Part shown: in pieces, positions 1 through 64,000 of the stretch
Layout: every line of letters begins with the position of its first letter
How positions within the stretch are numbered: position 1 is the first letter of the stretch
Assembly (NCBI RefSeq): GCF_003945595.2
Contig: NW_024104506.1
Location: forward strand, 733,975-797,974
Length of the DNA: 64,000 bases
Source: Pipra filicauda
Lineage: Eukaryota; Chordata; Aves; Passeriformes; Pipridae
Direction of reading: 5' to 3'
Translations under genes and position numbers: made by a program
The notes under the pieces: model-generated
Told to the model about the DNA's origin: nothing
Database searches by the model: none
The model's input: the letters and a program-made list of their open reading frames with translations, nothing else

Positions 1-165
1 CGGCTGCAGTGGCGCCCCCGGCCGTGTCCGCCAGGCGGCGACTGTGAGGCAGGGCCCGGCGGTCGGGGCGGGCTTGGAAGCAGCGCCCGCGGAGAGCGAG
101 GCGTTGGCCGGGCCGGGCCTGAAGCGCTCGGGGCCGCCGGGCAGGGCAGTGGCCGGGAACCGGCC
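1..165. repeat. GC-rich segment, copy A of a dispersed pair
   Basis: This CpG-dense stretch is repeated, with scattered substitutions, at about 4646-4815 in the same orientation. Shared blocks include the gccgtgtccgccaggcggc run and the gagcgaggcgttggccgggc run. It could be part of a GC-rich first exon or CpG island that was duplicated. I cannot assign it to a gene, and no convincing reading frame is shared by the two copies. Confidence 0.75.
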
Positions 166-179
166 GGGGGCGGGGTGGT

Positions 180-1677
180 GGTGGTGGGAGGTGGCCGCCT
201 TCCACGGGTTTTCAAGAGAATAATAACGAAATTTAACAATAAAATAAAAATTTAAAAATACAACAAAAAACGCATTAAACCCGGAAATTTTTCTGCAGGA
301 AGTGGGCTGTGACAGGGGAGTTGTCTCCAAGAAGGCCCAGGATCGGGGCGGGCTCTGCGGCGGGGACGACTGCCCCTGCCGGACGGGGAAAGGCACCTTC
401 CCCCCACTCCCGAAAAGCTGGGAAGGGATAACATCTACCTGCAGCTGCCTGGAATTGCTGTTGGCCCTGGGCTTTCTGTGCCGCTCGTGGCCACGGGATG
501 ATGGCAGGATCACGCCAGCCCCGGGGCCTTCAGGGTGTTATAAGTAAACTGAAACTTAGGCTAAAATATAGCAGCAAAAATTAATTAAAGATTTATATAA
601 ATTGCAAATAAGCAAAACAGCGCGCTGGGCTGCCGGGGAGACCCCTGCTCCACACACGGCCAGCAAAGCAGTGGGCAAAAGCAGTATTTTTTTATACTAT
701 TGTCAATTCCCTTCCCATAGTCACTTGTTATCCTTCTATTGGATCTGAGTTCGCAAGTCTGGTTCTGGTTGGTTCTTTTGCAGGCTCGCTTTTAGTTGCC
801 AGGTACTTCCCTATCCATAGTCTTAGGTAATTTTTCGTCCTTGAGGCCTACTGTGTGAGTCTCTTCCAGATGTCCATCTTGGATATTTTTTATCGTCTTT
901 GCTCTTGACCCTTTGATCCTTGTCCTTCCCTTTGTTACTTTAAGCGTACACTTTTAGACAATATACAAAAGACTTATTCAGTAAGGCATAACAACTTGTT
1001 TTGTCAGCTTAGAAACTGCAGCTGCAGGATTATCAGCTTATAGTACTGACAGATTAATTGCCCATTCGGTAATTTACAGTCCACCGGCCTTAACAGAACC
1101 TTGATTACAAATATATATATATGAATATAACATGCAATACTATTAAAAGAGTAAATTACTACAACTATTACAACTATTACTACTACTAATTTGATGAGTA
1201 AATTATGTGACAACTACTAATCTATTACAAGGGGCAGGGCAGGCCGCTGCCCTCGGCCCCTGAGTGCGAGGGGGGTGTGGAGGGAATGGATTGGCCGGGC
1301 TTTGACAATCTGGCCCCTAGAAAGACTAAGTGACCTCTTCCAACAAGGGAAGACTGAAGCAAGCGGTGCCAGAAAGAACTGGAGTTTCTGGAGAATAAAA
1401 CCTGGAAGTATCCCCCGGAAAATCCCCCTGGGTGGTCACTGGTCTGACTTCCACAGACCGGTCGCCTTGGCCAGGACGTCCCGGCAGTCCTGCCGGAAGT
1501 GCGTTTGCCCACGATGTAATTTCCATTTGATGCTGGCAAAGCCCTTCTGAGTGAGCGTCAGTCCCTGGAATGAGTGGACCAGGCTTCCAGGGCACTAATT
1601 CCAGGCGTTGTGTTTAAGGGAAGAGCAGGGGAACCTTTCTCTGGCCCAGAGGAGCTGCAGTGTTTCCCTCTCTGGAA
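180..1677. other. No recognisable gene
   Basis: The stretch is AT-rich DNA with short random open frames. I see no domain, splice pair or repeat that I can name. A short AT microsatellite lies near 1110-1123. Confidence 0.5.
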
Positions 1678-1858
1678 GAATAAGAAATAAAAAAATAAAA
1701 ACCAAACAAGAAATAAAAGAAAATGAAAAATGAAGAGAATAAAAAATAAACGAAATAAAAAAGGAAATATAAAATACAAAAGAAAATAAAAAAAATTAAA
1801 AGCAAGAAAACTAAAAAGGAAATAAAATAAAAAGTGAAATAAAAGAGAAAAAAAAACC
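1678..1858. repeat. A-rich low-complexity tract
   Basis: The plus strand is a run of AAAT, AAAAT and GAAAT words with almost no pyrimidines apart from T. Open frames on the minus strand here are phenylalanine/leucine-rich artefacts of the tract. It may be an expanded poly(A) tail of a retroelement, but no element body is recognised next to it. Confidence 0.8.
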
Positions 1859-2616
1859 TTGGGCACCCCGTTTACTTCCACCCCTCGCCCTCCGAACCGT
1901 AAATTGGGGGTCACCCCTAAAATGTGAGAAGAGGGCCCTGAAACGTGGGTGGGGGAACCCCAGGGACACGAAAAAGTGGAGGGGGAGCCGCGAAATGTCA
2001 GGGAAGGGCCCCAGAATGGGTGGGACCCCAGAAAAGCAGGTGAGGCGTCCGCAGTAGGAAAGCGAAGCCAGAGGGTCACGTGGTGAGGGTCCCCCAAGCT
2101 GGCGGCATCGGTGCATGCGCAGTCATTTGTGAGACGCCCGCGATCACGTGGTAATTAAGGGCGGTCAAGAGAGGGAATGACGCATGCGCGGTGACTCTCA
2201 TGGCACTGCAGCGCCCCCTGCTGAATTTAAGGGCGGCACTGCAGCGAAGGGCCCTGCACACGCGCGGTGCCTGCCGCGGCTGTTCTTGGGAGTCTCGCGG
2301 GTCCCGCCCGCAGCGAGGGGAAGAGCAGCGGAGAACGGGGAGGGGGCGGCGGCCCTTCGGAGGCCTGCTCAAGGGGGCGGGGCCCGCCAGGAGGCGGCTG
2401 AACCAGCGGCACCGAGCAGGGAAGGAGCGGCCGCGCTGGGGCCTGGCCGGTTCCCGGGGCACGACGGGACTTGTGGTCTCCCGTCTCTCTCGGGGTGGGG
2501 GGGCGAGACTAAAATGAAGATTTTGAGGTGAAACCGTAGAAATTAGTGAGGGACATTCCTAGGGTAAAGTTGGGGACCGGGAGTGGGAGCGACCGGAATA
2601 TTTTCAACGCCTCAGC

Positions 2617-2740
2617 AAAGATGGCACCCCCCGGACCTGAGGTCCTGCGAGGCCGCACAGAAAGATGGCGGCCCTCGGACCAGAAGTCCTCCAAGGCCGT
2701 ACAGAAAGATGGTCCTCCAAGCCAGAAGTAAAGATGGCGC
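2617..2740 (+). repeat. Imperfect tandem repeat with YY1-like sites
   Basis: Four units each begin with AAAGATGG (2617, 2661, 2705 and 2730) and continue with a G/C-rich segment containing 'cc(t)gaggtcct' or 'ccagaagtcct'. The first two spacings are 44 bp. The word resembles the YY1 core (AAnATGGCG); the third copy reads ATGGTC and is weaker. This looks like a promoter-embedded minisatellite that multiplies one factor site. Confidence 0.65.
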
Positions 2741-2906
2741 TACTAGGACCGGAAATGAGCCAGGACAACACTAAATATGGTGGCGCGAGGCCCCCTGCCT
2801 CAGAGAGGCGTCTATCCTGTTGCCTGAGCTCCACCCCGACCCGGACCTCCACCCCGCGCTCGCAGCGCCGTCTCGCTGCGGTGCTTCCCGCTGTGAGGAC
2901 AGGGCA

Positions 2907-2957
2907 GGGCTCTCGGCGGCGCCGGGCTCTCGGCGGCGCCGGGCTCTCGGCGGCGCC
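2907..2957. repeat. 17-bp tandem repeat, three units
   Basis: Three exact consecutive copies of gggctctcggcggcgcc occupy 2907-2923, 2924-2940 and 2941-2957, inside the CpG island. Confidence 0.9.
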
Positions 2958-3240
2958 GGGCGCCGGCGGCAGGCACCGGAGCGGGCAGCCCCGTTTGGGG
3001 ACGCTGCGCGCGGCTGACAAGCGAGGACCCCAGGCAGAAAGCGGACCGGCGCTCAGGCGGCTTCGCCGCCCCGCTCGGCCACCCCGTTCCGCTCTGCTCC
3101 GTTCCCGCTCCCGCCCCGCTCGGTCCCGTCGTGCGCTGGAGGTGCTGTCGGGGCTGCGCCGCCGCGTTCCCCCCCGGAAGCGACCCACGGCGGCAGATCC
3201 AACGTCAGGCTCTCCAGGAGATCGTCCCCGGGGTAAGCGG

Positions 3241-3965
3241 GGCCCGGCGAGGGCGCGGCCGCTCTTCTGCCTCTCCCGCGGCCATCGGGGACTGCAGGGA
3301 GGGGAACTGACAGGCAAGTTTCTTGCCTCTGGGCAGCCGCACCTGCGTGCCGCCGCGAGGAGAAGGGGCGGAGAGAGCGGCAGGCGGGAGGGCCATGTTC
3401 AGATGTGCCCTGGCATTGCAGTTCCTCGGGGAGGGTCTGTGCTGCCTCAGGTATAGAGGAAGTGTATCTTGCAGTACCTGCTTATTCACTGGTTGAGCTC
3501 GCAAGTGACACAGGGGGCATGAAATCCCAGGGCAACTGCACTTGCCGTGTGGGCTGCAGGGAGAAGCAGCTGGGGGGGTTTGCTCTCTGCTCGTTCCCCA
3601 CCTTCCTCTCGGTTCCCTGGGACTCCAGGTAATCACAGCTCACCTTGGCTTCTCCAGGGGCCTCACTGAAGAGTTTCTAAGTGTGGCACTGAGATTTTCT
3701 GGCGCTGGAATTGATTGCTCTTTTAGGGCACGTCTCACCGGGCAGTCTGTCTTTTAACATTTGCCGGGGCAGGAGAATTGCAGAGGAAGAAAGCAAATGA
3801 AGACCAGAGCCTGAACTAGGAAGGCCCAGGCCTCTGGCGAGCCCAGGTCTTGCTGCTTGGTGCTCATTGTGCCCGGGGCCGGCCCCTGTCTACTCGGGGC
3901 TTGTTCCTCACCGTTGAGTTCCAAATGAGAGGGGAGCAAGAGGCAGAACAGCCCGCTGCTTCTGC
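3241..3965. other. No recognisable gene
   Basis: GC-rich sequence downstream of the CpG island with no domain or exon that I can name. It would be first-intron sequence if the donor at 3233 is real. Confidence 0.4.
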
Positions 3966-4076
3966 TGGGGCTGCTGCTGGGGCTGCTGCTGCTGGGGCTG
4001 CTGCTGCTGGGGCTGCTGCTGCTGGGGCTGCTGCTGCTGGGGCTGCTGCTGCTGGGGCTGCTGCTGCTGGGGCTGA
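3966..4076. repeat. 15-bp minisatellite (GGGGCTGCTGCTGCT)n
   Basis: About seven units of a 15-bp repeat follow one another, with one shorter unit at the left end. Because 15 is a multiple of three, every frame stays open (Ala-Ala-Ala-Gly-Ala on plus, Gln-Pro-Gln-Gln-Gln on minus). The 92-160 residue open frames here are by-products of the repeat. The units are nearly identical, which suggests recent expansion. Confidence 0.92.
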
Positions 4077-4645
4077 ACTGTCTGCAGTGCCTGGGGGCCA
4101 GGCAGGACTTGGCCCCGATGCCTACATTGCTCTGCAGCGGCCAGGGAGGGGTCCCAAAAGTCATCCCCCCATGTGCTGTGCTGCACAGCAGGGGCTGGGT
4201 AGCCTGGTTCCTGGCTGGGGGACCCCGGGGGAGGCAGTGGTGGGGCTGAGGGGCTGCTGCTCTCTCAGTGTCTCAGGATTTGCCTTGGAATCCCAAAGCC
4301 TCTGCCTGCATGGGGAGAAGAGACAAAGGTGACTCTAAATTGGTTTATTGTGGAGTGTTTTGGTGCTGAGTTAATGCTCTTGGCTTGTTCTATGTCAATT
4401 CTCAGCCTCAGTCAGGGCTTCCCAGGGAGCGTTGCGGCTGCTGCTGGAAGGGAGAAATCCTTTGGGAAGCTGGGAGACAAACAGCAACTCTGTGAATTGC
4501 TCAGCTTTTCCTAGGTAAGAGCAGGTTATAGGAAGAAATGCCAATACTTCCGAAAGGCGACGTGGGTCTTGCAGGACGTTTATTTTTGTCAATCTGCGCT
4601 CTAGGAGTCCTTGAGGTCTTTGGGGGTGGGGGCAAGGGGGGGCGT

Positions 4646-4815
4646 GCGGCTGCAATGCCGCTCCCGGCCGTGTCCGCCAGGCGGCAACTGCGAGGCAGGG
4701 CCCGGCAGTCGGGGCGGGCTTGGAAGCGGCGCCTGCAGAGAGCGAGGCGTTGGCCGGGCCGGTGCCTAAAGTGCTCGGGGCCGCTGGGCAGGGTAGTGCC
4801 CGGCTGGCGGGTGCC
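4646..4815. repeat. GC-rich segment, copy B of a dispersed pair
   Basis: This matches 1-165 in the same orientation with a modest number of substitutions and short indels. It lies about 160 bp upstream of the first recognisable TP53BP2 exon. The two copies are about 4.65 kb apart. Confidence 0.75.
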
Positions 4816-4972
4816 CCGCAGAGAGAAGAGCCCGGCCCTGGGAAGGCAGGAAACTGGGCTTGAGCTGCTCTGGACTGCTGTGGGGATGGGTTTGAAGTTT
4901 TGGGATCGCTTGTTTCTGTCCCTACCTTCCCACTAAAAACAATAACTTAAGAAGTCCTCGTCTGGACTGCAG

Positions 4973-5151
4973 AAACCATGAAGCCTGAAGTTCCCGAAGC
5001 AGCAAGAGCAGCGACAGCAACGGCAAAGCTGCTGAGCAGGAGAAACCGAAGCGCTTAAAGGAACTTGCTGAGAATCAAGAAGCCAGATTTCAGCAAGTGA
5101 CAGCCCTGAAAGGCCACGTGGAGCAGAAAAGACTCAGCGTTGGGAAATGAG
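4973..5151 (+). pseudogene. TP53BP2: TP53BP2-like exon a
   Basis: The acceptor is CTGCAG before 4973 and the donor is GTGAGT from 5152. It encodes relics of the Gln-rich helix (KQQEQRQQQ) and then LKELAENQEA and ALKGHVEQKRLS. A one-base shift lies between the two halves, near 5020. An in-frame TGA lies at 5148-5150, just before the donor. Confidence 0.85.
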
Positions 5152-6582
5152 GTGAGTTGCTGCTCGGGGAAAGTAGCCCATGATTTTTCACAAAATACAG
5201 TTCTTGGAACTCTGAAATTGCAGGTGATTTCAGTGACTCGCAGGACTTATTTACAGCATTCCAGGCAATGTTAATCAGAACCATTTCACATTTTGTGTTC
5301 GCCAAGAACACTCACAAATTACCTCGGACAAAATATACTTTCTTCCTATATTTTAAAGTATGCCGTGGAAGCACCCTATATTTGGAGCCTAGCACATCTG
5401 CTCTTTATTCCCAATGTGGGCTTTTCCCCTTGAATACCTTTGTGTACCTTTGTGTACCACGGTAACTGTTTCCATCCTCGGTGTCAATACCCTGCCCATT
5501 TAGAGTGTTATTTTCTTGGCCTGTAGCAAAGCTTAGCCCAATAGCCAGGTTGCCTTTTATGCCAGAGGCGATTTAATGGCCGCATATTTGGCGGCATCTT
5601 TCCTTCCTCGTTAGTGATGCCAGTCTGCCCAGGGTCAGGCTGCCACAGTCCGACTTGGGTGCTTGTAGCTCAGCACAATGATGCCACGAGAAAGATTGAT
5701 TTCAGACTTAATAGCGACACGTCTTCTGCCTAGCTTTTCATCCTCTCTCTCTCCGTATTGTGCAAAACTTGTTGCCAGCCTGCCTCGCATGAAAAGATAC
5801 TGGTTTGTTAAGGGGAAATATAAATATGTTGTTTTAGTAGGAAGCCTCGTGCTTTCCATCGAGATAAAGCAAAGGAGGTTTTCTGTGGGGAGAATCTATT
5901 TTCTGTTTGAGTTCTACTGCACAAAATCAACATCAGTTTAGAGGCCTATAAGGATGCCTTTAAGATCTTGGATCTTCAAGATCTTGGAGCATATGACTCT
6001 ATTTCCTGGCACTGTCTCCGAGAGATCTAGTCTTGGCACTGGCTGGAATTCTTATTGATTTCTCAACCCTTTGTTCTGGGCTAGAACCGTTCTGGCAGTG
6101 GGAGCAGCTGATGACAGGTGCTTGTAATAGACCCTAAAAAACCCTCCCAGTCTGTGTTTAATGAAACAGCTTTAGTGTTTTGTTACTGGCTTCTTAGGGC
6201 TTAAATGCAGAGTTTGAAATGATGCCTTGTGGTTGAGTGAGTGTCTTCCTGCTGAATTCAGCAGGCATTCAGTGAATTTGGGCTTCTGCAGGTGAATTCA
6301 GTCTGGTGTTGTGGTTTTGTTTGTTTCTGTACTTGGGACAGTGAACCAAATGTTCTTTTTCCCTCTCCGTCAGTGCTCTGAGGAGACCAAATGTCCAGAA
6401 TGGTGCTGGTGACTTTGCTTGTGCGCCTGCCGGGTAGAGGAGCAGGTTTGGCTCTGCACAGCCCTGCTCTGGAGGCCGGCAGGGTGCTCTCTGGGTGCCC
6501 TGCAGTGCTGCCCTGGGAGCAGAGCAGCCCACGCTGGGCTGTTCCTCAGGGCAGCTCTTGTGCTCTCTCTCGTCCTTTGCAG

Positions 6583-6771
6583 CGGAGGAGGCGGACCAGC
6601 TGAAGAGCCTGTTGCAGCCGAAGTGGCGCGAGCTGGCGCTGGACGTGCCGAAAGCAGAGGAACTGCCTGGGCTGCCAGAGATGCTGAGAAAGGGCTGACG
6701 AATTGGTGGTTACCACGACAACCTGTCACCTGTAACTGAGCTCCACCCACCCCGTGTCCAAGGAGCTGCAG
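6583..6771 (+). pseudogene. TP53BP2: TP53BP2-like exon b
   Basis: The acceptor is TTTGCAG before 6583 and the donor is GTAATG from 6772. The reading EEADQLKSLLQPKWRELAL and the later YHDN motif follow the ASPP2 coiled coil. An in-frame TGA lies at 6696-6698, and the last part is out of register with the family. Confidence 0.82.
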
Positions 6772-7143
6772 GTAATGGAAAGCCAGCTTGTGACCCCCAA
6801 CTCTTAAGGGCTTTAAAGACAATTGGGTCCTTTTCTGAGCTCGTCGGGAAGAAACGCCACTGCTCCCATTCCTGCCGGGCCCATGTGGCTGCCTGCATGC
6901 TGAGGATGGAGGGGTGATGGTACCGAGTTCAAGGGAAAGGGAGGAAGGAGCACACTGTGCATATCCCTTTCCTTTCTGCAAATTTGGAGACTAACCAATA
7001 TTTTCACTGGAGAGAAGACATAACTTCACTTTTTCAACGGCTTTTCTCTTTGTAACTGGTTCCCGTCCCCTCTCCTGAAAGTTCATTTGTTTTTCTTTTC
7101 CTTGCTTTCCCCTCCTGCCCCACTGCTTGGTGAATTTTTTCAG

Positions 7144-7308
7144 CTGAGGAACAAAGTGAAGCAGGAGCAGAAAGCCAGGCTGCAGCACCAGAGGGAGCAT
7201 TGGAAGGAGCGCAGCTTGGAGGTGGCAGTGCTGGAGAAGCGTGTCAGTGAGCTGCCAGAGCGCCTGGAGAAGAGAAAGGCAACTCTGTCCCAGGGAGAGA
7301 ATGTACCG
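7144..7308 (+). pseudogene. TP53BP2: TP53BP2-like exon c, frame still open
   Basis: The exon is exactly 55 codons long, like the human exon, with TTTCAG before it and GTAAGT after it. It starts LRNKVKQEQKARLQ and ends QGENVP. It is the best-preserved exon and has no stop. Coiled-coil heptads are kept. Confidence 0.88.
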
Positions 7309-7777
7309 GTAAGTGTGAGAGATGTCCTAACAACAACATAAATTTTGTTACCTGGACAGTCTGAAGTAAAAACTTGCTTGTGGGGGAGTTTGTTCAGATG
7401 CTAGACCTGTTGTCTTGATCCATATGTAGTGGAAGTCTTGTGTTATTAAAGTCCTTTTCATGGTACATTAGTGTTAACCTACTTACTCTTTACAGGCAAG
7501 AACTCTTCTTATGTTGTCATGGATTTTTTTTTTAAGGTTTTTGTTGATTTTTTTTTTTTTATTTGCTATTTCTACCTCAAGTTTATAATTTTTATTATAA
7601 TATATAATAAACCCTAATTATATAGTTATAATGCTTAAAGCTTTTTCAAAAAAGCCTCTAATATTGAGGTATCATTTGCTACTTGTTTTGTCCTTTGTGA
7701 CTTCTGTTTCAAGCTCTGGACAGATACTGCGGCATAAAATTCTTTACATTTTCATCTTTTTTTTTTTTTCCCCAAAG

Positions 7778-8016
7778 GTTTCTTCAGATGGAAATTCACC
7801 ACAGCCAGTGGCTTCTGCTCCAAGGGGAGTGGCAGCAGTAGGTCCTTCTATCCAGTCCTCTACTATGCCACATATTGCTTCCAGACCTGAACTTTAGGTG
7901 AAAGCAGCATTCTCAGGTGGGACATGAGCCTTGCCAGGCAGCTGAGGGTCTGCTGAAATCACAAACTCCGCCCAACGTGGGAGCTGGGAACCGTTCACAA
8001 GCTAAAGCTCCTGCAG
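7778..8016 (+). pseudogene. TP53BP2: TP53BP2-like exon d with stops
   Basis: It opens VSSDGNSPQPVASAP and reaches VAAVGPSIQSSTMP and SRPEL, all ASPP2 words. It then hits TAG at 7895-7897, with further stops before the donor at 8017. Confidence 0.88.
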
Positions 8017-9707
8017 GTAAGAGCTTATGATTAATAGTTCTTATCCAGACATGTTTTGGTTCACCTAACTGCTCTGTTTTGGTGGTTTGGGGTTTTTTTT
8101 GTTTGTTTGTTTTTGAAGCAAAGAGTTACTTGCGATGTAAGTCTCGCTACTTGCAATTATTTTTTTTTGTGCCTGTGAATACATTTATAAGCAGTGAGGT
8201 TATACGGTTCAATGTTATAAATTAGGTAATTCTCTTAGTGAGCAACTGGAGTTGTTATACAGTGTGGACTGCAGAAGGATTTGCGTGTAAACTAATTATT
8301 TTTTTTATTTTAAAGCTCTCCTAAAAACTATACACCAGTGTGCGTTTGAGTTTCTAGAGTCAGTTTTGGGTCATACCTGGTAACAATCTGGTGCCTGGAT
8401 TTAACAACTAGCAAAGCCAAGTTTTGTGATCATGCATTTTGGAAATGACACGTGTAAAGGATTTACCATTAGCATTGCAGGAAATATTGGAGGAGGCAGC
8501 TGATCGTAGCACAGAAATAGCAATAAAGTTACTGACTTGCTGCTGACTGAGGCTTGGCCTCTGCTACTTGGAGAGTTAATGGAGATTTGCTTGGCTTCTC
8601 CGTGGGTTTCTCCTAAGACAGACAGTTCAGTTCCATGAGAAAGAAGTGTAGAGAAAACTAGAGAGTGTCCTCTTTTGGGAGAAGACTCACTTTTCACCTG
8701 GGAGGGAAGAGAAACTGATTTTTCTCAAAAGAAAAAATAGAGAGTAAGCTCGTAGAATAATTCTGTTTATTTTTTTTTTTTGTCCCTCCCTCCATCTCCA
8801 GTTGTGGCAGATATTATTAACTATTGCACAAGTGTCTCTTGCTGGATTGGAGAATGGAGGATTGTTTCATTTCATTGGGTTTGCTGATCCTAAAACTACT
8901 GGAGTGGAATTTTAGCTCTAGACCAGACCAAATTTGAATTTTTGCTGGAGGAATGTATGGTGCTGAGCTATTTGAACTAAAACGTTGCTTCTTCCTTTGT
9001 GGTGTTTGGACACTGCGACTGCAATCTTAGAGAGACGTTTCGGTGTTTTGTCAGAATGAAGCTTTTCTCATGCTGCTTATCATTACCGTTTGAATTTCAC
9101 AATACTCATTGTATTACGTTATTTAGGCTGTAGTGGAGAGAAGTTGGTGAAGTATTTAATAACAAATTGCAAGCATTTCCTTAGTGATTTTTGCAGACCT
9201 GCCTGTCTAGACCAGGGAATGTGAAGCTCAGCTGTAACGCAATCCCTCTGTGCACATTGAACAGAGGATTTTTCTCCTGTTTTGGATGTCACTGGCAGGG
9301 TCTGTCTGTGCTTTAAAGTATTGCGTTTGTCTTTGCACAACAGTGTTTTCCATGCTTTCTTAATGTCATGCCACTTTTAACTTACTGCAGATATTCAAAG
9401 AAAGTTTCCCGCTAGCTGGAAGGAAGGCAGTCTAGAGAAGTTTCCTTTCTGAATGCTCTAGGTGTGGGTGTGTGCTAGGACAAATACTTTTGCTGCTGCT
9501 TTGATGGTTGTCTCTGAACTTGGTTTGCATTCTCTTTAAAAACAAAGGACTGAAAATCTATAGGGATAGGATTTGTAGCAGTTCACCTGTATGTGATACT
9601 TGCATGCTGTCTAGACCTGTCTCTTGAAAAAAAAACTCCTACCTATAATAAGTAAATCAATAAAAACTGTCATTTCAGCTTAGTCTGTTCCACTTGTTCT
9701 CTCCTAG

Positions 9708-9836
9708 GTTCTGTGGTCACCTGTGCAAAACCTTCCCCATCTGCCCCTGACTGGAGTAGTTCAAATGCAGACAATCATATTGGTCAGGGATCAGCCTTGA
9801 CTTCAGGAAAAGGAATTGCGACTAGTGAAGGACAAG
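9708..9836 (+). pseudogene. TP53BP2: TP53BP2-like exon e, last one seen
   Basis: The exon is 43 codons, open, with CTCCTAG before it and GTATGT after it. It contains PDWSSSNAD and GQGSA, matching the ASPP2 segment that precedes its Asp/Gly-rich stretch. No later ASPP2 exon was found downstream. Confidence 0.82.
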
Positions 9837-12640
9837 GTATGTTCTTATGGGCTTGGCTGATCTTAAAATGTGGAGGATCTGAGCTGTGTGACCTTGCTCA
9901 GCCTCCAAATGCCAGTCTGGAGAGGCCCAGGGCACTGTTAGGATGTGCACTGGATATGCTTGACCCGCACAGGTGTCTGAATTCAGGGGATATGGCACCA
10001 CAGAGGCACCTTTGTCATGTCCTCGATCTCTGCCTGAACTGGAGTGAAATTCCTGGCTGAACCTGGGCAGCTGTGTGATCCCACCCTGAAAGATCCAGTC
10101 CTGGGCAAGGAGGTTTCCAGTGGCACTTGGGTTTCCTGTGGGTGTCCAAGAGATCCTGTGCCCAGCTCTGATCAGTGGGACACAAGGCTCATGGGAGACA
10201 TGTCCTTTCCTGCAGCAGCTGCACATGGTGGTTGAAGCAGGAAAAGCTCTAAAACGAGGAGGAAGGGCAAAGATCTCGGCCAAGCACAGGAGGTCTATTT
10301 TGAAATTACCATGCCCTCAGTAATCATTGTCATCCTGGGAATTTGTAACGATGATGTAAACACAACCTTATCATATTAGCAATGCAGTCATTTCTTCTGA
10401 TATTGACCTCAAAGTTATTTTTGGGAGCTCAATTATAGGAACAAAGATTTCAGAACTGAAACAGGAGAGGTTCTGGCTGCACTGAAGGAAGACTCATGAG
10501 GCCAATCCAGCAGGAACAGGGCCCTGGGAACCAGTTGGTCAGTGAAACTGTGCAGTCACTGCTGGGGACAGAGGAGAAGGAAAGTCACTCCTTTGCCTCT
10601 TGAATATGTCTTTCCATTCTGTGGGTTTGTTTATTATAAATCACATGGTTAAAAAACCCAACCCCCTACCTTGGCAGGGCCTTATAAGGAGTGTTTTGCT
10701 GACAGCAAAACCGGAGCCAACCCAGCTCATTCCCTCTCCGGAAGCTCTGCTTGCAAGTGCTGGGCAGGCACATCCCCACTGCCAGGGTTTTCCTCTCCCC
10801 CACACACAGTCTGCACAAACACAGCAAAGAGCAGAGGAAACCTCTGGAATTCATTTGCTCCAGCCCCACTGCTCCAGGAGGGCTGATTGCAGGTGGTTGC
10901 CCAGGATTAGGTACAGCCAATGCAGCTGCTACCTCAGCAATAAAGTTTTGGGGGTGCATCTGTCAATCAGAGATGCTGGAAGACATCAGCAAATGCCCCT
11001 CATTCCTGGGAGCTGGGATGAGGTCTGTTCTCCTCTCAGGAAGACAAGGGTGGCAGGGAGCAGCCAACTGGACGTGGGGCTATTTGGACCTGGGCAGCTT
11101 TGGCTCATACATTGAGCAAAGTCATCCCAACAAGAAACTCCTGTGAGTGGACAAACCCTATGCCTCCTTTGCTGCTGAATCTCTCCTCTTCCTTGACATC
11201 TTCCCAGCATGGCCTAGAGCATGGTCTTAGAGAGCATATTCTAGAGAGAAGTGGAATTGCATTGGAACACCCTTCCCCCAAGGGAGGTTTTCAGAAGTTT
11301 AATGTGATTCTCTAAATAGACCTTGAGTTACTCCCCTGGCCAAAGTTTCTGCTCCCAAATTCCTGCAGAGCAATGGAGCAGCTGAAAGTGGAAACGTCCT
11401 GGCTCCTCAACCTGAAAACATCTTAAATTGCAGTGACCCCAAACCCAAGGGTGAGGCAGCTCTCTTGTGGAGCAGAGCTGTGCCCTTCTGGGGGTATAAG
11501 GATGGACAGCCCAGGGCATCTCTGCTGTCATGAGAGGTTTGTGTGTGAGCAGCTGAGTCCAGCACCCGCTGTCCTTCCCATGAGCTCAGGACAACTGCAA
11601 AAGAGAACACCAGGCTTAGGATTTACACATCTTCACTGCTGCCCTGTTAGGTTAAAACACACTTACTCAGATTGAATTTGTTCTTGTTGTTGTTTCCTTT
11701 CCTATGATGTTTCCCAGATCATCTGTGACCTGGAAGGGAGGAAAGACTCCAACAGAATGGCTTTTGCCTTGAGACAGAGAAATGAAGGGTTGGGCTCTGA
11801 TCAGAGATGTTTGTCAGTCCTTCCTCCTGAGAGAGCCTCACCTGCTCTCCCAGCTCAGAGACCTGCGCCTATGAGAAAACAAGCTGTGCAAACCCTAACT
11901 GTGTCAATAATACAAGCCCATCCAGCTGTCGTTGATCTGCACAGCCAGAGAACTTCCTCCCTGAGGACACTGCTGTCAGAGCTGTGAGATCAAAGCAGGA
12001 GGGTCAGGCCTGGCCTGAGCAGCCAGATGGGTCCCCCAGCCCCCTGCAACCTCCCCCACAGTGTTGCCCTGGTTTGACCCAATGGCTGCATGTCCCTCAA
12101 AGTACAGCAGGACCCAGGGAAAGGGCGTGTGGAGCAGCTGTGCAGCAATGAGGGACAGAGCTGCTTTGGGGAGGGCAGGAGGATGATTGCTTCCTCCAGC
12201 TCCCATGGACCTCTGAGCAAAGGGGGCGATTTCCAACCCCTCTGAGGGATTTATATTGTGGGACCTGATATATGCTGGAGCCCTTTTGAGAGCAAGAGGT
12301 ATCCACCTGGAACCACAAACCCACCCAAAATTGCATTGGGGAGGTGTCAAACAGGAGACAAGGGAGATTCAGGATGGAGCCACGTGGGTGAGAAGGTTTT
12401 CACCCAGCACAGACTCTGCAGGTGGGAACGGGGACAGGGGCACGGGGCTGAGCTGGGTTGCTGCCCCTCTGACCAAAACCCTCTGTGCCCGAGGGTGCAG
12501 GTGCCAGTGTGATGGCCCAGGACATCTGCAGCTCCCCAGGGGATGGTGAGTACCGGGATAGGTCCATAAATGGAGCTGTGGGTGACTGGAAATGGGAAGA
12601 AAGAGGGGCTTTGTGTAGACGGCAAAACTGGGTGAACAAT
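9837..12640. other. No recognisable gene
   Basis: Mixed-composition DNA with only short open frames on both strands. I found no domain, LTR or tandem repeat that I could support. The next ASPP2 exon expected in gene order is absent. Confidence 0.45.
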
Positions 12641-12649
12641 TTGTCCTGC

Positions 12650-12990
12650 ATTTTGAGGGCCTTGCCTTGGCATAGCTAAAGCACAAGCAGCAAAAGAAGC
12701 TGCGTAGCTAACATGGCTACAGGCTCTGAAGTTAGAACTTCAGAAAAGAAGACTCCCTGCCAAGGTCAAGGAGGAGTCTTAGAAAGCTAAACAAGTTTTT
12801 TCATCTCTTATGGACACCTGCGATGCTCCAATTAACACCGGACAACAAAGTATGTTTCTCTTATATATCCAGTGCTGTGTGAAGAAGAATCACGCATCCA
12901 GGTGTAGCAGCAGTATATAATAAACGTTCTTCTTCTAATAAACGGACATTTTGCCAACCATATTGGCCTGTGAGCAGTCTGTTCCGAGCC
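12650..12990 (+). mobile_element. LTR-like 3' end
   Basis: A TATATAATAAA signal near 12913 and a second AATAAA near 12938 lie about 50-70 bp before a sequence reading gcagtctgttccgagc. That layout resembles the R/U5 end of avian endogenous retrovirus LTRs. The boundaries and any target duplication are not resolved, so this is a probable LTR fragment only. Confidence 0.35.
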
Positions 12991-13225
12991 CCTCCACCAG
13001 TAGCTTTGTTCTTTGGGGTTGGTTTGTTTGGTTTTGGTTTGTGACTGTGAACCCCTGAAGAGGAAATTCTTCCCCGCCCAGATCTGAGACATTTTGCAGT
13101 CCTGAAAAAAGTAGAATTGTACCAGGCCATCCCTGTGCCATCTCTCCAGGTGACCTCCCAGTTCCTGCCCTCCAAGATCACCTCCAAGACTCAGCAGGGA
13201 GAGTTCATCTTTTGTAAGGAGTGGA

Positions 13226-13500
13226 TGTAGGGAACCGAGATTATATGACCCTGGGAGAAACATAGAAGGGGAACTTGGCAAGATAAATGTGGAGGTGGTG
13301 AGATGTATCCTTGTGTGTGGGAAATTAATTGAGAGTAATTTTCTCCTAGACAGTGAATGCTTAACTAAAAAGTAGATATAGAGAAAAGTTACTAAAAAGA
13401 ATTTACTGCTGATGTAACAGGGTATATAAACCGTGAAAGAACTGTAATAAATGATTCAATTATACCACACTCCTTGGAGTCCGTGCCCTAGTATGCCACA
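13226..13500 (+). mobile_element. Probable LTR (TGTAGGG start, TATATAA, AATAAA)
   Basis: The candidate begins TGTAGGGAACC. It has a TATATAA box near 13423 and an AATAAA near 13447, followed within about 50 bp by a GAGTCCGTGCC word like LTR U5 ends. No flanking target duplication was recognised, so the 3' edge is uncertain. Confidence 0.4.
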
Positions 13501-15675
13501 AGGGGGTTGAGGTGAACAGCCTGAAAGCCCAGCAGGGGCAGCTGAGCTATTCTGTGTCTTTGACCATGATGAGTGGGAGCTCAGGACATAAACATGTGGA
13601 TACCAGCACAAGGACAACAGCAACCGAGTGAGAAACTCTGCCCTCAGTGCTCCCCAGAACCTGAGAGTCACAGGTGAGTCCTGGCACTGAGGAACAGGCA
13701 GGCAATACTCATAGGCCCAACAGACCAGAGGTGAGGGAGGGCACCCCACCCTGCCCCATGACATGTCCCTGGGCTCTTGGGATGCTGGGGGTCAGTGTGC
13801 AGTTCAGCCCAGCCTTTGGCACCAGGGACACTCCTCCCAGTCCCAGGAGAGAATCCTGCTCCTCTCCTGCCCCAGCATCACGGAAAGGGGACAGTGGTGG
13901 TGCCAGATCTAATCCAGAGCCACAGCTGTGCAGGACATTCATTCATTGATCCCCAGAGTTGATAGATGGTGGATCGGGGGTCCCCACAGTGGCTGAGTCT
14001 GTGCAGTACCTGGGGGACCTGCAGACTCTCAGCCTGTGCCTTTCTCCTCCCAGGCAGCAGGTCCAGCTCCCAGGCAGGGACAGCCACTGAAGCTCAGTGA
14101 TTCCTTCCTCATGACCCTTGGCATAAGGCCCAAGGGCTGCCCAGCTGCCACCTCCAGGACACTGTGAGAGGATCATCAGTTGAGATCTTGCTTGACTCTA
14201 AGGGCATTTCAGCTTCCTCTCCCCATCATACCTTCTCTTGTCTCTCCTATACCTGTAAGAGCCAATGTCAAGGAAATAGGGCAGATTTGCATGAGCTGCA
14301 TCTTTCCATATTCATCCAATGAATATGTGATCTGGGGGCTCTGCTCAGTGTCAGGGATGGTCCCTGCACAGGATACTGTGAGATTCACAAGCTCTGCAAT
14401 TCTCTGACAGGCAGCAATGCCTCCACCAAGACAGTGCTCCCACCCAGAAGCAAGTGGTGATTTGTGAGCCCTTTCCACCATTCCTTCCTTCTGGACATGT
14501 CTTGTCCACATTGTGACCCTCCCCTCTTCCAAAGCCAGCCATTCCCCTCTGGATCTGGATCCTGTGCTGTGTCCTCACCTTGCTCCTCCTGTCATCTGCC
14601 CCCATCATCACCCTCACGCTGGAGAGATGGAGCCACTGGGGCACTGGGACTACCCAACCTGGAAACATCCCCATCCCTAGTGGGGATGCCCTCCCTGCCC
14701 TGGACTTGCTTCTGTCCCCTGTCTCTCATGAACAGAGTGGGACCAACCCCTGCCCCAGCTCCCCTTTGGGCTCAGCCCAGTTGGGGCAGTGCCCAAGGAC
14801 TGTGCTGCCATTGCCCTGCTCTGCTGTGCTCAGCCCCTGCTCTGTCCTCAGACTCAGCCCTGTTGGACTTGCACCCACCCAGCTGTGCCAAACCCCCACT
14901 GATGCCCCTCCTGCTCCCAGAGAGCAGCATCTCCAGCTTATGGGAAAGGGAGAGGGGATGCAGCCATCTCCTGTGTTATCCAACGCAAGATGGTGTTCAC
15001 GTGGAACCTTGATGTCTCCCCTCTGTGAGGATCTGTGGGCATGTGCTGGAAATTGCTGGAGGAGCTGCAATTCCTGGAGGAGCTGCATTTCTCCTGTTCC
15101 CCCTATAGTCATGGTTTTAGCTCTCCTGAAGGAAATGTTTGGTTGGAGAGGCCTCAAAACACGCCCAGACCCTTCACCACTAAAACACCCCCTCCCAGTT
15201 CTGTGAAATCATCTGGTGCAGGCAGGAAAAGTGTCCACACAAGTTCTCTGAGAGGGGCAGAGACAGATAGGAAAGCCTGGAAGATCTGTGAGCTGTAAAG
15301 AGAGCATGAAGTTGCACCCCAAAGGGAAAGGTGCTGCCTTTGGCCTATCCCAGGAGAGGGGTCTGGTGAAATGCCGCCCTAAGAGCGGTCTGTCTCCAGG
15401 GTTTGTAACCAAAACCTGGTTCATGGGGCTCATATAGAGACATAAAAAGGCAGCCAACATGGGAATCTTCAAAGCTCTCTTTGTGTAAAGCCTCAACATT
15501 AATGCAAACCTGTATCTAGCAACTGATGACAGTTTTGGTGCTGGAACAGATATGGCCCTGTGACCTCATAGGCACAGGCTGTTCTGGGTATAGACAGGGT
15601 AACAAGTGACATTTCATTGTGATTTATGTTTGAGAAGGATAGCCAAGACAAGAAAGGAGGGGCACTAGAAGAGTA
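13501..15675. other. No recognisable gene
   Basis: CT- and AG-rich DNA with long but compositionally driven open frames on both strands (Ser/Pro/Leu-rich). I see no domain, splice structure or tandem unit that I can name. Confidence 0.4.
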
Positions 15676-16135
15676 CAAATATGTGGGGAATCTCGGCTGG
15701 ACCGAGACCCTAACATGGAACGAAAAGGTGACTGAGAATAGAGGCCTTAATCCTGACAACATATTGATGCACCCTGAGAGAGGAGAAAAACACCAGGAGA
15801 AAGCTGTCCCGTGAGAACAAGGACGCTGTCCCATGAGAACAAGGACTTATTTTGAACAAAGTGGCTAAGTAGAATGTAAACATAAGAAGAAAACAAGAAC
15901 AGATGTGCAGAGAGACTGTGAGAAAGTAAGACTGAGAAAGTCCACCTATCAGCCGTGAGAATTGTGGTTTGTGTATTTGAATTAACCTATCTGTGTAGAA
16001 TACGTGTGCCTAAAAAACTGCATTTAAGGAGCTGTAAAGACAGCTCCACGGCTGCTGCTGTTCCCTTTTTTCTTTCCAATAAACTTTCTTACTGGATACT
16101 TTGTGTCGCAGTCCGTTCCAACAGCAACACAAATA
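15676..16135 (+). mobile_element. Solo LTR of an endogenous retrovirus with 6-bp target duplication
   Basis: The LTR body is 15682-16129 (448 bp). It starts TGTGGGGAATCTC and ends CAGCAACA, and is bracketed by the direct repeat CAAATA at 15676-15681 and 16130-16135. An AATAAA lies about 50 bp before the end. The same LTR family occurs in reverse at 19969-20439. A 6-bp duplication fits alpha- and betaretrovirus-type integrases. With no internal sequence beside it, it is a solo LTR left by LTR-LTR recombination. Confidence 0.88.
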
Positions 16136-16925
16136 TGAATGTTTGAGACTCTGGTTAATGTCTCAGCTGAGCTCAGGCCAGAGATGTCTCCCCTTTCTAT
16201 CCCAGTTTACCTCCAGGGTCCCTTCATGTCTCTCCAGCCACCCCTTTGTATCTCCAGGGCTGTCTCTGGGCAGCTCAACCCCATTCTGGGAGGGACAGTG
16301 GAAGGCACAGGTGCAGCTGGGGAGAGAGAAATCCATGTTTGTTCTCCACTGGAGCAGAAGCACCTGATCATTGCACACCCCTATTGCCAGAGCCGTGTGA
16401 GCACAGCAGGGCCTCTGCCCCTGTGTGCTTGTGCATCCAGGGGAGCATCAGTGTGGGCATAGAGAAGGGCTTACCCGGAGCTGGATCACAGGGTTTATGG
16501 ACACACAGGTTCAGCTGACACAGGGGGATGGAGATGTCTTCACTCGAGGTGCCCACGTGTCCATGTACAATACAGGGAATAGATTTGATAAGGATTTATC
16601 CATCAGACATTGTCAATACTTGTGCAAGTCACAGAGATCCTTTTGGTTCAAGGCATCCAGAACACATTTCTGATGGGTGTAGGAAGGGGGGGGACTGGTG
16701 AAAGGGCTGGGTGTGGACATGTTGGCATGGCCAGAGCTTGTGGGGAGGTGTTGCCCTGCCAAGCCAAGCACTGGCAATTCCCCACCAGAAGTGGTGCAGA
16801 CAAGCCCAGGGGTTGGCACAGGGCAGGTTCCTGGGGACAGGGACAAAGCCACTGGGAGCTGCAGGGATGTCTGTAAACCCCATGTGCTGTGGGGCGTGGA
16901 AGTGAGGTTGTCCTTCCTGGAGTTT
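16136..16925. other. No recognisable gene
   Basis: Sequence between the solo LTR and the truncated edge of the minus-strand provirus. I see only short compositional open frames. Confidence 0.4.
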
Positions 16926-17150
16926 CTCTTTCTTTTTGACAGTCTTTATTGGCATTATCTCTAGCTAGTTATGTAACTAGCAGCTTCTGTAACTGTGTCA
17001 CAAAACTTGTTTCTCTACAGCGTTTTGCAGCTTTTCCACGAATTGTAAGAATGGTTCCTGAGCACCTGGATGCATAGTGGTGCACCTTGCTCCAGGCTCT
17101 GCTAACCCTGCAGTCTGCACTAATGCTTGTTGGTTTATGGTTTTTACTTG
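16926..17150 (-). pseudogene. gag: gag capsid C-terminal relic with major homology region
   Basis: The minus strand encodes PGAQEPFLQFVEKLQNAVEKQ, matching the retroviral capsid major homology region pattern (Q-x2-E-x4-F-x2-L). After a shift to another frame it reads LARDNANKDCQ, like the end of betaretrovirus/ERVK capsids. A frameshift and stops separate the two parts. The element is cut at about 16926. Confidence 0.65.
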
Positions 17151-19561
17151 CTCCAAAACTAGTGGTCTCCTGCGCAGCTCACACAGCTAAGAAACAGCAC
17201 CAGTGGAAAGACACCACCTGACATTTAACTTTCACAATCTTTCACAAGGCTGCAATAGAATAGCAAAGTTTTGTAAGAATCTCTTATTTAACCTCAGTCC
17301 TAACACCTTCTTAAAATCTCGACACCGACGGAAAGTATTTTTAAGTTTACACAGTTACACATTCATGTAGTTTTTCTCTTTCACACAATCTTTTCCCATA
17401 CACTCTTAGGTGGCCACCTCAAACACTCTCATCAATCACACACATTTCAAGCAGTCATTGGCTGTGCACTTCTTATCAATTTCATAATTCAAAGGAAATT
17501 TATGGCATAGCCACCAACAGCAATCTGCAAATCCTGCATAACTCTCCATGTAAAAGACAAATACAGCAAGAAAAGACAGGATATTATCTTGGAAATCTTC
17601 AACCCTTCTCATAGAGCAATGATATTCTGTCATAAAGGCAATAAAACTATTTCTGCAGGGGGCAAGACTACCCCTTTTGTCTCATCGTTCCGTCTGCAAA
17701 CCTTCTACCTGCACCCTGCCACCGGGGGAAACAGCCAAATTTCATGTAATAGACACGAAATGGCGAACTATAGGAAATTTTTAATAACCTTCTGCAATAT
17801 GCAAAAAGCTAATCACGGATGTTGTGTTATTTCTAATTTTGCTTCAAGGGATTTTTCGTCAGTCTCCCTTTCTGTTTTTGAAGAAAACATTTGAGAATGC
17901 CATGAGCACGCTGCATGCGTGTGCAAGTTTCGAGCTGGCTTCCCGCCAAGCCCCCCGAAACTCGACAACAAGGACCCGCTTCCCAGAGAGGGAAGAGAAA
18001 AGAAACGACCCAAACAGCCAAAGCTATAGCAAAAATATATACATATATATATTTTACATATGAGACAGATACACACAATGAGAATACCACACACCACAAC
18101 TCCAGAAATCCCAAACAGCTCCCCAAAAAGGGAAGAGGGGGAGGGAGAAGGGAGAAGGACAAAAAGGGACAAAGACCGAGCAAGTCAACCAGCCAACTGA
18201 AGGCAAACTAGCAAAAAATCTCACCACTTCCCTTCGAACAGGCAGGATGGCTAGACATGGTCCAATGCTCTCCCCTCACGCGTGGCAGATAACAGCAGTC
18301 ACTGTAGGCCTCAGCTCCAGGTAAGCCAGACTGAGACAGGGACCCACCGTTCTCGAACCTCGCCGGAAAGGAAGAGAGCGAGGTCCCTCCTGCTGGCTTT
18401 ATTTATACCTCAAGTTACGTAAAGGAATAGCATGGAATACTTCCGTGATCACTTTCCTAGTTCCTTCCTGGTTATAAGCTGGTCTCCAGGAAGGCCTAGA
18501 GTGAAACCATCACAATGCGTAACACCTATTGCTGTAAAAACAGTGCAATCTTATTTGATTTATAAATTGGGGTATTGTTAGTTTTAAGTTGGTTTTCCCT
18601 TTTCCCTTTTTTCCGTCTTTTTCCATCTTTTGCTCCCCCCCACACACCCCCCCTTGCTGAAGGACGAAGGAGGGGGAGAAAATCTGCAGAAGGAACTTAA
18701 CAACTTAATCACAGGGTCTGCTTAAGAAAAGATAAAACATAGGAGAGGGAGAAAACAGCTGCAAACAGGCACGTTTCAGAGAGGGGGTGGTTGGAATAAC
18801 AAGGAAAAAAAGACAAACAGCTTTCCCCCCTCCCCCGACTGCACCCCCCGAAGCCATTGCTACTGTCGTCAACTCGCCGCTCTAGGAAGAGGAGCGGCAC
18901 TAGGGAAAAAACATTCGCTGTAATAAAGGGGAGCGGAACCTACACCTTTTGGGACCATGGCTGTCAGCAGTGCAGGGGAAACAGAGCCCCCCCCACCACC
19001 TGCCACGCCCAGGGCCGCCAGCTTGCACACGCGGGCGCACCGCTCCTAGCCAGGGCCATGCACGGCGCCGCGATTTTGCTGCCCCCCGGCTCTGTGTCTT
19101 CTGGGAGCGCTCGGAGCCGGGGCTACGCATGGCGCCGCCCTGTAGGCACCCACCACAGGCAGACAGACCCGGCACCGGCACGAGTTCACTCAGCGCGGCG
19201 ACGCAAACACCCAGCGCCGTGAACACAGCCACAAACGCGCGGCGCAGCCCCTCAGCACAGATCAGATGAAAAGCAGGAAGTGTCTCAAGGTGGAACTTAG
19301 TCACAGTGTTAGTAAAGTTCGTCCATCAGTAGTACTTTGACGCCGCAGCCGCCATCCCCGGTCGTCCTGGATATGCACTGCCAAGATGCTAGCACCGCGT
19401 TCATGTTGGTGGGGCCGCTCAGCTGTCCCTGGCCCCGCTCCGTGACCTCTGGTCCCGCTCCGGCTCCCTTCGGCTCCGCTCGACTCCCTTTTTTGCGCGA
19501 TTTCTCTGTATGATGGTATCTAGTAGCATTCTAATGTCCTCAGACTGTGCTTTAATGTCTT

Positions 19562-19798
19562 TTACTGTTCCAGATAACAATCGCCAAGTTGTAAGGAGGG
19601 AAGCAGCAACTTTTTTTCTCCCTTAGAGGCAGCAGTAAAGAGCTTATCACTAAGTTCTTTCAAAGTAGAGGCAATAAAGGCAGTTACAGTGTCTGCTTCA
19701 CATCCTTGGCTCATAAACGAAAGCAGCATCTGTCGCAAAACCATTCGTCTAATTTTTCTCTTTTTTAAGCAGGATAGACTTCCATATAGATGCAACAT
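19562..19798 (-). pseudogene. gag: gag 5' region (matrix-like) open frame
   Basis: A 78-residue frame starts about 150 bp after the primer site on the minus strand, where gag is expected. It is Lys/Arg-rich early, then helical (TLKELSDKLF). Position and character suggest matrix. The frame ends early, so it is a relic. The family assignment is tentative. Confidence 0.45.
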
Positions 19799-19948
19799 TA
19801 GATCCCTCTTTTGCTAAGAGTTGTCCCCTTGTTCTCGGGGGCTCACCTGTCCAGGTATCTGCGTCTGGCCTGCCTGACAGCTTCTCTGCTGCTCTTATGC
19901 TACACCAAGCTCCGTCCCCGCGGCAACCTCCCTGCTGCCCGTATCGGC

Positions 19949-19966
19949 TTCATGTCGGGGTCACCA
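19949..19966 (-). other. Primer binding site, tRNA-Trp type
   Basis: The minus strand reads TGGTGACCCCGACATGAA two bases after the LTR end. Twelve of its first thirteen or more bases agree with the tRNA-Trp site used by the avian sarcoma-leukosis group. This shows the LTR is a genuine 5' LTR and sets the element's direction. Confidence 0.82.
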
Positions 19967-19968
19967 AA

Positions 19969-20439
19969 TGTCGTTGTTGGAACGGACTATGAGATAATAT
20001 TCAGCAAGAAAGTTTATTGGAAAAGAAAAAAGGAAGCAGCAGCAGCCACAAGCTGCGATTTACACCCTCTTAAATACAGTTCTTTTTGTACATGTATATC
20101 ACACAGATAGGTCAGCTTACATACACAAACTACAATTCTCACAGCTAATAGGAAGACTTTAGCTGGACTTTCTCTGGACTTTCTCAGTCCTCCTTTCTCA
20201 CAACATTTCTGTGCACCTGTCCCTGTTTTCCTTTAATGTTTATATTTTTCTCAGTCACTCTGTTCAAAACAAGTCCTCGTTCTCATGAGACAGTGTTCCC
20301 CATTCCCACAGGACAGCTCTCTCCTGCTGCTCCTCTGCTCTCTCAGGATGCATCAGTACGTTGTCAGGACCAGGGCCTCCATTCTCAGCCAGTTTCTTGT
20401 TCCATACCAGGGGTCTCGGCCCAGCCGAGATTCCCCACA
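19969..20439 (-). mobile_element. 5' LTR of the minus-strand provirus
   Basis: It is homologous to the solo LTR at 15682-16129 in the opposite orientation (shared gtggggaatctcggctgg start and gttccaac... end). It is about 471 bp. The terminal CA falls at 19969-19970 when read in reverse, followed by AA on the plus strand and then the primer site. It abuts the 186-bp tandem repeat at 20440. Confidence 0.85.
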
Positions 20440-20778
20440 CCTTTGTGGTGCACTTTTTGTGTCAGCCTGGGTACTCTATTGGCAGCAAGAGCTTTCTGTG
20501 CAGACACCTTTGGTGTGGGAGGAATCTTCGTCAGAATGCAATTTTGGGAATAGGGCTGGGAGTTGGGAGGCAGGTCTGAAAACAGGAAACAACAGCCCTT
20601 ATCCCCAGGAAAGAAAGCCTGGAAGCTTTGGCTTGGTGGTGCAGTTGGTTTGTCAGCCTGGAGACGCCATTGGCAGCAAGGGCTTTCTGTGCTGGCACCT
20701 GTGGTGTGGGAGGCATCTTTGTTTGTATGCAATTTTTGGAGTTTGGCTGGCAGTTTGGGGGCAGGGCTGAAAACCGGG
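20440..20778 (+). repeat. 186-bp tandem repeat, nearly two units
   Basis: One unit starts at 20440 and the next at 20626. Both contain the words gtcagcctggg/gag, ttggcagcaag, tttctgtg, gtgtgggaggaatct and ttgggaggcaggtctgaaaa or close variants. Related units of about 190 bp occur at 56495-56900 beside the large array, in the same orientation. The left edge meets a retroviral LTR and the right edge meets a gag-like fragment at 20779. Confidence 0.8.
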
Positions 20779-20895
20779 GAGAACCCTGATTCTAAGTATG
20801 AGGAGAGACAGAAACCAGGAGACTTTGAAGTACAACTGATGTTTCTACAGTCTCCCAGCTTTCCTCACATTAATGAAAATTGGCTCATGAGGATA
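20779..20895 (+). pseudogene. Fragment of the gag-like gene found at 24.9-25.7 kb
   Basis: It encodes ENPDSKYEERQKPGDFEVQ and continues into LMFLQSPSFPHINEN. The same words occur in the minus-strand frame at 25030-25180, with several substitutions. It is a short isolated piece fused directly to the 186-bp repeat. Confidence 0.75.
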
Positions 20896-20899
20896 ATGA

Positions 20900-22940
20900 G
20901 GATGCAGCTTCTGCTACGGGGAATTCTAAGCATTCTGGGGTCGGTAAGACAACCTGGTAAGTAACACTTGAGTCAATGGGGGGTTGTCTTGGGGGATGGT
21001 TTCCTTTCTCTTTTCTGTCTCTTGGTTTCTCATTTTGTTTGCTACTTTCTTTGGAATAAATGTTGTTTTGTTCAGCTTTCAACTGTGTACTGGTTTTGGT
21101 TTTGGCAATCTCCCTGCTACACGCAGACATAACAAACAAATGACAGCATCAGCAGATGCCTTTCCATTCCTCTTTCCCTTCCCATTCCCACAGCCAACAC
21201 ACTATTTCACTTCTCACTTTAACAAAGCTCTTTTCTCCTTCAAGCCCCTCAAAGGCGCCAAGGCCACATAGGAGGCCACACACAAACAGTACTCCTCTTC
21301 CCACTTGACCACACCTTCCCCCTCACTGTTCTACAGGGAAAACCATGAATCTGCTCGCTGCTTCCCATCAGCAGCTCAGCACAAGGAGCTAAAGGAGCTC
21401 AAGCCTTAGGCCACAAGAGCTGACAGCGAGGAAACTTTGGGAGCAAACTAATGCTGCTAACACGGACCCAGCTGAATCCAGCACACGATCACAGAATCCA
21501 AGAGTCCTTCAGCTTGGAAAAGACTGCAGGGACTGGATGATGCTTTGCACAAGCACCAAAAGGAATACTGTGAAAGCCATGGTCTGCAGGAGGACACAGA
21601 GAAGAGGTTGGCTGGGACTGGGAAGGAGGGAGCTGGCACTGGGGGAGCGGGGACGGGAGCCTCGGGGATGTGGTGCAGCAAGGACAGGGGCTGGTAGGCA
21701 GCAAGGCCTCACCCCCTGCCCCAGCAGCAGCACCGGGCCCTGCCCAAGGCGCTCCTGCCAGGGGCTGGGCCCTGCAGGCAGGGGCAGAACCCACTCCCTG
21801 GGGCAGCCTTGCTGCCCCGGCCCTCGTCCGGCCCAGCCTCTCCCTGTGTGCACGCTCCCCACAGCACAGGTTGCACTGGGCAGCATCCCCTGATGGGCCC
21901 TGCAGAGCTGCCCCATGGGGACACTTCCCTTATATGTCACAGGTGCCACAGCCTGTCCCAGCCAGCCCTGCCCATTGTCCCCACCCTGGCTCAGTGACTC
22001 ACAGTGGCCCCTGGCAACCAAAGAACCAAAGCCCCACACCCCCAGAGTGCAGCCCCACCCATCTGCAAGGGCCCCCCAAAGGGTTCTCTGCACAAAACAT
22101 CCCCTCCAAACCCTTGTCAGATAGAAAACTGGGGGACATGACCCTTGGATGCTTTTAGTGCAGACACAAGCTTTTCTTGAATAATGGAGTCACTTTTTTA
22201 TTATTAATATTTAGAGTTATCCATTTGGGCACAGGATGTCCTACAAGCTAATGTGGTGTCACATTTGGAGTGAAAAGTACTTTTCAAAGAAACCCAGGGT
22301 GCATGGGTGATGCAGAGGAAGCTGTCAAGTCACCCAATGTTAAGCTCAACACTGCTTTGCAGCAGCACTGCCCTTTCACACACATCTTTTGCAAAGACAA
22401 AGATGTCAGGGTTTAGTTTCTAAATCAGTAACACTTGACAAGACCTCTTTATGAACTGACAGCAAGATAACTTAGGAGCAGCTTAGGGCTGGCAAGCGTA
22501 GGAGCCCACAAGAGAAGGGGCTGATGGGTATGCCGTGAACACTGACAGCTGGATGGTTGTGGAGCTGACCAAGGACTGCTGGTAAAATAGAAAGAACAAC
22601 ATGTGACTGGGGAAGGGGCCATGTGGAGTAGGGCAGCACTTTTCCCGGACAAACCTCCTTGTTCCAGTTTCAACAGACACAAAAAACAAGTGACAGCATC
22701 AGCACAGAAGCTCCTCTTTGCCTTGCCTTGCCTTGCCAGACACAAAAGACATCACCTGCTGGACTTGGCCCAAACACCAGCTCCCTCCTCTCCTTTCTCA
22801 ACCACTCAACCACAGCCTGCACACATCCACACCTGCCAGGGCCCACTGGCTGTTTCTCTTCTCTTTTCTGCCTGGGGGCGAAGGAAGAAGGACTGGGAGG
22901 GCATTTGCCTTCGTGCCAGAGGGAAGGGGAAGGAGATCCC
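20900..22940. other. No recognisable gene
   Basis: Mixed and GC-rich DNA with compositional open frames on both strands and a short CCTTG repeat near 22722-22738. I see no domain or exon that I can name. Confidence 0.4.
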
Positions 22941-22944
22941 CCTA

Positions 22945-23450
22945 AATCCATCCCCGGCAGGATGCGGGCTGGGGGGGACATTGGGGGACCCCCAAGAGTA
23001 TTTTCGAGGGGAGGAAAGAATGGGGGCACCCACAGGGGGCTGGGGGGGGAGGGACCCAAGAATCTCGTGGCGGGACACTGGGAGGTTCCCAGTAGTTTCT
23101 TGGGGGGGTTGACCCCCAGGAGTCCGGGAGGAAAAATGGACGGAGGAGTCCACCGTAAAGGGTTGGGGAGACCCAAAAGATTTTAGGACGGGGTCGGGGG
23201 GGGCCCAGGAGTTCTGAAGAGGGTTTGGGGGTCCCCAGGAGGGGGTTTGGGGGTCTGAGGTGGTTCCAGGAGATTTTCAAGGGTTAAAGGGACGCACAGG
23301 AGATTTGGGTGGGGGAGGGGAAAGGCTGAGGGGTGGCCCCCAGGAGGGGGGCTTTCGGAGGGTCCCCAGGAATCTTAGGGGGGATCTGGGCGGTTCCTGA
23401 GAGTCTTGGGGGAGATTTGGAGGGGTCACCAGGAGCCCCCAGACCCCCCA
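22945..23450. repeat. G-rich degenerate minisatellite in FLOT1-like intron
   Basis: Many imperfect units pair a G-run with a 'cccaggag' or 'ccccaggag' word. They occupy the side into which FLOT1 intron 1 would extend on the minus strand. The G-runs (often 4-8) could form G-quadruplexes on the plus strand. Confidence 0.7.
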
Positions 23451-23457
23451 AACTCAC

Positions 23458-23500
23458 CCGACACCACCATGGCCTTGTTGGGGCCGCACGTAAAAAACAT
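23458..23500 (-). CDS. FLOT1: Flotillin-1 first coding exon, orphan fragment
   Basis: The minus strand reads MFFTCGPNKAMVVSG, followed at once by a GTGAGT donor (23457 to 23452). This is the conserved N-terminus of flotillin-1, a membrane-microdomain scaffold of the SPFH family; the human start differs by one residue (E for K). The start and splice site are intact, with the ATG at 23500-23498. No second exon (FCRSPPVM...) was found on the minus strand down to 21 kb. The gene therefore appears cut off after its first intron, or its first intron is interrupted by inserted repeats. FLOT1 lies in or near the MHC region in vertebrates, which gives a clue to where this piece came from. Confidence 0.8.
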
Positions 23501-23690
23501 CGTGGCGGGGGGAGACCCTGGGGCCAGGAGTGATCGGGACCAATCAGGATCAATCGCGATCCTCCCCCCCCCGCCCCGCTCCGGGCAGCCCCCGCGGAAG
23601 TATCGATGACTCACCAGCACGAGGAGAGGGGCCACATAATTTGCCAATGACGTCACTCTAGCAGAGCCGTTCTATTGGCTGCGACCCATG
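23501..23690 (-). promoter_or_regulatory. FLOT1: FLOT1 promoter and 5'UTR
   Basis: Upstream of the flotillin ATG the sequence is CpG-rich. It has a full CRE (TGACGTCA, 23648-23655), a CCAAT box in reverse (ATTGG, 23674-23678), another CCAAT at 23644-23648 and an Sp1-like CCGCCCCG near 23571. The CRE and the CCAAT element are 18 bp apart. Confidence 0.65.
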
Positions 23691-24124
23691 AGGGAGCCCC
23701 AAAACCTGTTCATGGCTTGGGGGGAAAGGAGAGCCGGCATGGCCGGGAACGGAGGTGCAGAGGGTGTTCCAGTGCCCAGGAAAGGGGCAAAAAACTTTCC
23801 CTTCTTTCTCCAAGTGCCCCCTCAGCCCATCCCAGTGTCTCCCCTCTCTCCCAGTGCCCCCTCAGCCCATCCCAGTCTCTCCTCTGCTCTCCCAGTGCCC
23901 CTGTCCATCGAGCTCCCAGCCCAGCCCCGCCCCCTGCTCTGCTCCGGGCTGGATTTCTCCCCTGCAGGGGCAGCTGAGGTGGCTCCAGGGTGGGCGGGAG
24001 CTTTCGGGGCGCGGGGTGGCTCCCGACGTGCTGCTGGAACCGCCCTGGGCGGGGACGCCTCCCCCTGCCAGGGTGGGCACGTCAGCCTGGGGCACCTCCT
24101 CACCCGAGACTGGGGGATGGGCCG

Positions 24125-24520
24125 GCAACTGGGAGGGGGTTTGGGAAGGAATGGGGAGGCTGAGAAGGGGTTGGGGGTCGTGGAGGTAACTGGGAAGGGG
24201 TTTGGGGGAGCTTGGGGGGTTGGGAGGGAGGTTGGGGAGATTGGGGCGACTATGAGGGGTTTGGGGGAATCGTCAGGGGTCTGGGAAGGGACTGGGAGAG
24301 AGTTTGGGGGCGTCCTCGAGGGGAAGGGGGCAACTAGGAGAGGGTTTGAGGGGTCCTGGGAGGGCTGGAGGTAACTAGGAGAGGTTTGGGGGCGTCTTGT
24401 GGGCTTTTGTGGGTCTGGGAGGTAGTCTGAGGACCTTGGAGGGTTTGAGGGGAAGTTGGGAGTGTCCTGTGGGACTGGGATGGGATTTGAGGGCTCCTGG
24501 AGGGGCTGGGAGAGGTTTAT
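24125..24520. repeat. G-rich degenerate minisatellite
   Basis: It is a succession of variants of 'gggaaggggtttggggg' and 'ggtaactaggagagg', with near-regular G-runs of 3-6. It lies on the far side of the FLOT1 promoter from the 22.9-23.4 kb block and has a similar flavour. It could form quadruplexes on the plus strand. Confidence 0.7.
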
Positions 24521-24895
24521 GCCTTTATACTGCGGGCATTGTCTGGTATTGATGAGGATAATCAGTGAGCTGACTGTTTCATAATCGTCCAAATTTTAAC
24601 ATACAATATGATTATTAGAATAAAAAGCAAAAGGGTGATATCAACAAAACAGTAACAGGGTGAAGCTCTTGGTTGAAGACTCTGGTTGCTTCTTTTACTC
24701 CAGTGATTAACTCTTTTTCGTCTGGGTTTTAAACCCAGCTTTGGCATTTTGCTGTGAACATTGTGTCCCCATATCTACTGGAAATTTTATTAACTGTTGA
24801 TGAGAACCAACTGGAATCCCAAGGTATGTGATGTATTGATAGGATTTCACTGGCTGGCTTTTAATTTGTCCTGGCTTATCACCATAATTCTTCTG

Positions 24896-25741
24896 CTAAT
24901 TAGCCGCTTGAATGAGATTGAATTGAGTTGTTTTCAGGGTCGGGTTCTCCCGTTGACGCCAAGGCTTTTTAGTGGATTCAGTTGCAGGCACAAAGGAATT
25001 TGAGGGAGGTAAAGAATAATCTTCCCTTTGTTCATTATCAGAGAGATCACTCACTCTATTTTCGTTAATGCGAGGAAAGCGGGGAGACTGTAGAAACATC
25101 AGCTGGACTTCAAAGTCTCCTGGTTTCTTTCTCTCCTCAGACTTAGAATCAGGGTTCTCTGTGGTTTCCCAAGTCTCAATGCCAGGGTAAGACACTGATT
25201 TATGAAGTTGCCTGACCAAACCAGGAACCTGTTTTTTTAGCAACAGTTTCTCTCTGCACTCTGGTGCAGCAAGACTTTGAAGGTGGTCAACCTCAGTTTG
25301 AAGCAGCTCATTTTTAGCAACAAGTTGATCCGATTTTTCTCCTGTTTCCCTCTCAAAGGCTGACTTCAACACCACATTTTCTGATTTCAAAACAGTAGAC
25401 CCAACATCAGAAATCCATTCAGAAGCAGGTGAATTTTTAGCTTCTTATTGTGCACAAGACAAACAGGCTTATAACACTACATGAATTGTACCTTTGCCAT
25501 TTCCTTCCTTACATTTCTGCTTAGCCTGACATTGTTCCATGCAAACCACAATTTTCTCTTTAACTTTCTGAAACCTTTGAACCAAGTCTTTCCCAGCCTG
25601 GGAAGGCAGAGATTTGTATTTTTGCAGCAGATTATCCTTGACAACCCTGCTTTGCTGCAGCAATTTAATGCCACCTGAAAGGAGGGAGTTTAGATTTTTG
25701 CCTGTCAGCGCCCCCAGGGAAGTCGAGACCCTTGTGTCCAA
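24896..25741 (-). pseudogene. Retroviral gag-like gene remnant
   Basis: Two minus-strand frames lie in order: 25741-25469 (90 residues), then 25390-24896 (164 residues). The first is Lys/Gln-rich and helical. The second starts with a coiled coil (ERETGEKSDQLVAKNELLQTE) and ends in an acidic, then basic tail. The coiled-coil N-terminus and the repeated dispersal (20779-20895 carries part of it) suggest gag of an endogenous retrovirus, possibly ERVL-like. No capsid or zinc-knuckle motif is seen, so the family is uncertain. Confidence 0.45.
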
Positions 25742-28700
25742 CCAGTCCGTGGCATCTTGTAATGAGATCCTTCACGTAAAGATTCACAAGATCAGAGGGT
25801 GATTTGAGTGCCCTTGTCGAGGGGATCTCAGCCAACAATATGAAGACCCCTCAGCAGAACCTGCTGAAGTGTTTCCCACTGCTGGCAACTGAAAGAACTC
25901 ACTCCAACAGTTCAGGGAATAACACTCTTTATTAATACAAATTGTGACAGGTTAATAAGGTTTGTCATTGTTGGTGATAAGGTCTGGCTGCAAAAATATG
26001 TTTTAAAGCAATCTTCTGACATATATGAAGCAAGCACAAGCTCTGGTCCTAAAAGCAATAGTTAACATGCCTTGTCAGTGCCCTTGGCCATCTCCAGCAC
26101 AACTTGTCCTGTGCTGTCCCAAAGCTGCTTCTGTTTCCCTGCAGGCTGCAGACACCCATCCGGCTTCCCCCCCTGGCTCTCACCCCTACCTTTTGCAACC
26201 CTTCCCTGACCGCTGCCCACCCTCACACTCTGTTTCTTCAAATACACACATGGAGTGATCTCCTCCTCCTTCTGGATGCTTCTCCTCCCACAGCAATGCC
26301 CTTGCAGGGACATTTCTTTCTCCTCGTCCCCTCTCTCCACCTTTCAAACTGCAGTGTGGGGCAGTGTCTCTGTCTCGGGCGGTTTCCTTCCTCCTAGGAA
26401 AGTTCCAGCAGGTGGGACACAGCCTTTCCAGCAGCATGCCAAGCCCTCAGCCTTCCTGGGGCCTTTCCCCTGCCCTGACAGCAGCAGCTTCCGTGTGCTG
26501 TCCCCAGGCTGCTCCTTTCAGCTGCTGGCACAGACAGGGCCCAGCTGTGCCAGCTGCTGTCCCGTCCTGCGCTCAGCACAAGGGACGGGGCAGCCCTGGA
26601 GTGAGCCCAGGCCCTCAGGCAGGGGGGATCTGCCAGTCCCTGTGACAGCCTGTTGGTCACAGCCTTGTGCTGGGCTGTCAGAGACCCTGCTCTGCCCCTC
26701 TCTGAGATGCCCCACGGCCTGAGGGACGGACACAGGGAGCTCTGTTCACAGAAGCACATCCCAGGGCTGCATTCAGGTGGATTCCCAGGGGATGTGACTC
26801 TCAAAATGAAGTGATCTCAAGACACTGTCCTTCCTGGCCTCTCTAGAAGTAGCCGATGGCGTTTGTGCTCACTCTGATTCCTCTCTCCGCACACACACAC
26901 ACACGCACAGTATGAATGCTTAACTCTCTTCTTTACAGTGCAGATATGCTCATTTGATGTTCCTCCGTGGGGGACAAACAATCCTTATGAGGTGGAGAGA
27001 TAGACCAGTGCTGGGAACGGTGATTGCAAGGGACTGGTCTGTGATGAGTGCACTGGGGCCCCTTGAGCAGGGGCCCCAGAAAACAGGGTCACAGACCAGA
27101 CTATTTTGGTCACTGTTGGTCCTTCAAGAGTATTCATGGAGGCCTGGCTGTGGAAGGGACAGTGCTGTGTGCCCCCATCCTGTACAGTCACCAACTTCAG
27201 CTCTTCAGTGGTGCTTTATGCAGCAGGAAACTTCCTGGAGGTTGTTCTTGGCAGCAACTTTGAAAGAACACTTGAGCCTTCAGGCACCGCCCTGAGGAGA
27301 TCCTCTTTCCTTTTGGAGCTCGGTTCTGTCCCAGCAGTGCCCATGGCCTGTCCCTGCCTGCATTGCAGGAATGACACACAGCAGAACTGTGACCAAGGAA
27401 GGCCCAGCACAGGGAGGGTGTGGCTGGGAGAGGCCAGGGCAGAGTCCGCCAGGACTGTGTCACCCTGAGCCAGCTGTGCCACCTCCCAGAGTGGAAGAGG
27501 GCCGAGCAGCTGCTCCCAGGCCTGTGCTCTGCTCAGGGAGCTGGGCCCATGGCTGCAGAGCTGCCCCACGGCTCTGTTGCAGCTCTGGCTGCACAGGAGG
27601 GGCTTCACCCCTTGGACCCCCCTGCCCTGAGGGCAGAGGCTTGGCTGGGTGGGAGAGGAGGGGAGGGGGCTTGTTCAGAGGGACGAGTTTGCACTAGAGG
27701 GGATCATATGGAGATCTCTAAACATTCGATGACACATGGTTTTTGTTTTGTCTCAGGCCCTAATCTTATGCCTACTTCCTGGAGATTTTCCTCCTGGAGG
27801 TGTTTCCCCGTGCCATGACTTCCCTGTCAGCACTCCATCCGAATGTCTCTGGACTCACTTTGGCCTGAGAGAAACCTGCCTGTTTGCAGGGCACTGACTG
27901 GGCAACTGTTCTTTTTGCAGGTGCAAAAGGGCAGATAAAGAAAAAACAGATGGGTCCAGCAGAAGTGATGCTGCTTCTGCCAAAGGCAGAGCAGAGGCCG
28001 AAAGCACTTTAGGAAGTTGCTTGCAGAAGCACTGTGCATTCCAAGTTACAGCTCAGGAGTCTCAGTGACGTGTCCAACATGAGAGCTCCTTTTCCATTTC
28101 TCAACCCCCAGATTCCTCAGGAGTAGGAAACTGAAAACACTGACTCAGAAAAGCTCCTTTCCTTCCTAATAATTGTGCTTTGTCCTTCCCCTTTGACAGT
28201 GCTCTTGGAAATGTGCTGGTGTGATCTGGATCTGTAAGCAACCCTGACCTCACACAGCACTCATCCAACAGCAGGAAGACCCTGCCTGGCCCCTGCTGGG
28301 GTTCTTGTGACCCACCGACAGCTTCTCCCTGCAGAGGTGTGGGCAACTACCCAGGCAGGATTAGACCTGACCCTGGCAGGCAGCAAAGTCCCTGCCCTGG
28401 CACGAAGAACCCCGGGGCACAGGGACCCTGCTCTGCAGGACAGCCCCGGGCACCCCTGGCTGCACCCCCACCTTCCCACCCCACAGCCATCTCTGGGAGA
28501 AGGAACCCACCTGCACTGTCCCTCTGACGGTGCTGCAGGGAAGGCCTGCCCTGGAGAACATCCTCCTCCTGTACCACAGAGAAACTGGGAGAGTCCGGAC
28601 AGATGCGCAAGGCTGTGGGATGTGGTAGCTTTAGGAGATTCCTCCAGGAACACAAGCGACATTGCCCTGCACCTGTAGATTCACTCTGCAGAGGAGTGTG

Positions 28701-29590
28701 AAGTTGTGTCCCCAAGGGAAGTCTCAGCTAAACACCTCCCATCTTTCCGCTGCCTTTAACCTCCCTCTGCCTTGCTTCTCTTCTCTCATGGCTACAGGCA
28801 GTGCCCTCGGCCCTGCTGGGCTGTGCAGAGGAGCTGCTCCTGGGCAGAGCTGTCTCTCTGCAGTGCCACCCACTTGCCAGGAGCTCCCTGTGTGCCAGGA
28901 GCCTGGCCCAGCTGAGCAGCACAGCAAGAGCCAAAGGCAGCCCTTTCTCTGCCCCTCTGGGTTCCCTGCAGGTGTGCCTGGGGCTTCAGGGGAACCTGCT
29001 GTGGAGCAGGCTGAAGGAAACAATGATGTTCCCTCTTCTCACCTCTTCAGTGACACTTCTTTCCAGCAGTGACATTTCTCCTCTTAGAAAATTAACAGGG
29101 TATGATGATCACCTTTTCTAGTTTCATCATTACACAGGACACCAGGAGGGTGACAGCAAAGGCTCTAATAACTCCCTGGCACAGTGGGGGTTTTCCTGGA
29201 GTCACACACAGAAATGTGTCAGGGCTCTGAGAGGTGTCCACACCTGAGCTGGACTGATGTACTGCTCACACACGTGAGAGACACGAGTCCTTCCCTCGCA
29301 CACACATGGGCAGTTCATTGCAGCAGGGGCAGTGTCTCCCTGGGCTCCTGCTGCCACTCCCAGAGCCTGGAGCCACCTCAACCCAGTAGTGCTCCCACCC
29401 TGCCCACTCCTACACTTCAGATGAACATTGGGGTTTTCTACTCACTGGAACTGCCCAGTCCAGCCCCTCCCCAGTCCCCCCATCTCCCTGCCCCGCCCCA
29501 ACCCAGCAGAGCACCACAGTCGTTTCTGGTCCTGCAGCAAGAAAGGGAGGAAATGGAGGACAGGGACAGTGACTCCGCATCTGGACTGCT
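25742..29590. other. Anonymous repeat-rich DNA without recognisable genes
   Basis: Two stretches are shared with the array region. The first, 26693-26795, matches 32440-32535 (the 'gagatgccccac(a/g)gcctgaggga' block). The second, 29285-29360, matches 32325-32405 (the 'gcagcaggggcagt' block). A short CA repeat lies at 26886-26907. Otherwise I see only compositional open frames. The short stretch at 27920-28020, preceded by TTTTTGCAG, could be an exon, but I do not recognise its product. Confidence 0.45.
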
Positions 29591-29598
29591 CAGGAGAT

Positions 29599-30086
29599 CA
29601 TCAGCTCAGGCAGCAGCTCCTGCAGCCCCAGGGCCAGACCTGCTTCCCAGTGGCCCAGGCAGCTGCTGCCACGTGGGCACAAGCTCTGCTGCCCAGGAGG
29701 GTCCTGTAGTGCAGGGCTTTGCAGATGGCCACGTAGCGGTCGTAGAACATGATGGTGAGAAGGGCAACCTCCGCTGTGATCAAGAAGAAAAGCAAAAAAC
29801 ACCTGTGCAGCTCATCCTGAGTAGGAGATGCCCCTGGTGTTCCAGAGGGAACTGGCCATGGCTTTGGGGACAGTGGTGCAGATGCAGCCCAGGTGTGTGA
29901 GGGAGAGGTGGAGCAGGAAGAAGTCCCTGGGGGTGTGCAGGTGGTGGTGGCAGGCTACAGCGCTGAGGATGAGGCCGTTGCCCAGGAGGGCAGCCAGGGA
30001 GACGCCCAGGAAGAAACAGAAGTGCAAGAGCTGCAGCCCTTGCATGCCAGGAGGAGGAACTGGGGGATGGAGATGCTGTTGGACAT
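29599..30086 (-). pseudogene. Olfactory receptor pseudogene (OR14-like, avian gamma-c)
   Basis: The minus strand begins MSNSISIPQFLLL (ATG at 30086-30084), then shifts one base. It continues LLHFCFFLGVSLAALLGNGL (TM1), HTPRDFFLLHLSLTHLG (TM2, with the usual PMYFFL altered), TTVPKAMAS, and after another shift MFYDRYVAICKALHY (end of TM3, the odorant receptor signature) and GSRACAHVAAAAW (TM4 start). Similarity stops at about 29599, so TM4-7 are missing. These words are typical of the large OR14 family in birds. At least two frameshifts and the truncation make it non-functional. Confidence 0.88.
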
Positions 30087-31064
30087 GAACTTCCTCTGGG
30101 CATCAGGAACTGTCCAAGGAAGAAAAGGCAGTGAAAACTTTGGGACAGATTTCCTAGATCAAAACCCATGAATTCCTCTGAGCATCTATCCTCATCCCAA
30201 GTATCTGCGGTCACACATATGTAGATTCTGGACTGTAGAAGACAGGCTTAGCATGACTTTAAGATGATTTCTTCTGAGTTTTTTGATTTATTTTTCTACT
30301 GCCAGGTCTGACAGCTGTGTCACGGTGACACGTGGGGCATCATGGAACCAAATGAACCCTGAGACATTTCAGAATCCCACGTGTGTTGGGTCTTTCTGAG
30401 CTGGAGTTCATTTTCTCACTGCAGCCGTCACAGTGCTGTGCTTGGTATTGGGAGCTACAAAGAGGTTAATCACACTATGATTTTGGGGTCAAATAGCATC
30501 TTGGATTTTATTCGTGGAGCAAGGCTGCCATCTAGTGTCCGTTTCTTCTGGGGGGGGCAGTCATGTTCGCAGAGTGGCCTCGTATCTTTGGTAACAGCTG
30601 AGCAGGGCTGGCACAGCATCCGCACTGTCAGCTTCCTCCCTTGAATCGGGGGTAAGATCATGGGAGGGGATACAGGCAGACCAGTTGAGCCAAATTGACC
30701 AAAGGGATATTCCAGAATATATGGCAGCAGATCAGCTACAAAAGCTCAGGAAAGGAACAGGAAAGGGGGAAAATCCATTTTTTTACAATACTTGCCTTCT
30801 GAGTGGCCTCGCTGTGTGGTGAAGCCCTGCTTCCCGTGAAGTGACCAGGCATTGCTGCTGACGGGAAGAAGTGAATAAATCTTTTTATTTTTCTCTTCAC
30901 TTATGCATGCACAAACTTTGGCTTTTGCTTTAGTAAAGTACCTGATCTCAAGGTAGAAGTCATTTTCCATCTTATTCTGTTCTCTCCTGTCTGGCTGGGA
31001 AGGGGAGCGATAGAGCGGCTTGGTGGGCACCTGGCATCCAGACAAGGTCAACCCACTGCAACAT

Positions 31065-31275
31065 TGCAGGGTCTCATGGAACAAAAGGATGCCGGGACAC
31101 TGGGAAAACTCACGGAAAAAAGTGGCTCTCGTGACACTGCCCTGCATCATGGAAGCAAATGTTCCCTGGGAAACTACAGAAAAACAGGGAATTAAGGAAC
31201 GTCATTGGGACGTGCGGGACCTCATGGAATTAAACAAACCCTGGGATATCTTTGGAACTTCATGGAATCAAAGGG
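31065..31275. repeat. Degenerate 'catggaa' minisatellite
   Basis: The words 'catggaa(t/g)caaa' and 'gggacactg' recur at uneven spacing of roughly 37-77 bp through this stretch, with related words at 30335-30365 and 32035-32065. The units are too diverged to define a consensus by eye. Confidence 0.4.
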
Positions 31276-32054
31276 GGAAACAAAAGAATTAAACCCAATG
31301 ACCAGAAACCATTGGATCGAACATTTCTTTAAGATGCCAACTGGGGATTCATGGGGGTACTCTGCCATGCATGAATCAAAGAATGAGTATAAATTTCGGA
31401 ATATAAATACAGTGATATTTGAAAGATCCCCCACTCACAAGCAGTCGAGAATTAGGTTATGATTTTGGGGTCAAATAGCCTCTTGGGTTTTATTCGTGGA
31501 GCAAGACTGCCATCTAGTTTCTGTTTCTTATGGGGGGCAGTCATGTTCGCAGAGTGTGGCCTTCTCGCTTAGGAGGAGGCCTTGTAGCATCTCTGATTGA
31601 TCTATCCGACCTCTAACCCCTAAACTGGATGTTCTAGGACCAGCTAAGACAAGTGTCTTAGAACTTCCCGTTTGCTTAAACAATATTTAATTGACTTTCT
31701 TCTTAACAGAACATTCTCTTATTAAACAAGTTTTCTGAGGCATGTAAGCTAATTTCTTGAAGATGGTCATGCGATACGTGCTCTATTATTTTCCATGTAT
31801 CATCTACATTCTCTCTCCTAAAACTATTTGTAGTCTTAAAAGAAAAGACCACTACCATGCCAATAAACAAATCCCTTTGTTGATTAGGATATCATTTTTA
31901 TTTCTGTTACATCTTCTGATTTACTAAGTCGTTCAGAAAGAAGATCCTCCATCATTTCAGTGCCATTGTGACAATATGGGGCCTCATGTTACCCATGGAA
32001 CACTGAACACTGTAAATTCCCCTGGAATCAAGGGGCCATTGGGACACTCTGGGG

Positions 32055-32260
32055 CCTCATGGAAGAGGGAGGTAGTGCAGAGAGACCTCAAGTCAGAGGT
32101 TTGGGCAATCATCCACCAGAGGAAGTTCAACAAGGGGAAGTGCCAGATTCTGTCCCTGGGATGGGGCAACCTCAGTTGTACGGACAGACTGGGAACGACG
32201 TACTGCATAGCAGTGCTGGAAAATGGCCTCTGGGGTCCTGGTGGATGGCCAGTCGGCCAG
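32055..32260 (+). mobile_element. CR1 LINE reverse-transcriptase fragment (plus copy)
   Basis: It encodes KFNKGKCQILSLGWGNLSC, which aligns with the KFNKAKCKVLHLGxGNP motif of avian CR1 retrotransposon reverse transcriptase. The flanking words (RDL...VWA before, LG..VDG after) also fit. It is a short internal fragment with no 3' end or endonuclease. It lies in the reverse-oriented unit, so it is plus strand here and minus strand in every forward unit. Confidence 0.7.
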
Positions 32261-34829
32261 TGGTGCCCTGGCAGGGACTCACTGCTCGGTCACACAATGG
32301 TTTTCAGACACACCAGTCCTTCCCTTGCACACACACCCAGACAGACAGTTCATGGCAGCAGGGGCAGTATCTCCTGGGGCTCCGGCTGCCACGCCCGGAG
32401 CCTGGATGCACTTCAACCCTTGTGGGGTGCCACCTGCTCTGCCACTATCTGAGATGCCCCACAGCCTGAGGGATGGGCATGGGGAGCTCTGTGCACAGAA
32501 GCACATCCCAGAGCTGCATCCAGGGGCTTTGCCAGGGTTTAGTACCATAAATGCAAAGTGACACCGAGACACTCCCACCTAGCTTCAAGGCCCCCCCCGG
32601 AGGCCGATGGCAATTGTACTTGCTCAGGGTCATGGCCCCACACCAACACCAGGTATGTGCTCAAGACTTGTCTGTTCTATGCAAAGAGAGACACCTTCTC
32701 TAGTCCTTCCGTGTCTCTCCAGGGAAGACTAAAGAACCTCTGTGGACTGGTGAGAAGCCAGTGCTGGAAGTAGTGGTTCTATTGTGAGTGCCAACCAAGA
32801 GAGCTTTGCAGGTCTGCGATGGGGTTATCGAGTGCCGATGGGAATAGATCACACCCTTCCCTGGTTTTTCCTTCATATCCTCCTACAGAGATGACAGAGA
32901 TGGGAAAGAGAATGAAATTTTTGGCTGTGCCTCTGAGTACCCCTCAACCTGCTGCAGATATGCTGGTTCCAGTACATCCAGTTCAGGTGTGACAGGCAGT
33001 TCCCTGGTCCTCTGAGCAAGAGTAGCAGGAGGAGGGACACAACAGAGCTCTCCTCATGGACACTGCATCTCCATGGTTCCAAAGCAGGAGGGAGATGCCA
33101 TACCACATCCGAGCTTTCTCTGGGGAAGGTGCTTCTCCAGGGCACTGTCTCACTGTACCATTGGTGCCACAGGCTCTGAAAAAAGCCCAAGCAGTCTTTG
33201 TCGCCAGCAAAAGTACTCCTGCTGCCAGCAGGGATGCTCCCCGGGATAGGCCAGGGGAGGCTGATCCCTGGCTGATAAGCCTGAAGGGATTGTCTTCCTC
33301 TCTTGCCCCTGGACCATTCTCAAAAGGCGTGCCCTGGAGGACAATTCAGGAGTCTCGCCGGGCCAGCAAAAGAGGGATAAGAGGGATGAGATGATGGCGA
33401 TGAAAAAACATCATGACCTGTCAATCGTGAGTTCCCCGATACCAACCTGCACCCTTACCCCCCAGCCCGGCCCCGCCGCCTCCGCGGTGCGGAGCCCCGA
33501 CAGCTGCCCAGCTCCCGCTGCTCTCGCCTGCCTTCCGCATCCAGCCCACACCCGACGAGAACCCTAACGACGCGGAGGCCGGGCTCAGCCCCGGGGTGGA
33601 GTTGGCGGAGGAGGGCAGCGGAGAGGGAAGGCGGCAGAGAAGGGAGAGGAGGTGGAGAGGAAGTGGCCCTGCCGGAGCAGAGAGCCGGGGCTGTCGGCGG
33701 CAGCGAGAGGCTGGGCGGTGGATCGGCGGATGCCGCTCTGTCTTGGAGCCTGTGGACCCCTGACATAGTTCTGCCCTCTTAGGTATCAGAGCAGAGAAAA
33801 CACATTTAAAGGAAGGTGAGGATTCTGCATTTGTACTGAGGGGTACAGAGAACGTATCAGCCCCAAGGACTGGTGTAAGAGTTGTAAAGGCAGGAAAATT
33901 GCTAGAGAGAAGAATATCCCAGAAGTGCACATGAAGAAGGAATGAAGGATGATCAGAAAAATAACATTCCATGGATGGTCCCTCAACCAGTCTTCCTGAG
34001 TCCTGGGCCACATGGTTGGAATCTCTCCTTTCTGAATGCTTCTGTTTACTCTCTCACCACCTCTACCACTTAGTCTGACTTGGCTGCACCTCGCTCCGTC
34101 GCACTTTCTGCCTCCACAGATTCTTCAACACACCTCCGACATTTAGCGTTCAGATCCTTGAGGAGTGACACTCCAAGTCTTGCAGACCATTACAGTGTCT
34201 TTCCCACACTCAAGGCAAGGCCAGAATCCTCCTCCTATCCAAAGAGAGAGATCTTCATGAACCAGAGAATCGCTGTGCCTGCCTGAAGGGGAAAAGAGTA
34301 TTCCGGAGAAGTTAAGGACACACATTGCAGCTGACTGCTGTATGCCCAGACTTGCGCTGCGCTGTTCTGTGTATGTCACTTGGCACCCAGCCTGTGCCCT
34401 GTGTAGGACTGAAATGCTCTGCTTTCATAGGGACATTATTTTGCTTGACTGTAGAAACAATTATCCCATTTTTGTATTTCTAAGAAAATCCCCTGAAAGG
34501 TCCAAAGATGACCGTGTCAATGAATCCGTGTCCGCCAGGGCGCAGCAATACAGTGCCGCTTCCACAACACGGAGAGCCAGAGGAAGGCCCAATGACCATC
34601 TTCCGACAAAGACAGCAGCTCTCTGCAACATTTAGCAGAGCGTGACAGGAGCTCGGGGCTGTGGCCCGGGAGCTGCCAGTAAAAATGGATAAAATCATGG
34701 ATTCGTAGGTTGGCGTGTGAGTACTTGATGGTGATTTCACTACCCCAGGGAGGATTTTTCCGAGAGAATGCTCTACCAGAGCAGAGGGATGGACAGACAG
34801 GAGGAGAGTTCGGAGGCAGAGCTCTCTGA

Positions 34830-36696
34830 AGAACATACCAGGAATGACAGCAGCCTTGAAGGACAAGCTCAGCCATCTCAGCTCCTGCCCCGGCCTCCAC
34901 GGAGATGCAGTGTCCATGAGGAGAGCTCTGCTGTGTCCCTCCTCCTGCTACTCTTGCTCAGAGGACCAGGGAACTGCCTGTCACACCTGAACTGGATGTG
35001 CTGGAACCAGCATATCTGCAGCAGGTTGAGGGGCATTCAGAGGCACAGCCAAAAATTTCATTCTCTTTCCCATCTCTGTCATCTCTGTAGGAGGATATGA
35101 AGGAAAACCAGGGAAGGGTGTGATCTATTCCCATCGGCACTCGATAACCCCATCGCAGACCTGCAAAGCTCTCTTGGTTGGCACTCACAATAGAACCACT
35201 ACTTCCAGCACTGGCTTCTCACCAGTCCACAGAGGTTCTTTAGTCTTCCCTGGAGAGACACGGAAGGACTAGAGAAGGTGTCTCTCTTTGCATAGAACAG
35301 ACAAGTCTTGAGCACATACCTGGTGTTGGTGTGGGGCCATGACCCTGAGCAAGTACAATTGCCATCGGCCTCCGGGGGGGGCCTTGAAGCTAGGTGGGAG
35401 TGTCTCGGTGTCACTTTGCATTTATGGTACTAAACCCTGGCAAAGCCCCTGGATGCAGCTCTGGGATGTGCTTCTGTGCACAGAGCTCCCCATGCCCATC
35501 CCTCAGGCTGTGGGGCATCTCAGATAGTGGCAGAGCAGGTGGCACCCCACAAGGGTTGAAGTGCATCCAGGCTCCGGGCGTGGCAGCCGGAGCCCCAGGA
35601 GATACTGCCCCTGCTGCCATGAACTGTCTGTCTGGGTGTGTGTGCAAGGGAAGGACTGGTGTGTCTGAAAACCATTGTGTGACCGAGCAGTGAGTCCCTG
35701 CCAGGGCACCACTGGCCGACTGGCCATCCACCAGGACCCCAGAGGCCATTTTCCAGCACTGCTATGCAGTACGTCGTTCCCAGTCTGTCCGTACAACTGA
35801 GGTTGCCCCATCCCAGGGACAGAATCTGGCACTTCCCCTTGTTGAACTTCCTCTGGTGGATGATTGCCCAAACGTCTAATTTGAGGTCTCTCTGCACTGC
35901 CTCCCTCTTCCATGAGGCCCTAGAGTGTCCCAATGGCCCTTTGATTCCAGGGGAGTCTGCAGTGTTCAGTGTTCCAGGTGTTACCTGAAGCCCCATATTG
36001 TCACAATGGAACTAAAATGAGAGAGGATCTCCTTTCTAAAACGACTTAGTACATCAGAAGTTTTATCTTAGGTAAAAATGGTATCCTAATTCTCTTAAGA
36101 CTTCAGTTATTTTTAGGAAGAGATGTAGATAACACATGGAAATGAATAGAGAGTGTATCGTATGCCCATCTTCAAGAAATTAGCTTACATGCCTCAGAAA
36201 TCTTCTTTAATAAGAGATTGTTCTGTTAAGAAGAAAGTCGATTAAATATTGTTTAAGCAAATGGGAAGTTCTAAGACACATATCTTAGTTGGTCCTAGAA
36301 CATTTAATTTAGGAGTTAGAGGTCGGATAGATCAAGCAGAGACGCTACGAGGCCTGATTAGCGGGAAGACCACTCTCCGAATATGACTGCCCCCCCCCGA
36401 AAAAATGGACGCTAGATGGCAGTCTTTCTCCACGAATAAAACCCAAGACGCTATATGACCTCAAAATCATAACCGAATTCTCCACTGCTGGTGAAGGAGG
36501 AAGGAGTCTTTCAAGTGTCACTGTATTTATATTCCGAAATTTATACTAGATCTTGGATCCATGCATGGCAGAATACCCCATGTATTCCCAACTGACATAT
36601 TAAAGAAATGTTCGATCCAATGGTTTCTGGTCATTGGATTTAATTCTTTTTTTCCCCCCTTTGATTCCATGAAATTACAAAGATATCTTTTAGGGT
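34830..36696 (+). repeat. Partial forward unit at the left array edge
   Basis: It starts with a short piece of unit core at 34830-34900, jumps to the right-arm end at about 34915 and then follows the unit to its last base. It therefore equals roughly the final 1.8 kb of a unit with an internal deletion. Some positions match the diverged reverse copy better than the inner units do. With 30463-34760 it forms a large inverted repeat whose centre is near 34.8 kb. Confidence 0.82.
35705..35910 (-). mobile_element. CR1 fragment in the partial forward unit
   Basis: Same reverse-transcriptase fragment as at 32055-32260, here on the minus strand. It reads KLDVWAIIHQ before the KFNKGKC motif, an intermediate form between the outer and inner units. 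Confidence 0.7.
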
Positions 36697-36724
36697 GTGT
36701 TTAATACCATGAAGTCCCGCCTCC

Positions 36725-38960
36725 GAGTGCCCGTCAACCTGCTGCAGATTTGCTGGTTCCAGCACATCCAGTTCAGATGTGACAGGCTGTTCCCTGGTCC
36801 TCTGAGCAAGAGGAGCAGGAGGAGGGACACAGAAGAGCTCTCCTCAGAGAGGCTGCATCTCCATGAATTTCAAAGCAGGTGGGAGATGCCATGCCACGAC
36901 CGAGCTTTCCCTGGGGAAGGTGCTTTTCTAATACACTTCCTCTCCGTAGCACTGGTGCCACAGCCCCTGACAAAAGCCTAGGTGGTCTTTGTCACTGGCA
37001 GAAGTGTTCCTGTTACCAGTTGGGATGCTCCCCGGGACAGGCCAGGAGAGGTTGACCCGGGGAGCTGAGCCGGGAGGGATATTCTGCCTCTCGTGCCCCT
37101 CGACCCTTCTCAAAAGTGCGTGCCGTGGAGGAGAATTCCGGAGTCTCCCCGGGTCAGCAAAAGAGAGATGAGAGGGATGAGACGATGGCCACGAAAAAAG
37201 CTCATGGTCTTTCAATCTTGAACTCGTCCATAGCAATCCTCACCCCTCCCCCCTAACCCGGCCCCGCCGCCTCCGCACTGCAGAGCTCTGACCGCCGCGC
37301 CGCTGACGCTGCTCTCGCCGACCCTTCGCATCCAGTCCGCACCCGACGAGAGCCCGAGAGGCGTCGATGCCCGGCACAGTACGCGGGCTGATTTGGATGA
37401 GGAGGGCAGTGGACGGAGACGAAGACAGAGGTGGGAAAGAGGTGGAGAGGAGACGGAGAGGAGGTCTTCCCCTTTCCTACTTTCCTTTCTCTCCTGCTTT
37501 GCTTAGTCGCGCAGCTTCCCATTCTTCCGTGACTCCAAAAATCCACCTGTCTTTCCCGCACTCATCTCTCCAGCAACTCTAATGGACACATCCACAACCG
37601 CACACCTTGAGAGTCTCGTCAAATTGTTCTCCGTATCGTCCTGTTTCTGGACCCTTTCTTCTGGGAAACAACATCCAGTGCAAAAAGCAATTCTGATGGC
37701 TTTTCGTCTTTATCTCCCAGTTAGTGTCTGCAGGCAGAGCCCAGGTACAGCAAGACGCATTGGTAGTCCAGGGAGGGCAGTGAAATCACCATAAAGTGTT
37801 CACACGCCAAACTACGTATCGGCGATTTTATCCATTTCTACCGGCAGCTCCTGGGTCACAGCCTCGAACTCCTCGCACGTGCTACTAAAGTGTGCAGAAA
37901 ACTGCGGGCAGCAGTGGGGCGGATTTCGTTGTCGGGAGATGGTCGTTGGACCTTCCTCTAACTCTCCCGGCCCCGTCTTGGGGACGCGGCGCTGTGAAGA
38001 ACCTACCAGGCAGGACGGCAGCCTCGAGGGACCTGCACGGCAACTCCAGCCGCGGCCCCACGGTCCCCGGGCGCCAGCCTTGCACAGCGAGCAGAACCAC
38101 GACCAGCGCCGCCAGTCCCGCTCTCCACCAGCGCCGCCAGTCCCGCTCTCCACCAGCGCCGCATCAGCCGATTCGCCGCCCAGCCTCTTGCTTTCCCCGA
38201 CAACCCCGTCTCTCTGCTCCGGCCGGGTCGCCTCCTCTCCCCCTCCTCTTCCTCCTCTCTCTTCGTCTCCGTCCACTGTCCTTCTCATCCGAATCAGCCC
38301 GCGTACTGTGCCGGGCATCGACGCCTCTCGGGCTCTCGTCGGGTGCGGACTGGATGCGGAGGGCCGACGAGAGTGGCGGCAGCGGCGCGGCGGTCAGAGC
38401 TCTGCACCGCGGAGGCGGCGGGGCCGGGCTAGGTGGGGGGGGTGAGGATTGGAATCGAGGTATTCAAGATTGACAGATCATGAACTTTTTTCGTGACCAT
38501 CATCTGTTCCCTCTCATCTCTCTTTTGCTGAGCGGGGGAGACTCCGGAATTCTTCTCCACGGCAAGCACTTTTGAGAAAGGTCGAGGGGCACGAGAGGCA
38601 GAACATCCCTCCCGGCTCAGTTCCCCGGGTCAACCTCTCCTGGCCTGTCCCGGGGAGCATCCCAACTGGTAACAGGAACACTTCTGCCCGTGACAATGAC
38701 CGCCTGGGCTTTTGTCAGGGGCTGTGGCACCAGTGCTATGGAGAGGAAGTGTATTAGAAAAGCACCTTCCCCAGGGAAAGCTCGGTCGTGGCATGGCATC
38801 TCCCACCTGCTTTGGACTTTCTGGCGATGCAGCCTCTCTGAGGAGAGCTCTTCTGTGTCCCTCCTCCTGCTCCTCTTGCTCAGAGGACCAGGGAACAGCC
38901 TGTCACATCTGAACTGGATGTGCTGGAACCAACACATCTGCAACAGGTTGACGGGCACTC
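36725..38960. repeat. Inverted repeat inside unit 1 (same in every unit)
   Basis: The left arm 36725-37460 is the reverse complement, with moderate divergence, of the right arm 38230-38960. The outer ends read gagtgcccgtcaacct on the left and aggttgacgggcactc on the right. The arms are about 735 bp and the spacer about 770 bp. Inner arm ends carry the 'gatgcccggcacagtacgcggg' block. Equivalent pairs start about 3.86 kb apart in units 2-5. Confidence 0.88.
38093..38162. repeat. Short tandem duplication in the unit core
   Basis: The word 'cagcgccgccagtcccgctctccac' is present twice in tandem and begins a third time. The same duplication is present in all five units. Confidence 0.85.
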
Positions 38961-39559
38961 TGAGGCACAGCCTAAACGTTCATTCTCTTTCCCATCGCTC
39001 TCAACTCAGTAGAAGGACATGAAGGACCACCAGGGAAGGGTGTGCTCCATTCCCATGTGCACTGGCTTCTCTTCCAGCCCACAGAGGTCCTTTAGCCTTC
39101 CCTGGAGAGACACGTATGGACTAGAGAGGGTGGATCTCTTTGCATTGAAGAAACAAGTCTTGAGCACACACCTGGTGGTGGTGTGGGGAGATGATCCTGA
39201 GCAAGTACAATTGCCATCGGCCTCCTGGGGGAGCCTTGAAATTATGGGGACAAAGAGTGTCTCGTTGTCACTTGGAATTTACGGTACTAAACCCTGGCAA
39301 AGCCCCTGGATGCAGCTCTGGGATGTGCTTCTGTGCACAGAGCTCCCCGTGCCCATCCCTCAGGCCGTGGGACTTCTCAGATAGTGGCAGAGCAAGTGGC
39401 ACCCCACAACGGCTGAGTTGTATCCAGGCTCCGGGTGTGGCAGCAGGAGCCCCAGGAGATACTGCCCCTGCTGCCATGAACTCTCTGTCTGGGTGTGTGC
39501 CAGGGAAGGACTCGTGTGTCTGAAAACCATTGTGTGAGCGAGCAGTGAGCCCCCGCCAG

Positions 39560-39775
39560 GGCACCACTGACTCTTGACCAGCTGGCCATCCACCACGACC
39601 CCAGAGGCCATTTTCCAGCACTGCTATGCAGTACGTCGTTCCCAGTCTGTCCGTACAACTGAGGTTGCCCCATCCCAGGGACAGAATCTGGCACTTCCCC
39701 TTGTTGAACTTCCTCTGGTGGATGATTGCGCAAACGTTTAATTTGAGGTCTCTCTGCACTGCCTCCCTCTTCCAG
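39560..39775 (-). mobile_element. CR1 fragment, unit 1
   Basis: The minus-strand reading KFNKGKCQILSLGWGNLSC is preceded by KLNVCAIIHQ, the inner-unit variant. Confidence 0.7.
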
Positions 39776-40559
39776 GAGGCCCTAGAGTGTCCCAATGGCC
39801 TCTTGATTCCAGGGGAGTCTGCAGTGTTCAGTGTTCCAGGTGTTACCTGAAGCCCCATATTGTCACAATGGAACTAAAATGAGAGAGGATCTCCTTTCTA
39901 AAACGACTTAGTACATCAGAAGTTTTATCTTAGGTAAAAATGGTATCCTAATTCTCTTAAGACTTCAGTTATTTTTAGGAAAGAGGATGTAGATAACACA
40001 TGGAAATGAATAGAGAGTGTATCGTATGCCCATCTTCAAGAAATTAGCTTACATGCCTCAGAAATCTTCTTTAATAAGAGATTGTTCTGTTAAGAAGAAA
40101 GTCGATTAAATATTGTTTAAGCAAATGGGAAGTTCTAAGACACATATCTTAGTTGGTCCTAGAACATTTAATTTAGGAGTTAGAGGTCGGATAGATCAAG
40201 CAGAGACGCTACGAGGCCTGATTAGCGGGAAGACCACTCTCCGAATATGACTGCCCCCCCCGAAAAAATGGACGCTAGATGGCAGTCTTTCTCCACGAAT
40301 AAAACCCAAGACGCTATATGACCTCAAAATCATAACCGAATTCTCCACTGCTGGTGAAGGAGGAAGGAGTCTTTCAAGTGTCACTGTATTTATATTCCGA
40401 AATTTATACTAGATCTTGGATCCATGCATGGCAGAATACCCCATGCATTCCCAACTGACATATTAAAGAAATGTTCGATCCAATGGTTTCTGGTCATTGG
40501 ATTTAATTCTTCTTTTTCCCCCTTTGATTCCATGAAATTACAAAGATATCTTTTAGGGT

Positions 40560-43500
40560 GTGTTTAATACCATGAAGTCTCGCCTCCGAGTGCCCGTCAA
40601 CCTGCTGCAGATTTGCTGGTTCCAGCACATCCAGTTCAGATGTGACAGGCTGTTCCCTGGTCCTCTGAGCAAGAGGAGCAGGAGGAGGGACACAGAAGAG
40701 CTCTCCTCAGAGAGGCTGCATCTCCATGAATTTCAAAGCAGGTGGGAGATGCCATGCCACGACCGAGCTTTCCCTGGGGAAGGTGCTTTTCTAATACACT
40801 TCCTCTCCGTAGCACTGGTGCCACAGCCCCTGACAAAAGCCTAGGTGGTCTTTGTCACTGGCAGAAGTGTTCCTGTTACCAGTTGGGATGCTCCCCGGGA
40901 CAGGCCAGGAGAGGTTGACCCGGGGAGCTGAGCCGGGAGGGATATTCTGCCTCTCGTGCCCCTCGACCCTTCTCAAAAGTGCGTGCCGTGGAGGAGAATT
41001 CCGGAGTCTCCCCGGGTCAGCAAAAGAGAGATGAGAGGGATGAGACGATGGCCACGAAAAAAGCTCATGGTCTTTCAATCTTGAACTCGTCCATAGCAAT
41101 CCTCACCCCTCCCCCCTAACCCGGCCCCGCCGCCTCCGCACTGCAGAGCTCTGACCGCCGCGCCGCTGACGCTGCTCTCGCCGACCCTTCGCATCCAGTC
41201 CGCACCCGACGAGAGCCCGAGAGGCGTCGATGCCCGGCACAGTACGCGGGCTGATTTGGATGAGGAGGGCAGTGGACGGAGACGAAGACAGAGGTGGGAA
41301 AGAGGTGGAGAGGAGACGGAGAGGAGGTCTTCCCCTTTCCTACTTTCCTTTCTCTCCTGCTTTGCTTAGTCGCGCAGCTTCCCATTCTTCCGTGACTCCA
41401 AAAATCCACCTGTCTTTCCCGCACTCATCTCTCCAGCAACTCTAATGGACACATCCACAACCGCACACCTTGAGAGTCTCGTCAAATTGTTCTCCGTATC
41501 GTCCTGTTTCTGGACCCTTTCTTCTGGGAAACAACATCCAGTGCAAAAAGCAATTCTGATGGCTTTTCGTCTTTATCTCCCAGTTAGTGTCTGCAGGCAG
41601 AGCCCAGGTACAGCAAGACGCATTGGTAGTCCAGGGAGGGCAGTGAAATCACCATAAAGTGTTCACACGCCAAACTACGTATCGGCGATTTTATCCATTT
41701 CTACCGGCAGCTCCTGGGTCACAGCCTCGAACTCCTCGCACGTGCTACTAAAGTGTGCAGAAAACTGCGGGCAGCAGTGGGGCGGATTTCGTTGTCGGGA
41801 GATGGTCGTTGGACCTTCCTCTAACTCTCCCGGCCCCGTCTTGGGGACGCGGCGCTGTGAAGAACCTACCAGGCAGGACGGCAGCCTCGAGGGACCTGCA
41901 CGGCAACTCCAGCCGCGGCCCCACGGTCCCCGGGCGCCAGCCTTGCACAGCGAGCAGAACCACGACCAGCGCCGCCAGTCCCGCTCTCCACCAGCGCCGC
42001 CAGTCCCGCTCTCCACCAGCGCCGCATCAGCCGATTCGCCGCCCAGCCTCTTGCTTTCCCCGACAACCCCGTCTCTCTGCTCCGGCCGGGTCGCCTCCTC
42101 TCCCCCTCCTCTTCCTCCTCTCTCTTCGTCTCCGTCCACTGTCCTTCTCATCCAAATCAGCCCGCGTACTGTGCCGGGCATCGACGCCTCTCGGGCTCTC
42201 GTCGGGTGCGGACTGGATGCGGAGGGCCGACGAGAGTGGCGGCAGCGGCGCGGCGGTCAGAGCTCTGCACCGCGGAGGCGGCGGGGCCGGGCTAGGTGGG
42301 GGGGGTGAGGATTGGAATCGAGGTATTCAAGATTGACAGATCATGAACTTTTTTCGTGACCATCATCTGTTCCCTCTCATCTCTCTTTTGCTGAGCGGGG
42401 GAGACTCCGGAATTCTTCTCCACGGCAAGCACTTTTGAGAAAGGTCGAGGGGCACGAGAGGCAGAACATCCCTCCCGGCTCAGTTCCCCGGGTCAACCTC
42501 TCCTGGCCTGTCCCGGGGAGCATCCCAACTGGTAACAGGAACACTTCTGCCCGTGACAATGACCACCTGGGCTTTTGTCAGGGGCTGTGGCACCAGTGCT
42601 ATGGAGAGGAAGTGTATTAGAAAAGCACCTTCCCCAGGGAAAGCTCGGTCGTGGCATGGCATCTCCCACCTGCTTTGGACTTTCTGGCGATGCAGCCTCT
42701 CTGAGGAGAGCTCTTCTGTGTCCCTCCTCCTGCTCCTCTTGCTCAGAGGACCAGGGAACAGCCTGTCACATCTGAACTGGATGTGCTGGAACCAACACAT
42801 CTGCAACAGGTTGACGGGCACTCTGAGGCACAGCCTAAAGGTTCATTCTCTTTCCCATCGCTCTCAACTCAGTAGAAGGACATGAAGGACCACCAGGGAA
42901 GGGTGTGCTCCATTCCCATGTGCACTGGCTTCTCTTCCAGCCCACAGAGGTCCTTTAGCCTTCCCTGGAGAGACACGTATGGACTAGAGAGGGTGGATCT
43001 CTTTGCATTGAAGAAACAAGTCTTGAGCACACACCTGGTGGTGGTGTGGGGAGATGATCCTGAGCAAGTACAATTGCCATCGGCCTCCTGGGGGAGCCTT
43101 GAAATTATGGGGACAAAGAGTGTCTCGTTGTCACTTGGAATTTACGGTACTAAACCCTGGCAAAGCCCCTGGATGCAGCTCTGGGATGTGCTTCTGTGCA
43201 CAGAGCTCCCCGTGCCCATCCCTCAGGCCGTGGGACTTCTCAGATAGTGGCAGAGCAAGTGGCACCCCACAACGGCTGAGTTGTATCCAGGCTCCGGGTG
43301 TGGCAGCAGGAGCCCCAGGAGATACTGCCCCTGCTGCCATGAACTCTCTGTCTGGGTGTGTGCCAGGGAAGGACTCGTGTGTCTGAAAACCATTGTGTGA
43401 GCGAGCAGTGAGCCCCCGCCAGGGCACCACTGACTCTTGACCAGCTGGCCATCCACCACGACCCCAGAGGCCATTTTCCAGCACTGCTATGCAGTACGTC

Positions 43501-44422
43501 GTTCCCAGTCTGTCCGTACAACTGAGGTTGCCCCATCCCAGGGACAGAATCTGGCACTTCCCCTTGTTGAACTTCCTCTGGTGGATGATTGCGCAAACGT
43601 TTAATTTGAGGTCTCTCTGCACTGCCTCCCTCTTCCAGGAGGCCCTAGAGTGTCCCAATGGCCTCTTGATTCCAGGGGAGTCTGCAGTGTTCAGTGTTCC
43701 AGGTGTTACCTGAAGCCCCATATTGTCACAATGGAACTAAAATGAGAGAGGATCTCCTTTCTAAAACGACTTAGTACATCAGAAGTTTTATCTTAGGTAA
43801 AAATGGTATCCTAATTCTCTTAAGACTTCAGTCATTTTTAGGAAAGAGGATGTAGATAACACATGGAAATGAATAGAGAGTGTATCGTATGCCCATCTTC
43901 AAGAAATTAGCTTACATGCCTCAGAAATCTTCTTTAATAAGAGATTGTTCTGTTAAGAAGAAAGTCGATTAAATATTGTTTAAGCAAATGGGAAGTTCTA
44001 AGACACATATCTTAGTTGGTCCTAGAACATTTAATTTAGGAGTTAGAGGTCGGATAGATCAAGCAGAGACGCTACGAGGCCTGATTAGCGGGAAGACCAC
44101 TCTCCGAATATGACTGCCCCCCCCGAAAAAATGGACGCTAGATGGCAGTCTTTCTCCACGAATAAAACCCAAGACGCTATATGACCTCAAAATCATAACC
44201 GAATTCTCCACTGCTGGTGAAGGAGGAAGGAGTCTTTCAAGTGTCACTGTATTTATATTCCGAAATTTATACTAGATGTTGGATCCATGCATGGCAGAAT
44301 ACCCCATGCATTCCCAACTGACATATTAAAGAAATGTTCGATCCAATGGTTTCTGGTCATTGGATTTAATTCTTCTTTTTCCCCCTTTGATTCCATGAAA
44401 TTACAAAGATATCTTTTAGGGT
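40560..44422 (+). repeat. 3.86-kb tandem unit 2
   Basis: The unit is 3863 bp and nearly identical to unit 1, with single-base differences such as C/A in the Arg/Gln codon near 42153. The same arms, core, CR1 fragment and tail are present. Confidence 0.95.
43423..43638 (-). mobile_element. CR1 fragment, unit 2
   Basis: Same minus-strand reverse-transcriptase fragment as in unit 1, inner-unit variant. Confidence 0.7.
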
Positions 44423-47149
44423 GTGTTTAATACCATGAAGTCTCGCCTCCGAGTGCCCGTCAACCTGCTGCAGATTTGCTGGTTCCAGCACATCCAGTTC
44501 AGATGTGACAGGCTGTTCCCTGGTCCTCTGAGCAAGAGGAGCAGGAGGAGGGACACAGAAGAGCTCTCCTCAGAGAGGCTGCATCTCCATGAATTTCAAA
44601 GCAGGTGGGAGATGCCATGCCACGACCGAGCTTTCCCTGGGGAAGGTGCTTTTCTAATACACTTCCTCTCCGTAGCACTGGTGCCACAGCCCCTGACAAA
44701 AGCCTAGGTGGTCTTTGTCACTGGCAGAAGTGTTCCTGTTACCAGTTGGGATGCTCCCCGGGACAGGCCAGGAGAGGTTGACCCGGGGAGCTGAGCCGGG
44801 AGGGATATTCTGCCTCTCGTGCCCCTCGACCCTTCTCAAAAGTGCGTGCCGTGGAGGAGAATTCCGGAGTCTCCCCGGGTCAGCAAAAGAGAGATGAGAG
44901 GGATGAGACGATGGCCACGAAAAAAGCTCATGGTCTTTCAATCTTGAACTCGTCCATAGCAATCCTCACCCCTCCCCCCTAACCCGGCCCCGCCGCCTCC
45001 GCACTGCAGAGCTCTGACCGCCGCGCCGCTGACGCTGCTCTCGCCGACCCTTCGCATCCAGTCCGCACCCGACGAGAGCCCGAGAGGCGTCGATGCCCGG
45101 CACAGTACGCGGGCTGATTTGGATGAGGAGGGCAGTGGACGGAGACGAAGACAGAGGTGGGAAAGAGGTGGAGAGGAGACGGAGAGGAGGTCTTCCCCTT
45201 TCCTACTTTCCTTTCTCTCCTGCTTTGCTTAGTCGCGCAGCTTCCCATTCTTCCGTGACTCCAAAAATCCACCTGTCTTTCCCGCACTCATCTCTCCAGC
45301 AACTCTAATGGACACATCCACAACCGCACACCTTGAGAGTCTCGTCAAATTGTTCTCCGTATCGTCCTGTTTCTGGACCCTTTCTTCTGGGAAACAACAT
45401 CCAGTGCAAAAAGCAATTCTGATGGCTTTTCGTCTTTATCTCCCAGTTAGTGTCTGCAGGCAGAGCCCAGGTACAGCAAGACGCATTGGTAGTCCAGGGA
45501 GGGCAGTGAAATCACCATAAAGTGTTCACACGCCAAACTACGTATCGGCGATTTTATCCATTTCTACCGGCAGCTCCTGGGTCACAGCCTCGAACTCCTC
45601 GCACGTGCTACTAAAGTGTGCAGAAAACTGCGGGCAGCAGTGGGGCGGATTTCGTTGTCGGGAGATGGTCGTTGGACCTTCCTCTAACTCTCCCGGCCCC
45701 GTCTTGGGGACGCGGCGCTGTGAAGAACCTACCAGGCAGGACGGCAGCCTCGAGGGACCTGCACGGCAACTCCAGCCGCGGCCCCACGGTCCCCGGGCGC
45801 CAGCCTTGCACAGCGAGCAGAACCACGACCAGCGCCGCCAGTCCCGCTCTCCACCAGCGCCGCCAGTCCCGCTCTCCACCAGCGCCGCATCAGCCGATTC
45901 GCCGCCCAGCCTCTTGCTTTCCCCGACAACCCCGTCTCTCTGCTCCGGCCGGGTCGCCTCCTCTCCCCCTCCTCTTCCTCCTCTCTCTTCGTCTCCGTCC
46001 ACTGTCCTTCTCATCCAAATCAGCCCGCGTACTGTGCCGGGCATCGACGCCTCTCGGGCTCTCGTCGGGTGCGGACTGGATGCGGAGGGCCGACGAGAGT
46101 GGCGGCAGCGGCGCGGCGGTCAGAGCTCTGCACCGCGGAGGCGGCGGGGCCGGGCTAGGTGGGGGGGGTGAGGATTGGAATCGAGGTATTCAAGATTGAC
46201 AGATCATGAACTTTTTTCGTGACCATCATCTGTTCCCTCTTATCTCTCTTTTGCTGAGCGGGGGAGACTCCGGAATTCTTCTCCACGGCAAGCGCTTTTG
46301 AGAAAGGTCGAGGGGCACGAGAGGCAGAACATCCCTCCCGGCTCAGTTCCCCGGGTCAACCTCTCCTGGCCTGTCCCGGGGAGCATCCCAACTGGTAACA
46401 GGAACACTTCTGCCCGTGACAATGACCACCTGGGCTTTTGTCAGGGGCTGTGGCACCAGTGCTATGGAGAGGAAGTGTATTAGAAAAGCACCTTCCCCAG
46501 GGAAAGCTCGGTCGTGGCATGGCATCTCCCACCTGCTTTGGACTTTCTGGCGATGCAGCCTCTCTGAGGAGAGCTCTTCTGTGTCCCTCCTCCTGCTCCT
46601 CTTGCTCAGAGGACCAGGGAACAGCCTGTCACATCTGAACTGGATGTGCTGGAACCAACACATCTGCAACAGGTTGACGGGCACTCTGAGGCACAGCCTA
46701 AAGGTTCATTCTCTTTCCCATCGCTCTCAACTCAGTAGAAGGACATGAAGGACCACCAGGGAAGGGTGTGCTCCATTCCCATGTGCACTGGCTTCTCTTC
46801 CAGCCCACAGAGGTCCTTTAGCCTTCCCTGGAGAGACACGTATGGACTAGAGAGGGTGGATCTCTTTGCATTGAAGAAACAAGTCTTGAGCACACACCTG
46901 GTGGTGGTGTGGGGAGATGATCCTGAGCAAGTACAATTGCCATCGGCCTCCTGGGGGAGCCTTGAAATTATGGGGACAAAGAGTGTCTCGTTGTCACTTG
47001 GAATTTACGGTACTAAACCCTGGCAAAGCCCCTGGATGCAGCTCTGGGATGTGCTTCTGTGCACAGAGCTCCCCGTGCCCATCCCTCAGGCCGTGGGACT
47101 TCTCAGATAGTGGCAGAGCAAGTGGCACCCCACAACGGCTGAGTTGTAT

Positions 47150-48040
47150 CCAGCTCCGGTGTGGCAGCAGAGCCCCAGGAGAGACTGCCCCTGCTGCATG
47201 AACTCCTCTGTCTGGGTGTTGCCAGGGAAGGACTCGTGTGGGCTAAACCAGTGTGTGAGCGAAAGCAGTGAGCCCCGACCAGGGCAACCCTGACTCTTGA
47301 CCACTGGCCATCCCACCACGACCCCCAGAAGGCCCATTTTTCAGCACTGCTATGCATTACGTCTTCCCAGTCTGGTCCGTTAACAACTGAGGTGCCCCAT
47401 GCCCCAGGGCAGAATCTGCACTTTCCCTTGTTGAAACTTCCTCGGGTGGATAATTGCGCAAACGTTAATTTGAAGGTATCACTCTGCAACTGCCTCCCTC
47501 CATTCCAGGAGGCCCTAGAGTGTCACAATGGCCCCTTGAGTCCATGGGAATCTGCAGTGTTCAGTGTTCCATGTGTTACAGGAGGCCCCATATTGTCACA
47601 ATGGCACTGAAATGAGAGAGGATCACCTTTCTAAACGACTTAGTAAATCAGAAGTTTTTCTTAGATAAAAATGGGATCCGAATTCTCTTAAACTTCATTA
47701 TGTTTAGGAAAGAGGATGTAGAATAAACACATGGAATGAAATAGAGAGTGGACGTATGCCCATCTTCAAGAAATTAACTTACCAAATGCCTCAAAATCTT
47801 CTTTAAGAAGAGATTAGTTCCTGTTAAAAGACAGTCGATAAAATAATGGTTTAAAGCAAATGGGAGTTCTAAGCACATATCGTAGTTGGTCCTAGAACAT
47901 TGAATTTAGGAGTTAGAGGTCGGACGAGCAGCAGAGACGCTACGAGGGCCTATTAGCGGGAAGACCACGCTCCGAATAGGACGGGCCCCCCCCGAAAAAT
48001 GGACGCAGATGGCAAGTCTTTCACACGATAAAACCCAAGA
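47150..48040. other. Indel-dense stretch in unit 3
   Basis: Compared with the same place in the other units, this 0.9 kb has frequent one-base insertions and deletions, many in short homopolymers, and few clean substitutions. The net length change is only a few bases. The edges are abrupt. This is the pattern of poorly corrected long-read consensus more than of biological decay. Confidence 0.75.
47290..47505 (-). mobile_element. CR1 fragment, unit 3 (frame disrupted)
   Basis: The position equals the CR1 fragment of other units, but the KFNKGKC region is broken by the local indels. Confidence 0.6.
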
Positions 48041-48288
48041 CGCTATATGACCTCAAAATCATAACCGAATTCTCCACTGCTGGTGAAGGAGGAAGGAGTC
48101 TTTCAAGTGTCACTGTATTTATATTCCGAAATTTATACTAGATCTTGGATCCATGCATGGCAGAATACCCCATGCATTCCCAACTGACATATTAAAGAAA
48201 TGTTCGATCCAATGGTTTCTGGTCATTGGATTTAATTCTTCTTTTTCCCCCTTTGATTCCATGAAATTACAAAGATATCTTTTAGGGT

Positions 48289-51200
48289 GTGTTTAATACC
48301 ATGAAGTCTCGCCTCCGAGTGCCCGTCAACCTGCTGCAGATTTGCTGGTTCCAGCACATCCAGTTCAGATGTGACAGGCTGTTCCCTGGTCCTCTGAGCA
48401 AGAGGAGCAGGAGGAGGGACACAGAAGAGCTCTCCTCAGAGAGGCTGCATCTCCATGAATTTCAAAGCAGGTGGGAGATGCCATGCCACGACCGAGCTTT
48501 CCCTGGGGAAGGTGCTTTTCTAATACACTTCCTCTCCGTAGCACTGGTGCCACAGCCCCTGACAAAAGCCTAGGTGGTCTTTGTCACTGGCAGAAGTGTT
48601 CCTGTTACCAGTTGGGATGCTCCCCGGGACAGGTCAGGAGAGGTTGACCCGGGGAGCTGAGCCGGGAGGGATATTCTGCCTCTCGTGCCCCTCGACCCTT
48701 CTCAAAAGTGCGTGCCGTGGAGGAGAATTCCGGAGTCTCCCCGGGTCAGCAAAAGAGAGATGAGAGGGATGAGACGATGGCCACGAAAAAAGCTCATGGT
48801 CTTTCAATCTTGAACTCGTCCATAGCAATCCTCACCCCTCCCCCCTAACCCGGCCCCGCCGCCTCCGCACTGCAGAGCTCTGACCGCCGCGCCGCTGACG
48901 CTGCTCTCGCCGACCCTTCGCATCCAGTCCGCACCCGACGAGAGCCCGAGAGGCGTCGATGCCCGGCACAGTACGCGGGCTGATTTGGATGAGGAGGGCA
49001 GTGGACGGAGACGAAGACAGAGGTGGGAAAGAGGTGGAGAGGAGACGGAGAGGAGGTCTTCCCCTTTCCTACTTTCCTTTCTCTCCTGCTTTGCTTAGTC
49101 GCGCAGCTTCCCATTCTTCCGTGACTCCAAAAATCCACCTGTCTTTCCCGCACTCATCTCTCCAGCAACTCTAATGGACACATCCACAACCGCACACCTT
49201 GAGAGTCTCGTCAAATTGTTCTCCGTATCGTCCTGTTTCTGGACCCTTTCTTCTGGGAAACAACATCCAGTGCAAAAAGCAATTCTGATGGCTTTTCGTC
49301 TTTATCTCCCAGTTAGTGTCTGCAGGCAGAGCCCAGGTACAGCAAGACGCATTGGTAGTCCAGGGAGGGCAGTGAAATCACCATAAAGTGTTCACACGCC
49401 AAACTACGTATCGGCGATTTTATCCATTTCTACCGGCAGCTCCTGGGTCACAGCCTCGAACTCCTCGCACGTGCTACTAAAGTGTGCAGAAAACTGCGGG
49501 CAGCAGTGGGGCGGATTTCGTTGTCGGGAGATGGTCGTTGGACCTTCCTCTAACTCTCCCGGCCCCGTCTTGGGGACGCGGCGCTGTGAAGAACCTACCA
49601 GGCAGGACGGCAGCCTCGAGGGACCTGCACGGCAACTCCAGCCGCGGCCCCACGGTCCCCGGGCGCCAGCCTTGCACAGCGAGCAGAACCACGACCAGCG
49701 CCGCCAGTCCCGCTCTCCACCAGCGCCGCCAGTCCCGCTCTCCACCAGCGCCGCATCAGCCGATTCGCCGCCCAGCCTCTTGCTTTCCCCGACAACCCCG
49801 TCTCTCTGCTCCGGCCGGGTCGCCTCCTCTCCCCCTCCTCTTCCTCCTCTCTCTTCGTCTCCGTCCACTGTCCTTCTCATCCAATCAGCCCGCGTACTGT
49901 GCCGGGCATCGACGCCTCTCGGGCTCTCGTCGGGTGCGGACTGGATGCGGAGGGCCGACGAGAGTGGCGGCAGCGGCGCGGCGGTCAGAGCTCTGCACCG
50001 CGGAGGCGGCGGGGCCGGGCTAGGTGGGGGGGGTGAGGATTGGAATCGAGGTATTCAAGATTGACAGATCATGAACTTTTTTCGTGACCATCATCTGTTC
50101 CCTCTCATCTCTCTTTTGCTGAGCGGGGGAGACTCCGGAATTCTTCTCCACGGCAAGCACTTTTGAGAAAGGTCGAGGGGCACGAGAGGCAGAACATCCC
50201 TCCCGGCTCAGTTCCCCGGGTCAACCTCTCCTGGCCTGTCCCGGGGAGCATCCCAACTGGTAACAGGAACACTTCTGCCCGTGACAATGACCACCTGGGC
50301 TTTTGTCAGGGGCTGTGGCACCAGTGCTATGGAGAGGAAGTGTATTAGAAAAGCACCTTCCCCAGGGAAAGCTCGGTCGTGGCATGGCATCTCCCACCTG
50401 CTTTGGACTTTCTGGCGATGCAGCCTCTCTGAGGAGAGCTCTTCTGTGTCCCTCCTCCTGCTCCTCTTGCTCAGAGGACCAGGGAACAGCCTGTCACATC
50501 TGAACTGGATGTGCTGGAACCAACACATCTGCAACTGGTTGACGGGCACTCTGAGGCACAGCCTAAAGGTTCATTCTCTTTCCCATCGCTCTCAACTCAG
50601 TAGAAGGACATGAAGGACCACCAGGGAAGGGTGTGCTCCATTCCCATGTGCACTGGCTTCTCTTCCAGCCCACAGAAGTTCTTTAGCCTTCCCTGGAGAG
50701 ACACGGAAGGACTAGAGAGGGTGACTCTCTTTGCATTGAAGAAACAAGTCTTGAGCACACACCTGGTGGTGGTGTGGGGAGATGACCCTGAGGAAGTACA
50801 ATTGCCATCGGCCTCCTGGGGGAGCCTTGAAATTATGGGGACAAAGAGTGTCTCGTTGTCACTTGGAATTTACGGTACTAAACCCTGGCAAAGCCCCTGG
50901 ATGCAGCTCTGGGATGTGCTTCTGTGCACAGAGCTCCCCGTGCCCATCCCTCAGGCCGTGGGACTTCTCAGATAGTGGCAGAGCAAGTGGCACCCCACAA
51001 CGGCTGAGTTGTATCCAGGCTCCGGGTGTGGCAGCAGGAGCCCCAGGAGATACTGCCCCTGCTGCCATGAACTCTCTGTCTGGGTGTGTGCCAGGGAAGG
51101 ACTCGTGTGTCTGAAAACCATTGTGTGAGCGAGCAGTGAGCCCCCGCCAGGGCACCACTGACTCTTGACCAGCTGGCCATCCACCACGACCCCAGAGGCC

Positions 51201-52150
51201 ATTTTCCAGCACTGCTATGCAGTACGTCGTTCCCAGTCTGTCCGTACAACTGAGGTTGCCCCATCCCAGGGACAGAATCTGGCACTTCCCCTTGTTGAAC
51301 TTCCTCTGGTGGATGATTGCGCAAACGTTTAATTTGAGGTCTCTCTGCACTGCCTCCCTCTTCCATGAGGCCCTAGAGTGTCCCAATGGCCCTTTGATTC
51401 CAGGGGAGTCTGCAGTGTTCAGTGTTCCAGGTGTTACCTGAAGCCCCATATTGTCACAATGGAACTAAAATGAGAGAGGATCTCCTTTCTAAAACGACTT
51501 AGTACATCAGAAGTTTTATCTTAGGTAAAAATGGTATCCTAATTCTCTTAAGACTTCAGTTATTTTTAGGAAAGAGGATGTAGATAACACATGGAAATGA
51601 ATAGAGAGTGTATCGTATGCCCATCTTCAAGAAATTAGCTTACATGCCTCAGAAATCTTCTTTAATAAGAGATTGTTCTGTTAAGAAGAAAGTCAATTAA
51701 ATATTGTTTAAGCAAATGGGAAGTTCTAAGACACATATCTTAGTTGGTCCTAGAACATTTAATTTAGGAGTTAGAGGTCGGATAGATCAAGCAGAGACGC
51801 TACGAGGCCTGATTAGCGGGAAGACCACTCTCCGAATATGACTGCCCCCCCCGAAAAAATGGACGCTAGATGGCAGTCTTTCTCCACGAATAAAACCCAA
51901 GACGCTATATGACCTCAAAATCATAACCGAATTCTCCACTGCTGGTGAAGGAGGAAGGAGTCTTTCAAGTGTCACTGTATTTATATTCCGAAATTTATAC
52001 TAGATCTTGGATCCATGCATGGCAGAATACCCCATGCATTCCCAACTGACATATTAAAGAAATGTTCGATCCAATGGTTTCTGGTCATTGGATTTAATTC
52101 TTCTTTTTCCCCCTTTGATTCCATGAAATTACAAAGATATCTTTTAGGGT
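48289..52150 (+). repeat. 3.86-kb tandem unit 4
   Basis: The unit is 3862 bp. It differs from its neighbours by a lost A near 49882, which fuses two frames, and by a few substitutions at 50680-50800. The same organisation is present. Confidence 0.95.
51151..51366 (-). mobile_element. CR1 fragment, unit 4
   Basis: Same minus-strand fragment, inner-unit variant (KLNVCAIIHQ). Confidence 0.7.
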
Positions 52151-55100
52151 GTGTTTAATACCATGAAGTCTCGCCTCCGAGTGCCCGTCAACCTGCTGCA
52201 GATTTGCTGGTTCCAGCACATCCAGTTCAGATGTGACAGGCTGTTCCCTGGTCCTCTGAGCAAGAGGAGCAGGAGGAGGGACACAGAAGAGCTCTCCTCA
52301 GAGAGGCTGCATCTCCATGAATTTCAAAGCAGGTGGGAGATGCCATGCCACGACCGAGCTTTCCCTGGGGAAGGTGCTTTTCTAATACACTTCCTCTCCG
52401 TAGCACTGGTGCCACAGCCCCTGACAAAAGCCTAGGTGGTCTTTGTCACCGGCAGAAGTGTTCCTGTTACCAGTTGGGATGCTCCCCGGGACAGGCCAGG
52501 AGAGGTTGACCCGGGGAGCTGAGCCGGGAGGGATATTCTGCCTCTCGTGCCCCTCGACCCTTCTCAAAAGTGCGTGCCGTGGAGGAGAATTCCGGAGTCT
52601 CCCCGGGTCAGCAAAAGAGAGATGAGAGGGATGAGACGATGGCCACGAAAAAAGCTCATGGTCTTTCAATCTTGAACTCGTCCATAGCAATCCTCACCCC
52701 TCCCCCCTAACCCGGCCCCGCCGCCTCCGCACTGCAGAGCTCTGACCGCCGCGCCGCTGACGCTGCTCTCGCCGACCCTTCGCATCCAGTCCGCACCCGA
52801 CGAGAGCCCGAGAGGCGTCGATGCCCGGCACAGTACGCGGGCTGATTTGGATGAGGAGGGCAGTGGACGGAGACGAAGACAGAGGTGGGAAAGAGGTGGA
52901 GAGGAGACGGAGAGGAGGTCTTCCCCTTTCCTACTTTCCTTTCTCTCCTGCTTTGCTTAGTCGCGCAGCTTCCCATTCTTCCGTGACTCCAAAAATCCAC
53001 CTGTCTTTCCCGCACTCATCTCTCCAGCAACTCTAATGGACACATCCACAACCGCACACCTTGAGAGTCTCGTCAAATTGTTCTCCGTATCGTCCTGTTT
53101 CTGGACCCTTTCTTCTGGGAAACAACATCCAGTGCAAAAAGCAATTCTGATGGCTTTTCTTCTTTATCTCCCAGTTAGTGTCTGCAGGCAGAGCCCAGGT
53201 ACAGCAAGACGCATTGGTAGTCCAGGGAGGGCAGTGAAATCACCATAAAGTGTTCACACGCCAAACTACGTATCGGCGATTTTATCCATTTCTACCGGCA
53301 GCTCCTGGGTCACAGCCTCGAACTCCTCGCACGTGCTACTAAAGTGTGCAGAAAACTGCGGGCAGCAGTGGGGCGGATTTCGTTGTCGGGAGATGGTCGT
53401 TGGACCTTCCTCTAACTCTCCCGGCCCCGTCTTGGGGACGCGGCGCTGTGAAGAACCTACCAGGCAGGACGGCAGCCTCGAGGGACCTGCACAGCAACTC
53501 CAGCCGCGGCCCCACGGTCCCCGGGCGCCAGCCTTGCACAGCGAGCAGAACCACGACCAGCGCCGCCAGTCCCGCTCTCCACCAGCGCCGCCAGTCCCGC
53601 TCTCCACCAGCGCCGCATCAGCCGATTCGCCGCCCAGCCTCTTGCTTTCCCCGACAACCCCGTCTCTCTGCTCCGGCCGGGTCGCCTCCTCTCCCCCTCC
53701 TCTTCCTCCTCTCTCTTCGTCTCCGTCCACTGTCCTTCTCATCCAAATCAGCCCGCGTACTGTGCCGGGCATCGACGCCTCTCGGGCTCTCGTCGGGTGC
53801 GGACTGGATGCGGAGGGCCGACGAGAGTGGCGGCAGCGGCGCGGCGGTCAGAGCTCTGCACCGCGGAGGCGGCGGGGCCGGGCTAGGTGGGGGGGGTGAG
53901 GATTGGAATCGAGGTATTCAAGATTGACAGATCATGAACTTTTTTCGTGACCATCATCTGTTCCCTCTCATCTCTCTTTTGCTGAGCGGGGGAGACTCCG
54001 GAATTCTTCTCCACGGCAAGCACTTTTGAGAAAGGTCGAGGGGCACGAGAGGCAGAACATCCCTCCCGGCTCAGTTCCCCGGGTCAACCTCTCCTGGCCT
54101 GTCCCGGGGAGCATCCCAACTGGTAACAGGAACACTTCTGCCCGTGACAATGACCGCCTGGGCTTTTGTCAGGGGCTGTGGCACCAGTGCTATGGAGAGG
54201 AAGTGTATTAGAAAAGCACCTTCCCCAGGGAAAGCTCGGTCGTGGCATGGCATCTCCCACCTGCTTTGGACTTTCTGGCGATGCAGCCTCTCTGAGGAGA
54301 GCTCTTCTGTGTCCCTCCTCCTGCTCCTCTTGCTCAGAGGACCAGGGAACAGCCTGTCACATCTGAACTGGATGTGCTGGAACCAACACATCTGCAACAG
54401 GTTGACGGGCACTCTGAGGCACAGCCTAAAGGTTCATTCTCTTTCCCATCGCTCTCAACTCAGTAGAAGGACATGAAGGACCACCAGGGAAGGGTGTGCT
54501 CCATTCCCATGTGCACTGGCTTCTCTTCCAGCCCACAGAGGTCCTTTAGCCTTCCCTGGAGAGACACGTATGGACTAGAGAGGGTGGATCTCTTTGCATT
54601 GAAGAAACAAGTCTTGAGCACACACCTGGTGGTGGTGTGGGGAGATGATCCTGAGCAAGTACAATTGCCATCGGCCTCCTGGGGGAGCCTTGAAATTATG
54701 GGGACAAAGAGTGTCTCGTTGTCACTTGGAATTTACGGTACTAAACCCTGGCAAAGCCCCTGGATGCAGCTCTGGGATGTGCTTCTGTGCACAGAGCTCC
54801 CCGTGCCCATCCCTCAGGCCGTGGGACTTCTCAGATAGTGGCAGAGCAAGTGGCACCCCACAACGGCTGAGTTGTATCCAGGCTCCGGGTGTGGCAGCAG
54901 GAGCCCCAGGAGATACTGCCCCTGCTGCCATGAACTCTCTGTCTGGGTGTGTGCCAGGGAAGGACTCGTGTGTCTGAAAACCATTGTGTGAGCGAGCAGT
55001 GAGCCCCCGCCAGGGCACCACTGACTCTTGACCAGTTGGCCATCCACCACGACCCCAGAGGCCATTTTCCAGCACTGCTATGCAGTACGTCGTTCCCAGT

Positions 55101-56014
55101 CTGTCCGTACAACTGAGGTTGCCCCATCCCAGGGACAGAATCTGGCACTTCCCCTTGTTGAACTTCCTCTGGTGGATGATTGCCCAAACCTCTGACTTGA
55201 GGTCTCTCTGCACTGCCTCCCTCTTCCATGAGGCCCTAGAGTGTCCCAATGACCTCTTGATTCCAGGGGAGTCTGCAGTGTTCAGTGTTCCAGGTGTTAC
55301 CTGAAGCCCCATATTGTCACAATGGAACTAAAATGAGAGAGGATCTCCTTTCTAAAACGACTTAGTACATCAGAAGTTTTATCTTAGGTAAAAATGGTAT
55401 CCTAATTCTCTTAAGACTTCAGTTATTTTTAGGAAAGAGGATGTAGATAACACATGGAAATGAATAGAGAGTGTATCGTATGCCCATCTTCAAGAAATTA
55501 GCTTACATGCCTCAGAAATCTTCTTTAATAAGAGATTGTTCTGTTAAGAAGAAAGTCAATTAAATATTGTTTAAGCAAATGGGAAGTTCTAAGACACATA
55601 TCTTAGTTGGTCCTAGAACATTTAATTTAGGAGTTAGAGGTCGGATAGATCAAGCAGAGACGCTACGAGGCCTGATTAGCGGGAAGACCACTCTCCGAAT
55701 ATGACTGCCCCCCCCCGAAAAAATGGACGCTAGATGGCAGTCTTTCTCCACGAATAAAACCCAAGAGGCTATATGACCTCAAAATCATAACCGAATTCTC
55801 CACTGCTGGTGAAGGAGGAAGGAGTCTTTCAAGTGTCACTGTATTTATATTCCGAAATTTATACTAGATCTTGGATCTATGCATGGCAGAATACCCCATG
55901 TATTCCCAACTGACATATTAAAGAAATGTTCGATCCAATGGTTTCTGGTCATTGGATTTAATTCTTTTTTCCCCCCTTTTGATTCCATGAAATTACAAAG
56001 ATATCTTTTAGGGT
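52151..56014 (+). repeat. 3.86-kb tandem unit 5
   Basis: The unit is 3864 bp. It is like the inner units for most of its length. Its CR1 block has the edge-type variant (KSEVWAIIHQ) and its tail has small differences (aagaggctat for aagacgctat). Confidence 0.95.
55014..55229 (-). mobile_element. CR1 fragment, unit 5 (edge variant)
   Basis: The minus-strand fragment reads KSEVWAIIHQ, as in the diverged reverse unit at 32.1 kb and unlike units 1-4. Confidence 0.7.
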
Positions 56015-56485
56015 GTGTTTAATACCATGAAGTCCTGCCTCCGAGTGCCCGTCAACCTGCTGCAGATTTGCTGGTTCCAGCACATCCAGTTCAGATGTGA
56101 CAGGCTGTTCCCTGGTCCTCTGAGCAAGAGGAGCAGGAGGAGGGACACAGAAGAGATCTCCTCACGGAGGTTGCATCTCCATGAATTTCAAAGCAGGTGG
56201 GAGATGCCATGCCACATCCAAGCTTTCTCTGGGGAAGGTGCTTCTCCTATGCACTGCCTCGCCGTAGCACTGGTGCCACAGCCCCTGACAAAAGCCCAGG
56301 TTATCTTTGTCGCCAGCAGAAGTGCTCCTGCTGCCAGCAGGGATGCTCCCCGGGACAGGTCAGGAGAGGCTGACCCGGGGAGCTGAGCCTGGAGGGATAT
56401 TATGCCTCTCGTGCTCCTCAAAAATTGTCAAAAGCGTGTGCCCTGGAGGACAATGCAAGATTCTCCCCATGCCAGCAAAAGAGAA
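56015..56485 (+). repeat. Partial unit at the right array edge
   Basis: It covers the first about 470 bp of a unit (most of the left arm). Divergence rises after about 56140, and several variants (cacatcc, tttctctgggg, tgcttctcc) match the diverged reverse unit rather than the inner units. The unit stops at about 56485, where the about 190-bp repeat begins. Confidence 0.85.
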
Positions 56486-56489
56486 ATCT

Positions 56490-56905
56490 GGAAGCTTTGG
56501 CTTTGTGCTGCAGTTGATGTGTCAGCCTGGAGATTCCATGCGCAGCAAGAGTTTTTTGCGCTGACACCTTTTGTGTGGGAGGAATCTTTTTTTATATGCA
56601 ATTTTGGGAGTCTGGCTCTCAGTTGGGAGGCAGGTCTGAAAAGAGGAAATGACAGCCCTTATCATCAGGAAAGAAAGTCGGCAATTTTTGGCTTTGTGGT
56701 GCATTTGGTTTGTCTGCCTGGAGACTCCATGGGGAGCAAGAGTTTTCTGTGCTGGCAATTTTGCTATAGGGGGAATATTTGTTTGTATGCAACTACAGAA
56801 GTCGGATTGTCAGTTGGGAGGCAAATCTGAAAAGAGGAATCAACAGCTCAGTTCCGCCGGAAACAATGCCTGGAAGATTTGGCTTTGTGGTTGTCTCAGT
56901 CTGAT
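56490..56905 (+). repeat. About 190-bp tandem repeat, two-plus units
   Basis: Units start at about 56495, 56686 and 56877 (spacing about 191 bp). They are related to the 186-bp units at 20440-20778 and share gtcagcctggagact/cgccat, agcaagagttttctgtg and gttgggaggcaggtctgaaaagagg. The third unit is incomplete. Confidence 0.8.
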
Positions 56906-57765
56906 GAGACTGAACTGTTTGCTAAGGAGGATGAGTTATGAGATAGACCAAACTCCTCTCTCTCTGCAATTGTAATGTCAAATTAAGGGGCTTTACTCGA
57001 GGAAAATGTGGGGAAAAAACAGAAGAAATAACAACCCTTTATTAAAAGATATATGTATGTTGGCCACTGAATTTATCTCCAACTGTAACACACTTCTTCC
57101 TCCCTTTCAAAAACCAGACCCTGATGGAACACAGAGGCCAGCAAAGGACAAAAAACTGTGCTTGAAGCCCCATCTACTGACAAACAGTAGAAGTGTTGCT
57201 AAGCTACAGTGATATTCCAGAGAACATCCCTTGGTACAACTGGTATTGCTTCTTAAAAAAGAAGTAAAACACAAACATTTTGAGATGTGATCCAACTACA
57301 AAATGTTCTCTTCGAATCACACAGGACATCTCTCCCAAGAAAACAGCTAGCCAGAAAGCAAAAAATCCATACAGACTAAAAAGCGATATACTTTACCAAA
57401 TCCACCCTATTCTGTTGACACTCCTAGACTTAGAATTAGGAAAACACAAACAGGCATGCTGACCTCAAACCTGCATTTGAACACCCACACTTTCCAGCCT
57501 GTGTCAGGAAAAGGTCTGCACGTTACTTCTGACTAAGGAAGCATCCCGAAGGACATATTTCTCACCACTTACTCTTGACAGAAATCGACTCAAAACCTTG
57601 CTGCAGAGTGCCTGTACAGTGCAGTGGGGGAAGACACATCGCTGCCTGATATGAGAAGGGTAACGTATCACTTCTCATTTGAGTCCATGAAATGAAAACA
57701 CATCACTGGCAAGCAACAGTCTGCTGAGTTCTGTCACAACATCATCCATGCTTTCCTTTAGGGCC
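56906..57765. other. No recognisable gene
   Basis: AT-rich, apparently unique sequence between the repeats and the CpG block. Short open frames are seen, none with a domain that I recognise. Confidence 0.45.
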
Positions 57766-57769
57766 ATGA

Positions 57770-58187
57770 GCTCCCTAGTTCATACACGTTCACTAAGCCT
57801 TAACAAAGTATCCATCCTTCCGCTCTGTTGTGGGCAGCAGCCGGTCCCTTCCGGAGAGCCAGAGGTGCGGCCCCCGGCGCGTCCCCGGGGGAGGGGCGGG
57901 GTCGTTCTTCCTCCCCACCCTGGGGTCTTCCGCCTCTCCCTGAGGAGCGGGAGGCCGGAGTTGGCGCACCGCGCCCTCCGGGTTCGGGTCCGGGTCCGGG
58001 CCCCTTGCACAGACACTTGTACTCCGAGGTCCAGTCTGTCGGGAGCCCCGTTTCCCTCAGGCTGCCTCTGGAGAGCCGCCTTCCATGGGCGAGTGAGCGC
58101 GTACAGAGCCAGACATTTGTCCAGGCACGCCACAATCGTGCACATCTTGAGTTTTAAAACTCTTCATGTGTAGGAGTACTCATACAG
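57770..58187 (+). promoter_or_regulatory. CpG-rich block with possible first exon of the CENPC-like gene
   Basis: The stretch 57820-58080 is strongly CpG-rich. A strong donor (CATACAG|GTAAGT) lies at 58187/58188. The exon phase at that donor matches the acceptor phase at 58854. An ATG at 58166-58168, preceded by an in-frame TGA at 58148, would give MCRSTHT and then join GKTKEDAL. This would be a new 5' end for a shortened CENPC-like transcript. The motif match is seen; the transcript is inference. Confidence 0.35.
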
Positions 58188-58444
58188 GTAAGTTCTTTAA
58201 CAGCTCCTTAAACTTTTCCTTCCAGGTCATATTACTGGATTATTTTGTGGTGGTTTATTAGAAAATTATAATAAAGTAGATAACAGACATTAATGGATTC
58301 CTTTTTGATGTTTCAGTTCCACAGTTAGATTTGGATGTGTATGAGGCAGTGAGACAGAGTGTTTTCACTTTTCCCATCCTCTTTGCCCTTCCTGTTAGGA
58401 TGTTAAAAATTAATTTAGTGGTGTCGTCTTTCCTTATGAGCTGG

Positions 58445-58502
58445 TGTAGAAGGTAGGTACCCACATGGTAGGGTACGTAGGGTAGAAGGTAGGTAGGAAG
58501 GA
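58445..58502. repeat. GTAG/GTAGG microsatellite, imperfect
   Basis: It repeats 'gtagaaggtaggta' and 'gtagggtacgtaggg' variants, too short to say more. Confidence 0.6.
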
Positions 58503-58853
58503 GGTTAAGACACATGCTTCGAACTGAAGGGGATTAGTTGGGGTTTAGGAATTATTTGTGAAAAGGTTTGTAGCAGGAAACACTGAAAACTGGATAGCAA
58601 GCTAAATGTAACATTTCTGCTCCCTTTTTTTTCTGTTAGGAAATACTGGAAGTACACTAAAAAGGTTTTTTATACACTCTAGTTTAGAGAAGGCCTTCTT
58701 TTAGCCTTCAGGAACAAACCTGGTTTTGTGATACCTTTTGTTTGTTTGTTTTCCCATTTTGAATTTTTGGTTTATTTTTAGGCATTCAGATGTCAACACG
58801 TATCTGTTTAATGTAAAAAGATATTAATGTCCAAATGTTTTGTGTATTGATAG

Positions 58854-59703
58854 GAAAGACTAAAGAGGACGCACTTAGGCAAGACTCTCCAAACCAGAAA
58901 AAGAACACATTCTGGAAACCAGAAGCTGAAGAACTGATATTGTCATGGTCTGGATTGGAAACAGAAACATCTGATGTAGAAAAATGTAAACCAAGGGTGC
59001 TGCCAAGTGAAGATTTGCCTATGCCCTCATCTGGGCATCAACAAGACCAGACTGTGTCTCCAAAAAAGTCTCTCAAGTCTTCCAAGAATCTGCAGTCAGC
59101 TTCAAAAGCTTCTCAGCATTTAGATAAGAGGAAACAAACTGCTAAGCAGAAACTTCCTAAGGTTAAAGTAGCTAAGAAAGTGGCGTTAAGTTCAAGGAAG
59201 GAGCTTAAAAAATCTGTCCAGAAAAGTAGTAGTAAAAAAACTCAGTTGCAAAGAGAGAAGCGTTCTGACAGTGAACCCAGTGAAGAAGAGCATGAAAGAG
59301 AGCCTGTACATTTGAAAGATGTGTGTACCACACCCTTGCGTCAGAAATTAGAGACTCCCGTGATTCAGAAATTGGCTGTGTCTGAAAAGCCTAGAAATGT
59401 GTTGCACACATTGGAGTCACCTGGTGGTGCAAATAACCCATCTCCTGTGAAAGCACTACAGCATCTCATGGACAGTGTGAAGAATTCAGAAAAGAAGCAG
59501 TTGTCAGCCAAGTATTCAGGGAAGATACCCGGAAAGATTCCTTGCAGAACCAATAAAGCTGTTTACTCAAACCCTGAGGACACTGAGTCTCAAACAGATT
59601 CTGACAGCTCTTCTGTACAGAACATGGCAAGGAAAAACCAGAAGTTATCAGATGTAAAAATAAAAAATAACAAAAGAAAACGTAACAGGCAACATGGACC
59701 ACA
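58854..59703 (+). CDS. CENPC: CENPC-like exon 1 of 4 (850 bp)
   Basis: The acceptor is TTGATAG and the donor is GTAAGC. It enters with two bases of a split codon and leaves with two. It is basic, with KKSLKSSKNLQSASKASQ, a proline-poor middle (PLRQKLETPVIQKL) and an acidic/serine tail (DPEDTESQ-like NPEDTESQTDSDSSS). The open stretch of 283 codons in AT-rich DNA is well beyond chance. Confidence 0.8.
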
Positions 59704-62604
59704 GTAAGCTTTTTATGTGATTCCTTACAAGCGTGGTATAACTTGGTAGATAATTAAACACACCTTGTTAACTTTTAAGCAGTGATGGCCCAATTGAACT
59801 ACGAGATAGTTTGAGATTGGTCAAATAGTTAATAGAGAAACCACGTGGTGTAGTCAACATCCTGTTCTCAAATGTGGGTGCCAAATCTAGTGTCTTTTAC
59901 ATGAGGAAGTTTGTGCTGGTTAAACTGTTCTCGTGAGACTTGTGTAGTAGATACAATCCTACCACCACAGAGTAACTTCACTGTCAGGTTTGTTGTATTT
60001 TTAAATGAAATTTGGAAAATACAGCATTTAATTCTTCAGCTATTGTATATATTTTTGTGGATGTAACTTTCTAGTCATAGGCAATCTAAAGACGGAAGTT
60101 TAAGGAGCCTAAAACCAGTTTTTAATAGTTGTTCTTTGCATTGTTTTTAAATTTTTTTTTAATGTCTTTTTATGGTTTTGTTCAGGATATAAAATTATTG
60201 CCCTACAGGTTCCTTTCATTAAGTAAAAATTGACTCAGCCCTAAAAGGGTTGAATAATTTTTTCTCTTCTAGATATTCCTTTGTGGCTGAGAAGGCTGTG
60301 AACTATGAAAGGTAATTTCTTGAGTTGTCTGAAAACCTTGAATTTAATCTCACTTCTGCCCCACTGAGACAGAAGAGTTTGGTAGTACTGCCCCATTCTG
60401 TGCTCTACTAGTGAAGCACCTAGTAGAAAAGAATTGTAATTCGCGCTTGAGGATTTTAAATACTGCATTAATACCGTTAATAAACTAGTAAAATTCTTCT
60501 TCCTGTCATAAATAAGGGGTCATAGTAGGTTTCTTGCCTTAGGGGATTTTTTTCCTTTGAGGTTTGCTTCCACATTAGTGTGTGATTTTGGAACAGAAAT
60601 ACCAGTGCTCCTAGAACTAATAGCAGCTGTACTAATAAAGTTGCCGTTAAATGGGGTATAGAGCTGTATCCATGATCCAAACTTTTTGCATGTAGATAGG
60701 CATGTAGCTTCCCCTTCATGGGATGGGAACTTAATGACAAAGCAAACAGGAGTGGCAGTCTGAATTTATTAAATTCTTAAGCAGTCATTCTGCAGAAAAA
60801 GGGATTTGGGGTTTTTAATTATAAGGGAGACTACTGCAGACTTACTTGGATGAATTTGTAGTGTAGGTTTGGTAATTTAGATAATTTAAATGCATCTTTT
60901 GGAGTTTAGGTGGATAACAGGTGAACTTCACTGGCACAGTAAAAGCAGTGAAGCACAGCCACAGATGGAGGAAGAAGGAAGGTGAAGGGTACTGATGCTA
61001 AGGCTGCAAGAGAGGTCCTGTTAGAAGTGATTTGGTTGCTAAAGAATCTCTGGTGGAGTCACACATATAAATTGTCATTTTACGGGGGAGATTTCATGAC
61101 AGACTACTCATTACAAAGACAAACTATTTTACTGTCCATTCCTTATAGTATGCAAAACATTTCTTTAAAGCAGTACCATAATCACAGTATATGGAAAATT
61201 GTTTGAAAGGTAATGCAACAGAAGAAAGTATCTTTATTCTGGAAGGGAGAAAAAAAGAAGTTTAAGAAACCTGTTTAGAGAGGAGGTGTGAACACTAAGT
61301 TTTCTGCCTGGTGACTGAGTAGAGGAGGAGTTGATGAATTTCAGACCTATGATTTCTAACTAACAGTCATTTGCTTCAGTGTCTAATCACTGTAGACAGA
61401 TGTTTAAAAGAAAAATAAAACCCAGACCACATGATCTGAAAAAAACTTAACTTTTATATATATGGTAGTGCTGTAATGTTCCTTTGACATTTAACATCTT
61501 TAAGCAGGTTTATTTTTTATTCTTTTGCAGTGGGCCTGTTCTAGAACATTGTGATAAATTTGATTCCAGCACTAAGTCTTGTGAACAGTATGATACATCA
61601 TCAGGTAATGTTTAAAGTTGATATTTTCTTGCATTTTATGTATAAGCTTCTTATAAACTGTAACTGATGGTTCAGTAATTTCTGTTGTATTCAGCTTGTC
61701 CAGAACAAATGTCCAACAAATTTTATTGGCTGTGGTTACATTTCTGTCCAAGTAGGTGGTACACTATGCCAGCTTTATGTTGTGTTAGCTTTGGAAGAAC
61801 AAGCCCTCCAGGGTTTGGCATCAAGCCTACTGGGATAAAGTTATCGCTCCAAAATATTTTGAACACGTTTTTCAGGCTCTGTTTGTACCAGTTTGATGTG
61901 TTGCCATGTGATGGTACTAAATGCAATCACTTCAGGCCACCCTGGACCAAAGTGTACAGCCCGATGGCCTGTTCACCCAAGAATATTTTGGTTTGGGGTG
62001 TTTTCTTTGGTTGGTTTGGTTTGTGGTGTCTGGGTTTTTTTAAAAGTTTTGTTTGGTTGGTTTGGATTTTAAGTTTCACAACATGAGTTGTACGTGTTGT
62101 CATAATGAACATGAGCCTTGGAGATAAAAAGTCATTTTGTTAGTATTCTAGAGCCAAAAGTGAATATGCGAATGTTATTAGTTCATGCAGTGCTTTCTTC
62201 AGAGACCTAATTTTGTGTGTGTTCTTGTAAGAAGTTTGTTCTAAAGCTAGGTTTGAGTGATATAAAGCTGATTGACCTTGCACTTTGTCATAATTTTCCA
62301 ATGTGTGTTTTATCAAGAGGGATAGGTCTGAGGAATATTTACTTGAATATATAGTTTTCATGTAATTTTCAAGCTTACTAATTGCATATACTGCTTGTCT
62401 ACATTGGGTTTCATACACGTTTATAGCAAAATGTGTTGGGACTTGTATTACCCTTGGTTGCTTTTAGTGGGGATATTGAATAAAAGTCAGGAATAGTAAA
62501 TTCCTATGGTGGTGGTTTTTTGAATGTGTTTACAGAGACTTTTGATGACTTGAATTACAAAGTGAGAGATCCATTGTCAGACAACATAGCAAGGCATAAA
62601 ATAG
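58854..62604 (+). CDS. CENPC: CENPC-like gene, four internal exons (partial)
   Basis: The exons are 58854-59703, 60273-60311, 61531-61604 and 62536-62604. Each has an AG acceptor and GT donor, and codon phase carries through every junction without a stop, giving about 344 codons. The protein is Lys/Ser-rich, with acidic patches (SEPSEEEHERE) and no globular domain. The last exon ends SDNIARHKI with one base of the next codon. This lines up with the human CENP-C segment NRIHHKLV that directly precedes its CENP-C motif, the CENP-A nucleosome-binding element. That motif and the cupin dimerisation domain would lie beyond the window; I see neither up to 64000. The N-terminal half of CENP-C is not found upstream. 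Clean exons suggest a working or very recent copy. The family call rests on weak, disordered-region similarity. Confidence 0.5.
60273..60311 (+). CDS. CENPC: CENPC-like exon 2 of 4 (39 bp)
   Basis: This micro-exon lies between CTTCTAG and GTAATT. Joined to the previous exon it reads QYSFVAEKAVNYE and leaves two bases (AG). Confidence 0.65.
61531..61604 (+). CDS. CENPC: CENPC-like exon 3 of 4 (74 bp)
   Basis: Lies between TTTTGCAG and GTAATG. In phase it reads SGPVLEHCDKFDSSTKSCEQ and leaves one base. Confidence 0.7.
62536..62604 (+). CDS. CENPC: CENPC-like exon 4 of 4 (69 bp)
   Basis: Lies between TTTACAG and GTAAGA. It reads ETFDDLNYKVRDPLSDN and ends IARHKI plus one base. This is where the CENP-C motif exon should follow. 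Confidence 0.7.
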
Positions 62605-64000
62605 GTAAGATTATTTAAAATATCATAATGTAAGTGTGTAAATACAAATGTATTTCGAACTTGATGTAAAGTTTGCTGAAGGAGACTGGCATGCAGCTGC
62701 ACACTGAGCTACCTGCACTGAATGTATTCCTAAAGAACTGAGTCAAGACAACCCCACAGTTCAGTGAGAACAGTAAGAGTTTGTATTAGTTTTACGCAGT
62801 ATAACTGATGGTGCAAATAACCTGCCTTGTGTGGTGGTCCGAGTCTGGATAGGATGGAACAATGCGTGTGCAGTCGATTGGAGTCCCATGCTTGTCTGTT
62901 TTATATTGGGGTTTTTTTATGGCCTTGTCTACCTTCAAAAACTATTTCATCAAGTTTTTTATATTTACCATTTTTAACATTTAAATATCTTGACTAATTT
63001 GCTCTTAGCTCTTAAAGGGCTTTTATTCTTCCTTACAAATACTAAAATATATCTTACTGTATTCATATATGGCAGCTTAGACAACTTGAAAGTTGAGACT
63101 ATGTAATAAGTACATCTGAAGATAAATATCTGAGAAATCTTGGAAATACGTGGAGTTTCTGTTGGCAGAAGTGCCATTCTTCTGGACCTCAGAAATGGGA
63201 CTTGTGAATCTGGAAGAGGAGGAGCTGCGTATGCAGTCTCTTACTCTCCCCTTGCCATAACTAAGGCAGTGCCTTTTCACTGTTGCTAATGAAATCCCTC
63301 AGATTTAGGCTGGGTCCTACATATATAGAACAGGTTTAATTCCTCTACTCAAAACCTTACAAAAAAAACCCCCAAAACCCCTTAATTCAGTACTAGTGGG
63401 ACCAACCTCTGCTGCTGACTGGTTTTAGCAGTGATGTAGGTGAGGATTCTGGAGAATAACAGGCTCTTTTCACAGAGTTGGTTGATCCTGCCTTTGGCTG
63501 TCATAGTTGGTAACGAATAATGAGACAAAGTAAAATAGTTGATAAAGCAACTGTATTTTGATAGGAATACAAATTTCTACAGAACATGATATACTTTCCT
63601 TCCCTTAAATCACACTCATGTGAATCACAGTTCTATTTTAACTAAACACTTCAACTTTCTATCAAGTAAGACTTTCTAGAAGTAACTATAAATTTCAAAT
63701 AACAGGAAAAACAGTGTGTACAGCAAAAATCTATATGCAGCTTTAAACAGGCATCCTGCTAGTCTCCAGGCAAGCTATTCTTTTCATTAGAATGAATTAT
63801 TTTAAACAATTTAATTCACCTTTCTTAAGACAGGCTGAGGTTTTGCAAGAAATTATTTGACATTATATGGTATTCTAACATCAAAATAAAGTAAACAAAC
63901 ACCACTATAAAGGATGCCTGTTCTCAACCCTGCCATTAACGGAATATCCTATTTAAAAAAAATAGAATCAAAACAATAAAATTAAATATACAAACTAGAT
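62605..64000 (+). other. Intron of the CENPC-like gene to the window end
   Basis: AT-rich DNA without a recognisable further exon. I searched by eye for the conserved PSNTPNVRR...LKPLEYW motif and did not find it. Confidence 0.5.

What the first reader, a model, noticed from the sequence alone, without database searches (positions are those of the whole stretch)
36697..56014. Five near-identical 3.86-kb composite units in tandem
Units start at 36697, 40560, 44423, 48289 and 52151 (steps 3863, 3863, 3866, 3862 and 3864). Sequence is almost unchanged between units, so amplification or homogenisation is recent. Each unit combines a CpG-rich core, an inverted repeat, a CR1 fragment and an AT-rich tail. 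It is a large macrosatellite with its own CpG island per unit, and I do not recognise it as any named avian satellite.
Basis: seen in the sequence. Interest (0 to 1): 0.9.

Follow-up and report, generated by a model that had tools for sequence, protein, structure and literature searches.

The report
Manakin CpG-island macrosatellite at palindrome centre
A bird (very probably manakin) chromosome carries five or more near-identical 3.9-kb DNA units in a row, each with a CpG-rich core between two mirror-image arms; it looks like a recently expanded, non-coding member of a scattered repeat family, and what it does is still unknown.

Summary
In detail: five head-to-tail units of 3,862-3,866 bp at exactly the stated coordinates. 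Four are 99.2-99.8% identical; the third differs mainly by a noisy 872-bp patch that looks like unpolished read sequence, so five is a minimum. The genome is very probably Pipra filicauda, a manakin. The array is not isolated: its core has at least 35 further copies on 19 other contigs, some in a 2.2-kb tandem form. Its right flank, with CENPC-like exons, recurs at 99.8-99.9% on two contigs; one, C36, is a palindrome with 13.7-kb arms and unit pieces at its centre. Best reading: an inverted-repeat element at the heart of ampliconic palindromes, expanded in tandem here. No convincing coding signal. Its CpG island has lost CpG more slowly than the rest of the unit, implying an unmethylated, promoter-like germline state. 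A CTCF-boundary role is not supported. Transcription, true copy number, chromosome and repeat-library matches could not be tested. New member of a known kind; moderate interest.

The parts
36697..40559 (+). unit 1 of the 3.86-kb tandem array
40560..44422 (+). unit 2 (99.84% to unit 1)
44423..48288 (+). unit 3; holds the noisy 872-bp patch
48289..52150 (+). unit 4 (99.56% to unit 1)
52151..56014 (+). unit 5 (99.43% to unit 1)
36719..37455 (+). arm 1 of the inverted repeat (unit 23-759), shown for unit 1; same place in the other units
37466..37995 (+). core (unit 770-1299) between the arms; 40 copies scored in the genome
38229..38966 (-). arm 2 of the inverted repeat (unit 1533-2270), about 93% to arm 1 in reverse complement
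37146..38645 (.). CpG island of unit 1 (unit about 450-1950): CpG o/e 0.58-1.05
   Evidence: CpG-decay test
38102..38162 (+). 25-bp minisatellite, 2.4 copies, inside the CpG island (found in all five units)
38967..39796 (.).
39796..40559 (+). AT-rich tail (unit 3100-3863) with an AATAAA at unit 3602
40269..40287 (+). CTCF-like motif (score 14.75 with a matrix recalled from memory), intact in units 1, 2, 4, 5 and in the left partial unit, broken in unit 3 by the noisy patch; not more conserved than its neighbours
47152..48027 (.). noisy patch in unit 3, near mid-array: probable unpolished read sequence or assembly seam
35208..36696 (+). left partial unit (unit 2363-3863), about 96%
56015..56487 (+). 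right partial unit (unit 1-473), about 90% to the array but 473/473 identical to C36:18959-19431 and 468/473 to C1368:23571-24043
31245..35044 (-). old, degenerate unit in reverse orientation, in four pieces of 72-91% identity
31245..36687 (.). palindrome at the left edge of the array: arms 31245-33076 and 34897-36687, 91% identical
56488..64000 (+). right flank (191-bp repeat, CpG-rich stretch, CENPC-like exons); together with 56015-56487 it is 99.91% identical to both C36 arms and 99.76% to C1368

Best explanation
This is a non-coding macrosatellite made by recent tandem expansion of an inverted-repeat element that sits at the centre of ampliconic palindromes in a manakin genome. Shown: the five units, the inverted arms, dispersed older relatives, a 2.2-kb tandem form elsewhere, the recurring CENPC-like flank, and slower CpG decay in the island than in the rest of the unit. 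Inferred: (a) copy number grew by unequal exchange or template switching, which hairpin-prone arms favour, and conversion between copies left a mosaic of 88-100% identity; (b) inversions have happened around the arms, since in the array the core lies the other way round, relative to the tail that follows it, than in C36 and most other mapped copies; (c) the CpG island is kept unmethylated in the germline, most simply because it is an active promoter, probably of non-coding transcripts that can fold on themselves. Step (c) is the weakest.
For: Tandem units with private variants. 35 further core copies on 19 other contigs (40 scored of 139 candidates); unit relatives on 14 other contigs (19 of 1866 candidates scored). 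2.2-kb tandem at C645, with like spacing on C1317, C1057 and C1026. C36 palindrome, 13.7-kb arms, 99.5%. Flank copies 99.76-99.95% identical. Identity of unit 5 to a C36 copy varies from 88 to 100% along its length. Core orientation. CpG-to-TpG/CpA decay divided by the GpC equivalent: 0.83 (bootstrap over sites 0.59-1.13) in the island, 1.73 (1.21-2.44) outside; bootstrap share with island at or above outside 0.0015. CpG o/e of four 8-kb samples of the same contig 0.14-0.26. Coding: 4 of 4 unit ORFs without a Pfam family, two unit queries against 5.8 billion proteins without a match, stops in the consensus in all six frames of arm and core, 1 of 86 gap runs in the core and 47 of 155 in the arms a multiple of three. 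No Rfam family in the window at gathering score.
Against: No transcription, methylation or read data. The aligned copies are related, so the bootstrap over sites overstates certainty, and some sub-bins run against the trend (arm 450-600 ratio 1.27, core 180-360 ratio 2.18). Two tail windows are also fairly CpG-rich. The synonymous share is somewhat above expectation in two core frames (0.329 against 0.281, 0.320 against 0.262), though these frames hold stops. C36 and C1368 could be alternative haplotypes or assembly by-products rather than further loci. The amplification mechanism is inferred from structure only.
Confidence: 0.6

Rival explanations
1. Assembly artefact: one real unit was duplicated in the assembly, or inverted contigs are by-products of long-read chemistry.
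For: Noisy 872-bp patch near mid-array; the window ends at the contig end, and 10 of the 14 other family-bearing contigs of known length are under 110 kb.
Against: Units 1, 2, 4 and 5 differ from each other at 6 to 30 sites, several shared with the left and right partial copies, which a copied unit would not show. C36 has a 2.9-kb asymmetric spacer, unlike a simple fold-back read. The tail-to-arm junction of the tandem recurs on other contigs.
Confidence: 0.12
2. Tandem array of a protein-coding gene (a D4Z4/DUX4-like or HINT1W-like amplicon), the CpG island being its promoter and exon.
For: CpG island per unit; open frames up to 216 aa in the GC-rich core; an AATAAA in the tail; CENPC-like exons in the amplified flank. 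Phase differences in substitutions are borderline in places (arm window 525: P 0.027; core window 225: P 0.040; 14 windows tested), and two core frames have a synonymous excess.
Against: No Pfam family in 4 of 4 unit ORFs, no relatives among 5.8 billion proteins for two unit queries, stops in all six consensus frames and mostly frame-breaking gaps over 23 arms and 17 cores left after removing near-duplicates from 37 and 26.
Confidence: 0.08
3. DXZ4-like boundary array: each unit binds CTCF and organises chromosome folding.
For: One CTCF-like motif (score 14.75) in 4 of 5 units, and 19/19 in six relatives that are 7-14% diverged around it.
Confidence: 0.1
4. Neutral segmental duplication: the array does nothing, and the CpG richness is a by-product of GC-biased gene conversion.
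For: No clear constraint in the coding or motif tests; the mosaic identity suggests repeated conversion.
Against: GC-biased conversion should protect GpC as well as CpG; in the island CpG is lost no faster than GpC, in the rest of the unit about 1.7 times faster.
Confidence: 0.3

Closest known systems
Pericentromeric amplicons of chicken dot chromosomes and the 5,648-bp HINT1W tandem (PMC9974502; section 9 and passages seen)
   Same: Large tandem or multicopy units in a bird, spread together with satellite DNA; an olfactory receptor is among them, and an olfactory receptor pseudogene lies near this array
   Different: Those carry genes or lncRNAs, many with testis-biased expression, at known places; here no gene was found in the unit and neither place nor expression is known
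D4Z4 macrosatellite of human 4q (features recalled; titles and abstract starts seen)
   Same: Tandem units of a few kb, CpG-rich, near identical
   Different: No homeobox or other Pfam family in the unit
DXZ4 macrosatellite of the mammalian X (features recalled; titles and abstract starts seen)
   Same: CpG-rich kb-sized unit with a CTCF-like motif
   Different: Motif not specially conserved; unit has large inverted arms; sex linkage not shown
Ampliconic palindromes of sex chromosomes (recalled)
   Same: C36: arms of 13.7 kb at 99.5% around a spacer
   Different: Chromosome unknown; the centre is made of a repeat family that can expand in tandem
Short avian satellites such as the 41-bp CNM and PO41 (passages seen)
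   Same: Tandem repeats in birds
   Different: Unit length 41 bp against 3.86 kb; no sequence comparison was possible

Membership tests
macrosatellite | head-to-tail units over 1 kb, near identical | tested here: met
macrosatellite | copy number varies between individuals | not testable with these tools
   one assembly only; C36 and C1368 show other arrangements of the same elements but may be haplotypes or paralogs
macrosatellite | CpG-rich unit | tested here: met
D4Z4-type macrosatellite | homeobox (DUX) reading frame in each unit | tested here: not met
   no Pfam match in 4 of 4 unit ORFs; no protein relatives for two queries
DXZ4-type boundary array | conserved CTCF site per unit | tested here: inconclusive
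   motif present but no more conserved than neighbours
DXZ4-type boundary array | CTCF binding and chromatin loops | not testable with these tools
   no ChIP or Hi-C data
ampliconic palindrome | long inverted arms above 99% identity | tested here: met
   on contig C36: 13.7 kb, 99.5%; in the window itself only 1.8-kb arms at 91%
dot-chromosome pericentromeric amplicon | pericentromeric place and testis-biased expression | not testable with these tools
   no mapping or expression data; GC of four samples of the contig 44.5-48.2%
named avian satellites | sequence match to a described satellite | not testable with these tools
   no repeat library; paper searches only

The most novel reading that the evidence does not exclude
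The units are germline promoters that fire into their own inverted arms and so make long hairpin RNA; the array is a source of double-stranded or small RNA in a genetic conflict around an amplified, truncated centromere-protein gene (CENPC-like) carried in the palindrome arms.
Probability: 0.05. Interest if true: 0.9.

Novelty: new member of a known kind. Interest (0 to 1): 0.45.

Why it matters
Large tandem arrays with a CpG island per unit are well studied in mammals. A search for 'macrosatellite' with 'bird' gave 78 papers; by title and abstract start, none of the 25 listed describes an avian macrosatellite. If the island is an unmethylated germline promoter, the locus would show how an inverted-repeat promoter element seeds both palindromes and tandem arrays, and the CENPC-like copies beside it would make a possible conflict over chromosome transmission testable.

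Tried and rejected
Coding unit: not supported, with the borderline signals told under that rival. Structured or transfer RNA: no Rfam family at gathering score and no tRNA in the window. CTCF boundary: weakened. W linkage: the CHD1-like family PF13907 gave two matches, which I read as CHD1 and CHD2 without a W copy; this is weak, since a diverged W copy could be missed. Telomeric place: no TTAGGGTTAGGG in the window, in C36 or in C1368:18861-54070; the genome-wide pattern search did not complete. Genome-wide searches for the 191-bp repeat, olfactory receptors (PF13853), CENP-C (PF11699) and P0001 were asked for and not answered. Of 40 patch substitutions in unit 3, 14 have a base also seen at that site in some copy outside the array; I still read the patch as noise because of the 67 inserted or deleted bases and the T>G excess. 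I first took the opposite core orientation on C36 as a flip made by the arms; checking again, the mapped copies on C1451, C1483, C1489, C1534 and two on C1368 share that orientation relative to the following tail, so the array may be the derived form and the cause of the inversion is open. The window's exon differs from P0001 by at least one residue. One search was a badly posed paper search and gave nothing useful; (PMC7875000, passages) was read for the sex of the sample and did not tell it.

Full report
Observation. Units 1, 2, 4 and 5 agree at 99.22-99.84%; unit 3 agrees with them at 95.7-96.1%. Outside one stretch unit 3 differs from unit 1 by six substitutions; inside window 47152-48027 it has 40 substitutions (18 T>G) and 67 inserted or deleted bases in 872 bp, where units 2, 4 and 5 have 1, 4 and 10 differences. 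The patch begins about 10.5 kb from the left edge of the array and ends about 8 kb from its right edge; I infer that reads anchored in the flanks no longer polish the consensus there. Five is therefore a minimum and not a measured copy number.

Anatomy. Each unit has arm 1 (unit 23-759), a core (770-1299), arm 2 in reverse complement (1533-2270; 685 of 738 aligned columns identical, longest perfect run 106 bp), a CpG-poor middle and an AT-rich tail. CpG o/e is 0.58-1.05 in the 300-bp windows starting at 450-1650 and 0.14-0.36 in those starting at 1950-3150; in the tail, windows 3300 and 3450 rise again to 0.73-0.74 with 9 and 11 CpGs. Four 8-kb samples elsewhere on the contig have 0.14-0.26. 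A 25-bp minisatellite sits in the island.

Where it is. The CENPC-like exon at 58817-59704 matches, at a reported 100% over 96% of the query, a Pipra filicauda protein on a 68,750-bp contig, although at least one residue differs. Contig C1368 of the window's own genome has that length and holds those exons. The genome is therefore very probably the wire-tailed manakin (lineage). The window is the last 64 kb of the 797,974-bp contig C857.

Family. The unit has relatives on 14 other contigs (19 of 1866 candidates scored, the array itself not among the rows). The core has 40 scored matches of 139 candidates on 20 contigs: 5 in this array, 35 elsewhere at 84-98%. At C645 the family forms 2.2-kb tandem units that follow a tail piece; spacing near 2.2 kb also occurs on C1317 and C1057 and C1026. 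I read the 3.86-kb unit as a composite of an arm-and-core satellite with the middle and tail piece. No other scored core exceeds 98% to the array.

Palindromes. The left edge of the array is an inverted pair, 31245-33076 and 34897-36687, 91%, over an old reverse unit. Contig C36 is a palindrome, 1-13692 against 30323-16619 at 99.5% with a 2.9-kb spacer. Both its arms hold the same flank as window 56015-64000, at 99.91%; C1368 has it at 99.76%. The right partial unit is 473 of 473 identical to C36 and 468 of 473 to C1368. In C36 the closest core (98%) lies opposite to its orientation in the array relative to the following tail; copies on C1451, C1483, C1489, C1534 and two on C1368 do likewise. 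An inversion has thus happened, but not necessarily through the arms, and the array may be the derived form. Along unit 5, identity to a C36 copy runs between 88% and 100% in 150-bp steps, a mosaic as conversion would leave. Whether C36 and C1368 are alleles, paralogs or by-products of assembly is open.

Tests of function. Coding: no Pfam family in four of four unit ORFs; no relatives among 5.8 billion proteins for the 193-aa island frame or for an alignment of four arm frames. Over 23 arms and 17 cores, left from 37 and 26 after dropping near-duplicates, the consensus has stops in all six frames, 47 of 155 gap runs in arms and 1 of 86 in cores are multiples of three, and phase differences in substitutions are weak (whole arm P 0.054, whole core P 0.146; 2 of 14 windows below 0.05). 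The synonymous share is above expectation in two core frames (0.329 against 0.281 and 0.320 against 0.262). I judge this not to be a coding signal. RNA families: none at gathering score. CpG decay: at sites where at least 30% of copies keep CG, the share turned to TG or CA, divided by the same share at GpC sites, is 0.83 (0.59-1.13) over 72 CpG sites in inner arms and core, and 1.73 (1.21-2.44) over 47 sites in outer arm, middle and tail (sub-bins, of which arm 450-600 and core 180-360 run against the trend). The reading is that the island escapes germline methylation; relatedness of the copies weakens the statistics. CTCF: a recalled matrix scores 14.75 in 4 of 5 units, a value that 5-10% of 200 random units reach, and the motif ranks 442 of 746 windows for conservation, so a boundary role is not supported.

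Comparison. The closest described case I saw is the chicken: its dot chromosomes carry amplified genes and lncRNAs in pericentromeric heterochromatin, an olfactory receptor in 386 copies, with testis-biased or testis-specific expression in seven of ten, and the W carries a 5,648-bp HINT1W unit 52 times (PMC9974502, section 9 and passages seen). The manakin array shares the size class and an olfactory receptor pseudogene nearby, but no gene was found in the unit. Human D4Z4 and DXZ4 are compared from recall. Paper searches for avian macrosatellites, satellites with inverted repeats, manakin satellites and passerine satellitomes listed nothing that, by title and abstract start, describes this repeat; only open-licence papers are held, and no preprints.

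Verdict. A real, recent macrosatellite-type array and a new member of a known kind, notable for the combination of CpG island, large inverted arms and palindromic amplicons. Function is inferred, not shown.

Noticed in passing
58817-62597, + strand: CENPC-like exons (one source labels the matching protein APLF) without the upstream CENPC exons of another P. filicauda protein (P0026): a 5'-truncated copy. The flank that holds them recurs on C1368 and in both arms of C36.
   Followed up: partly
56488-56891 and 20441-20777: A repeat of about 191-bp period beside the macrosatellite; it forms longer arrays on C36 (32.4-35.4 kb) and C1368 (37.0-39.8 and 52.5-54.1 kb). The abundance search did not complete.
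   Followed up: partly
29604-30102, - strand: Olfactory receptor pseudogene, split over two frames (7tm_1 and 7tm_4 matches).
   Followed up: no
24899-25444, - strand: 182-aa open frame with a weak Pfam match under the cut-off (PF08800, 21.6 bits against 22.4); a 110-bp piece recurs inverted at 20771-20880 at 91%.
   Followed up: no
15675-16129 and 19969-20446: Inverted pair of about 480 bp, 76% identical.
   Followed up: no
G000:C36 (loci L030, L035-L037): Most of this 35.9-kb contig is a palindrome with 13.7-kb arms at 99.5%; a real amplicon or an assembly by-product.
   Followed up: partly
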